Shown piece by piece: positions 1 through 64,000 of a stretch of 64,000 bases of DNA (position 1 is its first letter; each line of letters starts with the position of its first letter). The DNA is taken from NCBI GenBank assembly GCA_029204225.1, contig CM055092.1, forward strand, positions 12,526,476-12,590,475, given 5' to 3'. The notes below the pieces were generated by a model. The model ran no database searches. It saw only the letters and a program-made list of their open reading frames with translations, and was not told the DNA's origin. This DNA is from Diphasiastrum complanatum. Lineage: Eukaryota; Streptophyta; Lycopodiopsida; Lycopodiales; Lycopodiaceae. Both the position numbers and the translations under genes were made by a program.

Positions 1-12
1 GGTATCGGAGCA
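1..12 (+). other. Possible tRNA-Met primer binding site of an LTR element cut by the window edge
   Basis: The first bases read GGTATCGGAGCA, one substitution away from the usual plant LTR-retrotransposon site (T)GGTATCAGAGC. If real, a 5' LTR ends just outside the window and the following AT-rich stretch is the untranslated leader. The best candidate for the rest of that element is the gypsy-type gag starting at 2284, but this link is inference. Confidence 0.35.
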
Positions 13-2283
13 TAGATCCATGATTCATGATGATTCTATGAGAATTCCATTAGATTTGATGAGTTTATTGTTTTTGTAACTTTCGTTTTGCTAATTTTTA
101 ACTTTGAATTTTTCAGTTCTGTTCAGACGAATTTTTGACATTCAATTTAGTTTTTTATTTCTAATTTGATTGAATAGCTTTGTATATATATTTTTTAGCT
201 TTCTTTTGCACCAATTTGCAAGGCATTTGGATAAGAGATGCAAAAGTTATTGCTTTTTTCCAAAAGCTGTCAAAATAGGTGACTAGAATTTTGTCTTCAC
301 TTGATTTGAATTTTTCAGATTTGATCTGAGCTTTAACTTATAGTTTCTTTCCATAGGATTTTAGAGCATTGCCTTAGATTTGATCTAAATTATATGGCAG
401 GTCAATTGGATTAGTATCCAAAAAGTTATGACAAATCTTGATTTGTAGCTCTAGTTTTGTTAGTTTACTTTCTTCAAACTTTTTAGTCATGTTCTGTGAT
501 TAATCTGACCTATCAAGTCACATTTAATCATTGATCTGATACTATAGACTGATAGATCTTGTTGTTAGCTTTTCAGAGGTATTGAGTTTGTTTGATTTGG
601 ATCAATATTGAGAAAGTTATGATCAAATTTGTGGAGATGGGTCAAAATTGCCAGAATTTTGAAATTTTTTTGTGGATTCTTTCCAAGTGAGAGAGAAGCA
701 CTTCAGTTTTCAATTCTGAAGTTTCATGTCCTTTGTGAATTTTTTTAGATTTCTTCAATTTGAAGTTTGATTAAGAAGAAAAAAGATCTAATCCTAACTA
801 CCTATAGCCCTAACCCTAAACCCTAACCTAATCTAAACCTAAACCTATTCAACTTTGCACGCTACCCCCGGTATCTCTCTACATTCTAAATCCCTCCGCT
901 TACATATCAAGACTAATCGTTTCTACGACGCCCCAATACTGAGAGCCACCTTCCTGTTTTCTATGCACAAATTTAATCACCGCTTCTTTTGACAAATATG
1001 CCAAGTGCAAGACAATAGCAACTTAAACAGTGTCCTGGATCTTCCTTACAATTCCAAAGCATCAATTCATGAGAATGGGTGGCAATGTGAACCCCATGGT
1101 AGAGCAGCAAGCTGAGCTAATATATTAACCCATGCTTTTCATCTGTCAGCTCCAAAGGTGCGCTGACAGGCAAGCCAGAGTGTCAGGTTTCAGGTCACTA
1201 CTATCCACACACAGCAGCACAGATCAATCAGTAGATATGCTGATCAGTGATCAATCAGTACATGCGCTGATACACTTCACATTGATGATGATGCATAAGC
1301 TGAAATGCATCTGCACCCACTTCCCATTGCGATGCACCCACTTCCCATTGCGATCCTCCTCCTTAGTCGAGAGCATTCCTTCAGTTGAGAGCGTTTCTTC
1401 GGTTGAGACTGCAACCAACGCATTCCCTCGGTCGAGATTGGATTTAACGCGTCGGTTACTTGGTCTCTCTCTACATTCCTCTCTCTCTCCGTCGGCTACC
1501 CCGACGTAGGTCACGTAGCCGACGTCGGTCACCTTCTCTCTTCGACCGCTACCCGACGTCGGTCACCTCCTATCTCTTTCTAAATTACATCGGTTAAGAT
1601 TTTCCTTTTCTCTCTCTTTAGCACGATCCATTATGTTGTTACAATTTTTTTTTTTGGACGAGCACCCAAATGCACCAAAAGAGCAGCTGATAAAAAAATT
1701 TGCCGACAATTTTCAGATTTTTGATGGTTCTTTCTATTCTTCTACGAGCACAGGAATGTTTCATGGATTCCAAAAAATTATTGAATTCAATTTTGATTTT
1801 TTTTTCATACCCCCCCTTCTAAGTTGTATATAGTCCATTTTACCAGTTTTTCTTTTAACTTCTGTAACTTCCTTGTTTAAGCTCGGATTTCGGTGCAGTA
1901 AAAACAAAAAGTGATTAGAAAGATGAGCCTAACACTGCTAAGTTATTAAAATTGTGTCATTAAAACTTTTCAAATGTTTCTCAAGACCCCTTTTCTTGAG
2001 TCAATTTTTTTTCGTGTTTCCATTAGAAATTTTCAAATCTTCATATCATCTCCGTTTGAGATTAGATTCAAACGCTGTAAATAGAAAAATTGTTCATGGT
2101 GACAGATTGAACACAAATGCTACTTCATTTTAATTTACACTTTCCATTCACAGCCACTTTATTCTTCGAGGACTCGGAATCTTTAAGTGAGTGGAGAAGA
2201 GCAATTTTACCAGCTTGTAAAATATCATTTTGAATAAATTTCAAATGGTGAATTCATAGTCCACAAGTCTTTACTAGTCATTA
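13..2283. other. AT-rich non-coding stretch, probable retroelement leader
   Basis: No gene is recognisable. The first 780 bases are rich in T runs and repeated TTTGAT/GATCTGA words. Around 1210-1275 the words GATCAATCAGT and GCTGAT recur, and at 1360-1575 related words (GTTGAGAGC, CGACGTCGGTCACC) repeat two or three times. Short open frames here have no family resemblance and I treat them as chance. Confidence 0.5.
805..846. repeat. Short interstitial telomere-like repeat
   Basis: A run of CCCTAA, CCCTAAA, CCTAA and CTAAACC units, imperfect copies of the plant telomere C-strand repeat CCCTAAA. Similar arrays lie in the IF-3 intron near 54.1-54.2 kb and at 60.8-61.0 kb. Confidence 0.6.
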
Positions 2284-3369
2284 ATGATGGACCGTTATAG
2301 TCAAGACATTCAATTTCCATCTATTGATGAAATAAAATCTGAAATCGTTTGTTACAACCTTGTATTTGATGGACAACCAAGTTCAATCAGCATTGATGAT
2401 TGGTTGACTGAATTAGAAGCCTATTTTCGTCATCGCCATTATTCTAAAGAAGATAAAGAATGTGCTTCAACCAACTCTTTCCAAATCCATTTATGCCGCT
2501 AGTTTTATGGAGTTGCGCAATATGATGGATCGTGCACTTGCTCTGGAGCACTTATCTACAAACCATATCAATGAATGGTGGAAAGTCACCGCTCAACGGA
2601 AACCTTATTATTACAACCAATGACTGTTTGAATACGTTATTATAACTTCTACTATAGTGGAGGTATTGATGACAATAGTATGGTTTTCTTTGCCTCATCG
2701 AATTTTCAAGGACGTGTTCAGTCATGGTGGAACATCGTTCACGACTTTCTTCATGAGAACTGGTTAACTTTCAAAAGAATTTGTAGACAGATCTTCAATC
2801 GATCCGACTTCATCCAATGGTGTTCTTTGGACCAGACAACTGTAGTTGCTAAGTACAATACAGAATTCTAACAAATGGTCCCAGTGTTTGACTATGGAGA
2901 AGTATATCTTGTACAATGTTATATATATGGCTTACAACCTCAATATCGGAGCATTGTAGGAAATTATCTACAAACTACTTCTCTCCAGCCTGGGTTTCGA
3001 TTAAGGAAAACTATGGAATATGCTTTAAAGTATGAGCAACAAGAACAAAGGATTAAATTGGAAGCTGAAAGGAAAGAAGAACAATCCAAGTGGTTTGAGG
3101 AAATGAAGATGTGGATTCAGAAAGTGAGTGTATACACTAAAGCATCAGTGGATCGACAATTGCATGTGAATGAAAGAGAAGAAACTTTTGAAGATGAAGA
3201 TGATTCCAACAATGAGTCTGATGAAGCAAGTGACAACGATGAAGCAGATAAGCGAAGTGAGGATAATGAATCATCTGAGCAAAGCAATGACGAGAGTGAA
3301 GGCCCAGATCCAGACACAATTGCAACAACAGATGGTGAAAATCAAGACTCAGACAAAGGTCAAGACTGA
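2284..3369 (+). pseudogene. Degenerate Ty3/gypsy gag
   Basis: Three successive pieces (2284-2502, 2680-2871, 2875-3369) read as a capsid-type retrotransposon gag broken by stops and frameshifts. Visible family features are the early VFDGQPSSISIDDWLTELEA-like segment with FRHRHY, the ASSNFQGRVQSWWNIV segment (hydrophobic core with tandem Trp), and YIYGLQPQYR followed by a basic/glutamate-rich helix (KYEQQEQRIKLEAE). The C-terminal part from about 3180 is extremely acidic (Glu, Asp, Ser, Asn) and is followed by a stop at 3369; no zinc knuckle is seen. In gypsy elements this protein forms the cytoplasmic virus-like particle. The family call rests on pattern recognition of the capsid fold segment; the copy cannot be functional. 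Confidence 0.6.
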
Positions 3370-3558
3370 GATCTGGATGTGAAGATAATTGAACATCCTT
3401 TTGAGTTTCACTTCAACCATCAAAGTCCAAAACTTGACCTACATCAATGTCTTAATCTGGTCAATGAACAAGCAACTGTGGATCGTCAGATTGGGAAGAT
3501 TCCTACGCTCGAAGAAAGTTAATCAAGGCATTCACCAAACTTTCAGATTGAGGACTAT

Positions 3559-4146
3559 ATGACACCGATATTCCATGATTTGAAATTGAGTGGTTATTAC
3601 AAGGATCCGATCTACGAACCATGTCAAATTGATATGGGAGCTTTTGAGAATAATTTTATTTTTGACAATGATCTAAGAGAGCATGAGGTATTCAACATGG
3701 ATACTGGTAGAAATGAAGAGATTTCATTAATCCAAGAAAATTCTACTTGTATCAATACTTTGAATTACTGTTCAATGTCTCATGGATCCATTAGTCAAGA
3801 GCTTCAAGTGGCTTTTGTTGGAGAACCTTACTCTTATGGATTTTCTAGAATTCAAAAGCCAATATGTAATTCACATGCATGTTTGGAATGTATGGATGTG
3901 AATAATGATTGGAAATATTCTCTCAGTCAACCAACACTCTATAGGAAGCTGATTTTAAAATATGCCATCAATCTATATCAATTTCTTTGGAGAGGTTTAC
4001 ATTGCTCAGTGTACTCTAATGTGATCTATCTTCAATTGAGTAATGTCAACAATGATTGTTCATCAATGCTTATTTGGAACAATCGAAACGTCAACTCCCT
4101 ACTTCAACTTTGGAATGTATTTTCACTGGGATTGATGCTTCAATGA
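3559..4146 (+). pseudogene. Unrecognised 195-codon open frame next to the gypsy gag
   Basis: An open frame of 195 codons that ends seven bases before a Copia LTR begins at 4153. It starts with an MTPIFHDLKLSGYYKDP-like segment and is rich in Asn, Ser, Cys and aromatic residues. I see no known domain, signal peptide or clear membrane segment. Its position behind the gag, with the weakly open DLDVKIIEHPFEF stretch in between, suggests it belongs to the same decayed gypsy element, possibly a lineage-specific gag extension. It could also be a chance frame. Confidence 0.3.
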
Positions 4147-4152
4147 TTTATA

Positions 4153-4806
4153 TGAGAAAAAAATGGTGAACAATTTGCGAAAGTCAACGTACCTCAAAAA
4201 CCCTAAGACACGAAGCGAAGCAAAACTCGAAGGTCGATGATTCGCAAAAAGTCAAACATGCCTCCAGGACCAAAAAGACACGACACGACACGAAACGAAA
4301 GAAAATCTTTCATGCTACCAGCTAGTAGCTCAAGGGGCGTGGAGCCTTGAACTTCACACCCAGCTGAAATGGCTAGCAATAACGGAGAGTAACTGATTAG
4401 TTGATTAGCGTTAACTACTCTTGTAATTCTCTGTTTAGCTATCTTGTAAACTGCACATAGTGGAAATATAAACTATTTTTTCTAGATCAAAATATACACA
4501 GAGAATGTGAGTGAGTAGAGCAGAAACGAAATAGCTGTGCATGAAAGTTGGCCAACGAGCAAAACATAGCAAAAGAGCAAAGCGTTAGGTGGCCAACGAG
4601 CGTGACATTGACCATCTCACTCTAAAAATTAAACCGATAATATAGTTACTCCATCTCGTGCATCTCCTTGTCTTCGCTATCTTGATTGCTAGAATGAAAT
4701 TTGTTCTATGATCTGTAGTTGGGTGTCTAGGCTCCTGTAAGCTTCCGTGAAAGAAAATACAAAGAAAAAAAAATATTTGCGATACATACCAAACCCATTC
4801 GCGACA
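4153..4806 (+). repeat. 5' LTR of Copia element A1
   Basis: About 654 bp, starting TGAGAAAA and ending TTCGCGACA directly before the primer binding site. It aligns over most of its length with 22562-23371: shared words include GTTGATTAGCGTTAACTA, TTTAGCTATCTTGTAAACT and AACTTCACRCCCAGCT. The exact 5' border is inferred from that alignment. Confidence 0.7.
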
Positions 4807-4819
4807 TGGTATCAGATCC
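4807..4819 (+). other. Primer binding site of A1
   Basis: TGGTATCAGATCC, one base away from the standard initiator-Met tRNA complementary site TGGTATCAGAGCC, placed directly after the CA that ends the LTR. Confidence 0.75.
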
Positions 4820-4869
4820 AACAGGTTATCACTACTTATATTTGAGCAGTGATTCTAGACAGCACAATA

Positions 4870-5470
4870 TGGCTACAACGATCCAAACAAGAGTAGTAAT
4901 CAGTCTTGATGGCGCAAACTATAGGATATGGAAATTCAAAATAAAGACACTTTTGAAGGGCGAAGGCATCTGGCCGGTGACTGAACTCTCAATGGTGCAG
5001 CCTCCAGAGGGAGACCCGAGGAGAGCTCAATGGATCAGAAAGGATAAGCGTGCAATGGAAATCATCGTTTTGTCCATTAACGAAGATCTACTCATGCAGA
5101 TTGAAGACTATGAAAGCAGTCATGCAGCATGGGAAAGATTAAAACAGAAGTATGAAGTGATGACTGCAGCTTCAGTGATGCATCTTCACAATCAGCTACA
5201 ATCCATACGATGGGATGGCAACCAGTTAGGCCAGCACATTGAGAAGATTAGAACGATCTTTACTCAACTCACTGCATCAGGATAGGAGCACCAGGTCCTA
5301 GCACCACAACAGCTGATGTACTTCATGAAGACTCTACCTACGTCCTATCAGCCATTGAGAATGCTCATACTAAGTCTACTAGATATGACATATGACAAAG
5401 AAATCATTCTTGTCACTGATGAGAGAATGATAATGGACAAAGGAGAAGGAAACAGTGATCAAGAGAAATA
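4870..5470 (+). pseudogene. Copia gag, truncated (A1)
   Basis: Starts at ATG 4870 (MATTIQTRVVISLDGANY) and carries the Copia gag N-terminal signature, LDGANYRIWKFKIKTLLKG, then the UBN2-type segment with HAAWERLKQKYEV and LHNQLQSIRWDG. A stop at 5283 interrupts it after TQLTASG; the same frame continues as EHQVLAPQQLMYFMKTLPTS. Zinc knuckles and protease are missing because the copy jumps near 5470 to the integrase tail. Copy A2 at 24000-24100 keeps the two knuckles, which shows what was lost. Confidence 0.75.
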
Positions 5471-7510
5471 GCTGCAGCAATACACCTGCAAAACAGATCC
5501 ACAATGGCAGCGCTGGAAGATAAAACGCCATATGAAATGTGGACTGGTAAAAAGCCTGATCTATCATACATATGTGGTTGGATGTGCAGCATATAAGCAC
5601 ATTCCAAAAGAAAAAAGAAGCAATCTTGATGACAAATCAGAGCAAACAATCATGGTCGGGTACTCGAACGGATCACAAGTGTACAGACTCTACGATCCAA
5701 CTATGAAGAAGGTTGTTTCGAGCAGAGATGTGAAGTTTGATGAGTCCATGTTCCCTGGACTAAAAGATGAAAGAGGCCATGAGATATTCACAAGAGGGAG
5801 ATTGAGGACATACATCAAATCAGAATGCAGAGCTACGACTTTAGAGCAGCAGGAAGCAGAGAATCAACCCCACGAACAAGAAACGTTCGAGCAACGACGA
5901 AACGAACCAAGAAGGTCAACAAGACAGAGAAGACCTCCAGACCATTACTCTGACAATCTTTAGTGGAGTGAAGACACGCAGTTCGAGTACTGTAGCTTCA
6001 CTGAAGAGCCAACAACATACAAGAAGCTATCCAAAGTCCAGAGGGAGAATTTTGGAAGCAGGTAATGTCAGAGGAAATCGAGTCGATGAGGCAAAACGAG
6101 GCATGGACATTAGAGCCACTGCCAAAAAACAGAAAAATAGTCGACTACAAGTGGGTGTACAAGAAGAAGATGAAATTAGATGGCACATTGGCCGCTACAA
6201 GGCAAGGCTTGTCATGAAGGGCTACGCGAAGAGATATGGTGTCGATTATTTCGACACATATTTGTCGATGGTCAAGATGACAAGCATATGACTACTCCTT
6301 ACATACGCCACACAACACAATCTGAAAATTCACCAGATTGATGTGAAAACAATCTTTCTCCATGGAGATCTAGAGGAGAAAATCTTCATGAAGCAGCCTG
6401 AAGGATTTGAAGACCACGACAATCGACAATATGTTTGTCGGTTGCAGAGATGCATCTATGGTCTAAAACAGGCATCACGAGCTTGGTATAAGAAGCTCGA
6501 TAGTCTTCTGAAGTCTCTAGACTTCAATCCTACCCAATTAGTCTGCAATGTCTACATCAAAAGAGTAGAAAAGGATTTTGTAATACTGACCATTTTCGTG
6601 GATGATTCGTTGATGATAGAAAATTCCTTGATGATGATCAAAGACACAAAGAGTCAGATTTCTAAAAGCTACAAAATCACAGATCTTGGAGAAGCAACAA
6701 AATGCCTAGGGCTGGAGATCAGAAGAGATCGAACAAAGGGTGAAATGCACTTGAGTCAGTCAGAATATGCCAGAAAGGTGCTCAAGCAGTACCACATGTT
6801 GGACTACAAAGAAAAGGCCACACCAATGATAGTTGGAACCAAGCTGACAAAGCAGGATTGTCCAAAAACGGAAGAGAAAGAACAGAAGATGGCAGGTATA
6901 CCCTACCAAAACCTAATCGGTAGTCTAATGTACCTTACAATTTGTACCAGACCCGATCTAGCTTTCTCCGTTTATGCCTTAAGTCAATTCTCTTCCAATC
7001 TTGGCATGGCACATTGGCAAATGGCAAAATGAATCCTACAGTATATGAAGGGTACCCGGAATATGGGATTAACCTATAGAGCTACAAATGAAAGAAAAGG
7101 ATTCGAGATGCACCACTACAGTGATGCAAGTTGGGCGAGCTGCAAAGATGACAGCAAGTCCATAACTGGAGGATGTACCATAGTGTGCGGAGCTGCAATC
7201 AGCTGTATATGCAAGAAGCAAACCTTGGTAGCTTAATCCTTTTGCGAAGCTGAATACGTCGCAGCTTAAAAGGTGGTGAACGAGGTAGTATGGCTATAGA
7301 TGATGCTGGACGCAATCGAGATACCACAAGAAGGGCCATGCACGATGATGATGGACTCTTAGAGTGCCATTCATCTATCCCAGGATCATGTCTTTCATTC
7401 AAAGACAAAACACATACCTCTGAAGTATCATCACATTCGAGATTTAATCTTGTCATAACCCACTTTTGCAAGAACAAGAAGCTATTAAGGAAAAAAATCC
7501 AGCATAACCT
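5471..7510 (+). pseudogene. Copia pol remnant: integrase tail, reverse transcriptase, RNase H (A1)
   Basis: At 5580-5760 the integrase C-terminal/GKGY-type segment is readable (GCAAYKHIPKEKR, VGYSNGSQVYRLYDP, SSRDVKFDE). Reverse transcriptase follows: YKARLVMKGYAKRYGVDYF near 6200, a stop at 6289-6291, HQIDVKTIFLHGDLEEK near 6340, IYGLKQASRAWYKKLDS near 6460 and the catalytic block as FVDDSLMI near 6595-6620 (Phe in place of the usual Tyr of YVDD). RNase H shows YSDASWASCKDD and, after stops, CEAEYVAA and TKHIPLKYHHIRD to about 7450. Protease and the integrase D,D,E core are absent. Several in-frame stops rule out function. Confidence 0.85.
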
Positions 7511-7530
7511 CTAAAGACACCGTTGCTTTA

Positions 7531-7804
7531 TAAAAGTTCAAACAACAAAGCAATCGACAACAATGGAAATAAAACCAGAATTTCTTCCTAAAAACCAATT
7601 CGAAATGCTTGAAAATTGAACCAAATGTGATCTTGGTAGTGCACTTACCACACAAACGATTATACTTTGAAAAAGTAAATCGACGGGAAGAACGATCCGA
7701 AATTCCTTCACTTTGTTGCTTACTCTACCGAAATCTCGAAAAAACGTCGAGATTCTCCCTAGCACTTTCAATGGCAATTTGTGCTTAGAATGGCTCTGAT
7801 ACCA
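7531..7804 (-). mobile_element. Antisense LTR-element leader fragment with primer binding site
   Basis: On the minus strand 7792-7804 reads TGGTATCAGAGCC, an exact initiator-Met primer site, followed by about 250 bp of leader-like sequence ending near 7531. No LTR or gag can be followed on either side. It sits between the end of Copia A1 and the gypsy integrase fragment, so three different elements abut within about 300 bp. Confidence 0.45.
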
Positions 7805-7840
7805 ATATAAAGTCTTACATACAGGATACTATGTCCAACA

Positions 7841-8867
7841 ATGTTTAAGGATGTCTCGAATTATATCCGATCTTGTGATCCATGCCAAAGATCTAGTAAA
7901 CCAACAAAAGCTATGAACTGGCCATTGACTCCAATCATACCACTTGCACCATTTGAAAAGTGGGGGATTGACTTTGTCGGTCCAATCAAGCCAGTCACCC
8001 GACACACTAAGTGTCGATATATTTTGGTTGCAACAAATTATGCAACGAAGAATGTGGAAGTTGAAGCGACAAAAAGAAACGATGCAAAAATTGTCGCAAC
8101 TTTCTTATTCAAATCTATAATCACACGTTATGGTTGTCCTCTCGAGTTAGTCAGTGATCGTGGTACTCATTTTCTTAACGATACAATTCAACAACCTATT
8201 TTCTAATCAAACACAGAAAGACAACCCCCTATAATTCGAAAGCCAATGGTTTAATTGAGAGCCCGAATGGAATATTATGTAAGATCCTTAATAAGATTAT
8301 TGTTGCACATGCTATAGATTGGGATCAAAAGTTACCCTTAGTCCTTTGGGCTTATCAAAACATGGAGAAGATAACGACGAAGCAGACGCCTTACTTTCTT
8401 ACATATGGTATGCATCCTATTCTGCCGATTGAATTCGAGGTGCCAACTTTTCGAATACAAGCACAACGAACAGAGGCAGAATGTATTAACGAAAGGTTGT
8501 TGAAGAACTATCCGAAGCTTGAACAACTTTGAAGGTTGTTACAGAACAAATCCAAGAGCATCAAAAGAAAAAGTATGATACAGGAATTAAGACTGTTGAT
8601 CTTAAAGTCAATGATTATGCTTTGATCTATGATAGTCTCCATCAGAAATTTCCTGGAAAGCTTCATATGAGGTGGATGGGACCGTACAAGGTTATTGAAG
8701 TATTTCAAAACGGTTTTGTCCAACTCCAGTCATTGGAAGGCAAATTATTACCAACACGTATTCATGGTTCTAGATTGAAAAAAATATTATCTCTAACAAA
8801 GGCATTCGAGGGTAGAATCTCTCAAGAATCTTTTGAGAATCTATCCCAAGTTTTTCTTTTTCTTTGA
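7841..8867 (+). pseudogene. Ty3/gypsy integrase fragment
   Basis: The frame begins inside the H2C2 zinc finger (SCDPCQRSSKPTKA keeps the two Cys) and continues into the integrase core: PFEKWGIDFVGPIKP holds the first catalytic Asp, LELVSDRGTHFLND the second. After a stop at 8206 the third segment reads KTTPYNSKANGLIESPNG with Glu, then AWAYQ-like LVLWAYQNMEK and LTYGMHPILPIEFE. A last piece (8529-8867) ends in LHMRWMGPYKVIEVFQNG and GSRLKK, the typical gypsy integrase C-terminus. Several stops and a frameshift are present. No chromodomain is visible after it. Integrase inserts the cDNA into the host genome; this copy is dead. Confidence 0.85.
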
Positions 8868-9239
8868 TTTATATATTTATTATTTAACTATTGTTTATTA
8901 CTATTATTTACTTTTTGGATTTTGTAAATCCTTTTATTAAATGCATAAGTGTACATGTGTTTCCATCTGTCAGTCATATTTATGTTTTCATTTACGTTTG
9001 CACGAAAAACTGTGTAGATGTGTTATTTCATTATTATCTTATTTTAAACGGTCTTAAGGTAATTAAAATTATCTTTTTCACCGTCGCGAAGATCGGTAGA
9101 GATATCGCTCTTAATTATGAATTTGACATATGTCAAATCAACTTGCCATGTGATTATCTCTTCCACTTCATCAATGTATAACACTGTTAATTTCTAGTTT
9201 TCTTTTTACTCTTTCATCTTCTCTCGTTCATCGTCCATA
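8868..9239. other. AT-rich sequence after the gypsy integrase
   Basis: AT-rich with TTATT/TTTATTA runs and no gene. Its position directly after the end of the integrase fits a 3' untranslated or LTR segment, but no matching second LTR is recognisable in the window. Confidence 0.35.
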
Positions 9240-10045
9240 GTGCTCTTGCTTCGTAAAATGCTCTTGCTTTCGCATTCGACCTTGCACACTCAACATATGA
9301 TGGATGCTAGCACCAGCACAGGGGTGAGTTGGAAGATACGAACTTCCATCCGACTTGCCACAATTCAGTCTCTGCTGGATCGTTGCAGGTTGGGTAACTT
9401 GAAAGTGGACCCCTCGATTGTTTTATCAGAGATCAGCACTGAGTTTGTGAACTCCATCCACACACTGACTAATTCTGATTTCAAAGTTAATCTGCGCAAC
9501 AACACATTTACAATCAACGAAGGAGTTTTTTCTACAGCTTTTGGACTTCCAAAAGATGGCGCGACCAATCCTATGTCCAAGGACTCAATTGAAGAAACAA
9601 AATATTTTCTGTCAATTGCTTTGTACCAAGTAAGGGGTACAAAATCACTATGGTGAAGGATGCCCAGCTGAAGTTTCTGTGCAAATATGCAAACCAACTT
9701 CTGTTCATAACTGATGCTGATGCAACTATTTCGACATAGAACTTTGGTTACTTGCTGGATGCATTGGTAGGCCAGCCAGTTTGTTTCGGAACAATTGCTT
9801 ACAAGGCATTTTTGCGCTGGATTAAGCACAGGAAGTTTTTAGCTATGGGAGCACATATCTCTAGATTGTGCGAAAGTTTTGGCATTCTTACTAATTTGGA
9901 GCAGAGTATTCTTGCAAGAAGACTGATTACAACAACTACAATCGATTTATCTAGTCTTCTGCTCACTCTTTGGTCGGACAGTTGCAATAGTTCATTACAG
10001 TCGTTGTTGTGCTTCGACAAAGTTGTTCTAAAAAACTGTTTTTAA
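9240..10045 (+). pseudogene. Unrecognised accessory-like reading frame, broken
   Basis: Two pieces: 9240-9656 (138 codons) and, after a frame change, 9752-10045 (97 codons). The first contains VDPSIVLSEISTEFVNSI and FTINEGVFSTAFGLPKDG, a pattern I associate with plant transposon-encoded accessory proteins ending in a GLPxxG-like block. The second contains NFGYLLDALVGQPVCFG and HRKFLAMGAHISRLCESFG and looks like the downstream part of the same protein. Its position 370 bp behind a gypsy integrase suits an extra ORF carried by the element. No catalytic motif is seen and I do not assign a function. Confidence 0.4.
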
Positions 10046-13000
10046 ACTATCTTATCTGTCTGCTCAAATACTTTATATTCGGCACCCGAATAACGTATCT
10101 CTTTGGTACAGTCTTCCACAGTCATTGACAAAACAATATGTATATATTTGGAATAGTAGTCCCTGTCTGAGGAATTGAGTCATAGATCTGTATTCTTATT
10201 TGTAATGAAGATATAAGTTTCTAACATATTCGTGGGCTATTCGAGTTCTTTAACCTTGAATGGACGTTAGTTGTTGAGGACTATTGTCTAGAACCCAACA
10301 ATTCAAGAATAAGATTAACTACTTGTCTGTTCGTATTTGAATGCATCGAACATCTCTCGAATCCTTGCTGACAACTTAATCAGCCAGAGTGTAGTACATT
10401 CATGCTACTCTGATAACATTTCATTTGTAGAACGCTTTTCATTCGATTCGATAGAGGAAGATTGTTGTTCTGGATATTATTATCACCACACACACACACA
10501 ACAAAAGTAATATTGGTTTCTTATAAAATGTATCTTTGACAACCAGAATAACACTTGACTTCACTACATTCGAATAAATCAGAATTGTATTAATCAATCA
10601 ACTTTTAAGTGCTATCCTCTTGGGGTTCAACATTAAATACTACACAATTCTATCATTTCTCTGTTGGTACATCACGGCAGTTCACTCTTCCTGCTCTCTC
10701 TCTCTCTCTCCCTCTCTATCTTTCTCTCTCTCATGTCGCTTCTCTACTGCGATTGTTTCGGCTTGGAGGAGAGGAGAGCTGCGAATACTATTGGAAGAGC
10801 TTTTGTGTAGGAGATACTACGGAGCTAAGATAAGAACTTTATCCTTGTTTGGCTTAATTATCACTCACATTTGATCAGTCTCATTGCTAGATATGTTGAA
10901 TGAAAGCATGCTCACACAAGCTATGATTATCATTGAATCGCATAGTTATCGTGCTTACACAAAACCATTGGAAGTCTATACACATGGGCGTTGCCAACCG
11001 TGAATTGTTCTACAGGTATGAACATCTTCTTTATCACTATCGCTATGTCTTTTGACAACGAACATTCAGATAGGCATGGATCGCTACTATATGCACTTGA
11101 GGCATATGTTTTTTGCAAGTATATATGGCCGTTGGCCAGTGGATTACCGACAGCTAGTAGTGCGCATTACTACCATTGTATTTTGTGAATATAACTTGAT
11201 AACAACTTGCCATACCTTGCTGATATAGCAATAGGCCGCGCACTGGTAGCAATGGACCATCACTCTTTTGCTGGATGCTGAGAAAACCAGTAACATATGA
11301 TTATGCTTGTATTGCATGGCCCTATTCTGCTCATTACTATGCATAGCTGGCCGCCCACCATGCGCCTTGTTTGTCTCTATAGCTCATGATTAGAGAACGA
11401 GATAGATGCTTGCTCATGAGAATAGCATCACAACGGTTGTCTCTGGTCATTACTTAAAGAGGTTTTGTGATGCACTATTAATAGTATCAACTTTGAAAGG
11501 AGGTACTGTAATTCGAGCTATGAAGTTTTATGGGGATGATTCTATGGCTTTGGAAGATATTAATTCCTACTTGCAAGATGAATGACGTTTTATTAACACC
11601 TTTCTAAAAACTATGATACTCTTATAACGAAAATGCACTTCTATTAACCAGGTATTCTCGGTTTGAAATCATTAGTATATAAGGAGGTTTTCTCTTAAAG
11701 CAGTTGGAGATGGGTAGCTCGCAAAAAATCTCTTCACTTCGCATCCATGTATGAAGCTATATGAGGTAACATCAATATGAATGCTTTTCTCGCCCAACAC
11801 TAAAAAACGGTTCATGCACACATGAGGGACTTCAAAATATGTCAAAAATGATTGTTCTTTAAAGATTTTTACCAAAAGTACCTATGTTTCATGCCTTTAA
11901 TTTGATAAGGTTTTATTTACGATACCTATAACAAGGATAGGATTTATTAAACTTAAAAAGCGGCGTTTTGTTAGTATGCTATGTACTTAGGAAGAGCTTG
12001 GCCTTGACGTGCTTGTATGACATGGATTTGCCCAAGCCATAAGGTGCTTGGACTCCCATCGATTCTCATGGGAGTTCCTGGGGCTAGTATGGCACAGATC
12101 TGCCCTAGTACCTAGCACTAATGTCGAAGCCAAGTCTTTTTTCATCTGTGTATAGCAGGATAACTTCTTATGTGTAGTATGCTAATATGAATCTAATACA
12201 TTCCTTTTGCTCTTGTACTGATCAAAAATGGCATCTGCCCTCACGGTTTAGGGTTTTTGTTATAGGGTAGGATGTATTGCTGACTTTGAATTTCATGATT
12301 GGGAAGATTGGACATATTATTTTTAATTGCAATCAAGTTGATAAGGTAGTGAATCTTGTTTCGGACATAGATAACAACTGATGCTCAGCTATGACACTTG
12401 TCTTTCTCACGTAACTAACTCGTGCAATTGTGTTTTGTGGGATGGTGGCAGATAACAGCTGGGTGTCCTAAAACTTGCTTCGGTTTATGGTACTCTACTA
12501 TAAGACTTTATACAGCTTTATTTTCACTTGTTATGCTATAAATTAAAGGGTTCAAAGGGTTTGGTCTTGACTTGTCAAGGAGGACTATGTGAAATCTTGT
12601 TACTCTCTCTCTCTCTCTAGTCAAAGATAATGGATCTTGACTCTTTTATCAATCACTTGACATTGGAGTTTGCACATTAATCAAATCATCAAGGACTAGC
12701 CTTCGAATTTTTACTACAATCTCTCTAAGATTGCTAGGTTTGTAATTGCTCCTAAATTCAATGCGATCACAAAGAAAAGTGCATTCAACACAATCTAAAG
12801 CACACGTGGGACAACAATTCAACTAAATAGCATTAAATTGACCATTTACATTAAAAAGATCAATAAAATATGATGCTTCTACTCCTGGCCTTGAAAAACA
12901 ATGTCACCTAGCTCTCAAAATTGCATTTCAAAAAAATGTAAGTACAAAAGATCCTAATAAGAATCCCTAGCTCAAATTGGCCACCCACCACATCCACATG

Positions 13001-13229
13001 TAAATGGATTTCAATCACCTATTAAATGTTTAAGTATAAGGAATGTAGACAAGCCTATTAAAAGGAGTCTTTTCTTAAACATTCAACATCAGCTGCATTG
13101 ATTTATTATTTTCAATACAAAACTAATTATACTAAATCTATAAACCTTTCAACAAGGGACAACTTTACATGGTATACAATTACATCCTATATGAAAAAAT
13201 CTACAAAATTCAAAAAATGTATTGCGATC

Positions 13230-13375
13230 TATGTATGCATCTATGTTGCAGCGGATCGCGATCTACTGCAAAAACGATCTTAATCGTGCGATCCAGATCG
13301 CCAGCAATCCGAGATCAAAAACACTTTTTTCAGATTGCAAATTGAGCAGGGATCCACTGGTTGCAATCCAAATGG
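13230..13375. mobile_element. Possible remnant of a hAT-type non-autonomous element
   Basis: CTATGTTGCAGCGGATCGCG near 13240 resembles the start of the well-defined element at 58281 (CATAGTTGCAGCGCGATTC), and the following bases alternate GATCGCGATC/CGATCC words in the same style. No matching second end or target duplication could be identified, so this is a similarity call only. Confidence 0.3.
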
Positions 13376-13715
13376 ATAGCAACAATACTAAATAAAATAG
13401 GATTGAAATTACTAGCCAATGAATATATCTGCAAAAATGATTTGCATCAGTATTTGATTGAAGTGAATAATATAAATTGGACGTTCACCATATGAAACCA
13501 AGGTACATAAGTGCTCTTTTGAAAATCCTTTCACATAATACTCATATTGGTAGCTTTTGAAAAAAAAAAATTGCAATCCAAATTTTTTTTGCATATTGGT
13601 CCGATCATATGGATTATATCTGTGAATAACATAAATATTTATTGTGTAGTATTCTGTTATAAAAATGATTTTATCAAACACATCAAAACAAAATCCTTTA
13701 CTATGATTGGTGGAG

Positions 13716-13890
13716 TCACTCCAAGAGGCCTTTCCCCCATTTCACAAAGGGTGAGAGTCGCCCTTAGGTGGCATTGAAAGGTGCCAACCTGGGGTAACTC
13801 ACCATACCAGGAGAGTACCTTGGGCCTCTTGGAGTATCGGGGGTAAGTGGTGGGCCATTGCTCTCCCCTTCAATAAAAAAAAAACACATA
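13716..13890. repeat. Block with inverted arms and A-tail, possible SINE-like repeat
   Basis: CTCCAAGAGGCC at about 13718 and its exact complement GGCCTCTTGGAG near 13813-13824 flank some 85 bp of GC-richer sequence, and the block ends in CAATAAAAAAAAAA near 13872-13886. GC content is well above the surroundings. There is no clear Pol III box, so the SINE reading is tentative. Confidence 0.3.
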
Positions 13891-14610
13891 GATTTCATAT
13901 CTAACTTGAATTTAAACAATAAATGCTTTGACTTCCAAATAAAAGGGCCTTTTCCACATGGAATGAATTGGAAGGCCAGGCTTTCAAATTGGGAGTTAAG
14001 TGCAAATTTTGAAATGGCCCTCGACTCTTCCATGTGAAACCATCCTTAACTTTGAGAGAACCTTCATGAGAGAATGAGGCAAAGCTAAAAAATGAGCTGA
14101 GATTTTGTAAAATCAATCTCACAAACTTTTGTAAAATTGGAAAAACGTAACTCTGCCAAGCGAATCTCGTGAACTTTCATAAAATTAGCAAATCGTACAT
14201 AAGCTATGAGAATACACTCAATCAAGACCATGGATTTCACTTTGGCAAGGGTCATGGTATCTTGGTGCCTGTACCTCTCATCCTTCATTATAAAATGTGA
14301 CACCATGTGTGATGGTCCCTTTATACATAATCCAAGGTGTGAGGTGACGTGGGCAAAGCAATAATAATAAGTCTCTTTGGTTCTTGAGTCTTGGCTCTTG
14401 GCTTTGGCCACCTTTGGGGACTTGGGTGTGGGAGGACCCACCACCAAACCGACCCAATCCACCCACTCAAATAATTAAAACCCCAATTTCTGTCCTTTTG
14501 ATAGCTTTCTCCCACTCAAAGCCAGCTCAAGCCACCATGTCACCCCTCACCCCACCCTCGTCGATTATTTGCAAGTTGGGTTTGAGATCCAGTTTTTGGT
14601 GCTGAAGACG

Positions 14611-14820
14611 TGATTGAGGTGGGTTGGCTTTCAAAATCGAGTCTTTCGTGCTGGATGTGTGATTTTGGAGGTGGGTTGGCCTCTAAGATCGAAATGTTTC
14701 TGCGCATGTCCTTGATTTTGGAGGTGGGCTGGCATCCAAAATCGAATTGCTCCTGCTCATGCCCGAATTTTGGAGGTGGTTGGGCTTCAAGATCGAATTC
14801 TTCCTGCTGATGCCTTGATT
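14611..14820. repeat. Tandem repeat of about 51 bp, four diverged copies
   Basis: Units starting near 14612, 14661, 14713 and 14765 share TTTTGGAGGTGGGYTGGC, then TCMAARATCGAA and TCCTGCTSATG. The period is close to 51 bp, a multiple of three, so a minus-strand frame stays open through it and shows a 17-residue repeat with the pattern FDxExQPPPK. It lies about 700 bp upstream of the synergin-like coding region and could be in its promoter or 5' leader. Confidence 0.65.
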
Positions 14821-15515
14821 TTCCCTGTTGGTTGCGTGATTTCAAAAGTGGGTCAGCCCCCACATCATTGTCTTGCAGCTACTCTCTCTATTATTTCTAT
14901 TCTTTGGGTGCAGGTGTTTCGGTCTTCCCAGAAATTTGAGATATGTTTCTTTCACTGTTGTGGTATCCAGGTCAGGCTTAGCGATTTCAATCCTGGGTGG
15001 TTGTTAGGGCTGTTGGCGAAAGAATGCCATCTTTTCTTCTCGGAAGTTTATGGATTCATGTCAAGGCAGAAGTCGTTGAAGAATTTGACAACAATAGCAC
15101 GAACAAATCAAGGTGAAGGGAGGCAAATACAAACACAGAATCAGGACTTTGTAACAAAAAACGTCTCATTGGGAAGAGCCTAGCTAACTATTAGATCTTT
15201 GAGTTTGCAATTCCACTCAATTAGGGTTTTCCTGGGCATGCTTAGAGGTTTTGGATGCACGTGCATGTCTCACCCTGCAATGGTTTTTGTTAGTTCTATC
15301 CGTATGCCGTGATGGCATCCAGGTCAGTTGTGGCTCATGTCTCCACTCTAGACAATTCGGGTTTTCAAAAAACAGAGGCAAGATAGGGCTATGTAAGCTG
15401 AGAACCTCTGGATTGCACGACTTTCGGCATGTCAAACAAGAGCTGAATCTTCAAGTTATCAAAGGATCATCTCCCCACCTGTTGTGGATCTATTTAATGC
15501 GGTTATTGCAAGAAG

Positions 15516-17009
15516 ATGGACTTCTTTCAGGATTCGGATTGGCAATCTCAAACAGCGAAACGATCTATCGAACCTCATAAAAACCATTTACGCAATGGCT
15601 TCAATGGTTTTGCTGGATCTGCCTTTGTGGTTGCTGAGCATAAACCTTCTACTACAACTAGAAGCCCATCCGTATTCATTTCATTTGAAGACGGCCAGGA
15701 TGGGTCATTCATATCCTCCCCTCATCATATTTCAGAGTACAACGAGTCCGATGATGATTTTGGGGACTTCGAATCGGTCCCTGCAGTCACACTAATGGCA
15801 GCGGAGAAAGATAATACCCCTGAATGGGTTCCCCCAGTACCTGCAAGTCAATTGATGCTACAGGTGCATGGGGCTGCTTTGTCTGTTGCTCTGCAACCGC
15901 GTACAGATTTAGAGGACCCATTTGCATCGTTACAAGCATGTTCTAGCACTCTCGAGTTAAAGATTGAGTCTGCTCCCCTGAATACTGATCTATCACCTTC
16001 CGCTGAGATTGCTAGAAGTACATGCATGTTAGATACTAGTTCCACCGCAGGCACGAATAGATCTACAGAGCAAACTGGTGGCAATCTGTGTGACTTCGAC
16101 GACACTGACTGGGGTGACTTTGTGCAACCTTTTGTGACGATGGGCACAAATAAAAATTCTGATGTATCCTTAATAGATCCAAAGCCGACAGTTAGTGGCA
16201 GTTGGGTGTCAAACTTGCAAGAAACTTTTCCTGGAAAACAGACTATCAAACCAGGTATTGTTGGCTTGCGTGATGCAGCATCTCTTGCTATTCCAAGAGC
16301 ATGGGGCATATCAAAATCTTCAAAATCAAACAACTTGAGTGTCTCAAAGGAGGTAAGAGCTGATGTATCAACATTGGTGACTCCAAAAAATCCTGACCAT
16401 GATGATTATAAGAAACCAAAAGCTTTGATTACTTGTAATTGTGGTGATAACGTGGGAGATGCAGGTGCTAACAATAATCACATGGAAAAGAGTGGAATTT
16501 GTACTAGGGGCTCGTTGAATGATAACAACGAAAGCATAGTTACAGGGGATCACCAGACTGGAAATTGTATTGAAGCCGTGACAAATAGCCTGAGCATCAG
16601 GCCTGACTCTACTTTTGAAAAACTCTCATTGCCAATACCACTTTCTGTTTTTGGAGATGATGACCATCTCAACGAGGAACCCTCATTTCAGGATGATAAA
16701 TTTGTGTTTCATGATGGAGATTCAGAAAAAGAGGGAATTTTCAGGCTCCAATCTACTAGTCACAAACGTTCTGTGATACGTTCTATGAGTTCTTCATCAA
16801 TTCCTTCTGAAACCTTTTCTAGTTATATTGCTTCTCTGTACACACAATCAAATGGCAGCCATCAGAGACGCCATAGTAGCAGCACTGTGATCATTGATCC
16901 AGCTGATGCAGAAGATCAAGTTTTTGTGACAGCAAAGTTATCAGTTCTTGGCTCTCAAGATGCAGAGTTTGCCAATCAACAGGAGATAAAAGGTTTTAGC
17001 TCAAAGCAG
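15516..17009 (+). CDS. Synergin-like gene, exon 1
   Basis: 498 codons from ATG to the donor CAG|GTAAGT; phase 0 at its end. The open frame runs only 11 codons past the donor. Contains both gamma-ear motifs and the PLSVFG block. Confidence 0.75.
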
Positions 17010-20000
17010 GTAAGTAACGTTGTGAGCTTTCCAGTTTTGTAAGTTCTACCTGACTTTAGTTTATTGGCATTGCCTTGAAATAGGCAATACTATGTGTTCA
17101 AGTTGGTCAATGGAGTTTTTTGCAAAAGTTAACGTTAAAGTCAATGTCTAAAATTATAGGGGTATCTTTTCACAAAAAGCTTTGCTAAATTGTTTAAGGA
17201 CTTTATTGGAAGAAATTGGTCCTTTAGATTCACCTGATCTATATGCAGGTCGTAAATAGCAAAAAAAAATGTCCCTCTTTGCCTTGCATGCATACCCACG
17301 CTTTAGATGCACCTTTGCATGCAAGTCATAAATAGCAAAAATTCTTGTCTTTCCCTTTTTCTTGCGTGCATCCCTAGGCTCTCAATCTAACATCATCACC
17401 AACAACAATAATTTAATATTTATTTGCATTCACAAAATCATTTCATATATATATATTTTATTGTCATATCTCTACCCATGCACACTTCAAATCGGAGTTC
17501 AATCCTTGAGGTAAGAAAGGGAAATGCTAAGCATGATGCCACAATTCAAAGACAAGTAGGATTTGAAAATAGCTAATTACCTTGCATCCAATTTTTGACA
17601 TCAGATTTTTTACTCAAGAAATTTGTCGCAATGCCTTCGTGGTATACCACAACATTATCTCGTTTCTGAACACCTTCAAGTCATCTAGAACTGTGAATTG
17701 GCATGATTAGGATAGACCCAACCAATGTAGGAATTCCATCCATCCGAGCTCTTCTTCAAGCTTGTAAAATTTTTGAGTCCAAATCAGTATTCGTGCAATA
17801 TGAAATTTGAAGCTTGAATGAACTTTGAAGATGAAAAAGGAAAATTTGATAAGAGGCTAGAGATTGATTGAAATTTAGAAAATGCAAGTTGCCAACTTGC
17901 GAGTTTGACTTTCAACATGTTAGTAATCACATATTACACATCTCTCCAAGCTGATAATCGTGCAAGTGCTCACCAAACCTTTATATGGACTCGTATAAAA
18001 GGCCCAAAGTGTAACCGTCCCTATCTGTAAGGTGCAAGACAGTGTAGGTCAGCTGCAATCCAATAACAATTGCTCCTGTCTCATCCCAAAAGATAGTTGA
18101 TAGCATGACTGTCTCAAATCTATTCGACTTCTGTTCAACCTGGGCTCTCATGATGACCCGCATTGCTTCCAAAATTTCAAACCAACATCTACCTGAAGCT
18201 TCCGTGCACTTTCAACAGCACCTTAAAATAATGAACATAAAAGCGAAAACCTAGACAAGAATTTTATGTTTCAAAGTGTAAGTTCTAACAATTTATTTGG
18301 AATTTCAAATAGGATCACTCAATTATCAATGTCGCTACAATAATGTCTAGCAACAACCTATGAATTGATGTGAAGCTGCAAACCTGGTGGGGGCAGGTCT
18401 CAAAATTTCTAGGCTAGAGTGGGCTTGAACATACTCAACACCATCGGTGTCTTGGTGAAAAAACTTGCCAAGGACTGTCGTATCAAGCTCCTCCTTGATC
18501 CACGTAATTGTAGCAATGTCCTTGAAAAGGAGGTCCAAGCAGTGTGCAGCGCATGACGTCCAAAATATGTGGCGATAGGACTCATTAATGAGCCTCATCA
18601 TGGCAACACAATTCCCAGCTATGTCGTTGACAACACTGGACAAGCAATTTATGATTTATTGAGGTTTGATTCAAAGTTTCAACTTCAAAACTGATGTGTA
18701 ATGGATTGGTTAGGCTAAGATATATCCTATATGTCATTTCTCTGTTGATATTAATCAATCCAAAGTGTTTTTGGAACTTTGAATTGAGCTCCTGCCAAAT
18801 GATTTGAAAGAACCTAATTTTTTCCAAAATAACGAAGACAGATTGGAAAAAAGAGGAGAGTTGTAGTGAGAGTCACATCGGTGTGAAGGTTGGGGAAGTG
18901 TTGTCACCATGGTACATGTGCCAGCTGTTAAGAATCCATAAATTATAATATGGATGGACAGACTAGGATTTGAACCCAGGACCTCACTCATGCTGGTTGG
19001 GTTGCTCTACCGAGCTATCCGCCCCATTTGATAGTTCTCTCTAGAGTGTGGATTGATATTTCGATCACCAGCTGCATCCATCCAAGGACAATTTTCTCAT
19101 GTTGAAGCCTTCTTTTGGTATTCTTTGTGCATGTGCATAGCATAAGAGAGTGTCATGTTATGGTGAACAGTTGCAATATCAAGTTCAATGTTACAGTCTT
19201 TCTGTCTTATATAAATATATATGCCTTTGTGGGGCGAATTGGAGTCAAAATCTTAACATTTATACTTCTGTGGCTTCTGATTCATGATTCATCATTTTTG
19301 TGGTTGGCTATAGGACTCATCTTGTAATTTTATCTTGTTGCAGGTACATCAGTCCTTTATTCTAAATCTATGCATCTCTTCTACATATTGCAAATTCAAG
19401 GGTGAAGTTCATGCTAGTAGAGGAGTGTTGTGGATGTGCAGTGGGTTGTACGCTAGGACATATGGTCCCATTAGTTGTTCAGGATCCCATTTTATGAGTC
19501 ATATCTTTTCGTCCTTGAAAAGTTTGCATATGGGCCTCCTAAACACTTTAAGTAGGATTTTTATTACCTATTTTACAATTGAAGATTCTGTTGTCTTGAT
19601 TATCTTTGTAGGAGATGGTAAGCAGTGTTCCTTTGTAGGATCTACGTATTAGGGATCCTTACATTTTTTGTTCTTGTATTCGATAATTTTTGCTGCCTAT
19701 TTTATCATGCATACTTCATCTGAAATATTGTTCTTAACATCTGTGTCTTTGTAAATGGTAGCATCAGCAACATAATGTGCGAGAAACTATCTGCCAACTC
19801 TGGCAGCTGTCACAAAGTGAAACCTCTCAAGTTTAAAAAGTATGTCAGTTATGTCAAAGATGAGGAGACACCTTTTCTTTAATAAGACTAGTGAGATCAT
19901 GATATTTCGTCTCCTTACTACATGTTATGTTTTGTGAGACCCTTAAAAGAATTTGCAATATTTTTTGAATGATGAATGCATATTCCACAGCCCTTGAATG

Positions 20001-21352
20001 AAAGGGAACCACTACCCTCTAGCAAATGGGAGGAAGTTAAACCGAGAATTTTTCTCATCGGTGTAGTAAAACGTAGAATGTTTTGGAAATGTGGAAATAT
20101 CTAAATGAGCATCTCAATGCTTCACTTATTTCATTAAATGTGCCTGGCGCTCAACTCGAAGTATTTGAGTGTTTGGTGTGAAACATATCAGTGGAGTTCA
20201 TAATTTCAATTTATCCCGTGGTGCTCATGGTGATACAGGTTAAGGTGATTCTTGAGGATGAAGCTGATTCAGAAGTGGTGACTTCGCAAATTGCAGCATC
20301 AGCATCTATTCAGGATCAGCTTGCATACATGCAGGCTTGGAATGCTCTTGCGTCAGTTTGTGCCTCTGAGCTGGCTCATGGTCGTGCTCTTTGGCAGAGT
20401 GCTAAGCTTGCCGGAATGTGCTCCTCACTCATTTCACACTCACAAGGTTTTGAGCATATTATTGCTAATTTTTAATTTTTTGTCACCTGGTCATAAAGCT
20501 GATTTTGTTCAGTTGCTCAAGCATGTTGCTGTAGCTATTTCAGGATTTAGGAAAGGTCTAGGACTTTAACCCATGTAAATGTTCTTTGAGTATTCAGAAT
20601 GGCAGCATTTTGGAGGAAGTGCTATATCAAGGTAAATCCTGATGTACTAAAAAGCTAAGGCCCCTTGTGGATATGGTTACAGGTAGGAGTTATTTCGTTG
20701 CTCTCGGTCAAATACATGCAGTATATCTCATTCTTGAAGCAGCTGTGCTACTATACAGACCCTGGCTGGAAGTTGTAAGTGATCAAGGAAAGGAGGTTAA
20801 AGCAGCACTGAGGCGTTGCCAAACAGATTGGTCAGACCTCAAAGATGCAGTTTATTCAGCCATTCTTGAGTTTGAAGGCAGATCTGCTTTGCTCAGCTCT
20901 TGGGAATCCTTAGAAAGAATATGCAGCATTGGTGAAGCTTCAGACATTATTTCTTATAGACAAGAATGCCAAACATTGTGTCGGTTGTCATTGTTGCCAT
21001 TGCACAAGAATTTTGGTATGAAGTAGCTCCTTTATTCTTTTTTAATCATGAGAACTGATGTATTGCACAATGTTTTTATGCTTTATGCAAGCTTGAGATT
21101 GAATTTGCTTGATTTTTTGCACAATATGCTTGGATGCATATCTACGTTCTTTGTTTACACTTTGTGATCAGTTTCAATGTGGGCTTTAATTCATTCAGTC
21201 CACTTCGGTTAATGCGTACTCAATTTTGGTAAACAGGTGTACCAGCAGTCAAATGGGGTGAATACCAGTACTTTTTACCGCTTGCGAATTTGTGGGCAAA
21301 CTGTGTTTCAATGAAGCCTCCACTGCTACCTCAGATTTTGTCTAAAGCTTAG
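15516..21352 (+). CDS. Plant gamma-synergin-like protein (AP-1 gamma-ear partner)
   Basis: Four exons join in phase: 15516-17009, 20239-20446, 20683-21015 and 21237-21352, with GT-AG borders (CAG|GTAAGT at the first donor). The joined reading gives about 716 residues. Exon 1 is acidic, Ser-rich and low complexity and carries FGDF (residues 82-85) and WGDF (199-202), each in an acidic setting, the [FW]GxF motif that binds the ear of AP-1 gamma or GGA adaptors, plus LPIPLSVFGDDD (372-383), a block I know from plant homologues. Exons 2-4 form the conserved C-terminal domain, ending in LANLWANCV. Homologues have a coiled central part (YVDFYHKL-like) between these; I could not find it in the 3.2 kb first intron, so exons may be missing or lost. 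The start codon is the first in frame; an upstream exon is possible. Likely role: clathrin/AP-1 vesicle traffic at the trans-Golgi (inferred from family). Confidence 0.75.
17981..18643 (-). pseudogene. hAT-superfamily transposase relic (DUF659-type)
   Basis: Reading on the minus strand from 18643, the frame contains DIAGNCVAMMRLINES, then HIFWTSCAAHCLDLLFKDIA, the signature block of plant hAT transposases with the DUF659 fold, then WIKEELD and LEILRPAPTRFAAS. After a gap with lost frame, 18172-17981 continues with the expected downstream segment: an FWDETGAI block and a TDRDGYTLGLLYESI block near the region before the C-terminal dimerisation domain. The N-terminal BED finger and the C-terminal hAT dimerisation domain are not found. 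It lies antisense inside an intron of the synergin-like gene. A dead fragment. Confidence 0.8.
18955..19024 (-). pseudogene. tRNA-like sequence, tRNA pseudogene or SINE head
   Basis: On the minus strand the first seven bases GGGCGGA pair with the last seven TCTGTCC (two G-U pairs). TAGCTCGGTAGAGCA looks like a Pol III A box with a shortened D loop, and GGTTCAAATCC is a near-consensus B box/T loop. The anticodon arm does not fold, so no identity can be given. It lies in the first intron of the synergin-like gene. Confidence 0.5.
20239..20446 (+). CDS. Synergin-like gene, exon (C-terminal domain, part 1)
   Basis: Acceptor GATACAG and donor TCACAAG|GTTTTG. Reads VKVILEDEADSEVV, then AWNALASVCASELAHG and LWQSA, typical of the conserved C-terminal domain. 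Ends in phase 1 (split Gly codon). Confidence 0.75.
20683..21015 (+). CDS. Synergin-like gene, exon (C-terminal domain, part 2)
   Basis: Acceptor GGTTACAG; completes the Gly codon and reads SYFVALGQIHAVYLILEAA, then YRPWLEV, ending CRLSLLPLHKNFG before donor GTATGA. Ends in phase 1. Confidence 0.75.
21237..21352 (+). CDS. Synergin-like gene, last exon
   Basis: Acceptor GGTAAACAG; reads VPAVKWGEYQYFLPLANLWA and ends PPLLPQILSKA followed by TAG at 21350-21352. The KW-x-YF-x-LANLWAN block is the expected C-terminal end of the family. Confidence 0.75.
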
Positions 21353-22561
21353 TCAAAGTGTAGTATTCTTTGTAGTGCAAATTCCATCGTACACGTTGAT
21401 AGTCTTAATCATATAAGAGCTCTATTCATTGATTTTGTTGGAATCATTCTTTGGCTATATGACGATCCTTGGTTCACATGTAGCCCACCACAGTAAAAGC
21501 GCTCACATTTTGCATAATCCTTGTTCCAATTTATTTGTTTGCTGAGTCAAATGGTGATATCTATTTTCGAACATTGAATTAGTAAGTTAAGCTGTATTTT
21601 ATGGATTATGGTTACATTCCAAGAGTGTCAAGTTCACAATATTTCATGGCTGTAGTTAAAATTTGTTTTAACTGCTCTTCAAAAAGTATTTCTTGGCACC
21701 GTGCTCCAAATAATTAAGCAGGTATGCAAGCTCCTGAAGCAAAGAAATTGCTAGAATGTAAAACCATGGGAAAATTTGCATTAAGGCTTAAGCTGAAAGT
21801 TCTGTCAAGACCATTGAAATAATAATATAAACCAACTAGTTAGTAGCAAAATGTGTTATGTATAACAGTTATGCTAGCTATCCCCCACCGTAGTCAAGTT
21901 GGGTAAAGGTGTCGCGTATTGCAATGCAGACCCAGGCTTCTATCCTGGTCTGTGGAAAAACAGGCAGAGAGAGCTTGTACTCCAAAAACTTGGTATGTAT
22001 TACAGGATTTATCGTCCTGGAATCTAAAGGTGTGTTTTCCGCTTTGTCAATTGTAAACATGCCGAATACTTCAGTCAGTAGTTCTAACCTCCCTACGAGG
22101 TGTGGCCTTGTAATAATAACTTATGTGTTGTAATGCATCATCAGACCATGTCTTCTTCTTTTTGTGGTTACAAAATAAAATGCTAAAATGACTAAAATGA
22201 ACATTCATTGATGTGTGGTTTTAAAGATGTAGAGGTAGTTATTTTCTAGTCTAGGACGGCATATATGCTTTAAGAACCATTTCTAAGTGAGTAAACATGT
22301 GGCCATCTATTTACTTTTCATAAAGTCACAAAAGGCTGGAATATGCAACAAGACATGCCATCCACAACACTGCTATATCAGAAGGTTTGCAACATTCATA
22401 ATTTTCTGCAACAAGCTAATAGTGGTTTTCATTAGATTCTGGATGTTGGTTGTAACCTTGCATTGAAAATAAGTAAGATTGGTTGCAATGGCATCCAAAA
22501 TATGTAGCATGAGTTTTTGTGTCTCACTAAAAAGAGCACACAATTTTGTATCATAGCATTG
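21353..22561. other. 3' flank of the synergin-like gene, no further gene seen
   Basis: AT-rich sequence; presumably includes the 3' UTR. AATAATA/AATAAAATG words occur (for example near 21820 and 22176) but none can be called as the polyadenylation signal with confidence. Confidence 0.45.
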
Positions 22562-23371
22562 TGTCAGAAATGGTGAACTCCTGCAACTTTGTCACGGCAC
22601 GAAAAAGAAACGAAGGTCGAACGAGAACAATTCGTGACAGTCAATGTCCCTTGACTCGAAGCACGAACGATTCGCGAATCATTCGTGAATCGTAAACACA
22701 CCTCTAGGGCCGCAAACCGCAACGGGACGCAAAACGAAAAACTACGAAAGAAACGAAGAGAACGAAAGCAAACGGGAGATTACGAAACAAACGAAGAGGA
22801 ATCTTCCACGCCGTCAGCTGGCAGCTCAACGGGCTTGGAGTCGTGAACTTCACGCCCAGCTAAAATAAGTGGCAACGACGGAGATTAACTAACTAGTTGA
22901 TTAGCGTTAACTAGTCTTGTGATTCTACGTTTAGCTATCTTGTAAACTCCACACAGTGGAGGTACAAACTATCCTTTTTGGATCATAACAAGTAATCTGA
23001 ATACAGAGATCTGTAAGAGACAGAGAGATAGACGTAGCAAGTAGAGCAGAAAAGTAAAAATACCAGAGCTGTGCATGAAAGTCTACCAACGAGCAGAACA
23101 CAGCGAAAGAGCAGAGTGTCATTCCGCCAACGAGCGAGACACTAACGATCTCGTTCTAAAAATTAAACTGATAATACAGTCGCTCTATTTTCATGCATCT
23201 CCTTGTCTCGTGTTGTTTGTCTTGATTGCTAGAATAAAATGTGTTCTGTGATGTGTAGTCGAGTGTCTAGGATCCTGTAAAAAGCTTCCGCGCAAAAAGA
23301 AAATTTAAAGACAAAATCGTTCGCGAGTAAGAAGAAGAAGACGAAAATGAAACAGTCTCGCTTCCGCAACA
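22562..23371 (+). repeat. 5' LTR of Copia element A2
   Basis: About 810 bp from TGTCAGAAATGG to CCGCAACA, aligned with the A1 LTR at 4153-4806. It is longer than in A1, mainly in a purine-rich stretch with repeated ACGAAA/AACGAAG words and ATTCGCGAATCATTCGTGAA. The 5' border is inferred. Confidence 0.65.
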
Positions 23372-23385
23372 CGTTATCAGAGCCC
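23372..23385 (+). other. Primer binding site of A2 (mutated)
   Basis: CGTTATCAGAGCCC directly after the LTR end; differs from TGGTATCAGAGCC at the first and third positions. Confidence 0.6.
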
Positions 23386-23436
23386 ACAGGTTATCACTAC
23401 TGATATCCAAACAGTGATTCTTTCAGACAACACAAT

Positions 23437-25085
23437 ATGGCTACGACAATCCAGATGAGAGTAGTAATCAGTCTTGATGGCGCAAATTACATAATCTGAA
23501 AATTCAAAATCAAAACATTTCTGAAGGGCGAAGGCATCTGGTCGGTGACCGAACTCTCAGAGGTGCAGCCTCCAGAGGGAGACCCGAGGAGAGATGAATG
23601 GATCAGAAAAGATGAGCGCGCAATGGCGATCATCGTTTCGTCCATAAATGAAGATATACTCATGCAGATTGAAGACTGTGAAAGCAGCCATGCAGCGTGG
23701 GAAAGATTAAAACAGAAGTAACTCGCTGCATCAGGACAGGAGCACCAGGTCCCAACACCACAACAGCTGATGTACTTCATGAAATCTCTACCGACGTCCT
23801 ATCAGCCGCTGAGAATGCTATACTGAGTCTACCAGATATGTCATTCGACAAAGCAGTCAGTCTTGTCGCTGATGAGAGACGAAGGAGAGGGAAGCAGTGA
23901 TCAAGAGAAGGCTCTCTTCACGAAAGGAAAGAAGAAGAACAAGAACAAGCCAAGATTCGAGAAGACAAAGTCCTCGAATCAGAAATCTTCTTCCTGCGAT
24001 CACTGCCACAAACCAGGCCATACGACCAACAAATGTTGGTTCAATCTAGCAATACCTTGCATGCACTGTAAGAAGAAAGGACATTCTGCATACGATTGCA
24101 GATTTAATCCAAAAAGAAAAAACAAAGCTGAAAAGACAAACGTTGCAGAGTCATCTAAAGATGCAAAAAGAGATGATGAAGCTTTCACGATACTCGATGA
24201 AGCTTCAACGAGCTACACTGAACACGACTACGATGTAGTCATTGATTCAGGAGCAACATCACACATAACCTGCAACAAGAAGATCTTGATCAACTTTCAC
24301 GAACTCAAAAACAACGAAGCAGTGATTCTAGGCGATGGAAGCAGACATGATGTCAAAGGCATCGACACTCTACAACTACGAACTCTGTCAAGCCAAGCAG
24401 AGCTGCCAGGAGTACTCTATGTGCCCTTACTCAGAAAAGATCTGTTATCTGTCTCCAAGATGGCAGATCTAGACATTCGAGTTTTGTTCGACGGCAACAC
24501 ATATCGCATGATCGAGAAGACGACAAACAAGTTGCTGATGGTCGGATGCAAAGAAGGAAACCTCTACCGGGCCAAAATCATCAGCAACTCTGAAAGCATA
24601 TTAAATGCTTCAGAAAATGAAGATCAGCTCTGGCGTAGAAGAATGTATCATCTGATCATGCGGAGCCTGTATGACATGAGCAGAAAAGACATAGTCACAG
24701 GTCTCAGAATTTCAAGGCCCGAAACTGAGTTCTGCGAAGCTTGTCAAAAAGGCAAGCAACATCGAAATCCATTCACGCATGAAGGAGGAAGAGCCAAGGA
24801 AGTTCTTGAGCTCGTCCACTCTGATGTCTGTGGACCAATGAAGATGGGTTCGCTCTCAAGTTCGAGATACTTTCTAATGTTCATAGATGATTACAGCCGG
24901 ATGACCACGATCTACTACTTGAAGAAGAAATCCGAAGTGTTTGATTCCTTCAAGAAGTTCGTGGCATTTGCAGAGTGACACACCTCGAAAAAGATACAAA
25001 TCCTTAGATCTGACAACGGAGGTGAATACAAAAGCACAGAATTCTCAAGATTCTGCGAAGACCAAGGGATAGAACACCAATTCAC
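23437..25085 (+). pseudogene. Copia gag-protease-integrase, left part (A2)
   Basis: Gag starts at ATG 23437 as in A1 and carries an early stop and an internal deletion after HAAWERLKQK. From 23863 a 371-codon frame follows: two CCHC zinc knuckles (CDHCHKPGHTTNKC and CMHCKKKGHSAYDC), the retropepsin site VVIDSGATSHIT, the GAG-pre-integrase zinc region ending FCEACQKGKQH, and the integrase core with VHSDVCGP (first Asp). A stop at 24976-24978 follows FVAFAE, yet the same frame continues with RSDNGGEYKSTEF (second Asp) to EHQFT, where the nested element begins. In life gag packages RNA, protease cuts the polyprotein and integrase inserts cDNA; this copy is inactive. Confidence 0.9.
25081..25085 (+). 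repeat. Target site duplication of element B, left
   Basis: TTCAC, repeated exactly at 30668-30672. Removing one copy with the element restores the host integrase reading QFTPAY. Confidence 0.93.
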
Positions 25086-25450
25086 TGTTAGAAAAATAAA
25101 TGTAAATGATTTAGAAGCCATAGGTTACTATGACCCAAAAGGTCGAGATCTGTGTAACCATGGTCATTTATATTTTAGGCCCAAGTTAGTATGAAACTAA
25201 CTTGTAGGGACTCGTGGGTCCACCAGGGGCCTATACATGTGAATTAAGTACCTAACTTGTTATTTGGGGTACTTAATTATTTTATGTAACTTATTGGAGC
25301 TAGATAGCCATTAGTCAAGTTATTGGACAACCAACAGTCATGATCATATTGGCTGTCCACAAGTTTCTACAAGAGGGTCATCTAATCATCTCTTTCTTCT
25401 CTTTGAGAATACTTTGTCTTAATGAATAGTCTTGATTCTGGATTCCTACA
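25086..25450 (+). repeat. 5' LTR of element B
   Basis: 365 bp, TGTTAGAAAAATAAATG to GATTCCTACA. Relative to the 3' LTR it lacks about 78 bp after the ACCAACAGTCATGA segment. Confidence 0.93.
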
Positions 25451-25463
25451 TGGTATCAGAGCC
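25451..25463 (+). other. Primer binding site of element B
   Basis: TGGTATCAGAGCC, exact initiator-Met tRNA complementary site, immediately after the LTR. Confidence 0.93.
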
Positions 25464-26084
25464 ATTTTTTAGAATTGATTGCTTGCTGGAGGGCATCCAA
25501 TAGGCAGCTACATTTCTCCTCTTTTGGTTCATAAAAATCAAAAATTTTCTGATTTTTGTGGAGAGAGAACTAGTCGGCTCCTTGTTTTTTGTGCAGGAAA
25601 TTGCAGGGACAAGCTTGGAACCTCCATTCATTTGGGAGCCAGCAGTAGGGCGCGTATGCTCAACTAGTTTTCATGTGATTGAAATCAGATTACATGCTTC
25701 AAATTTTAGATTTTCTTCTTGGAGGAGGGCGCCCATCTACCTTGAAGACAAATGTGTTTTTGACACATTTTTAGTGGCTGAAATTTTTTGATTTTTGAAC
25801 CTGGAAGAAGGTCCTACCATCTGCTCCATTAGCACATTGAGTGCACACCATTTTACCACAAAAGTTCTGGTTGTGGTTTTGGCTTCATTGGAAGCTTGCA
25901 TATTAGTTAGTATTATGTTATTTTAGCATAATACAGCCACCTATATCTTCTTGTGAATGAGCTATTGCATGTGGTGTATTGCAATCTATAGTGCTCATTA
26001 ATTCAACCTTGATCTTGCTGATTTTTTAGTAGATTTTGGTCTGGAATCTGTTTTTTCCATCTACTATTAGCTGAATTTTCAAAA
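25464..26084 (+). other. Untranslated leader of element B
   Basis: About 620 bp between primer site and gag start; contains two similar GGAGGGCGCCCATCT/GGAGGGCATCCAAT segments but no supported gene. Confidence 0.6.
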
Positions 26085-28363
26085 ATGGCTAAAGAATCTG
26101 AATCTATAGGTTCTTTGTTCAATGAAGATAGGTTGGATGGAACTAATTTCTCCTTGTGGTGCTACATGATCAAAAATATCTCATCAATCTTCAAAACCAA
26201 AAAAAATTATGACGATAAGCGATCATTAAGGATGTTCAATAAGCTAAAGGTTTGTTTGAAGTTGTAAGTGGTGATGAAGAGAGGCCACCTAGTCTGGCAC
26301 CTACTACACCGTCAAGAGCTACTTCTTCAACACATGTGGAGGTGTCTTCCGAAGAACAAAAGAAGTGGGATTGACGTTACGCACAAGCACATTCGGTCAT
26401 AGCGCTATCCGTGAAGAGATCAATCCTACTTCACATTCGATCATGCAAGACTTCCAAGAGTGCTTGGGAAGTACTTGCCAAGATGTTCCAAGTGAAGAAT
26501 ATGGCGAAAGTGCTTTTTCTACGTAATCAACTCTCAACATTGAAGATGCAAGAGGGTGATACGCTTTCAAATCACTTAATGAAGATCAAGGATCTTCGTG
26601 AAGAGCTTCTTAGCATTGACGAAATTGTCGAGAACTCTCAATTTGTTTCAATTACTCTTAATTCACTTCCTCATTCCTACTTTCCATTTGTGTCTACTTT
26701 AAGCATATCTCTTAGGGGACAACAAATCTCCTTTGAAGAGCCTGTTGGCTTACTTCTCCAAGAAGAGCAAACAAGGATTAATTTTGGTGAACAAGAAGAT
26801 CAAGCCTTCTTCACCAAAGGCAAAGGCAAGGGCAAGTGGAAAGGTAAGTCTTCTTCTTCCAAGGATCAAAAATCCAAGGAAGGCCAAGATCAAGGATCCA
26901 AAAAGAAAGGTAAGTGCCATTATTGTAAAAAGTTTGGGCACCACATAAAGGAATGTAGGAATAAGCTTACTAAAGATAAAGAGAAACGTATTGATACAAA
27001 TACAGCCATGATTTCATTAGAACATCAAAAGGAGGATGATTCTTTCAATGGTGATTTTGCTTTTGTCACTAACAATCTCATTTCTAATCAAAATGAGATT
27101 TCTACCACTTCTCGACTTGCTAGTTTTTCAGCAGAAAATAGCACTACTTCAGCTTTGCAGGTTGCTGTTTTTTCTTCCATTGATTGGGTGATTGATAGCG
27201 GAGCTACACGCCATATGACTCACTACACAAAGCTTATGAAAATCAAAGATGGAAGCAAGGTTCAAGGTGTTGACAACACCTCCTATTCAATTGAAGGCAT
27301 TGGATCTATACCCCTCATTCTTCCCAATGGAGAAGAAAAGTACATTCGAAATGTACTTTATGTTCCTAAGATAAAGAAAAATCTCATTTCAGTCTCTACA
27401 ATCATGAATCAAGAATTGATTGTAGAATTTAAAGAAGACAAATGTCTTATAAAAGTCCCAAAGAGATCACTTTTAATTGTTGCTTCGGGAACATTGCTAG
27501 GAGGTTTGTTTTTGTTGGATATTTATGAACCTAAAGCTTTGACATCCTTTGGTCTTGTTACTACTAATTCACATGCATTGGAGTTGGCTAAACTATGGCA
27601 TGCGAGGTACGGGCAGCTCAATTTTAAAAGTTTGAATATGTTGAAGAAATTCAACATGGTAGAAGGCATTCCAAATATGGAACATCCCGAAGGACATGTA
27701 TGTGAAGGATGCATACTTGGTAAGTTTCAACAAAAGCCTTTTCCTATTGATGGGACTATCAAAGTTGGTGATAAGTTTGCCTTAATTCATAGTGATGTAT
27801 GTGGTCCAATGAGAACCGAATCCATTGGTAAATGCAAGTACTTCGCTACTCTTATTGATGATTTTTCAAGGTTTACATGGATCTTTCCTATGAAGGCAAA
27901 ATCTGAAGTTTTTCAACGGTTCAAAGATCTTCTAGCTATGATAGAAAATCAATTTGGGCATACTTTGAAGATACTACATACCGACCGAGGAGGGGAATAC
28001 ATTAAAAGTACGTTCGACATGTTTCTTCAAAGCAAAGGCATTCTACATCAAATGACTACACCTTACACATCGCAACAAAATGGTGTTGCCGAGAGGAAAA
28101 ATCGCACAATCATGGAGATGGCTCGTTGCATGCTTAAGGCAAAGGGCATTCCCCACAAGTTTTGGGCTGAAGTGATTATTACGGCGGCATACATTAGTAA
28201 TCAGTGTCCGACTAAAGCCTTGAAGATTTTGACTCCTTATGAAGCTTGGTATGATTTAGTATCACCATCTAATGTTGAAGAGGAGGGACTGCCATCATCC
28301 TCTAATGGACAGCCCTTCTTCAAGCGAACAGCCCATAATTCATCAAGAGGAGTAGATTTATGA
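26085..28363 (+). pseudogene. Copia gag-protease-integrase of element B
   Basis: Gag starts at ATG 26085 (EDRLDGTNFSLWCYMIKN), breaks at 26267, and resumes in a 650-codon frame at 26411-28363. That frame has the gag core (AWEVLAKMFQ, LRNQLSTLKMQEGDTLSNH), a Lys/Gly-rich basic stretch, one CCHC knuckle (CHYCKKFGHHIKEC), retropepsin DSGATRHMTH, GAG-pre-integrase LWHARYGQLNFKSL with CEGCILGK, and the integrase catalytic residues Asp (IHSDVCGP), Asp (LHTDRGGEY) and Glu (NGVAERKNRT). After TPYEAWYD the frame jumps to SPSNVEEEG, so the integrase linker/GKGY region is deleted. The single long frame shows this copy decayed later than its neighbours, but gag is already broken. Confidence 0.93.
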
Positions 28364-30124
28364 AGAGGAACGGCCTGTTGAAAACTTTGGACAACATAGT
28401 CCAATTTCAGAGCACTTTGGACAGCAAAGTGTTGATAGTTCAGATCACTTTGGACAGCAAAGCGTTGATCGAAGTAAGGCTGTTGGATAGCCTAAACCAG
28501 TCCCTAAATGGCTGTTGCAAACTTTGCAGGACAGCAAAGTGAACCGCTTCTATGAAGGGAAGACTCGTGCCTCATCTAAATTAGTAGAATTTGCTGATTT
28601 TTCTGATTTTGCTTTTACATCTATTGAGGATAGTGCAATAGAACCTGTTTTTTATAAGTAGGCCAGAGGAGTAAAATATTGGGAGGACGCGATGAAAGAG
28701 GAGTATGACTCACTCATAAAGAACCAAACATGGGTTCTTGTTGATCTTCCACATGGAAAGAAAGCAATTGGCTGTAAATGGATTTATAAGATCAAGTACA
28801 AGTCCAATGGTACTGTTGAAACGTACAAGGCAAGACTTGTTGCCAAAGGTTATGCGCAAAAGAAGGGCATTGATTATGATGAAACTTTTGCACCTACCGC
28901 ACGAATAACTATCGTAAGGATAGTCACTGCTTTGGCTGCCCATCATCGTTGGCGTATGCACCAACTTGACATAAAGACAGCCTTCCTCAATGGTGATCTT
29001 AATGAAGAAGTTTACCTTCAGCAACCTGCTGGTTTTTTGGTTGCAGGTCAAGAAGACAAAGTGTGTCTTCTCAAGAAGGCTCTCTATGGACTAAAACAAG
29101 CCCCAAGGATGTGTATCAAAAGATACACACATACTTTTGTGATCGTGGATTTTCTAACAGTCCCAGTGAATCTACGCTTTATGTCATGCATACATCTGAG
29201 TTTATCATCATCATTTTGCTATATGTTGATGATATTATCATTACGGGTAGTAATGAACAATATATTGCAGTCTTAAAATATGATCTTGCTTCAGTTTATG
29301 ATACACCAGATTTAGGCCAATTGCATTTCTACCTTGGTCTTGAATTTTTGCAAGGAAAGGCTGGAATCTTCATTACTCAACAGCGATACATTAAGCAGAT
29401 TTTGAAGCGTTTCAAAATGGGAGATTGCAAGTCGGTTGCTACACCAATTGAGATAGGCCTGAAGTTAAGTAATCAAAGTGGTGGTGAACCATTTGATACT
29501 ACACTATATTGTCAAGCGGTTGGAAGTCTCATTTACTTATGCAACTCAAGACCAGACATATCTTATAGTGTTTCCCTCATGAGTCAATTCATGCATGCTC
29601 CGTTGACATCACATTGGAAAGCATTGAAGAGGATCCTTCGATATCTTCAAGGAAGTAAAACACTTGGTCTGTTTTATCCTTCTAGTGATGATGCATGTTT
29701 GGCTGGTTTTTGTGACTCGGATTGGGGTGGAGATCAAGACACTAGACGCTCTACTAGTGGTCATTGCTTTTTCATTGAAAATTCTGTAGTTTCTTGGTTA
29801 GGCAAGAAGCAGCCCACTGTTGCTACATCCTCAAGTGAAGTAGAATATAGAGCAACGTTTTCAGCCACTATGGAGTGTATATGACTGAGACAATTACTTG
29901 TTGATATGAAGCATGGCCAGCCCTCAGCTACTCTCCTATTTACAGATAGTCAAAGTGCTATTGCCATTGCACGAAATCTAATATTTCATGCAAGAACAAA
30001 GCATATCGAGATCCACTATCACTTTCTTCGAGAGAAGCTTCATAATGATGACATCACGCTTGAATATTGTCCCACGGAGGATAATATTATAGATGTGTTC
30101 ACTAAGGCATTGCCTAGAGTTTGA
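28364..30124 (+). pseudogene. Copia reverse transcriptase and RNase H of element B
   Basis: A spacer with two copies of HFGQQSVD (28385-28480) leads to reverse transcriptase: [57 protein letters not shown] and LYGLKQAPR up to about 29105. There a frameshift moves the reading to the next frame, which carries the catalytic YVDDIIITG (29224-29250), YLGLEF and the connection region. RNase H reads CDSDWGGDQDTRRSTSG, KKQPTVATSSSEVEYRA, a stop at 29882, then DSQSAIAIARN and ARTKHIEIHYHFLREK, ending FTKALPRV with TGA at 30124. Confidence 0.93.
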
Positions 30125-30213
30125 TTTAAAGCTCTTTGTGAAGTTTTAAATTTAAAGCAACATGTTGATTTTCTTACTTAGTGAATACATGTCATTTCTA
30201 CATGTCATTTTCA

Positions 30214-30224
30214 TTTAAGGAGGG
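30214..30224 (+). other. Polypurine tract of element B
   Basis: AAGGAGGG directly before the TGTTAG of the 3' LTR, the usual position of the plus-strand primer. Confidence 0.75.
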
Positions 30225-30667
30225 TGTTAGAATAATAAATGTAAATGATGTAGAAGCTATAGGTTACTATGACCCAAAAGGTCGAGATTTGTGTAACCAT
30301 GGTCATTTATATTCTAGGCCCAAGTTAGTATGAAACTAACTTGTAGGGACTCGTGGGTCCACTAGGGGCCTATACATGTGAATTAAGTACCTAACTTGTT
30401 ATTTGAGGTACTTAATTATTTTATGTAACTTATGGTAGCTAGATAGCCGTTAGTCAAGTTATTGGACAACCAACCGTCATGAAGGTAGATAGCCATCTTG
30501 GACTACTTATATGTAGCCATTCATTTGTATGAGACACACTTTTGTTAAGCAATCTACTGTTCATATTGGTTGTCCACAAGTTTCTACAAGAGGGTCATCT
30601 AACCATCTCTCTCTTCTCTTTGAGAATACTTTGTGTTAATGAATAGTCTTGATTCTGGATTCCTACA
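30225..30667 (+). repeat. 3' LTR of element B
   Basis: 443 bp, TGTTAGAATAATAAATG to GATTCCTACA, full-length compared with the shortened 5' LTR. Followed directly by TTCAC. Confidence 0.93.
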
Positions 30668-30950
30668 TTCACTCCTGCATACAACCAAAATACAACGGTG
30701 TGGCAGAAAGAAGAAACAGAACGCTAGTCGAAGGATCCAGATGCATGACGACATAGGCTCAACTGCCAGGTCAATTATGGGCTTAGGCAATAGCTGCAGC
30801 TATACACCTACAGAACAGATCTACAACGACAACGCTGGAAAACAAAACACCATACAAAATGTGGACAGGCGGAAAGCCTGATCTCTCATACCTATGAGTG
30901 TTTGGATGTGCAGCATACAAGCACATTCCAAAAGAAAAAAGAAACAAGCT
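30668..30950 (+). pseudogene. Copia A2, right part: integrase end
   Basis: Continues the A2 integrase: after TTCAC the reading is PAYNQN, and in the shifted frame the conserved NGVAERRNRT block (catalytic Glu). Further on TPYKMWTGGKPDLSYL and VFGCAAYKHIPKEKR match A1 at 5535-5620. Homology to A1 stops near 30948, where gypsy sequence begins. The C at KYNGV is frame-shifted, so both a deletion and the insertion have hit this gene. Confidence 0.85.
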
Positions 30951-33040
30951 CAATGCTTTGGAAGAGTAATATGGCTGACCTTAATAAAAAGTTTAATGAT
31001 TTGAAAGTGCAGATCTCTGAAGTTGCAAATAAAAGACCGAAAGCGTCTTCTTCCAACTCAGGAATGTGGTGTACAAAATGTGGAACTTCAGGACACACTA
31101 GGGAAGACTGCACCACTGTGAATGTCAAATATAATGAAGATCCTGCCTAGGAGGTACTTTTTATTTTTCAAAATGATGCGACTACTAACTATGTTCAGGG
31201 TACTGCAGCATCAGCCCATCAGGACAGACCCAAGTTTGCACCAAGAAGACATAATCCTCCTGAATTTGTTGGACCAGCGAAGTCTCAAATCGTGACCAAA
31301 CCAGTGTCGGGCCACTGCTATAACTATGGAGAGCCGGGACATTTTTCACCTGACTATCCTCAGCCACGAAAGCCGATTGGTTATGTACCATTATGCTCGA
31401 ATTGCAGAGAGCCTGGTCACAAGTATCCTGACTGCCGTCAGCCGTAGAAGCCGCGACCCAAATATCAGTATGTAGCAACACCAACTGTTGCAGACTCGAA
31501 AGCGAAAGCTTCGACTGATGTTGTTGTGCAGAGAATTGACATTATTGAAGAAAAATTGGCGAAGACAGAAGATCAGTCCTGGCCAAGTGACGTGGAGAAA
31601 TTACTCAAAGTCACAATGAGAAGCAAAAGCTCCTCGAAATCTGACCAGAAATCTTCGACGAAGCGCAGAAAGTCCTCGAAGAAGAAATCTTCTAGTAAAA
31701 CGACGAACAAATCTACGACTAAGAAAGATCTTAAAGATGACCACGACTATGACTGCGATGCTGCAAAGCTATTTGCTAAAGATATTTCAGCAGAGGCGAA
31801 AGAAATTATCAATGCTGAACTTTAGTCAGCTGCTGCAGAGAAGGTGGTCACTTTCGAGGAAGGGGACGACGAAATCACGAAGACGAAATTGTCTAGTGCT
31901 ATTATTGATAAGCCAATCTCGAAATCAAAGTTGAAGGACTATGACATCGTGACTGATATTGGATCTCTTTATCCGAACATTACGTTTGAGTAGTTGTTGG
32001 TAGATAACACTTATTACAGAAAGCAACTGAAAGGTCTTTCTGCACCGAAAAAGAAGAAAAAAGTTTCTTTGCCAAATGCTGCTGTTTTGTCTATTGATTT
32101 AGGTGATCTCGATGCACCTGAAATTAATATTACCGTTGCGAGATGCCTGATAAAAAAAGTGCCAATTGACTCTGGTTCCAGTGTGGACATAATAACAGAA
32201 GACACAGCTCATGCTTTGGGGCTGACTGACATTCAACCGACACAACGAAACATCAAGTTAGCTAATTTGACACGACGAAAACCTGTTGGAGAACTGAAGG
32301 ATGTCACTATTTACATTCAAGCCAAGCCATTCACAATGAATTTTATAGTTATCAAACCACTCGGTTTGTCATCCTATTCTGTGCTGATTGGACGACCCTA
32401 GTTTTATCAATCAAACGCAAGTGTTCATTAGAAATCTAGAGAGTTGAGATTTCAGACTGGTGAGACCAATAATCGAGGTAAGCCAGTTGAACAAATAATT
32501 ACCTGGAGTCATGACAAATATGAAGGTGAAACTCCTTTGTCTGAGACCAGTTTTACCTCAAAAGAATCTTCTTATGCCTTACATGTTTTTTCTAATGAAT
32601 CTGACATTGAAGTGCAATATTTCGAATGTTATGAGAATGCTGACGAAGAAGAATTCTTTGATGCCTGCAACACTGAAGTGGATGTTTCATATGAAGAGAT
32701 TATAGTTGCAAACACAAACTCGAAAGAGTCTGACGATTCGAGTGACAAATTTTAACACGAATTTGGTAATAAAAATCAGGTTGACGACAAGAAAACATCT
32801 ATGGAGTCAACCATGCGCGAAATTCATGGCCATACCAAGGCCAGTATGATAGAAGGTATCATTTTACCAGATTTTACTGAACTAATTGAACTTGCACCTG
32901 GCAGATTTGTGCATGTTTCGAAGTCACTTGGAAAATCTGAATTGGTGGAATTCACTGAACTATTGAAGGAGTTTCAAGATGTTTTTTTCTTGGTCGCTCG
33001 ACGATTTGAAGGGTATACCAATGACACCAATTTTTGCTAA
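30951..33040 (+). pseudogene. Ty3/gypsy gag C-terminus, protease and RT start
   Basis: Frames 30951-31150, 31160-31480, 31526-31825, 31994-32401, 32444-32755 and 32801-33040 read in order. First come three zinc-knuckle segments: CTKCGTSGHTREDC is intact, CYNYGEPGHFSPDY has lost two Cys, CSNCREPGHKYPDC is intact. Next is a very basic Lys/Ser/Thr stretch (31610-31740) and the retropepsin fold: CLIKKVPIDSGSSVDII with active-site Asp, ALGLTDIQPTQRNIKLA and SSYSVLIGRP. An acidic spacer follows, then LLKEFQDVFFLVARRFEGY, which corresponds to the segment just before gypsy reverse transcriptase (FAWSYEDLKGI-type). The element is cut there. Stops at 31148, 31446, 31825, 32401 and 32755 make it dead. 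Confidence 0.8.
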
Positions 33041-36000
33041 GCATTTCGATTCATAACTCACTACTAATACTGACTTCTCACACTTGTCATCATCACTTGC
33101 TTAGAACTAGAATTTGCCAATTAAACATCCTATCACTTTTATTCAAATCAACTGAAGACAAGTCTTGTTGTCAAATATAGCAATCCATCAGTTTTTAGTT
33201 TGGTGAAAGTTATACATCCATCTGGATTATCCAAAAAGTCTATTTAAATCCTCGCCAAACTGAAAAAAGTCATTTTTTGCCAAAAAGGAACCTTCTCTAG
33301 TTCTACCCTAGCATTATCATTATCAGAAATACCTACTATCCATCAAGCGAAGGTTAGTTTTTCCAAATTTTTCAGAAAAATCCAGATAAGGTTTTTTACC
33401 CAATATTGAAAGAACCCTCACCGAGTCAAATTTCGCCTAGGAAACCTTCGCCAGTACTATTTTTGAGGTCTGATCTATCAGATCTAGCTTCTGCCAAATT
33501 TTTGAAAGATTTGGTTACAGTTTTTCATTGATTCTAAGAAATTAATATTTCTAGAGTATTGATCGCTTGATCAAGATCTTTTTCCAAAATCAAAATCTGA
33601 TTATTGTCAAGTGATAAAGTTTTATAGATCTGATCAAAGATAGGGATTAGGTGAAAAACCTAGATCCAATCTCATTCCTATTGTTCTTCTGAAGTCATTT
33701 GGAATATAATATCAATACCAATATAATATCTACGTACCAGATCATAATCATTGTAATCAACGACGTTTGTTATGCTAATGTCATGTCCTCCAATGACCTC
33801 TACATTTTCGGAGGGGATATATCTAGGCCTTGGGGGATTTTTTTTTTGGAATTCCAGAAATTCCTCCTTTGTAGGCAATGTTTTTTCATAGGCTTTAGAT
33901 TTTTCAATCACTGCCTCCAAGGAGTAGAGAGAGAAAATACTACTTTTGGGCTCATCTAGAGAGAGAAGACAATACAAGCAAAATTGGCAAATCTCCAAAT
34001 TGACTCACAAAACTCATAGATCTTTCATACATTAATAAAGAGAATGAAAGTACATATAGAAACACGTGGAGATCCAAGCTTAATTCCTATTGGACCCCTT
34101 AAACATAGCCTCTCTAATCCTATTGGATGTGTGATGCAACATCCGTCACTTTTGATTGGACCCTTCCAACACATCTCTCTCTTATGATTGAACCCTTTGA
34201 CTTTTGCCACCACATAGGGTGCATCACTCATCAAACCTAAACTTGACATGTGTAAGCAACCTAACTAGCTCTAGTTACATCACAATTGAATTTTGGCCAA
34301 ATCATGATAAAAGATGTGTACTTGACCATTTGACTTCTAAAGCCAAAATTGGCCATCACCTAGTGACACCAAGATGCTTGACTAGCAATCTTTATGATAC
34401 CCCTAAAGTCAACATTATAAACTATTTCTAACTATTTTACACATGTGGGAACATGCTCCACACATGCAAAATGTACTCACAAACATAAAATCATAAAATA
34501 ACCAAGATAGATTTTTGACAATTTTTCAAATTGGTTGCCAACTTTTGGGTGATAGGTTGTCACAAAAGATGATTGGGCTCTCTGAAAAATCCAGGAAGTG
34601 AAGATCCTTGATCATCCTCTTGATCCATACCATCTCTTTTGTGCAATGAGTAAGTGCTTTGTACTCGGCCTCACTAGATGACAATGAGATAGTGACTTAA
34701 ACACATGTACATAAATAAAAAATAAACCTTAAAGATCATACACAAGCCATACTTACTCCTTTTTTAGTTTTTTTCGACCCTTCTATATACAAAAATGTTG
34801 CAAATTTTGACTTTTCTAATCTAGATTCTTACTATTTTTTTGTACTCGAGGGCATACATGGTTTACAAGCCCAAAAGCAATTATCCCAAGAGTACCCTCA
34901 TATAGCTTCTTTCCATAGTGTTAGTGCCATAGCCTTTGTTGGGCTGATAGTGGAAGAAGCTAAACTACTTGCTTGGGACCACAACATTGATCAAGGTTGC
35001 AAAATAAATAAGACTGTAATTCAAAGGATCAGATTTTTTCACAATAAGTATTTGGAAGTCTCCAAAGTTAAAGATTTCAATCAGATAGAGCTTAAAGTAC
35101 TCTATGCACAAGAGACAAGCTTGCCCTTTGATTCAAAACATCTGACGCAAAGTCTGACAAAATATAACAATTTCTTTCAACTTGCTTTTTGTATTGGCTA
35201 GGTAATTTTTTTGCTATGCTCATCATGGATTGCTATGTTTTTCATGAATTGTTATGCTTGTCATGAAGTCAATTTTATTATATTCTGAATTTTGAATCTT
35301 ATATTCATTACTAATTTTTTATTTTAGGTATGGGCCGTGGATAAGATTTTTGACAAGTGAAAATAATTTCAAATAAAAGGCCAACTTGCACAAGGTGCAT
35401 CAAAATTGAAAAAAAAAATTGCCTCCACTGAAATCCTAAAACTCATTCCTAGATAAATGGATATATTTGAGTGCAAGAACATACAAGAAATTAACTCTTC
35501 AAAGTGAATAATAAATATTTTTTTTAGAATTGTAGATGGTCAACTCTCTCTTTTAGAATTGGAAAAAGAATTTCAAAGATAATATTCACATCTGTTTTCA
35601 TTTCAATTTTTTTAGAATGATTTTTTTAATCTTAAAATATTTGTAACTCATACATTTTTTTTAATTTAGGCATAAATTATTTTTGAAAGTTCAAGAGGTC
35701 CTTGTGACAAGGTTAAATTGCCAAGATGATGAGTGCCAAAGGCTTTTTATCTTTGAGCAGCCGAAATGAAGCTTTAACTTCTTTTTTTATATTGTTTAGA
35801 GACGTGGTATTCACTTTACTCATGCTTAGCATCAATATTTCTTAGTTGTTTTTTTTTAAAAAGTTTTAAATTTTATATCTCTTATGCTAAGCATAGCTCT
35901 TTCTATGAAATTTCATATTCTTGATTAATTGACTTTACATGAACCATTTGTTACATATAGATGCATGCTATAGATGTTTACATTCTTTCAAGAAAAGGTT

Positions 36001-37239
36001 CAATGCCCAACATAGACCGTGACTCTGTAAATACATTTGATTCTTTGTTGTTGAGTGCAGATAGTGATTTGTTGACATACTATCTTTCCCATTCAAATTG
36101 GTCTATGGATAAAAATGTGAAAAAGCCTATTAGAGGTAGCATTGAGTGGGGGATGATTTTTGGCGAGCATTTTTTGGTGAGTAGTTTCATGGCAAAGGCA
36201 AGCATCTTTAGCACATATAATGTGAAATTCATTGAAGGGACCCAAAGTCCAGAATGGACTTCACTTCATTAAAAATATTCAAAATGAAGATACAGTTCAT
36301 TTTTGCAAAGCAAAATGGTTTTGGGGCTATCTTTAACTAGAAGGCACTTTTTTGGCCATTCTTGGGCCAAAATGACACCTAAAACTGGCTGTTGAGAGCC
36401 AACGGACAGAGCGACATCACAGAGCAGGGAGAAAAGCGTTTTGTGGAGCTTTTATTACCATTCTATCGAGCGGAGTGCAAGTGACCTAGTGTGGGCTACA
36501 ATCGCTATTTAGGTACCATAGGGCCAAATTTGGGAAAATTTTGGGCTGGTGAACCCTGTTACAGGGCGGTACGGTGAGGCATAATCACTTCTAAATCAAT
36601 GTTGCTTACTTCTAATAGGGTAATAGGGTGTTTGGAAGTGATAAATGCAGTACGGGGGCAAATGGTTGTGGAATTGTGTGGAGAAAGCTAGTTCAACGAA
36701 AGTGCAGTTTGGCGGCATGACTACTCATCATTGGTGACAATTTTGAGAGGGCAAGCAATCACAGGTGAGAGTAGGCATGGTATGCCGGTTACAGGTGAAA
36801 AATTCTCATGATCAGGTTCAACTCTTGGGGTTAGAACCGACCAACATCAGGTGGCGTTTTGGAGGAACGTTCTCACAAGTATGATCGACATTGGCATTGT
36901 CAAGTCACGTGATAGCTGCATTAACACACGCATCTGTAGCTTGAAAATTTTTCTTTCGGAGGGAAATATGGGCTAGCTTGGAGGTACACACATTTTGGCG
37001 GTCACAGGTGATGTAAGCGCGAAGTTGTTGGATTATTCTCCTTATTACTAGTCGACTAATCGGTTTTAATCCTCATCCATTGTTTATCCAATTCTGCATA
37101 TTTTTTCGTGTTTTTATACAGTCTGCAGAATTACAAGTGTTTTTACACAATCTGTAGAAATACACTGAGTTTGACAACAGTGTCGTATTTTCTCTTTCTA
37201 CAATCTAGACAGTGTCGCCTATCAAGAATTATGAGTAAA
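33041..37239. other. AT-rich stretch without a recognised gene
   Basis: About 4.2 kb. Open frames at 33678-33998 (minus, 106 codons, with KNPPRPRYIPSENVEVIGGH), 34950-35201 (plus, 83 codons) and 35961-36272 (plus, 103 codons, DVYILSRKGSMPNIDRD) have no family I recognise. A dispersed repeat lies at 34200-34330. Base composition is strongly AT with many T runs at 35400-35900, and 36300-37000 is more GC-rich with GTTACAGG repeats. Probably old transposon remains. Confidence 0.4.
34200..34330. repeat. Dispersed repeat, copy 1
   Basis: GCATCACTCATCAAA, CCTAACTAGCTCTAG and TTTTGGCCAAAT occur here in an order that recurs on the minus strand at 61330-61435. The two stretches are degenerate copies of the same unidentified repeat. 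Confidence 0.5.
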
Positions 37240-38320
37240 TTACGAGGACAGGTACCAAACCTTCTCTATCAAACTTACGAGTTTTTGGATGTACTGCTTT
37301 TGCATATATTCCTCATGATCTCAAGAAGAAGCTTGACTTCCAGAGTATCAAATGTATTTTCATCAGCTACACTACTTCAGATCAAGCTACAAGTTGTTCG
37401 ATCCCATCGAGTCGAAGATATTCACTAGCCGGGATGTCATCTTCATCGAAGATCAGTTTCAAGATCTCAAAGGAAAAGGCAATGCCCATGTAGCCGACCT
37501 GTCAAATTCTCTTGATATATTGAACTTTCTAGTTCCTTAGTCGACTATTCTTATTGAAGGCCCAAGCTCATCTACTCTTGACGAACAACAAATCAATGGC
37601 AAACCAGAAGATGATGATGTTGCAGTTCAGCAATTACATTTTGATGGAAATAATCAACTTCCTCTACTACCTAGAAGATCTTCAAGAACTAGCATACCAC
37701 CTCACAGGAATATCGACGAGTCTGCAGCCTACCTTGTTCATGAGCTGATGTCTATCGAAGAGGCACTCAGTCAGCCTTCTTCGGATCTTTGGAAATAAGC
37801 TACGGATAAATAGTATTCATCTCTTATCAAGAACCAGACATGGACAATTGTCAAGTTACCTGCTAGCAGAAATGTAGTTGATTGTAAATGGATTTTCAAA
37901 TTCAAGTACAATGCAGATGGAAACATCAACAGAAGAAAGGCATGACTTGTCGTCAAAGATTTTTCTCAGGTATACAATGTCGATTACATTGAGACCTTCA
38001 GTCCAGTAGTCAAGCATTCTTCTATTCGACTTTTGTTATCATTTGTTGCTGCAGCAGATTTGGAAATACATCAAATGGATGTATAGACAACATATCTCAA
38101 TGGAGTTATTGAAGAAGACATTTACATGGTGCAACACGAAGGTTATATTATCAAGGGTAGACACAATCATGTGTGTAAACTCTATAAGACACTTTATGGC
38201 TTGAAGCAATCTACTCGGGCATGGTTTCAAAGGATCAATACTTTTTTTTATTGATCATGGCTACACAACACCTAGCTCTTCAGATTTAAATGTTTACTTC
38301 AAGACAACAATTTTCAAAAG
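37240..38320 (+). pseudogene. Ty1/copia relic E: integrase tail and reverse transcriptase N-half
   Basis: From 37243 the frame reads [20 protein letters not shown], then KKKLDFQSIKCIFISY, the Copia integrase tail. A frameshift near 37378 leads to SYKLFDPIESKIFTSRDVIF. Reverse transcriptase follows from about 37750: EEALSQPSSDLWK, stops, YSSLIKNQTWTIVKLPASR, VDCKWIFKFKYNADGNINRR, VDYIETFSPVVKHSSIRLLL, LEIHQMDV then a stop, TYLNGVIEEDIYMV, and LYKTLYGLKQSTRAWFQRI at 38186-38240. The YVDD part and RNase H are absent; the relic ends near 38320. No LTR is identifiable. Confidence 0.85.
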
Positions 38321-38803
38321 TGAGATCCATTTACATTCTGTAACATACCGTGGTTTATATCAAAGGGCTTTTTTTTCATCAGTCATGGTATTAGAGTATC
38401 TCCCTCTCTATAATCCTCTTTATAACTCTCTCTATATCCCTTCCTATAACCCTTCCTATAAATCTCTGAAACATGTTAAAATTTGCAAGGCTTATACCGA
38501 GGCCAAACGGCGGACCCAATGCTTGAGCTTTCCGCTTGCCCCGCTTCTCATTTTTAATTCTATCTTAAAAAAATTGCTCAAAAAAAGCATTGGAAATCGT
38601 GCATCTTCTTGTAGTGATCTCTACTAAGCATAGAAGAACTTAATTTAGAATGAATATTAGTGCTTGATCAACTAATAACAAAATTATGTTTAGTAGAAAA
38701 TCTATGGTGAGCTTGGAATATTTGTAAGCAGATGACACTCTAACATATTTGAAAACAACATACCATGGTAACAAGAGCATTATCAAAATATGTTTTCACA
38801 ATA

Positions 38804-39290
38804 TCATCTTTGCAAATCTGAAATTTTTATCATTGCCTCACTCATAATGAAAATAGAACGAGATTTGTCCAACTCCTTCACAAAGCTTGTGACGTTTCTT
38901 TCCTCCTCATCCTCATTTGATTGATCAACAAGTACTTTTCCTTGAACATGAAAATTGTGAATCACCCATGTCTCCTCATTAAAATATTCCAACAAGGTCA
39001 ACAACATCACATATATACTTAAAGGATTGGTGATCTGTCATCATCGTAAATTTGGTGTCGTATGAATAATGCCTCCAAACTTTCAACACATGAATGATTG
39101 TAAAATGTTTCTTCTCAAGAGTAGAATTCCTAGACCAAACATGATCATGCCTTTTGCTTTTAAAAGCAACTAGGCTACCATCATGATAAATGACTGCTCC
39201 CACACCATAGTTGCTAATATTCATTTCTACCAGGAATGGCCTATTGGGATCAACTATGGTTGAATTTGGAGTCATAGAAACACAATGCAA
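38804..39290 (-). pseudogene. Ty3/gypsy RNase H relic
   Basis: On the minus strand from 39290 the frame reads NRPFLVEMNISNYGVGAVIY, then DGSLVAFKSKRHDHVWSRNS, LEKKHFTIIHVLKVWRHY, and FTMMTDHQSFKYI, the typical gypsy RNase H order (in active copies the first segment has DAS in place of NIS, so the catalytic Asp is lost). A second frame at 39010-38804 continues LLTLLEYFNEETWVIHNF. Flanking reverse transcriptase and integrase are missing. Confidence 0.8.
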
Positions 39291-40252
39291 AGCTCGAAAG
39301 TTTCAAAGTTTATTAGTCCAAACTATAGGTGGGCTTTTTTGTAGCTATTTTTTTTCAGCCCCTTGAGAACATTCGTCAAGGGCAATGCTATAATAGCATA
39401 GTATGGCACAAAAGTTGTCAAAAAATATTATGAAGCCATAGAGAGGGATCCACCTTCTTTTATTAAGGTAGAGGACCTTTTGTGCCCTATTAAACTTGAC
39501 AAGGCCTTATTGAATTGATGCTAATTCTAATGTATGTGATGTCCTTCGACAAACATCACTTAAATTCTCAAAAGACATTTCCCAATTTGAGATTCAAATC
39601 TCTTACCTTGATGCACATAATAATCAACGACATAATCTTCAACTATTCAAGCATAATTCAACATTGGGACATGACAAAAGCACTTTTAAAGTGGAACATA
39701 TGGATGAAGAGAAATGTAAAATAATTTGGATGAAAAAGGAAGCCTATCAATAACAATTTTACTTATAGCAAAAGCCCAAATGTCACTTTGCCTTTCAAAA
39801 TAAATAACATGATCCCCTTCAATATGAGTGATAGTCCCATGGCTTATAAGTGTGATTGTTCATTGATGAAATAAACTGTTGGCATAATGGATGTTGCCAC
39901 AATTTTGACAATAATGTGATGGTGATGGTGGGGAAAATAGAATAGAATCCATCTCCATTGAACCATCGCGTGAACAAGCCGTTTCCTTAGCCGCGACGTT
40001 GGTAGTTGTTTAGGCTTTACAAGGAGTCTGTTCCCACTAATGAATGGCCCCCATGATGAGGACATGAGCTATCACCATTTGGATGAGATTCACAAATAAT
40101 AATAGTCATAAATGGTGACTCCCACCTCAAGTCAATGGTGTTATATGGTTGAAGGGGCCGTCTTAGTAAACATTACCCTTTGGGAGATGGGGACGCTTGT
40201 CCACCTTGTGGGTGAAACCAACCTTTTATACCTATTTCTAAAGGATAAAAGC

Positions 40253-40297
<45 letters not shown>

Positions 40298-40484
40298 AAC
40301 ACGCGCGTGTGGGGGGGGGGGGGGGGGGGTTGGGGGGTTGTAAAAACCTATGATTTGCTTAAAATTTAAGGGCAATCGGGCTCATAGCCTATGGGGAAAA
40401 CGAGTGTGTTTGTAAAATTTGCAAAAAAATGTTTTTAAGGCTTTTGTGAATGAATACTAGGTTTACTTGAGCAGTGCTTCTTGG
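39291..40484. other. Non-coding stretch with a (CA)n and poly-G tract
   Basis: No gene recognised upstream of the IF-3 start. Contains the microsatellite at 40256-40329 and a weak SINE-like block at 40485-40556. Part of it may serve as the IF-3 promoter, but no element can be assigned. Confidence 0.4.
40256..40329. repeat. (CA)n microsatellite followed by a run of 19 G
   Basis: CA repeat from 40256, a short AAACAC variation, ACGCGCGTGT, then 19 consecutive G. Such a tract is prone to length error in assembly. Confidence 0.95.
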
Positions 40485-40556
40485 TTTCCAAGAGGAGGCT
40501 CAAACCTGGGACCAAAGAAACTTTGGATGCCACGCTAACCAGTTGAGCCAACCCCG
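40485..40556 (-). repeat. tRNA-like (SINE-type) sequence upstream of IF-3
   Basis: On the minus strand TGGCTCAACTGGTTAGCG (40550-40533) resembles a Pol III A box and GGTTTGAGCC (40506-40497) a B box, about 26 bases apart. This fits a tRNA pseudogene or SINE head. No A-tail or target duplication is obvious. Confidence 0.4.
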
Positions 40557-40720
40557 TTGGGTTACTGTGAGCAGTGGAAGAAAAAGCTTTCATTGTTTCT
40601 CGATCATTTTCTGTATCCTCATCAATGGCCGCCTCCTACACATTTCATGGAAATTGTAGAACCAAGAACAACACTATGACCTCTTTTTAACGATTTTAAG
40701 TGGAGAGGAGAGGAAGAGAC

Positions 40721-40954
40721 ATGAGGCAGCAGGGATGGAGGCATTTGCTCTCACTTAAACACCTCTTGCTGCAGGCGTCCTCAAATGCTTCATGCATGCC
40801 GGAGCAGATGTCTGTCCTGAACACAGAGGCCGCTGTTGCACCCACAAAATCATGGAGGTCTTTGCTCCAGGAGTTGCAGTCAGCAGAAGAAGCCTTGCCA
40901 CTATGCAGATCCTTCGGTTTGGTTGCTCCCAGGCACTTTGGAAGCGCTCGCCCT
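40721..40954 (+). CDS. IF-3 exon 1 (presequence)
   Basis: 78 codons, ends at CCT|GTGAGT in phase 0. Encodes the targeting peptide and a poorly conserved spacer ending HFGSARP. Confidence 0.8.
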
Positions 40955-43900
40955 GTGAGTGTTCTGTTACTTATCCATAGCATGCTTAATGGAAAGAAAT
41001 TTAGGTTTATGAATTTGAGAACAGGGAAATGAAAAGGTGGCAATGTGGGTTTGAAGAAACGGACGAGACTTGTTGCTGAGGAATGGGACTGAAAGATATG
41101 TCTTTTAAGTAGAATGGCTTTTATTTTGTGAGCTCGATGGAGTTCGATAATAAACCTATGCCACATTATTCCTTTGCTTTCTGCTCACAAAGGTAAAGTC
41201 ATAAAGTATGAAGCTAGATAGCCTAGATGCTTCTTTTATACATAGATTTGATTGCTCTATTGTGAACACAGAACAGTAGTGGGAAAGCTGCATCCAAAAC
41301 AAACTTTGAAGAACCTGACGAAAAACTGGAGTCTGATAAAAAGGGTCGTCGTGTCAATAGAGCAGTGACAGATAGATTTGTTCGAGTCGTAACAGAAGAA
41401 GGTGGGCCTTGCATCTGACATTTTCATGAATTTAACCGTCACATGGTAACAACACGCCATTTTGTGAGGGAATGTTAACCCTAGTATGTGTTTACGATTG
41501 TTGAAGGAAAGTTAGCTACAATGTGTGCTTGGATCTCGATTCATGAAAAGATGGTTTGGTTCCAACTTCATTTTTTTTATGAAAACTGCTATCAATGAAC
41601 CTGAGGAGATTTGACTTGTCTAGTATTTTGAAAAGTTTATTGCTTCTAATCTTTGTGATAAGTATTGTAGGAGTGGCATACCAGCTCAATAAAAAATTTC
41701 ATATGATTTCGGTGGAATCCAATTTCCCGAAAATTCCCTTTTGAACGCTAATCAGCCTTTATTTGAAATTCTACTATTGTGACTTCATAGAAATGGAAAT
41801 GCTTTTCTATGACTGAATACTTATTTATACCCATATAAATCTCATTGGGTAGAAGGGAAAGAAAACTAGAAGTTTCCTTTTCATTGCAAGGCCCGCCGAA
41901 TAGGGTTTATGGTTTCTTAGGAAAGGACATGACATCTCCTTATTTCAATGGTAAATTGAATTGGTTTTTTAAAGTAGGGAATATAGCAAGGCATTAAGCA
42001 GATTGAAGGGAAAGTTGTAAATTTTCCTTAATTTTTCCATACCCAAGGAAGATACACTTCACGGATTCTGCATCAAGTTTCTTCCGCAAGTCCTTAGGTA
42101 TATGTGCATATGTTGTGCACCCAAATACTCGAAAGCTGCCCACCTTGGCTTGTTGCCACTGTATGCTTCTTCAGGTGTGATTCCTTCACCTGCTTTGGTT
42201 GGGCAATAGAAAAACAGCAGTTGCTATTGCTTCCGCCCAAAAGGAATTTGACAACCCCTATGTCTTGAGCATGCTCCTCGCACACTCTACTATAGACTTG
42301 TTTTTCCGCTCAGCCATGCCGTTCTGCTGCGGTGTATGTGGAGTAGCAAATTGTCTCTTTATCCCACATGCCTTGCATAGGTCTTTGAACTCATCAGAAG
42401 TATATTCACTACCTGCATCTGACATGAGAGTCTTTAGCCTCTTTCCTATGTGATTTTCCACCAAAGCTTTCCACTGTTTGAAGTATTTGAATGCTTTAGA
42501 TTTTTGTCTCAAAAAATAGACATCTAAGAAGGTCATGAAATAGTTGCCCCCCTTGCTGATCGGGTCTTCATGGGACCGCACAAATCTGAATGCACAGACT
42601 CAAGAATGGCCTTGGCCCTGGTAGCTTTTCCCTTTGGAAACCTTTGCCTTTGTTCCTTTCCTAGTGCACAAGCCTCACATGCATTTGAAGAAGACTAAAT
42701 GCTAGGAAGATCTACTACCATATTGTGCTTGTTCAAAACTCGTAAACTTTGATAGTTCAAATGACCATACCTCTCATGCCAAAGCTTGTCCTGGCTAGAA
42801 TCGTGTGTTGACAAGGCCTCTTGGCTAGGAATCGTTGTGTAAAGCTTGTAAAGACCCCCTTCTTGCATGCCCTTGGCTACCACCTTGAGGCTTTGATCTT
42901 TGTCTTTTACCAAACAGGTAGATTCGTCAAACTCCACCAACATGTTCTGTTTGGTAATGGCACCAACAGATAGCAAGCTCTTGGCCAATCCTGGTACATG
43001 CAACACACTTGATTACCTTCACCTCTCCTGATGACAGCTTCACTGGAACTATGCCTTTTCCCCTCACCTCATGTGTAGAGTTATCTCCAAGGCATACTTT
43101 TTGACCATCACCTGTCTCCTCATAGGTGTTGAACCAATATCTATGGGGTGTCATGTGCTTCGAGGCTCCAAAATCAAAGTACCATCCACCAAACGTGGAT
43201 TTAGATGATAGGGCTGCGGTGAATAGATCAAGCCCACTAGATTGCTCTGCTCTTGCAACTTTATCAACACTGCTGGTTTTTACCCTTCTTTTGATCACTT
43301 TACTTCTTTCGACATTCAAAAGCGAAATGCCCATACTTACCACAATAGTTGCAGTTGCCCTTCCTCTTGGGTGTAGATGAGAAATTGGTGCTTGACTCCT
43401 CTCCAACCGGTAACTTGGACACTTGCTGCTTCAAGCTTTGCTTTAAATCCTTCCCTTTGCCTTTCCCTTTCTTTTGAAAGTTTTGCTTCTTCTTAGAAGA
43501 AAATGCATGTTCTAGATTATCTTCCCTTTTAGAAAGATTTTTCCTTCTCATCTCCTCTTGTAAAAGAAGACCACATGCTCCCCAAAGGTTGGGAGTTTCT
43601 CCCTAGCAAAAACGGACATCACATAGTCCTGATAGTTGAATAACAAACTGCTCAAGAGTACTCGTATCACTTACTGTCTCTCCCACTGAAGCAAGCTGGT
43701 CCATAGGGTCCTTGACCTTTGTGATGTGATCATTGATTGTTGCACCTGTTTCCATCTTGAGAGTATATAACCTGTTCTGCAAGTAAATAAGCTTGGCTGA
43801 ATCCACTGTTTCAAACATAGACTTTAAATTGCCCCAAGCTTCCACTGCAAATATGAGAAATGATGTTGCCTTTGACAGAAAGATTGATCATCCAATGAGC

Positions 43901-46900
43901 CTTCTATCTCCTGCTAATGTAGTCCTTCAATTCAGGTTCAGATGTAGGTACATGCTCTCTACTTGCCATTATCTCCCAACAATTCCTGTCCATCAAGATG
44001 TTAGCCATCTTGAACTTCCACACTCTGTTGTTTGTGCCATCAAGTCTACTTGATTCACCCAATGGACTCTCTCCAAGACTAGCCATGCTATAATCTTTGC
44101 TCAAACAGAAGCTCAACCTGAAAGAAATCAGAAAAGAAATAACTTTCAACAACTAGGGTATGTAGCCACTTCAAGGCAACCCTTTAGCTCTTGCTTTTGA
44201 CTTTGCCACTTGGTATGGCCTTTCTAGCACAAGCACTAGACCCCACTGGATTAGAAACCAAAAGCCCCTATAGAAATTGCGCCCTACTATTGTGTAAGCT
44301 CCTCCAAAACGACTCCCCAAAACTCAGCCAGAATCAGGAAGTTTTTGGATCATCCCACTCTCCTTGCCAACAACTCTCCAACAGTGGAAGACAACCTGAT
44401 CTGACTCCCGTAGATCAAGAGCGCCCTCCTACAAGATTGAGGTGCTTGTGGAAGATGAGAATCTTCTCAAGAATCTAAGCACTGAAGTTTCTCTCACTCA
44501 CAGACTCACATGCTAGACAACTTGCTCTGATACCATGATGAATTGCAAGACCTAGCTATCAAGTATCTTAATCGCAATACTAGATCAACCAAAAAAGCTT
44601 GAGAAACTTAGCTTTGGAAAACATCAAATACAAGGAGAATTGCATAAGCTCCTCACAACGCCAAAAGTTAGAAGAGAAAATGAATTGTTGGAGAGAGAGA
44701 GGAGGGCGTGGGTCCTCCAAATCCCTTGTGAGGCAAGCACCTCAAGTACATGCATGGAAAGTCTAGGTGTCAACCATATGAACGAGCTACTTGGCCAAGT
44801 GGGCCACTTGCACTAATTTTCTTAACTTACTAATAAGGAGTCTCATGTATTTAATTAATAACATGCCCATGAGTTATGTACAATTTACAACATAATTAGT
44901 TAGCCAAAGGGGTAAAATAGGTATTACTCTTCAACAGGTAATACATTCAAGTAGATGCTATACTCGAGAACAGAAGTATCATAATGTCTTTATCTAGAAA
45001 TCGTAGCATTTTTTTTGAATAGTGCATTATTTTGCTATCGAGATTTCTTGCAAGTTGCACCTTTGATGAAATTCAAAAAGTGCTCAAGCACAAGATGTCA
45101 GCCTCGTAACAAAATCAACTGGTGTAAAGAAATGTGATTATTTGTAAGTCAGAAAGTTTTTTTTTTGGGTCTTCTTTGGAAATATTTTTAGCTGTCTTAG
45201 AAAAAAAAAAGAATCCTAGAAAGTCCAAGAAACTTGTAAGTTGTGCATAAGACATGGGGGTAAAAGATTTAGTACATAGTACACCCTACTTGTGCTAATT
45301 GGGCAAAGTAATATCAAGTAGGTTGAGGACCCATGTGGGTTCTAGAGCTAGAATTAGCAAGACACCACCTCTATACATTACATGCTATATGTAGCCCAAA
45401 CTTTGGAGGGGTTTCCACGCCCTACTACACTTTGAATAATCATTCAAGTTGTGTGAGCTTTGAAGTCCTCTCTCTCTTGCTTTTGTGTTCTACTCCATAG
45501 CTGGTTTTCTGAAGCTTTCATAGTGTGCTTGCTATGCTGTTATGATACTCCATAGCTAGGCCTTGGAATTTGTCATGGTATCAGAGCAGGTTATGTTGCC
45601 CGTGGTGTGGTGAAAGCTTGTTTGATCAGATTCTTGGCATTCCTGGAGAGCAGCTTACCTTTGAGGAGGGAGCACTTTTTGTAGGGCGCGCATCTGATCT
45701 CTGTGCTTTCAGCATGGTTGGAGTACTGTTGGCAAGGGGAGTACAGGGAGCCAAAAAGTTTCTAATTTGGGACAAATTTTTTTGAGTCTTTTTGGACAGC
45801 CAGGACTATAGGAGGGCGCTTTCTACAGTGGGGACTTCAGTGAAAGTTCTGAGTGGATCTTGGACAAGGGCTAGGACAGCCATACAGGGGGATAGTTTCA
45901 AATCCAGAAGTTGAGGGTTATTGAGCAAGTGGTGCATACCCTAGTTGGGTGAAAACCCCAGTTTGCCTTTTGTGTTTTATTTCTATCCAGCTATGTCTAG
46001 TCTTGCAGAGAGCATGCTGAGTGAAGCCAGCCGGATTGATGGCACTAACTTTAGCATATGGAAATTCAAGATCAAGAACATTCTTGAAGACAAAGAATGT
46101 TGGAAGCTTGTGACAGGTGAGGAGCCTGTTCCAACATCTGAACTTGAACTTAAGGACTATATCAAGAGAGGGGAAAAGGCACACAAAATCATCAACATGT
46201 CAGTGAGGGATAATGTGATTCCTCTGATCAGGTCAGCCAAAGGGCCTGTGGATGCATGGCACATTCTTTGTGCATTGTATGAGACAGCAAGTACAACCAG
46301 GTTTCTCTACTTGAAGAACAAGTTGTATACTCTCAGAATGAAGAGAGGGGAGACAATTACTGATCATCTTACTAAGATTCAGGATATTAGATATCAGCTT
46401 TCTGTACTTGGAGAGTCTATTGCTGACAAAGACTTGGTGCCAATAGTTCTGAATAGCTTGTCATATGCTTATCAGAACTTTGTGATGATGATATCAGTGA
46501 GAGAGAAGATCCCGACCTATGAAGAAGTCTATGGTCTCTTGTTACAGGAGGAGATGAGGAGAGTTAATCTCTCCAAGAGGGAAGATTTCCAGGAGCATGC
46601 CTTTGCTTCTAAGAAGAAGCAAATTCCAGCCAAGGATAAGAAGAAAGGTAAAGGCAAGAACAAAGGAGCACCACAAACACTTGAGCAAGGAATGGAGAAC
46701 TTGCAGATGTCAGAAGCACAATCCTCCTCGAATACTTCTTCCACACCTCGAAGGAAGGGGAATTGCAATTACTGTGGTAAATATGGACACTTTGCTTTTG
46801 AGTGCAGGAAGAAGCTTGCAGACCAAAAGAAGGGCACAAAGAAGCAAGGAGGAAATGTTGTTGAGAGTGTTGCAAGAAAGGACCAGAGTGACATAAGGCA

Positions 46901-49900
46901 AGCTGAGTTATTCTCTGTTGCATTGGCCTCACAAGCTACAACAGGTGGTTGGTACATTGACTCACGTGCTTCAAAGCACATGACCCCTCATAGGGATTGG
47001 TTTGATACCTTTGTGGGGATTTGTGATGGACAAGAGGTGTGCCTAGGTGACAACTCAACACACAAGGTCAAGGGAAAGGGCACAGTACTTGTAAAGCTTC
47101 CATCAGGAGAAGTCAAAGTCATTAAGAATGTCTTATATGTACCAGGACTTGCTAAAAATCTTCTTTCAGTAGGAGCTATCACTCAACAAAATATGAAAGT
47201 AGAATTTGATGCTACTTCTTATCTTGTGTTGGACTTGAGTGATAATATGAAGGTTGTGGCCAAAGGATTGCAGGAAGATAATCTATACATGTTATACACT
47301 TCTATCCCTAGTCAGCATGCTTATACAACAAAAGGAAGTGATGTGGATAGGTTGTGGCATGAGAGGTATGGACATCTTGGCTACCAAAGCATGCAGGTGT
47401 TGAACCAGCATCATATGGTGGAGTCATACCCCTCAGCAAAATAGCGTAGCAGAGAGAAAGAACTGAACTATTGTGGAGTGTGCAAGGTGCATGCTCAAGG
47501 CAAAGGGATTGCCCAACTCTTTTTGGGGCGAGGCAATGCACACAACAGTGTTTTTGTTGAATAGAAGTCCAACAAAAGTTGTGGAAGGCAAGACTCCAGA
47601 AGAGGCATTTAGCGGCATCAAGCCCAAGGTGGGTGCTTTGCGAGTGTTTGGTTGTACGGCCTATGCCCATATTCCCAAGGATAACAGGAAAAAGCTGGAT
47701 GCAAAATCAGCAAAGTGTATTTTCTTGGGATACAGTGAAGAAAGCAAAGCTTACCGACTTTACGATCTTACTAGCAAGAAGAGGATCATAAGTCGAGATG
47801 TGATCTTTGAAGAAGATCAAACGCCTCCTATAGAGGAACTTGAGATGGAGGATGGTACAAGTGAATTTGTGCCAATACTTGATGACCCACATCCATATAT
47901 TGGGGAGCCTCAGGATGATCATATGAGTGACCAAGAGGAAGAATCCGAGGAGGCTAGGAAGCGGAAGGAAAGGGGAAATCTGTTGAGTCCTATTCACCGT
48001 CTTCATCACCAACTGCAAGGAAGAAGTTTCCCAAGTGGTACTGGCAAACTGTGCAGGATGGTTTGATATTGGATGAGGGAGAGAGCAGCAATCCAGGGGC
48101 TAGGAGGTCTCAAAGGCAAGCCCAACAGCATGAACACCAGGAGACAAACTATGCAGTTATGACTACTATTTTGGATTCACAAGATCCGCATACATTCATT
48201 GAGGCAACAGATGAGAAGGTATGGCAACATGCTATGCAAGAGGAGTACGACTCCATTCTCAAGAATGATACATGGGATTTGGTGAAGTTACCAAAAGGGA
48301 AGCGTCCTATTGGCTGTAAGTGGGTCTACAGGACCAAATACAAATCGGATGGGAGCATCGAAAAGCATAAGGCAAGGCTGGTTGCTAAAGGCTATGCACA
48401 GAAGGAGGGCTTGGACTATGATGAGACATTTGCACCGGTAGCTAAGATGACGTCTATCAGGTTGGTTTTAGTATTGGCTGCATTTTTTGGTTGGGAGGTC
48501 CATCAAATGGACGTGAAGAGTGCTTTTCTCAATGGACAGTTGGTTGAAGAAGTCTACATGGAACAGCCACAAGGTTTTGAGGCTAAGGGCAAGGAAAGTA
48601 TGGTATGTAGGCTTAAGAAGGCCTTATATGGTTTGAAGCAGGCACCCAGGGCCTGGTATAGTCATATTGACGACTATTTTGCCAAGGAGCAATTCATAAA
48701 GAGTCAGTCGGATTGCAACCTGTTCGTGAAGGAGGAAGATGGGAACATTACATTGTTTTGATAGTTTTCTATGTGGATGACTTGGTCATCACGGGTAACA
48801 ATGGGCAGCTTATTGAAAAAGTGAAGGCTCAATTATCAAATGAGTTCGAGATGAAGGATTTGGGTTTAATCCACTATTGTCTTGGCTTGGAGGTTTGGAA
48901 AAAGGAAAATTGTGTGTTTATTTCCCAAGCTAACTATGCATGTGAAGTCTTGAACAGGTTCAACATGCAAGATTGCAAACCTGTTTCCACGCCCATTGAT
49001 ACCAGCAGTAAGCCATCTAGAGATGATGGCACTCCTTTTGTGGACGAGACTCTTTATAGGCAGCTTGTGGGTAGCCTGATTTATCTCACCACTACGAGAC
49101 CAAGCATTTCCTATGCGGTTGGTGTAACAAGCCAGTTCATGAGTTCTCCAACTGAAGCACATTGGAAAGCAGCCAAGAGGGTTTTGAGTTATGTCAAAGG
49201 GACAACCTGTTATGGGATTGAGTACACAGATGACGGAAAGCTTCAGCTTGGAGGCTTTACCGATTCGGATTGGGTGATAGGGATGATCGAAAGTCGACTA
49301 CAGGTTTTACTTTCAACCTTGGTTCAGGGGCCATTTCTTGGTGTAGCAAGAAACAGCCCACAGTTACCTTATCATCGACAGAGGCTGAGTACAGGGCAGT
49401 GGCAAAAGCTACCTGCGAGGCAATATGGCTCAGGAGACTTCTTGGGGAGGTGCAGATTCCACAGGATGGTCCTACTATTCTTCAGTGTGACAGCCAGAGT
49501 TGCATCCAGCTTGCCAAAAATCCTGTGTACCATGCTCGTATGAAGCATATTGAGGTGCACTTCTTACGAGAGAAGATACAAAGCGGAGAAATTCAGCTCG
49601 AGTACTGTGATACCAACGATCAAGCAGCAGATATCTTTACTAAGGCACTTAGTAGAGAAAAATTTGAAAAGTTTCGTAGCATGCTAGGTGTTGGTATGAA
49701 CAAAATAGCCATTGAGGGGGGTGTTGAAATAAATGCCTATTTTGCCCCTTAAGGCTTGTATACTTGTAACTTGTAAGTTGTGCATAAGACATGGGGGTAA
49801 AACATTTATGTACATAGTACACCCCACTTGTGCTAATTAGGCAAGTAATATCAAGTAGGTTGAGGACCCATGTGGGTTCTTGAGCTAGAATTAGCAAGAC

Positions 49901-52900
49901 ACCACCTCTATACATTACATGCTATATGTAGCCCAAACTTTGGAGGGGTTTCCACGCCCTACTACACTTTTAATAATCATTCAAGTTGTGTGAGCTTTGA
50001 AGTCCTCTCTCTCTTGCTTTTGTGTTCTACTCCATAGCTGGTTTTCTGAAGCTTTCATATTGTGCTTGCTATGCTGTTATGATACTCCATAGCTAGGCCT
50101 TGGAATTTGTCACATGCAAGGTACTCTGTTCTTTAACACACATAGAACGAGCAATTTATTAGTAACTGAAGCAAGCTTAATCCAGATTCCAAACTTCAAA
50201 ATGACAAAACTTGATCCTCATGAGGTTTGATTTCCTCTCTTGGTAGTAGTCCTTCCTCAACCCTTTTGGTCTTTAACATGCATGCTTTGGTTTTGATATC
50301 AGTATCACTGAGAAGGCATGAGAAAAAGTCATGAACTTGGCATAGATGCGTTGTGTACAATAGAACTCCCTAGATTTTGAAACCTACTATTGCTCCTAGT
50401 TTGTGGGTCTCCTACTCGGGTTCCAATGGCTGTAAAAAAAAATTTGAAAGTTTTTTTTTAGAGGGAATTTTGACATTCTGGAATGCTATGCTTTCAGAAT
50501 GCCATTCTGACGCAAGTTAGATGGCAACGATACAACACAAAAATAGCACTTCGACTCTATCAATGAGTCAACATTATTACTAGGACAAAATGTTTACTTG
50601 ATACATAAGTCACCAACAAAATTTGGTAGCAATGGTTACATGGATGCACAATCGCAGATAGGAAATTTTTCTCTCAATCATAATTCTTGTCTCATCAAAG
50701 AATTGTTCATCTATCCTAATCTAACACTGTATGTTTGGCACAAGGATCTTTTTGTTCACTCATGAGATGGTGGGCAAAACACTTATGATTTTTAGGAAAG
50801 ACTCATGATTTCTCAACTTTTAACATTTTAACCTGGACCAATCAGACATTATTGATTACATAGTTGTTTATTGAGTTATAGCCTTGTTCCCTGTTTTATT
50901 TTGGATAAGATAAGGTCATGGGCCAAGTGACAGAATGTGGGAACCTCTTGGAACTTGTGCCATGTTTTATGCACTAACCTATTTAGGACCTTCTTGGAAG
51001 GATTCTTGAAGGGTCCTCATAACATCGGAGTACAGTAACTCTTAGGCATTTGACAAGTGACCCTGGAGTTCCTTGAATCTTTTGTAGGAGACGTATCCTT
51101 GCAGTTGTAGGAGACCTATCCTTGCAGTTGTGAGAGGATGGTCTGTGAGTCATCTTATGCTCAAGTTACCTATGTCACACAAGGATCTTAGTTGGAGATC
51201 ATTGTTTGATTTATTCAGTATGCTTTCCTCTATGGTCTTATGTGATTTTTCATTTGATTTGTGTTCATAACTGGCCTTTCGATTCAAAAGTTGGTTGCAA
51301 CTTGCAACATGCCTCAAGTGTTTTCAATCCTCATCTTGAAAGTTTTCAATGATTGCTGTTGAAATTAAACTCATGTATTTGTCAGAAAATCAAGCTTACA
51401 TGATAAGATCTCAACATGAGATTAGGACTCAACTCCATTTTATGACCGCTAGGTTCAGCCAAATAAAGGAAAATCATTATGAATTTATTATGGTTAATAA
51501 GACTAGTTCAGTCAGACAATACATCATCAGCTTTTTTTTAAAATCATAAACATTGCGAAATTCAAGCTGCAGCATGTCAGATTCCTAAACTCGGGCCTTG
51601 TGGTCAATGCTTCAATTCACAATGTTAGAACATTTCTCTGAACACCTCGACTCGCCACCCATCTATTGAATTTCATGACCATCCTGAGCTTGGATTCTCA
51701 AGCAATAAACAGCAACATGCCAGACCACCATAAGTTTCCGTCGTTGCCAATTATTACCTAAACACATGCATTCCTGCCCATGCTCCTCTACCATCTTTGT
51801 GTTAGAAGTGGATTCTTTAAAATAATACCCGCAATCATTCCAATTTCCAACAGAGCTGCCCCAACCCAGAACTCAAGCTTCAAAGAGTACCTCATGTATT
51901 CTTGGTTGATGGTGCCATATTTGGCATGTACATGAATAGGTGAGGACATAAGAAGTAGAATTAAGAGGAGTTGACAATTGACCTATATGCCTCTAAATTA
52001 TAGGTCCGGGGAATTTCTGGGTGCTGTTTAAGCACTCTGTTGAAATAAACATAGAAGTTGTTTACTAAGCATTGCTGCCAAGTAAGACACGAGGTTTAAA
52101 AGTTGCCTACATAAGTGGGCCTTAGCTGTTATTCAGATACCATACAAAAGAAAATGGAGAATTATAATTCAAATAAGACTTCAAAAACTTGATATGAAAT
52201 CACATCCAGATGGACTTATGGTTATTTGATTATATTTGTTAGAATTTGTTACAGAGCTGTCATGGATTTGTGACTGTGAATGTTATGAATTCAATGTGAA
52301 TAGAAGCATATTATTTCTGCTCTGACTCCAGTTTGTCTTCAACTTGACTTTTGTAATGCCATGATTCAAGTTTGTTGAGCATGGCTGATAGATCATTAAC
52401 TCTTAGTAATGTTCGACATATGGAATTTTTGAGGGATTTGGAATGGTAACTTTGTTCATTCAGGTCATCAAGTTATGACTAGGCAAGCAGCATTGGAGTA
52501 TGCCCAACAATCAGGCTTGGATCTTGTTGAGGTGAGAAGCGGTTCTTAGTAGTTTAGCTCTAGTACTAATCCCAATGTCTGCAGTAGGTCTAGGTTAACA
52601 TGGATTTTTTCATTGAGGTTCTCAGTTTTGCATCAATTTTTTTTAGGATGTTACTTGTTGTACCATTACTTCTGTAGACTTGTCAATACAAGCAGGTAAA
52701 TCCCTAGGAGCTAAAAAATGCTTCGTTTCCTTTCTTCCTTATTCCACTATCGACAGCTACATTCTGACAGTGCATCACTTCACTGGTGGAAATCTGTCAG
52801 CATAGCACAATATAAGAGTAATTTCTTGAAGCATGTAGGTTGACTCCAGAGCTAATCCGATTGTCTGCAAACTTATGGATTATAAGAAAGAAAAGTATCT

Positions 52901-55900
52901 AGAAAAGCGACGAGATCAAGAACGACGCAAGCAACAGGTTATCACTGTGCTTTTTGAATAAGCTTGAAATTAATTTGTGGACATTTCCAGCATATCTAAC
53001 TTTCTCACATGTTATTAGTTGTATCGGACACACAAATCTGCATATCTCTATACCCCTGGTGGGCATGTTTACTTAGGTTTTAAACAGCATTTCTTTGTTC
53101 CAAGTTTGCAGGTGGACAAACGTCGGTTGAATGATTTAAAGGAAGTGAGGTTTGGCACGAAAATAGTGAGTACTTCTTGAGTGTTATTTTTGTATATAAA
53201 ATAACAGTTTCCTAATGGTTGTCAAATATACCACGAATTTGAGTTAAGATTCTTGATCATGATATCTGATTCGAAGACTGGTTAATGTTGACAGTTATTC
53301 ATGTCATTACACTCTATTCTTAGACTCTACTTATCATCTGTATTTCTTGTAAAGAAATTATGATGCTTAATCTGTGCTTGCTACCTATCACCTTTTATAG
53401 TTATTTATATCATTACACTCTATTCTTAGACTCTACTTATCATTTGTATTTCTTGTAAAGAAATGATGATGCTTAATCAATGCTTGCAACGATTTAGATA
53501 TTCAAAGGTCCATATGAGAAAAGGACATGACTTGTCCAAACTATGTAAAAATAACTATGCTCAAAAATCCATTTATTTGATGCCTTGGCATGCCATGTCA
53601 TGGGTTTTGACATTCTGCGGGTAAATCATCTGTGAGTTTTGCAAGTTTACTTCGTATCTTACTTGCGAAAATTCATAGCACATGGCATGCTAGCAAATGT
53701 AGGCCTCTAGGACTTCTGGGAGGACCAAGTCTGGGGCTAGGGCCTGGTGCATTAGCTAGGTCCAGGGCTAGGTCCAATCTCATGGCCAGGTAAAGCCCAA
53801 GAGGGCTATGAATGCAAAAATCGTAAGAAGGTTCCTTGTGGTTCCGTGCGGTCCATCCACCGCAAGAAACCGCAAGGAGGCTTCTTGCGGTCCCTTGTGG
53901 TGGGCTGGACCGCACGGAACCTCCTTGTGGTCTGTTGCAGTGGCCCAAGGGACCGCAAGGACCTTTCTTGTGGTCCAGCCCACCGCAAGGAGGCTCCTTG
54001 CGGTCCAGCCCACCGCAAGGAGGCTCCTTGCGGTCCAGCCCACCGCAAGGGACCGCAAGAAGGTTGCTTGTGGTCCCTCACAGTTTAGGGTTTAGGGTAC
54101 CCAACCCAACGGACCATAAGGAGCCCACCCCAAGGGACCACAAGGAGCCTTCTTGCGGTCCAGACCAGTGCAAGGGACCGCAAGAATGCTCCTTGTGGTC
54201 CCTCACGGTTTAGGGTTTAGGGTTTAGGGTACCCAACCCAACGGAGCATAAGGAGCCGACTCCAAGGGACCACAAGGAGCCTTCGTGCGGTCCGGACCAC
54301 CGCAAGGGACCGCAAGAAGCCTCCTTGCAGTGGCCCAAGGGACCGCAACGGACCACAAGGGGCCTTCTTGCGGTCCGGTGTGGGCCGGACCGCAAGAAGG
54401 CCCCTTGTGGTCCCTTGGGCCACCACAAGGGACCACCAGGAGCCCCTTGCGGTCCCTAGCGGTGGGCTGGACCGCAAGGGACCACAAGGAGCCCAAGGAG
54501 CCAAAGTGTGAAAAAGAAAAAAATTGACTGAATCACTTGGCAGCCCACCACCATAGCACGCCGGTGTGCTATGGTGGTGGGCTGCCAGGTCAAATTATTA
54601 TTAAACTCAGTTTGTTCCTAAAAACCCTAACGCAGACATGAGGGTCCGGGCCGGAATGCCCGCGTCCGGCGTCTAGACCCGGACGCGTCTGACCCCGGAC
54701 GTGGGGTCGGACGCGTCCAATTTTTTTTTTTTAATTAAAAAAAAAAAAAAACAGATGCGTCCGGGTTCCGGATGCACGCGTCCGGGGGTCCGGACGCCAT
54801 TTTTTTTTAAAAAAAATTTTAAATTTAAAAAAAAAAAAAAACGGACGCGGATGCACCTCTGGCGCGTCCACGTCCGGGACGCGGACGCGCGTCCGGACGC
54901 GCGTTCGCGTCCGGGTCCCGCTTCCTTGGACCTTTGTTTAATAACCCTTTTTTTTTTATTAACTTGTTCCGTATGAGTACATACCAGAACGTAGAGTACG
55001 TTCCACCCTGAAATGGGTGGAGTGGGTTTCTGAGGTGGCATCTTTGTCTATAGATGCACTTTGATTTTGTGCTCTCAAAAATGTATTTGTTCCAACTTTT
55101 GTTCTCAAAAAAGCACTCAAGAGATGACTTTGTTTATAAGTAAAACAGGGTTTTCTGAATTAGGGTTTCCAAAAAATGGCAAGCAAAGGTAATCACTTCT
55201 TCAATCGTGCCCAACTTCTAGAAAACCAATTCAATCGACAAAACTCAATTATGATCTAAAAAGTTATGATGAAAGTTTTTTCTTTGAGTGCTAGAGAGAG
55301 AAAGATTGCCAAAGACAAAAATATATATTTATATAGAGAGAAAGTTAAGCAACTAAAAAGGTAGGAAAGTGTTATAATACCATACTATAAACTCAATCAC
55401 AAGAGACAACAAATAACATTCACAAAGCATTCTCTGATTAAGAAAACTGGATGGACAACCATGGTTGCCGATAGCTCAAGCAGATCTCCAACTAAGTTAT
55501 AGAATCCCCTACAAAAGCTTTAGGACACCAAACTCAATAATTGAGAAATTAGAGTCTCTTATTTATACTTAGTCAAGAACATCGTAGAAGGTTCTAAAAG
55601 GGTCCTATCTTAAAAGGAGGCTCACGATTAATAAAATAGTTGCGAGTTTCAAAAGTGGTTGGGAGGCGTGCAAATAGAAGTATAAAAACTGCGTGTTCAT
55701 AACACTTATGCTCAGTTTTTTGATGCTCACACAACGATTCTGGTTGAAGATGGTTCTATGATTCTTTAGTTTGTTGTCCATTATAGTTTTATGTGAAGCC
55801 GTATGAGTTATTGTGTTCCTGATCTTATCTCGTGAACCAAAAGTGATATCAGTCCTTCTGACACACTATTAAGACTGCTCTTTGTTTTGATTATCATTCA

Positions 55901-57017
55901 GGAGCAAAAGGATTTAGAGATGAAGGCAGAGAATGCATCTCGACTGTTACAACGTGGCCACAAAGTTAAGGTGAGACTAGTTAGACTGAACCAGTATGTT
56001 TCTAGGAGTGCTTGTGCAGGGATGGTAAATGAATAAGCTTCCAAATCATGGCTACCCATGGCCAGTAGTAAAAAGATGTGAAAGATTGTTCACTGTGAAT
56101 GAATTAGTGCTTTCCTGGACATGTAAAATGACCTCGATAAACCAAGCCCAGAAATTCTTCTCTTCTGGTAGTAACTATCTGCATTTTCCTCTGCCTGTGT
56201 GGTTCAGGAGAAGTGTGGACTGTTAACTCACCTTATGTAGACAAGATATAGCATGAGCTCTGTGTGGTTGCCAAGCAACTGTTGTGGATTTCTTGACAGA
56301 TTTTTAAGTTGTTGCTTTGTGCACTAGGAACAACATCATTGTTTTCCTGTTCTGCTTGACTTATTTTTCTTTCCAACTTTATATCACACACATTAGTAGT
56401 ATATTGGTATAAAAGCTCTTATTCTGCCTGTTCTCGTTCCGTTGTAGCAGTGTTACCTTTTTCCTTACGTCTTTTTTAGATTCCTGGCATAATCTCTTAA
56501 CTTGTACAAGGCTTACTATGTGGTTTGTAGATTCATGGCATATTTCTTCTAACCTGTGGAAGGCTTATTAACATTTTCATGATTTTTATGTCCAGTGTGT
56601 TGTGCAGCTCCAGGGTTCAGTGCCTGAGGATGGAACTGTGGATCCCAAATTCTCAGAATTGCTTCACAAAATGATCAATTTGGTACAGCCCTTATATTGA
56701 CATGCCTCTATATGATCATTAACAATTGATCTTAGTGCTCATCATGAAACATTCGTGCTCAGTTAAAACTTTTATGAATAAAAAAGCTTCTGCTTTATGT
56801 ATGGTGATGATAATAGGTGAATGTCCTTATTTTGCAGTTACAGCATATCTCTAAAGTGGAGTCTGAACCTCGATTTGCTTCTCACCGTGCATGGGTGATG
56901 TTGAAGCCATCTTCACCTGGTGTTACAGTTATTTCCAGTGATCCTCACACCACTCCCTTGAGTCTAGTCAATTCTAGTCAAGGTTCTGCCAGTGATGGTG
57001 GGTCTGTAGGATGCTAA
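40721..57017 (+). CDS. Organellar (probably mitochondrial) translation initiation factor IF-3
   Basis: Eight exons join in phase into 306 residues: 40721-40954, 41272-41401, 52464-52531, 52839-52937, 53112-53165, 55902-55970, 56596-56682 and 56838-57017, all with GT-AG borders. Residues 1-26 ([20 protein letters not shown]...) are basic, amphipathic and free of acidic residues, as in a mitochondrial presequence. The IF3 N domain starts near residue 104 ([19 protein letters not shown]) and includes [21 protein letters not shown] basic linker helix ([11 protein letters not shown]) leads to the C domain: [23 protein letters not shown] and [13 protein letters not shown] 30-residue Ser/Thr-rich tail follows. 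IF-3 binds the small ribosomal subunit and proofreads start-codon pairing. Start codon: first ATG that gives a presequence; a GTG at 40700 is also in frame. The second intron is about 11.06 kb and filled with Copia elements. A chloroplast location is the main alternative. Confidence 0.9.
41272..41401 (+). CDS. IF-3 exon 2 (start of N domain)
   Basis: Acceptor GAACACAG; an in-frame TAG would follow if the next AG (five bases on) were used. Encodes an acidic spacer and [18 protein letters not shown], ending one base into a Gly codon at donor GTGGGC. Confidence 0.9.
42060..44085 (-). pseudogene. Copia gag-protease-integrase of element D
   Basis: Reading on the minus strand: gag from ATG near 44084 ([20 protein letters not shown], with [17 protein letters not shown]), a shifted segment (43845-43603: [20 protein letters not shown] and [15 protein letters not shown]), and 43551-43300 with a Lys-rich stretch and one intact knuckle ([14 protein letters not shown]). 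The protease active site reads [12 protein letters not shown]: Asp-Phe-Gly-Ala in place of Asp-Ser-Gly-Ala. GAG-pre-integrase is readable at 43006-42695 ([20 protein letters not shown]). The integrase first catalytic part is damaged, but [17 protein letters not shown] (second Asp) and [19 protein letters not shown] (Glu) are present. Multiple frameshifts show it is inactive. Confidence 0.88.
44521..44535 (-). other. Primer binding site of element D
   Basis: Minus strand TGGTATCAGAGCAAG, exact initiator-Met site, adjacent to the LTR end. Confidence 0.88.
44536..44936 (-). repeat. 5' LTR of element D
   Basis: 401 bp; minus strand begins TGTTGAAGAGTAATACC and ends TGCAATTCATCA directly before the primer site. 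The first 30 bases resemble the start of the 3' LTR of element C (TGTTGAAATAAATGCC). Confidence 0.8.
45231..45575 (+). repeat. 5' LTR of element C (5'-truncated)
   Basis: 345 bp, AACTTGTAAGTTGTGC to GGAATTTGTCA. Sequence upstream of 45231 does not match the first 46 bp of the 3' LTR. Confidence 0.9.
45576..45590 (+). other. Primer binding site of element C
   Basis: TGGTATCAGAGCAGG, exact initiator-Met site directly after the LTR end. Confidence 0.93.
45993..49752 (+). pseudogene. Copia polyprotein gene of element C with integrase-core deletion
   Basis: Gag starts at ATG 45993 ([20 protein letters not shown]) and runs open to 47444: gag core, a Lys/Gly-rich stretch, one knuckle ([14 protein letters not shown]), protease [12 protein letters not shown] (Asp-Ser-Arg-Ala, Gly of the active site lost) and GAG-pre-integrase [17 protein letters not shown]. 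At about 47432 the sequence jumps from MVESYP straight to [11 protein letters not shown], so most of the integrase core, including its first two Asp, is deleted and the frame changes. Reverse transcriptase follows (48200-49200): [59 protein letters not shown] and YVDDLVITG (48772-48800) after a frameshift at 48760. RNase H (49270-49752) contains [20 protein letters not shown] and [20 protein letters not shown], ending in a stop at 49752 inside the 3' LTR. Confidence 0.92.
49711..49721 (+). other. Polypurine tract of element C
   Basis: ATTGAGGGGGG directly before the TGTTGAAATAAATG that begins the 3' LTR. Confidence 0.75.
49722..50112 (+). repeat. 3' LTR of element C
   Basis: 391 bp, TGTTGAAATAAATGCC to GGAATTTGTCA. 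The last RNase H codons overlap its first 31 bases. Confidence 0.9.
50113..52463. other. Remaining part of IF-3 intron 2, nothing recognised
   Basis: AT-rich intronic sequence with one 24 bp tandem duplication (GTAGGAGACSTATCCTTGCA, 51084-51131). The only longer open frame (51349-51549) has no family features. Confidence 0.5.
52464..52531 (+). CDS. IF-3 exon 3 (N domain)
   Basis: Acceptor TTCATTCAG, donor GAG|GTGAGA. Reads [20 protein letters not shown] and VE; the LDLVE block is diagnostic of IF-3. Confidence 0.93.
52839..52937 (+). CDS. IF-3 exon 4 (N domain end and linker helix)
   Basis: 33 codons, phase 0 on both sides. Reads [20 protein letters not shown] and a basic helix [12 protein letters not shown], the linker between the two IF-3 domains. 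Confidence 0.93.
53112..53165 (+). CDS. IF-3 exon 5 (start of C domain)
   Basis: 18 codons, acceptor TTTGCAG, donor ATA|GTGAGT. Reads [18 protein letters not shown], equivalent to the KEIKFRPKI block that opens the ribosome-binding C domain. Confidence 0.93.
53292..53487. repeat. Tandem duplication with period 106 bp
   Basis: ATTACACTCTATTCTTAGAC begins at 53306 and again at 53412. The copies share CTACTTATCAT, GTATTTCTTGTAAAGAAAT and ATGATGCTTAATC, with a handful of substitutions. Confidence 0.9.
53820..54500. repeat. GC-rich minisatellite of palindromic units with telomere motifs
   Basis: The basic 30 bp unit CACCGCAAGGAGGCTCCTTG plus CGGTCCAGCC repeats exactly near 53981-54050 and in degenerate form across the region. 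CCGCAAGGAG and CTCCTTGCGG are complementary, so each unit can fold back. Two larger repeats of about 131 bp begin with a TTTAGGG run (54087-54098 and 54209-54227) followed by GTACCCAACCCAACGGA. Several frames are open on both strands because of this structure; I do not believe any is a gene. Confidence 0.9.
54538..54587. repeat. Perfect inverted repeat: 22 bp arms, 6 bp loop
   Basis: The left arm TGGCAGCCCACC... (54538-54559) and the right arm (54566-54587) are exact reverse complements around GCCGGT. It lies directly after the minisatellite. In the pre-mRNA it would form a strong hairpin. Confidence 0.95.
54640..54930. repeat. CpG-rich GGACGCGTCC repeat block with A/T runs
   Basis: The palindromic word GGACGCGTCC and variants (GCGTCCGG, GGACGCG) occur many times, separated by two stretches of poly-T joined to poly-A (54721-54750, 54800-54840) that are themselves near palindromes. 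The CpG density is unlike anything nearby. Confidence 0.85.
55902..55970 (+). CDS. IF-3 exon 6 (C domain)
   Basis: 23 codons between acceptor ATCATTCAG and donor AAG|GTGAGA. Reads [20 protein letters not shown] and KVK, the helix and turn before the C-domain beta strand. Confidence 0.93.
56596..56682 (+). CDS. IF-3 exon 7 (C domain)
   Basis: 29 codons, acceptor TGTCCAG, donor TTG|GTACAG. Reads [13 protein letters not shown] and ELLHKMINL; the strand VVQLQG occupies the position of the VTLRFRG strand in bacterial IF-3. Confidence 0.92.
56838..57017 (+). CDS. IF-3 exon 8 (C-terminal end)
   Basis: 59 codons and TAA. Reads [20 protein letters not shown] and MLKPS, where MLKP matches the family's C-terminal MVLAP-type strand, then a Ser/Thr-rich tail ending GGSVGC. 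Confidence 0.9.
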   Translation, partial: LQHISKVESEPRFASHRAWVMLKPSSPGVTVISSDPHTTPLSLVNSSQGSASDGGSVGC

Positions 57018-57755
57018 GACTGTTATTTTCCTTCCAAAAAACAGCTTAATCTGCCGAGGCATTGGTTTCTATTTTCAAATGGAACACATGTAAGATGTCT
57101 CGTTCTGAAAGAGGTGTGGGATATCAGGTCTAGCTTGATATTGCAAACATGGGGTTCTTCTGAACTTCTTCAATCAGACCCTTTTGCCCTTTTGGCTGAT
57201 GAAATCCACAGAGCTTTTGCATTCATAATTCTTTTGACAATTTTTTATCAAGGCGCATTTGGTTTGACAGATCAGACATATTTAGTCAGGTTGATCAGGT
57301 GAAACCTGAATTTGTACAGTATATATAGGTGTAACTCTTTGCACCTGGTTTCACCTCTCTTTGCATTGCATTGGATCCCAAATAAATTTTACTTCTTGGA
57401 AATTCCAGGTGCATTATTTTAATGATTATGCCTTTTTTACATTGAATTTTCTCTATTCATAACATTTATATCTGTTGAGTACTTTTGAGGATTCTTTTAA
57501 TACCCAAGTTTATTATTCCTGTTCCATTGTCTCCAAATCTGGTTTGATAATTACTTCAAGCATAAGAACACGTCAGTGCTGTAAGTTATTATTTTAGGTG
57601 TTCATTTCTGGAATGATCATTCCTTTCAGTATACAAATTACTGGACTATTGAGTTCAACTAGCCTCTATTTATGCTTTTCATAACCGTGATAGGCGTGAA
57701 TGTTTTCTTGAATATGATCAATCTCAAAAATGCTAGTGCAGATCCTCGGAACAGA
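57018..57755. other. 3' flank of IF-3
   Basis: AT-rich; presumed 3' UTR and downstream sequence. AATAAA occurs near 57382 (CCCAAATAAATTTT) and could serve as the polyadenylation signal, but this is not proven. Confidence 0.4.
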
Positions 57756-57806
57756 CCTCGGAATAGGCGCTGGTATGCTGTCTGCAACAAATCCGCCTTT
57801 TCGAGG
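57756..57806. repeat. Hairpin repeat, copy 1
   Basis: CCTCGGAATAGGCG (57756-57769) pairs with CGCCTTTTCGAGG (57794-57806) with a few mismatches. First of a family of related imperfect foldbacks between 57.7 and 59.75 kb. Confidence 0.7.
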
Positions 57807-58072
57807 ACAATTCTGACCCCTACAAGATTATTCACTCATGTGAAAAAATGGATCTACTCATCACAATTGGGAGTGGTCAATCACCAATCCTGATGAATAG
57901 AGTTTTGCTAAAGTGAAAACACTTAATTATAGAGGCACATTACACTATTGAGGCAACAAATATTGAAGACAAATCTGCTAAAAAAATACCTAAGCTAAAC
58001 AAATCTAATTATTAAATTCACAGATCTGTCATTTGAAAGTTCAAAAAAATCTAAGAGGAGGTCGGAGCAGCC

Positions 58073-58134
58073 GTCGGAATACACATTGGTATACTGTGAT
58101 AAACAACATCGTGAGTTCTGACGTGCATTCCGAC
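58073..58134. repeat. Hairpin repeat, copy 2
   Basis: GTCGGAATACAC (58073-58084) pairs with GTGCATTCCGAC (58123-58134) with one mismatch, loop about 38 bases. Confidence 0.7.
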
Positions 58135-58272
58135 CATGTATGTGCCTGGATCTACTCTCGAATGTGCGCCTCAACTGCTCGGATGGTGATTGGCCCAAAA
58201 ATCAATAAAAAAATATGCACATAAACATTGAAGTTCCTAATTAAATTACCACAAAATATATTCTTTGCAACA

Positions 58273-58280
58273 ATTTAAAC
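58273..58280 (+). repeat. Target site duplication of the hAT-type element, left
   Basis: ATTTAAAC, identical to 59081-59088. Eight base duplications are characteristic of the hAT superfamily. Confidence 0.88.
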
Positions 58281-59080
58281 CATAGTTGCAGCGCGATTCC
58301 CGAATCGCGATCAGAATTGCAATTCCGATTCGCGATTCGGGATTATCCCAGAATCGTGTAGAATCGATTTTTTTTTTTTTTTGAAATTTTTTTAGGCAAT
58401 ATGGGTATCAGATGAAAGCTCTGATCGAGGGGATTATGATTGTGTAGTTTGCCGACTGTTTCGGGTGCGAAACACCAAAAAGTGTGTTTTCACTCGGGGA
58501 GTTGGAAGGCCAAATCATGAAGAGCTGGACCCCGCCGTTGGGGGGCGTTGCCCCCCAAACCCACCACCAGGGGGCTACCGCCCCCCGAACCTCCCGTTTC
58601 CCGGGGGGCTACCGTCCCCTGAACCCCCTAGAGCTTCTTGCTATATAGACATTGTAGATAAAAATGCCACCGCCCCCCTGTAGATAAAAATGGGGTCCAA
58701 ATGCGCGCCGAGAAGGGCCCAATATTTATGCCCCCAACTGTATGTACATTGCACTCACATCTCCAGTGAACCAATTGCAAAAGTGATCATCATCCATACA
58801 GTTGATAGTCCAAACTGTAGCATTAACATTTACTGAAAACCAGAGCAAATGACAATCGGATAGCTACTGAAAATAAGATCTGTTTGTGCCTCATCTACTG
58901 CACTTCTGAGAGGCAAAACGTTGGTTTGACCATTGATCCCCTAAAAAAATTTCAGCAATAAGCTATTTTTCCAATTTTTTTTTTTTTTTTTTTTTTGCTA
59001 TTCTGGGTCGCGAATCACGATTCGCAGAATCGCGACCCACGAATCGCAGACCCAGCGAATCGAGATTCGTTGCAACTATG
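58281..59080. mobile_element. Non-autonomous hAT-type DNA transposon, 800 bp
   Basis: The ends CATAGTTGCA and TGCAACTATG are exact inverted complements, and the resemblance continues inward in a degenerate way (GCGCGATTC against GAATCTCG...). It is flanked by a perfect 8 bp duplication, ATTTAAAC. Near both ends the sequence is dense in GATTCGCGAATC-type palindromes and T runs. The centre (58500-58690) is GC-rich with GGGGGGCGTTGCCCCCC- and GGGGGGCTACCG-like words. No transposase is encoded, so mobility would need enzyme from an autonomous hAT; the dead hAT transposase at 17981-18643 shows the superfamily exists in this genome, though no link between the two is shown. Confidence 0.88.
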
Positions 59081-59088
59081 ATTTAAAC
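59081..59088 (+). repeat. Target site duplication of the hAT-type element, right
   Basis: ATTTAAAC, exact copy of 58273-58280. Confidence 0.88.
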
Positions 59089-59520
59089 TTTACAAAACAA
59101 ATCTGAAAAGACCAGATCCACTCAAAACAAAAGCTTACACAAAGTACAACAAAGATGAATAGATCTAAAACAAACAATTCTGGAACACAACTTCCGATCA
59201 ACAAAACTAACTAAGATTTGATGCAAGGTTGATGTCAACAAAACTTCGTAATAGTCGCCGCTTTACCTAGTCTAGTAGATGGGCCCATTTTGACAATCTA
59301 GAATAAAAATCTAGATCTACAACAAAAAATCTGGATTCACAAAAAAAAATCAGGATGTACAACAAAGTACAACAAAAAAATCATCTACAATACAACTTTA
59401 AATCTACAAAACTAACAACACTAATGACTTTAGATGTACAAAACTAATAGAGATACGATACAAAGCATGGATGTACACAAGCTTGGATTTACACAGAAGC
59501 GGCTGAAAGGATTTTGCTTC

Positions 59521-59588
59521 GGAATAGCCATCAGAATAGGTGTCGCCATACTGAATCTAGCAGATTTGCCTATTCTGACGACCATTCC
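59521..59588. repeat. Hairpin repeat, copy 3
   Basis: GGAATAGCCATCAGAATAGG (59521-59540) pairs with CCTATTCTGACGACCATTCC (59569-59588), three mismatches in 20. Loop about 28 bases. The best-preserved copy with copy 4. Confidence 0.8.
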
Positions 59589-59670
59589 GACTATTTGGAA
59601 ATATGGATCTACCCAACTAAAAAAGCACCTACAATACAACTTTGGATCGGATTTACAAAGATGTACTAGA

Positions 59671-59741
59671 GAATAGGCCATCAAAATAGGTGAGGCTATA
59701 TTAAACCCAGTAGATCCGCCTATTTCGACGGCCATCCCGAC
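59671..59741. repeat. Hairpin repeat, copy 4
   Basis: GAATAGGCCATCAAAATAGG (59671-59690) pairs with CCTATTTCGACGGCCATCCC (59719-59738). About 150 bp after copy 3, with the loop and flanks (AGTAGATCCGCC, GGATTTACAAAG) also related, so copies 3 and 4 look like a tandem duplication. Confidence 0.8.
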
Positions 59742-59861
59742 TGTGTTGTACCTAACAATGCTTTGTAGATTCGTCGCCTCCTATGATTTAATTAGAACTT
59801 GCATAAAAAACGTGGAGTTAATAAAACCAAATTTTTAATCACAATGAGATGGAGACTAAAA

Positions 59862-59979
<118 letters not shown>

Positions 59980-59988
59980 CATCACATC

Positions 59989-60757
59989 CAATATTCACAA
60001 AAGCTCCATCCTCCACCTTCCTTTTTGTCACCTACCAAGGTGAATAACAAAAGAAGCAAGAGTAAGAGGAGCAAGAGCGAGAGGAGGAAGCTAAAGCAAT
60101 AGCAAGAGCAATAGTCAAGAGTGAGAGAACGATAAAGAGGGTGAGGAAAGAACAACCAACCAAAGGAGGAGACAAAGGCATGTATGTCCCTTGATACCAT
60201 CACCCTCTCCACTTTCCTTTACGGAAAAGTCATGACAAAGGATAAAGATTTCGAAATTAGTAAGAATATGTTTGGGCATCGGTATAACTCACCATTTAGC
60301 TTCGGTATTCTGAGGTGTGTTCTGAGGTTTATTCAAAGGCCCTCACTAAATGCTGAAATCCCACATATCCCTCAGTTTCCCTTTGATATTCCACATTTTT
60401 GAATGGATGTCGGCTTTTGAAAAATCATGCCTTCTAAAACCTTTCAACTCAAAAATGTTGCATTCTAAAATCATACAACTATCAAAGATTGCCGGTTATT
60501 ATAGTCCATAGCCTTGTTAAAGAATAGTGCATTAAATGAAACTATTTTTTATTTGAAAATTATATTCATCACAATAAAAGAATTTAAAAGTCTTCAAACA
60601 TCGACGTTGGCATCCAACTACTTTTCCTAGGCATCAACCTATAAGCTTGCTCCAACACCACATAAGGTGCCCATAAATTTTTCAAACCTTTAAAAAATAG
60701 TGAGATTTCATGTCACAAACTTTTGAGAGTTATTCCAAGGTCCCCTTCCCTAGATTA
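59989..60757. other. Non-coding stretch after the microsatellite
   Basis: 60040-60180 is purine-rich on the plus strand (AGAAGCAAGAGTAAGAGGAG-like). The rest is AT-rich, with no gene recognised. Confidence 0.45.
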
Positions 60758-60760
60758 ATT

Positions 60761-60976
60761 CTAAACCCCAAACCCTAGACCCTAAACCATAAACCCTAAA
60801 CCCTGAACCCTGAACCCCAGACCCTAAATCCTAAATCCTGAACCCTAGACCCTAAACCTTAGACTCTGAACCCTGAATCCAAAATTTTAAATCCTAAACG
60901 TTAAACCCTTACCCTAAATCCTAGACCCTGAATCTAGAATCCAAAATCTTAAATCTAAACCTTGAACCCTAAATCC
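60761..60976. repeat. Degenerate interstitial telomere-like array
   Basis: About 30 units of CCCTAAA and variants (CCCTGAA, CCCTAGA, CCTAAAT, CTTAGAC) over 216 bp, the C-strand of the plant telomere. Point changes in most units show an old array. Confidence 0.9.
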
Positions 60977-62310
60977 ATAGAAGATAGAGATGGTAGAATC
61001 TATCAAGTCAATGGTAGTTGAGGAAGTCAATTGACAATCGACCAAGTCCAACGAGTTTTACCCAGTCTCTTGACACAATCATTGCAAAGATTTTTTGTTG
61101 ATAAATTGCAAAGGAAAACTGTGTCAATAGAGCAACTTGAAGGCAAGTTAGCACAAAGTCCACACGGAAAAGTGCCATCACGTAGACTTCAAATGGAAGT
61201 GCATGTGAAAATCATAAAAAGTTATCTATCATAGCTTCAGGGGTTTCCTAAGTTTTTATGTCAAGCATCTTTGTGTTGGAGTTTGATAGGGCCAGAATTG
61301 GCAAGATGGCAAAATTGTCAATTCCACATGTAAAGCCACAATTTGGCCAAAAGTAGCTTATGATGCAATCTCGAGCTAGTTAGGCTTGTAAAAAGGCTTG
61401 TGACACTTGTGTTAATGTAATTTGATGAGTGATCAAGTCAAAGTGTTGGCTTTAGTCAAGGGTGTTGGAAGTATTTCTAGTTTACACGATGGCTAGATCT
61501 ACTCATAGTGTTAGAGAGGATCCTCCACTTTTAAAGAATCTACCAAAAAGCTTTCAAATGGAAAATAAACAACAAGAGCGGGAACACCAAGGCTTTCCCA
61601 ACTGGTGCCCAGAATGGAAATAAAAACTAATTTGACTAAGACTTACCCAACTAGCCAATAATACTAAACTAGATTCTATTTTAACACCCAAAAGGGATAT
61701 AGAAAGAATAGATTGCGGCTAACTAAGCAAATAGCAAATAAAGAACATGCCACAATAAATCCAATGAAAGGAGGCAAGAGGAGGCCCGAGCACCTTCCCT
61801 TAAGCTATTCACCTTCCAATGGGAACACAAAGAAATAGAATGATAATCTCCAAAATAGAGAAGCATAATATAGCTTAATCTCAAAGTGTTCATGTGTACA
61901 TGACAAATATCTCTGCTTTTATAGCAAGGAGGGTCTTCCATAAGTATCCACTAACTTATGGGATTAGTTTAAAACTAGTCATTCTAGAACTTCTAATTTA
62001 GGACTTAGAACTTCAAAAAATTTCTAGCTTTGAAACTTAAGATAACTCAAGACAAATATTTCTTAAGTTTCTTAAGTCTAAGTTCTAATCCTAAGTTTTA
62101 AGTTATTTTATTATTTTAAGCTTTTACTCATGGACTTATAAAACACATGCCATGGTAAAAGTTTATTGATAATTACTCATATGTGGACTCACAAAACACA
62201 TGCCACGAAGTTTTATTTCTCTTTTTATTTTTTCCACTGTGTTTGCACAGTTGCTAACATTATCTGCCTCATTGGATTGGTGGTCCCACACCAATCAAAG
62301 TTTTTTCGTC
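60977..62310. other. Non-coding stretch with a dispersed repeat
   Basis: No gene recognised. Short frames at 61031-61234 and 61723-61941 lack family features. 61330-61435 carries the second copy of the repeat seen at 34200-34330. Confidence 0.4.
61330..61435. repeat. Dispersed repeat, copy 2 (opposite orientation)
   Basis: The minus strand contains ACTCATCAAATTACA, CCTAACTAGCTCGAG and TTTTGGCCAAAT in the same order as the plus strand at 34200-34330. Confidence 0.5.
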
Positions 62311-63437
62311 CTAGATTTTTTGAGCTTCTTGGAGGCGAGATCGCTGTTGTCGGGATTGGTAAAGTTTGTTGCTGATGCCCTCCATCATTTGCCATCGTAA
62401 TTTGTTAAGGAAGGGCATGGGTTTGTAGTAATGGAGCATACCTTGTAGAAAGTTATGGGTTTTCCATACCTCCATCATATCAACGTGCAAGGCCGAAGTC
62501 AAGGCTGCTCGATAATAAAGCCGGGCTACGTTGATGTGGTCGTCTTGCATTCACAACGATTTATTGATATTAATGGCTATTGGTGGTAGCTCTCGATCCC
62601 AATAACCCTTGAGTTATGTCAAAAATGCCACCAGGCTGCAATTATCCGCAAAATATCTGATTTCGCAATCAGGGTTGCCATGGTTCTTTTGGTAAAATAC
62701 ATGGTAGTTGGTGACCATGTCTTCAGCTAAGTTGCCGGTATCTACTCTTGTAAGCTTGGGCCAAAATATCTTGTTCTTGATCTTTGTGATAGGAAACGGT
62801 TCTCGCCTCACTACCGGATAATAGTATGGATTGGTGCGCATGTAGGAGAAAAGTGGCATTGGATGAATGGAAGGTTAGTGGTGTCGATGGGGTTAGAAGC
62901 AAAACAATGGAAGATATGGTGTTGGGAGCCAGTACCACAAGAACCCTGTGGATTGGTTGGTGCTTGAGTTCCTTGCACTTGAGGGGGTTTGGAAAGTGGA
63001 GGCTGTTGAAAACCTGCTCCATCGCCACCATCTGAGCCATCAAAGTGAAGCTCGGAGTCATGAAATTCGGCATGCTCTGCATGGACAGAAGGTGTTGACT
63101 AGGCGGTTGCCTTTATCTTTTCTTCCAGGGTGGTTATATGCTGGTTGAGAGCCTTGACGGAAGCAGTATAGGCTTGTTGCATTTTGGAGTGTTGTTCCGT
63201 CGTGGATTTTAGCTTTTGTGCCAGCACTTGATAGGCCCCCACTAGAATTGGAATTCCTTCGGGAATAACTGGTGGTGCAAAATCATCGAAATCCACCAAT
63301 TCTAGATGTTCCTTCATAGCAGAACATGCTGCTTGTGCATCCGCTAAGGCATCGTCCCGCTTTGCTACAAGGTTGTCAATGACATTTTGCATGTTGGAGA
63401 TCTTCAGTTGGAATTGGCTCTGGAGTTGGCTGAGCAT
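62311..63437 (-). pseudogene. Unrecognised coiled-coil reading frame, broken
   Basis: On the minus strand three parts read in order. 63437-63099 is a 112-codon frame with a heptad-rich coiled coil (LQSQFQLKISNMQNVIDNLV and LNQHITTLEEKIKA) and an acidic VDFDDFAPPVIPEG spacer. 63082-62830 is Gln/Pro-rich in one frame, a likely linker. 62859-62311 is one frame with two stops, reading MPLFSYMRTNPYYYPVVRRE, then FWPKLTRVDTGNLAEDMVTN, GYWDRELPPIA and VARLYYRAALTSALHVDMME. The layout of coiled coil, linker and helical domain is like a gag protein, but I recognise no family and no zinc knuckle, protease or polymerase is present. Confidence 0.4.
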
Positions 63438-64000
63438 TTGTTGTTGTTGTTGATTATACGCATTGAGATTCTAGATCTGTTGCTGCTGTTGCTTGTTTTC
63501 CACCTCCAACCTTGCCTTTTCTTTCTGAAGACCTGCCATGGTGCCATCATCAAACCGTCTCATGGTATACTGACCCCCTAAAGTGCCGAAGAGGTTGTAC
63601 TGGAGCTCATTCACCAATCAAACCACTTTTTGGGTTGTGAGGGGTAATTGCTCCCAAGGGCCAATAATGCAGGGAGAGGTGATTTTGAGATGAGAGGAGG
63701 TGATTATGGTAAGATAGGCGATGATTGAATGCGTGTCGAAGATGTGTGGAGTGGATTAGTGGTGATGGTGGTGGATGTGGGTTGTGTTAGTAGTTGACAT
63801 GCAAATTTGTCTACATTGACCGCAGAGTCAAGTAGGGTGGAAGAATGTATAGGTGAGGGCTTTCGGGGGATTGTGGAGTCAAAGCCCATGTGAAGTATAA
63901 GTGAGGGGGTGGATGTAGTAGTAAATGGTAGGGGTAGTGGTGGAAGAGAAGTTGTGGTAGTAGGTAAAAAAACTGGAACTGTGGAAATTGTCGGAGTGGA
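63438..64000. other. Window end, nothing firm
   Basis: Probably upstream part of the minus-strand frame above: a Gln-rich coding-like stretch at 63440-63540 (CAACAACAACAAATGC on the minus strand) and G-rich plus-strand sequence with GTGGTGATGG words at 63750-63990. No further gene is supported. Confidence 0.35.

Follow-up and report, generated by a model that had tools for sequence, protein, structure and literature searches.

The window analysed here, a stretch of 64,000 nucleotides of Diphasiastrum complanatum DNA, includes on its forward strand, between positions 40721 and 57017, eight exons that, joined in phase, encode a 306-residue protein containing both domains of translation initiation factor IF-3. 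The exon lengths total 921 nt, equivalent to 306 codons and a stop codon, and all seven introns, of 317, 11062, 307, 174, 2736, 625 and 155 bp, begin with GT and end with AG. The gene is laid out as follows.

40721-40954, + strand: exon 1, ATG and putative targeting region, residues 1-78
41272-41401, + strand: exon 2, residues 79-122, start of the IF3_N domain
41402-52463, + strand: intron 2, 11,062 bp, phase 1, donor AAG/gtgggc, acceptor tcattcag/GTC
52464-52531, + strand: exon 3, residues 122-144
52839-52937, + strand: exon 4, residues 145-177, end of IF3_N and linker
53112-53165, + strand: exon 5, residues 178-195, in phase
53166-55901, + strand: intron 5, 2,736 bp, with GC-rich repeat arrays, tandem and palindromic
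55902-55970, + strand: exon 6, residues 196-218
56596-56682, + strand: exon 7, residues 219-247, in phase
56838-57017, + strand: exon 8, residues 248-306 and the stop codon TAA (57015-57017)
57381-57386, + strand: candidate poly(A) signal AATAAA, about 360 nt 3' of the stop codon and the only AATAAA in 57018-58000

The joined protein matches the Pfam model IF3_N (PF05198) at residues 106-172 with an E-value of 9.5e-22 (77.4 bits, cut-off 26.9, profile positions 1-69 of 70) and IF3_C (PF00707) at residues 185-271 with an E-value of 5.6e-14 (52.3 bits, cut-off 34.8, positions 2-85 of 86). The infC equivalog model TIGR00168 is matched over positions 3-167 of 170 (1.4e-32, 112.8 bits, cut-off 60), and residues 106-272 align to solved IF-3 sequences among the PDB sequences, for example 5me0_Y. 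The preliminary description of this DNA had proposed an in-phase, eight-exon IF-3 of 306 residues with intact splice sites and coding sequence; the exon total, the seven GT-AG pairs, the absence of any stop codon or frameshift within the 306 codons and the Pfam and TIGR00168 matches bear this out. The joined translation likewise agrees with its claim that a Gly codon is shared by exons 2 and 3 across 11,062 bp, with G at 41401 and GT at 52464-52465, to give EEGHQVMTR. The exon structure, the IF-3 identity and the 11 kb intron filled with Copia sequence are thus supported as they had been read.

Exon 2, which lies on the far side of the large intron, was assessed with two kinds of model. Exons 3-8 alone score 59.2 bits against IF3_N and cover profile positions 22-69 of 70; addition of exon 2 raises the score to 77.9 bits and the coverage to positions 1-69, a gain of 18.7 bits and of positions 1-21. 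A second profile was made with the IF-3 ORFs of 80 bacterial loci, the best 80 of at least 589 confirmed relatives, and was used to score every six-frame peptide of at least 12 residues from the window, 3,275 in all. As these loci were ranked by similarity to a query led by the core of this protein, this profile depends in part on the gene model, a weakness of which the comparison with and without exon 2 is free because IF3_N is curated by Pfam. The five best of the 3,275 peptides are those of exons 4, 6, 3, 2 and 8 (34.0, 19.6, 18.8, 10.8 and 7.1 bits), the sixth scoring 4.4 bits; the five are colinear on the + strand, with exon 2 at profile positions 4-26, exon 3 at 30-52, exon 4 at 53-87, exon 6 at 98-123 and exon 8 at 145-172. 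Among 1,357 reported matches only two fall at the profile's N-terminal end: that of exon 2, and one of 0.0 bits at 60666-60755, outside the gene; intron 2 contributes none. When the window was dinucleotide-shuffled 100 times, no shuffle reached the 10.8 bits of exon 2: the top score was 10.3 bits overall and 7.9 bits for N-terminal matches.

Six of the eight exons or their enclosing ORFs were also searched one by one in Pfam, exon 5 being too short. Exon 4 alone matched IF3_N above the cut-off (2.1e-07), exon 3 matched IF3_N (6.2e-05) and exon 6 matched IF3_C (0.00023), both below the cut-off, and exons 1, 2, 7 and 8 taken singly gave no IF-3 match. Exons 1, 5 and 7 were not among the 15 best peptides of the 80-locus profile search. 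The case for exons 5 and 7 comes from their phase and from the joined-protein alignment, in which an 11-residue stretch of exon 5 aligns with solved bacterial IF-3 sequences and exon 7 with solved IF-3 sequences.

Exon 1, for which Pfam, NCBIfam and the PDB sequences gave no significant match, is defined solely by its ORF, its first open in-frame ATG and its donor (CCT/gtgagt). The ATG at 40721 is the first that stays open after the in-frame stops at 40688 and 40697. The first 30 residues of the putative presequence named in the preliminary description include three Arg or Lys, one acidic residue and a modest amphipathic stretch with a maximum 18-residue moment of 0.38. The 300 bp upstream of 40721 contain six ATGs, whose reading frames are all closed before that position, within 3 to 21 codons; two of them, at 40625 and 40676, are in frame with exon 1 and end at the stop at 40688. 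If transcribed, the six would be upstream ORFs.

Two oppositely oriented Copia elements occupy about 70% of intron 2. They come no closer than 640 bp to either splice site, and the non-Copia remainder amounts to about 3.3 kb.

42042-44936, - strand: Copia element A, on the strand opposite to the gene, without its 3' part
45231-50112, + strand: Copia element B, on the gene's strand, defective, with interrupted frames
45231-45575, + strand: 5' LTR of element B, clipped, without about its first 46 bp
49722-50112, + strand: 3' LTR of element B, start read by eye, preceded by the purine tract GAGGGGGG

Element B is of the Ty1/Copia type as judged by its paired LTRs and domain order. The two LTRs, which end in CA, show 97.7% identity (45231-45575 versus 49768-50112), and the 5' LTR is adjoined at 45576 by TGGTATCAGAGC, which we take to be the usual primer-binding site. 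The Pfam matches occur in the order PF14223, PF22936, PF13976, PF25597 and PF07727, that is gag, integrase region and RVT_2 reverse transcriptase. The element is neither intact nor autonomous: its frames are interrupted, the Pfam search gave no integrase-core (rve) match, and the 5' LTR is some 46 bp short. Element A has one LTR, at about 44536-44936, a primer-site-like GCTCTGATACCA at 44524, and a gag zinc knuckle, Pol_BBD, pre-integrase and part of an integrase (zf-CCHC, PF22936 and PF13976, with rve below the cut-off). It aligns with element B at 64-72%, and the homology stops at 42042, before the reverse transcriptase region. No RVT_2 match was found in the four of its ORFs searched in Pfam and no second LTR was found, so that it does not show the pair of LTRs and the reverse transcriptase domain of a complete Ty1/Copia LTR retrotransposon. 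The LTRs, the Pfam domains and the alignment of A with B confirm the two oppositely oriented Copia elements reported before; that both are defective is a point absent from the earlier account.

As candidates for a nested gene, intron 2 wholly contains fourteen stop-to-stop ORFs of at least 100 amino acids, all of them outside 50113-52463. Of the nine searched in Pfam, eight have retroelement domains and the ninth, at 49234-49752, has no Pfam match. The other five, which were outside the Pfam search, are antisense or alternative-frame ORFs that overlap element B. Rfam gave nothing at the gathering threshold in the whole window, and ARAGORN detected one tRNA-Leu, at 18955-19024, separate from the IF-3 gene.

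We consider it very probable that the locus is a plant nuclear gene for an organelle-targeted IF-3 with eight exons, in which intron 2 has grown by Copia insertion, and the protein is most likely the mitochondrial IF-3. A tree of mitochondrial versus plastid origin was dropped as a guide: with about 170 residues and 30-44% identity it could hardly have been decisive, and none of the 80 bacterial loci was labelled cyanobacterial. According to the proposed account, Copia elements would have inserted into the sequence that now forms the non-Copia part of the intron, about 3.3 kb. RNA polymerase II would transcribe about 16.3 kb, the spliceosome would excise the 11 kb intron 2, and the protein, once imported, would use IF3_N, the linker and IF3_C to bind the small ribosomal subunit. 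The mRNA need not be affected by the insertions, because the Copia copies are decayed and keep the distance given above from the splice sites.

A quite different reading would have transcription begin within intron 2, for example in or after element B, with a different first exon, and would make exons 1 and 2 a relic. LTRs can carry promoters and element B is in the sense orientation; however, the IF3_N domain is completed by exon 2, whose N-terminal profile end no intron 2 peptide matches, and the frame of exon 3 runs upstream into a stop at 52430, 11 codons away, with no ATG between. Given also that exons 1 and 2 retain their GT-AG sites and have no stop or frameshift, we regard this reading as very improbable. 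There is just as little to recommend a pseudogene or non-expressed duplicate: the long load of transposable elements would fit such a locus, but 306 uninterrupted codons, seven intact splice pairs and an IF-3 core far over the cut-offs would not. It is somewhat easier to imagine, although still unlikely, that the model ends too early and that downstream exons encode a C-terminal domain like that of Arabidopsis mtIF3, which doubles the protein, while the present model continues for 34 residues beyond residue 272. The in-frame stop in exon 8, the AATAAA at 57381 and the downstream ORFs of at least 85 amino acids, which show no clear continuation by eye, argue against it.

Only slightly less probable, and still improbable, is that transcripts frequently end early in intron 2, for example at an LTR, and that the full-length mRNA needs heterochromatin read-through of the EDM2/IBM2/AIPP1 type; the Copia sequences would then exert dose control on organelle translation. 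A precedent is described for Arabidopsis RPP7, in which a Copia element in intron 1 acts via its 5' LTR (PMC7529245), and IBM2 and EDM2 are described as suppressing cryptic poly(A) sites in heterochromatic transposable elements. Intron 2 has five AATAAA on the + strand, one of them in the 3' LTR of element B, but this motif is by itself weak evidence, four of the five are outside the Copia elements, and the 5' LTR of element B is clipped. There is a very small chance that the sense Copia element has acquired a regulatory role comparable to that of COPIA-R7 in RPP7. Were it so, its chromatin state would determine whether transcription stops short within the intron or yields the full-length IF-3 mRNA, and transposon silencing would set the dose of organelle translation initiation.

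The IF-3 gene with its Copia-filled intron, which we continue to prefer as the reading of this locus, opens no long-standing question. It can serve to illustrate how a gene of housekeeping type retains its coding sequence in a transposon-rich plant region while transposable elements enlarge an intron, and why automatic models can lose distal 5' exons, here those of the presumed targeting peptide. Exons 1 and 2 might escape a short-range gene finder, as the preliminary description expected, and losses of this kind are documented in published conifer annotation. A literature search for such a gene, by title and beginning of the abstract, returned none, and we do not claim its absence.

Among known IF-3 proteins, Arabidopsis mtIF3 (At1g34360), as described in PMC12776268, shares with this protein the bacterial-type IF3 N-terminal domain, linker and C-terminal domain, and also extra sequence before the core, the latter deduced on the Arabidopsis side from the residue numbers quoted there. 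It differs in the large extra C-terminal domain, a feature on which the preliminary description is silent and in place of which our model, judged by length, has the short tail noted above. Should transcripts be available, this apparent absence deserves attention because plant mtIF3 was recently assigned a role in binding initiator tRNA (PMC12776268). The Arabidopsis plastid IF-3 proteins SVR9 and SVR9L1 are alike in being organelle IF-3 (PMC6423176). As to the intron, long gymnosperm introns are reported to be enlarged by LTR elements, including Ty1-copia (PMC9364684, PMC12122422), and the 11 kb of intron 2 is close to, and not extreme beside, the mean of 11.56 kb given for Pinus massoniana (PMC12122422). 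In Arabidopsis, introns of more than 5 kb consisting chiefly of transposable elements are described as confirmed for some genes. Judging by these reports, transposon-filled introns of about 11 kb are routine in large plant genomes and the IF-3 case is ordinary. The likeness to RPP7 is the presence of a Copia element within an early intron; the 5' LTR of COPIA-R7 is described as a demonstrated alternative poly(A) site (PMC7529245), whereas such a function of the Copia elements in the IF-3 intron 2 would be hypothetical.

The preliminary description had placed an eight-exon IF-3 gene at nucleotides 40721-57017. When this model was rebuilt from the window sequence its exons totaled 921 nt, coding for 306 residues followed by a stop codon, and GT-AG borders were found in all seven introns, in agreement with the view that the splice sites and coding sequence are intact. 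Introns 1 to 7, on the + strand, measure 317, 11,062, 307, 174, 2,736, 625, and 155 bp respectively. Intron 2 is in phase 1 and is the sole intron that splits a codon, the remaining six falling between codons. The start codon at 40721 is the first ATG that stays open in its own frame. Six upstream ATGs are located between nucleotides 40429 and 40690, with frames of 3 to 21 codons that are all closed before the IF-3 start; within the 300 bp upstream those at 40625 and 40676 share the frame of the start codon and both stop at 40688. These ATGs could define upstream ORFs, provided that the transcript begins that far up.

The joined protein has the characteristics of IF-3. Residues 106-172 match Pfam IF3_N (9.5e-22), residues 185-271 match IF3_C (5.6e-14), and the NCBIfam model TIGR00168 (infC) scored 112.8 bits versus a cut-off of 60. 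Nine distinct solved-structure sequences matched at E ≤ 0.001, all nine named IF-3, the top one being 5me0_Y (residues 106-272). The first 30 residues include three Arg/Lys, one acidic residue, and six Leu, and their hydrophobic moment over 18 residues peaks at 0.38. These features are compatible with a putative organelle presequence and do not distinguish mitochondrion from plastid.

Since exons 1 and 2 lie far away from the remaining exons, the jump from exon 2 to exon 3 is the critical step of the model. Exons 3-8 without exon 2 scored 59.2 bits with the curated Pfam IF3_N model and covered positions 22-69 of 70; addition of exon 2 raised the score to 77.9 bits and the coverage to positions 1-69. 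Exon 2 thus provides the absent first 21 positions, which bears out the proposed 11,062-bp intron. A profile was also built from 80 ORFs of 80 bacterial IF-3 loci (the best 80 of at least 589 relatives) and compared with all 3,275 six-frame window peptides of at least 12 residues, a test weakened by the selection of these loci through similarity to a query led by the IF-3 domain core of the model protein itself. The five top peptides were as follows.

Exon 4 peptide, + strand, profile positions 53-87, 34.0 bits, rank 1 of 3,275
Exon 6 peptide, + strand, profile positions 98-123, 19.6 bits, rank 2 of 3,275
Exon 3 peptide, + strand, profile positions 30-52, 18.8 bits, rank 3 of 3,275
Exon 2 peptide, + strand, profile positions 4-26, 10.8 bits, rank 4 of 3,275
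Exon 8 peptide, + strand, profile positions 145-172, 7.1 bits, rank 5 of 3,275

All five are in profile order on the + strand, and the sixth peptide scored 4.4 bits. The N-terminal end of the profile (start at or before position 10, end at or after position 20) was covered by two of the 1,357 reported matches, exon 2 and a 0.0-bit match at 60666-60755; none of these matches to six-frame window peptides placed an N-terminal match within intron 2. The highest-scoring matches in 100 dinucleotide-shuffled windows were 10.3 bits overall and 7.9 bits at the N-terminal end, and none of the 100 reached the 10.8 bits of exon 2. Extended upstream, the frame of exon 3 meets a stop at 52430 with no ATG in between.

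Support for individual exons is uneven. Seven peptides were searched singly against Pfam (exon 5 was too short). That of exon 4 matched an IF-3 model with a score above the cut-off, those of exons 3 and 6 matched with scores under it, and the other four (exons 1, 2, 7, and 8) gave no IF-3 match. Exons 1, 5, and 7 were absent from the top 15 peptides of the bacterial profile search. The exon 5 and exon 7 peptides are consistent with the way the joined protein aligns to solved IF-3 sequences, and exon 1 found no homology in Pfam, NCBIfam, or PDB sequences. The original observation was right, and at the level of sequence its interpretation holds.

Intron 2 includes two Copia elements in opposite orientation, as had been reported, with outer edges judged by eye.

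42042-44936, - strand, Copia element A: one LTR, gag zinc knuckle, Pol_BBD, pre-integrase, and part of the integrase
45231-50112, + strand, Copia element B: paired LTRs and Copia domains

Together they occupy 7,777 of the 11,062 bp (70.3%), or 7,778 if one edge is moved outward by a base, leaving 3,285 bp, and both are non-intact. The LTRs of element B are 97.7% identical; over 344 sites they differ by 2 transitions and 4 transversions (K 0.0176). If rates between 1.3e-8 and 2.2e-9 substitutions per site per year are assumed, this divergence corresponds to roughly 0.7 to 4 million years. Its alignable 5′ LTR starts at 45231, 46 bp into the LTR, and is directly followed at 45576 by the primer-site-like TGGTATCAGAGC, the sequence usual for plant Copia primer sites; the 3′ LTR starts at about 49722 and is preceded by a purine tract. 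Pfam identified Gag, Pol_BBD, pre-integrase, SH3, and RVT_2 in Copia order in interrupted frames, with no integrase-core match. The rve match of element A is below the Pfam cut-off, and its homology to element B ends at 42042.

Intron 5 carries, at 53293-54510, a 106-bp direct duplication, after which comes a GC-rich array whose CCGCAAGGAGGC-type units are arranged as tandem and also as palindromic repeats. Eight of ten ORFs searched from elsewhere in the window gave Pfam matches at E ≤ 0.001, some below cut-off, including the following.

4731-5285, Copia-type fragment
6292-7032, Copia-type fragment
7811-8206, integrase fragment
23827-24978, Copia-type fragment
26375-28363, Copia-type fragment
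28662-29276, Copia-type fragment

In the Copia-type fragments of 4731-7032 and 23827-29884 the domains are those of gag, integrase, or RVT_2. Judging by the kinds of gene and element in it, the window is taken to be a transposable element-rich nuclear region of a plant. A 514-codon ORF at 15498-17042, acidic and Ser/Asp-rich (DDDFGDFES and similar), had no Pfam match at 0.001 and looks more like part of a host gene than a transposable element; it may resemble synergin-type proteins. Other features are a tRNA-Leu (CAG) predicted by ARAGORN at 18955-19024 (- strand), (TG)13 followed by a perfect (GA)45 run at 59862-59976, and about 220 bp of degenerate telomere-like CCCTAAA/CCCTGAA repeats at 60761-60982.

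Arabidopsis mtIF3 is reported to have an extra C-terminal domain that doubles the protein (PMC12776268), whereas 34 residues follow residue 272 here. Either this lineage is without the domain or the model is incomplete; an AATAAA lies about 360 nt 3′ of the stop codon, and a true end appears the likelier of the two. In RPP7, a Copia element within intron 1 supplies a poly(A) site via its 5′ LTR, with an outcome set by EDM2 with H3K9me2 (PMC7529245), and IBM2/EDM2 influence heterochromatic transposable elements more broadly (PMC10241880). One Copia element of intron 2 lies on the sense strand and contains one of the five AATAAA hexamers of the intron, so a similar control of the IF-3 transcript is conceivable, although unlikely. 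Long introns are well documented: the Pinus massoniana mean is 11.56 kb or 12.68 kb in different passages, with 18,536 introns above 20 kb (PMC12122422), those of gymnosperms with LTR elements including Ty1-copia have been reviewed (PMC9364684), annotated maxima reach 778 kb in Douglas-fir, where BRAKER2 alone would have missed the intron (PMC10468028), and about 1.95 Mb in coast redwood (PMC8728005), and some Arabidopsis introns above 5 kb, mainly transposable elements, were confirmed by RT-PCR (PMC5575664). Therefore the earlier point that gene finders may miss distal 5′ exons seems sound but already known, and an IF-3 gene with a Copia-filled 11-kb intron is an ordinary finding.
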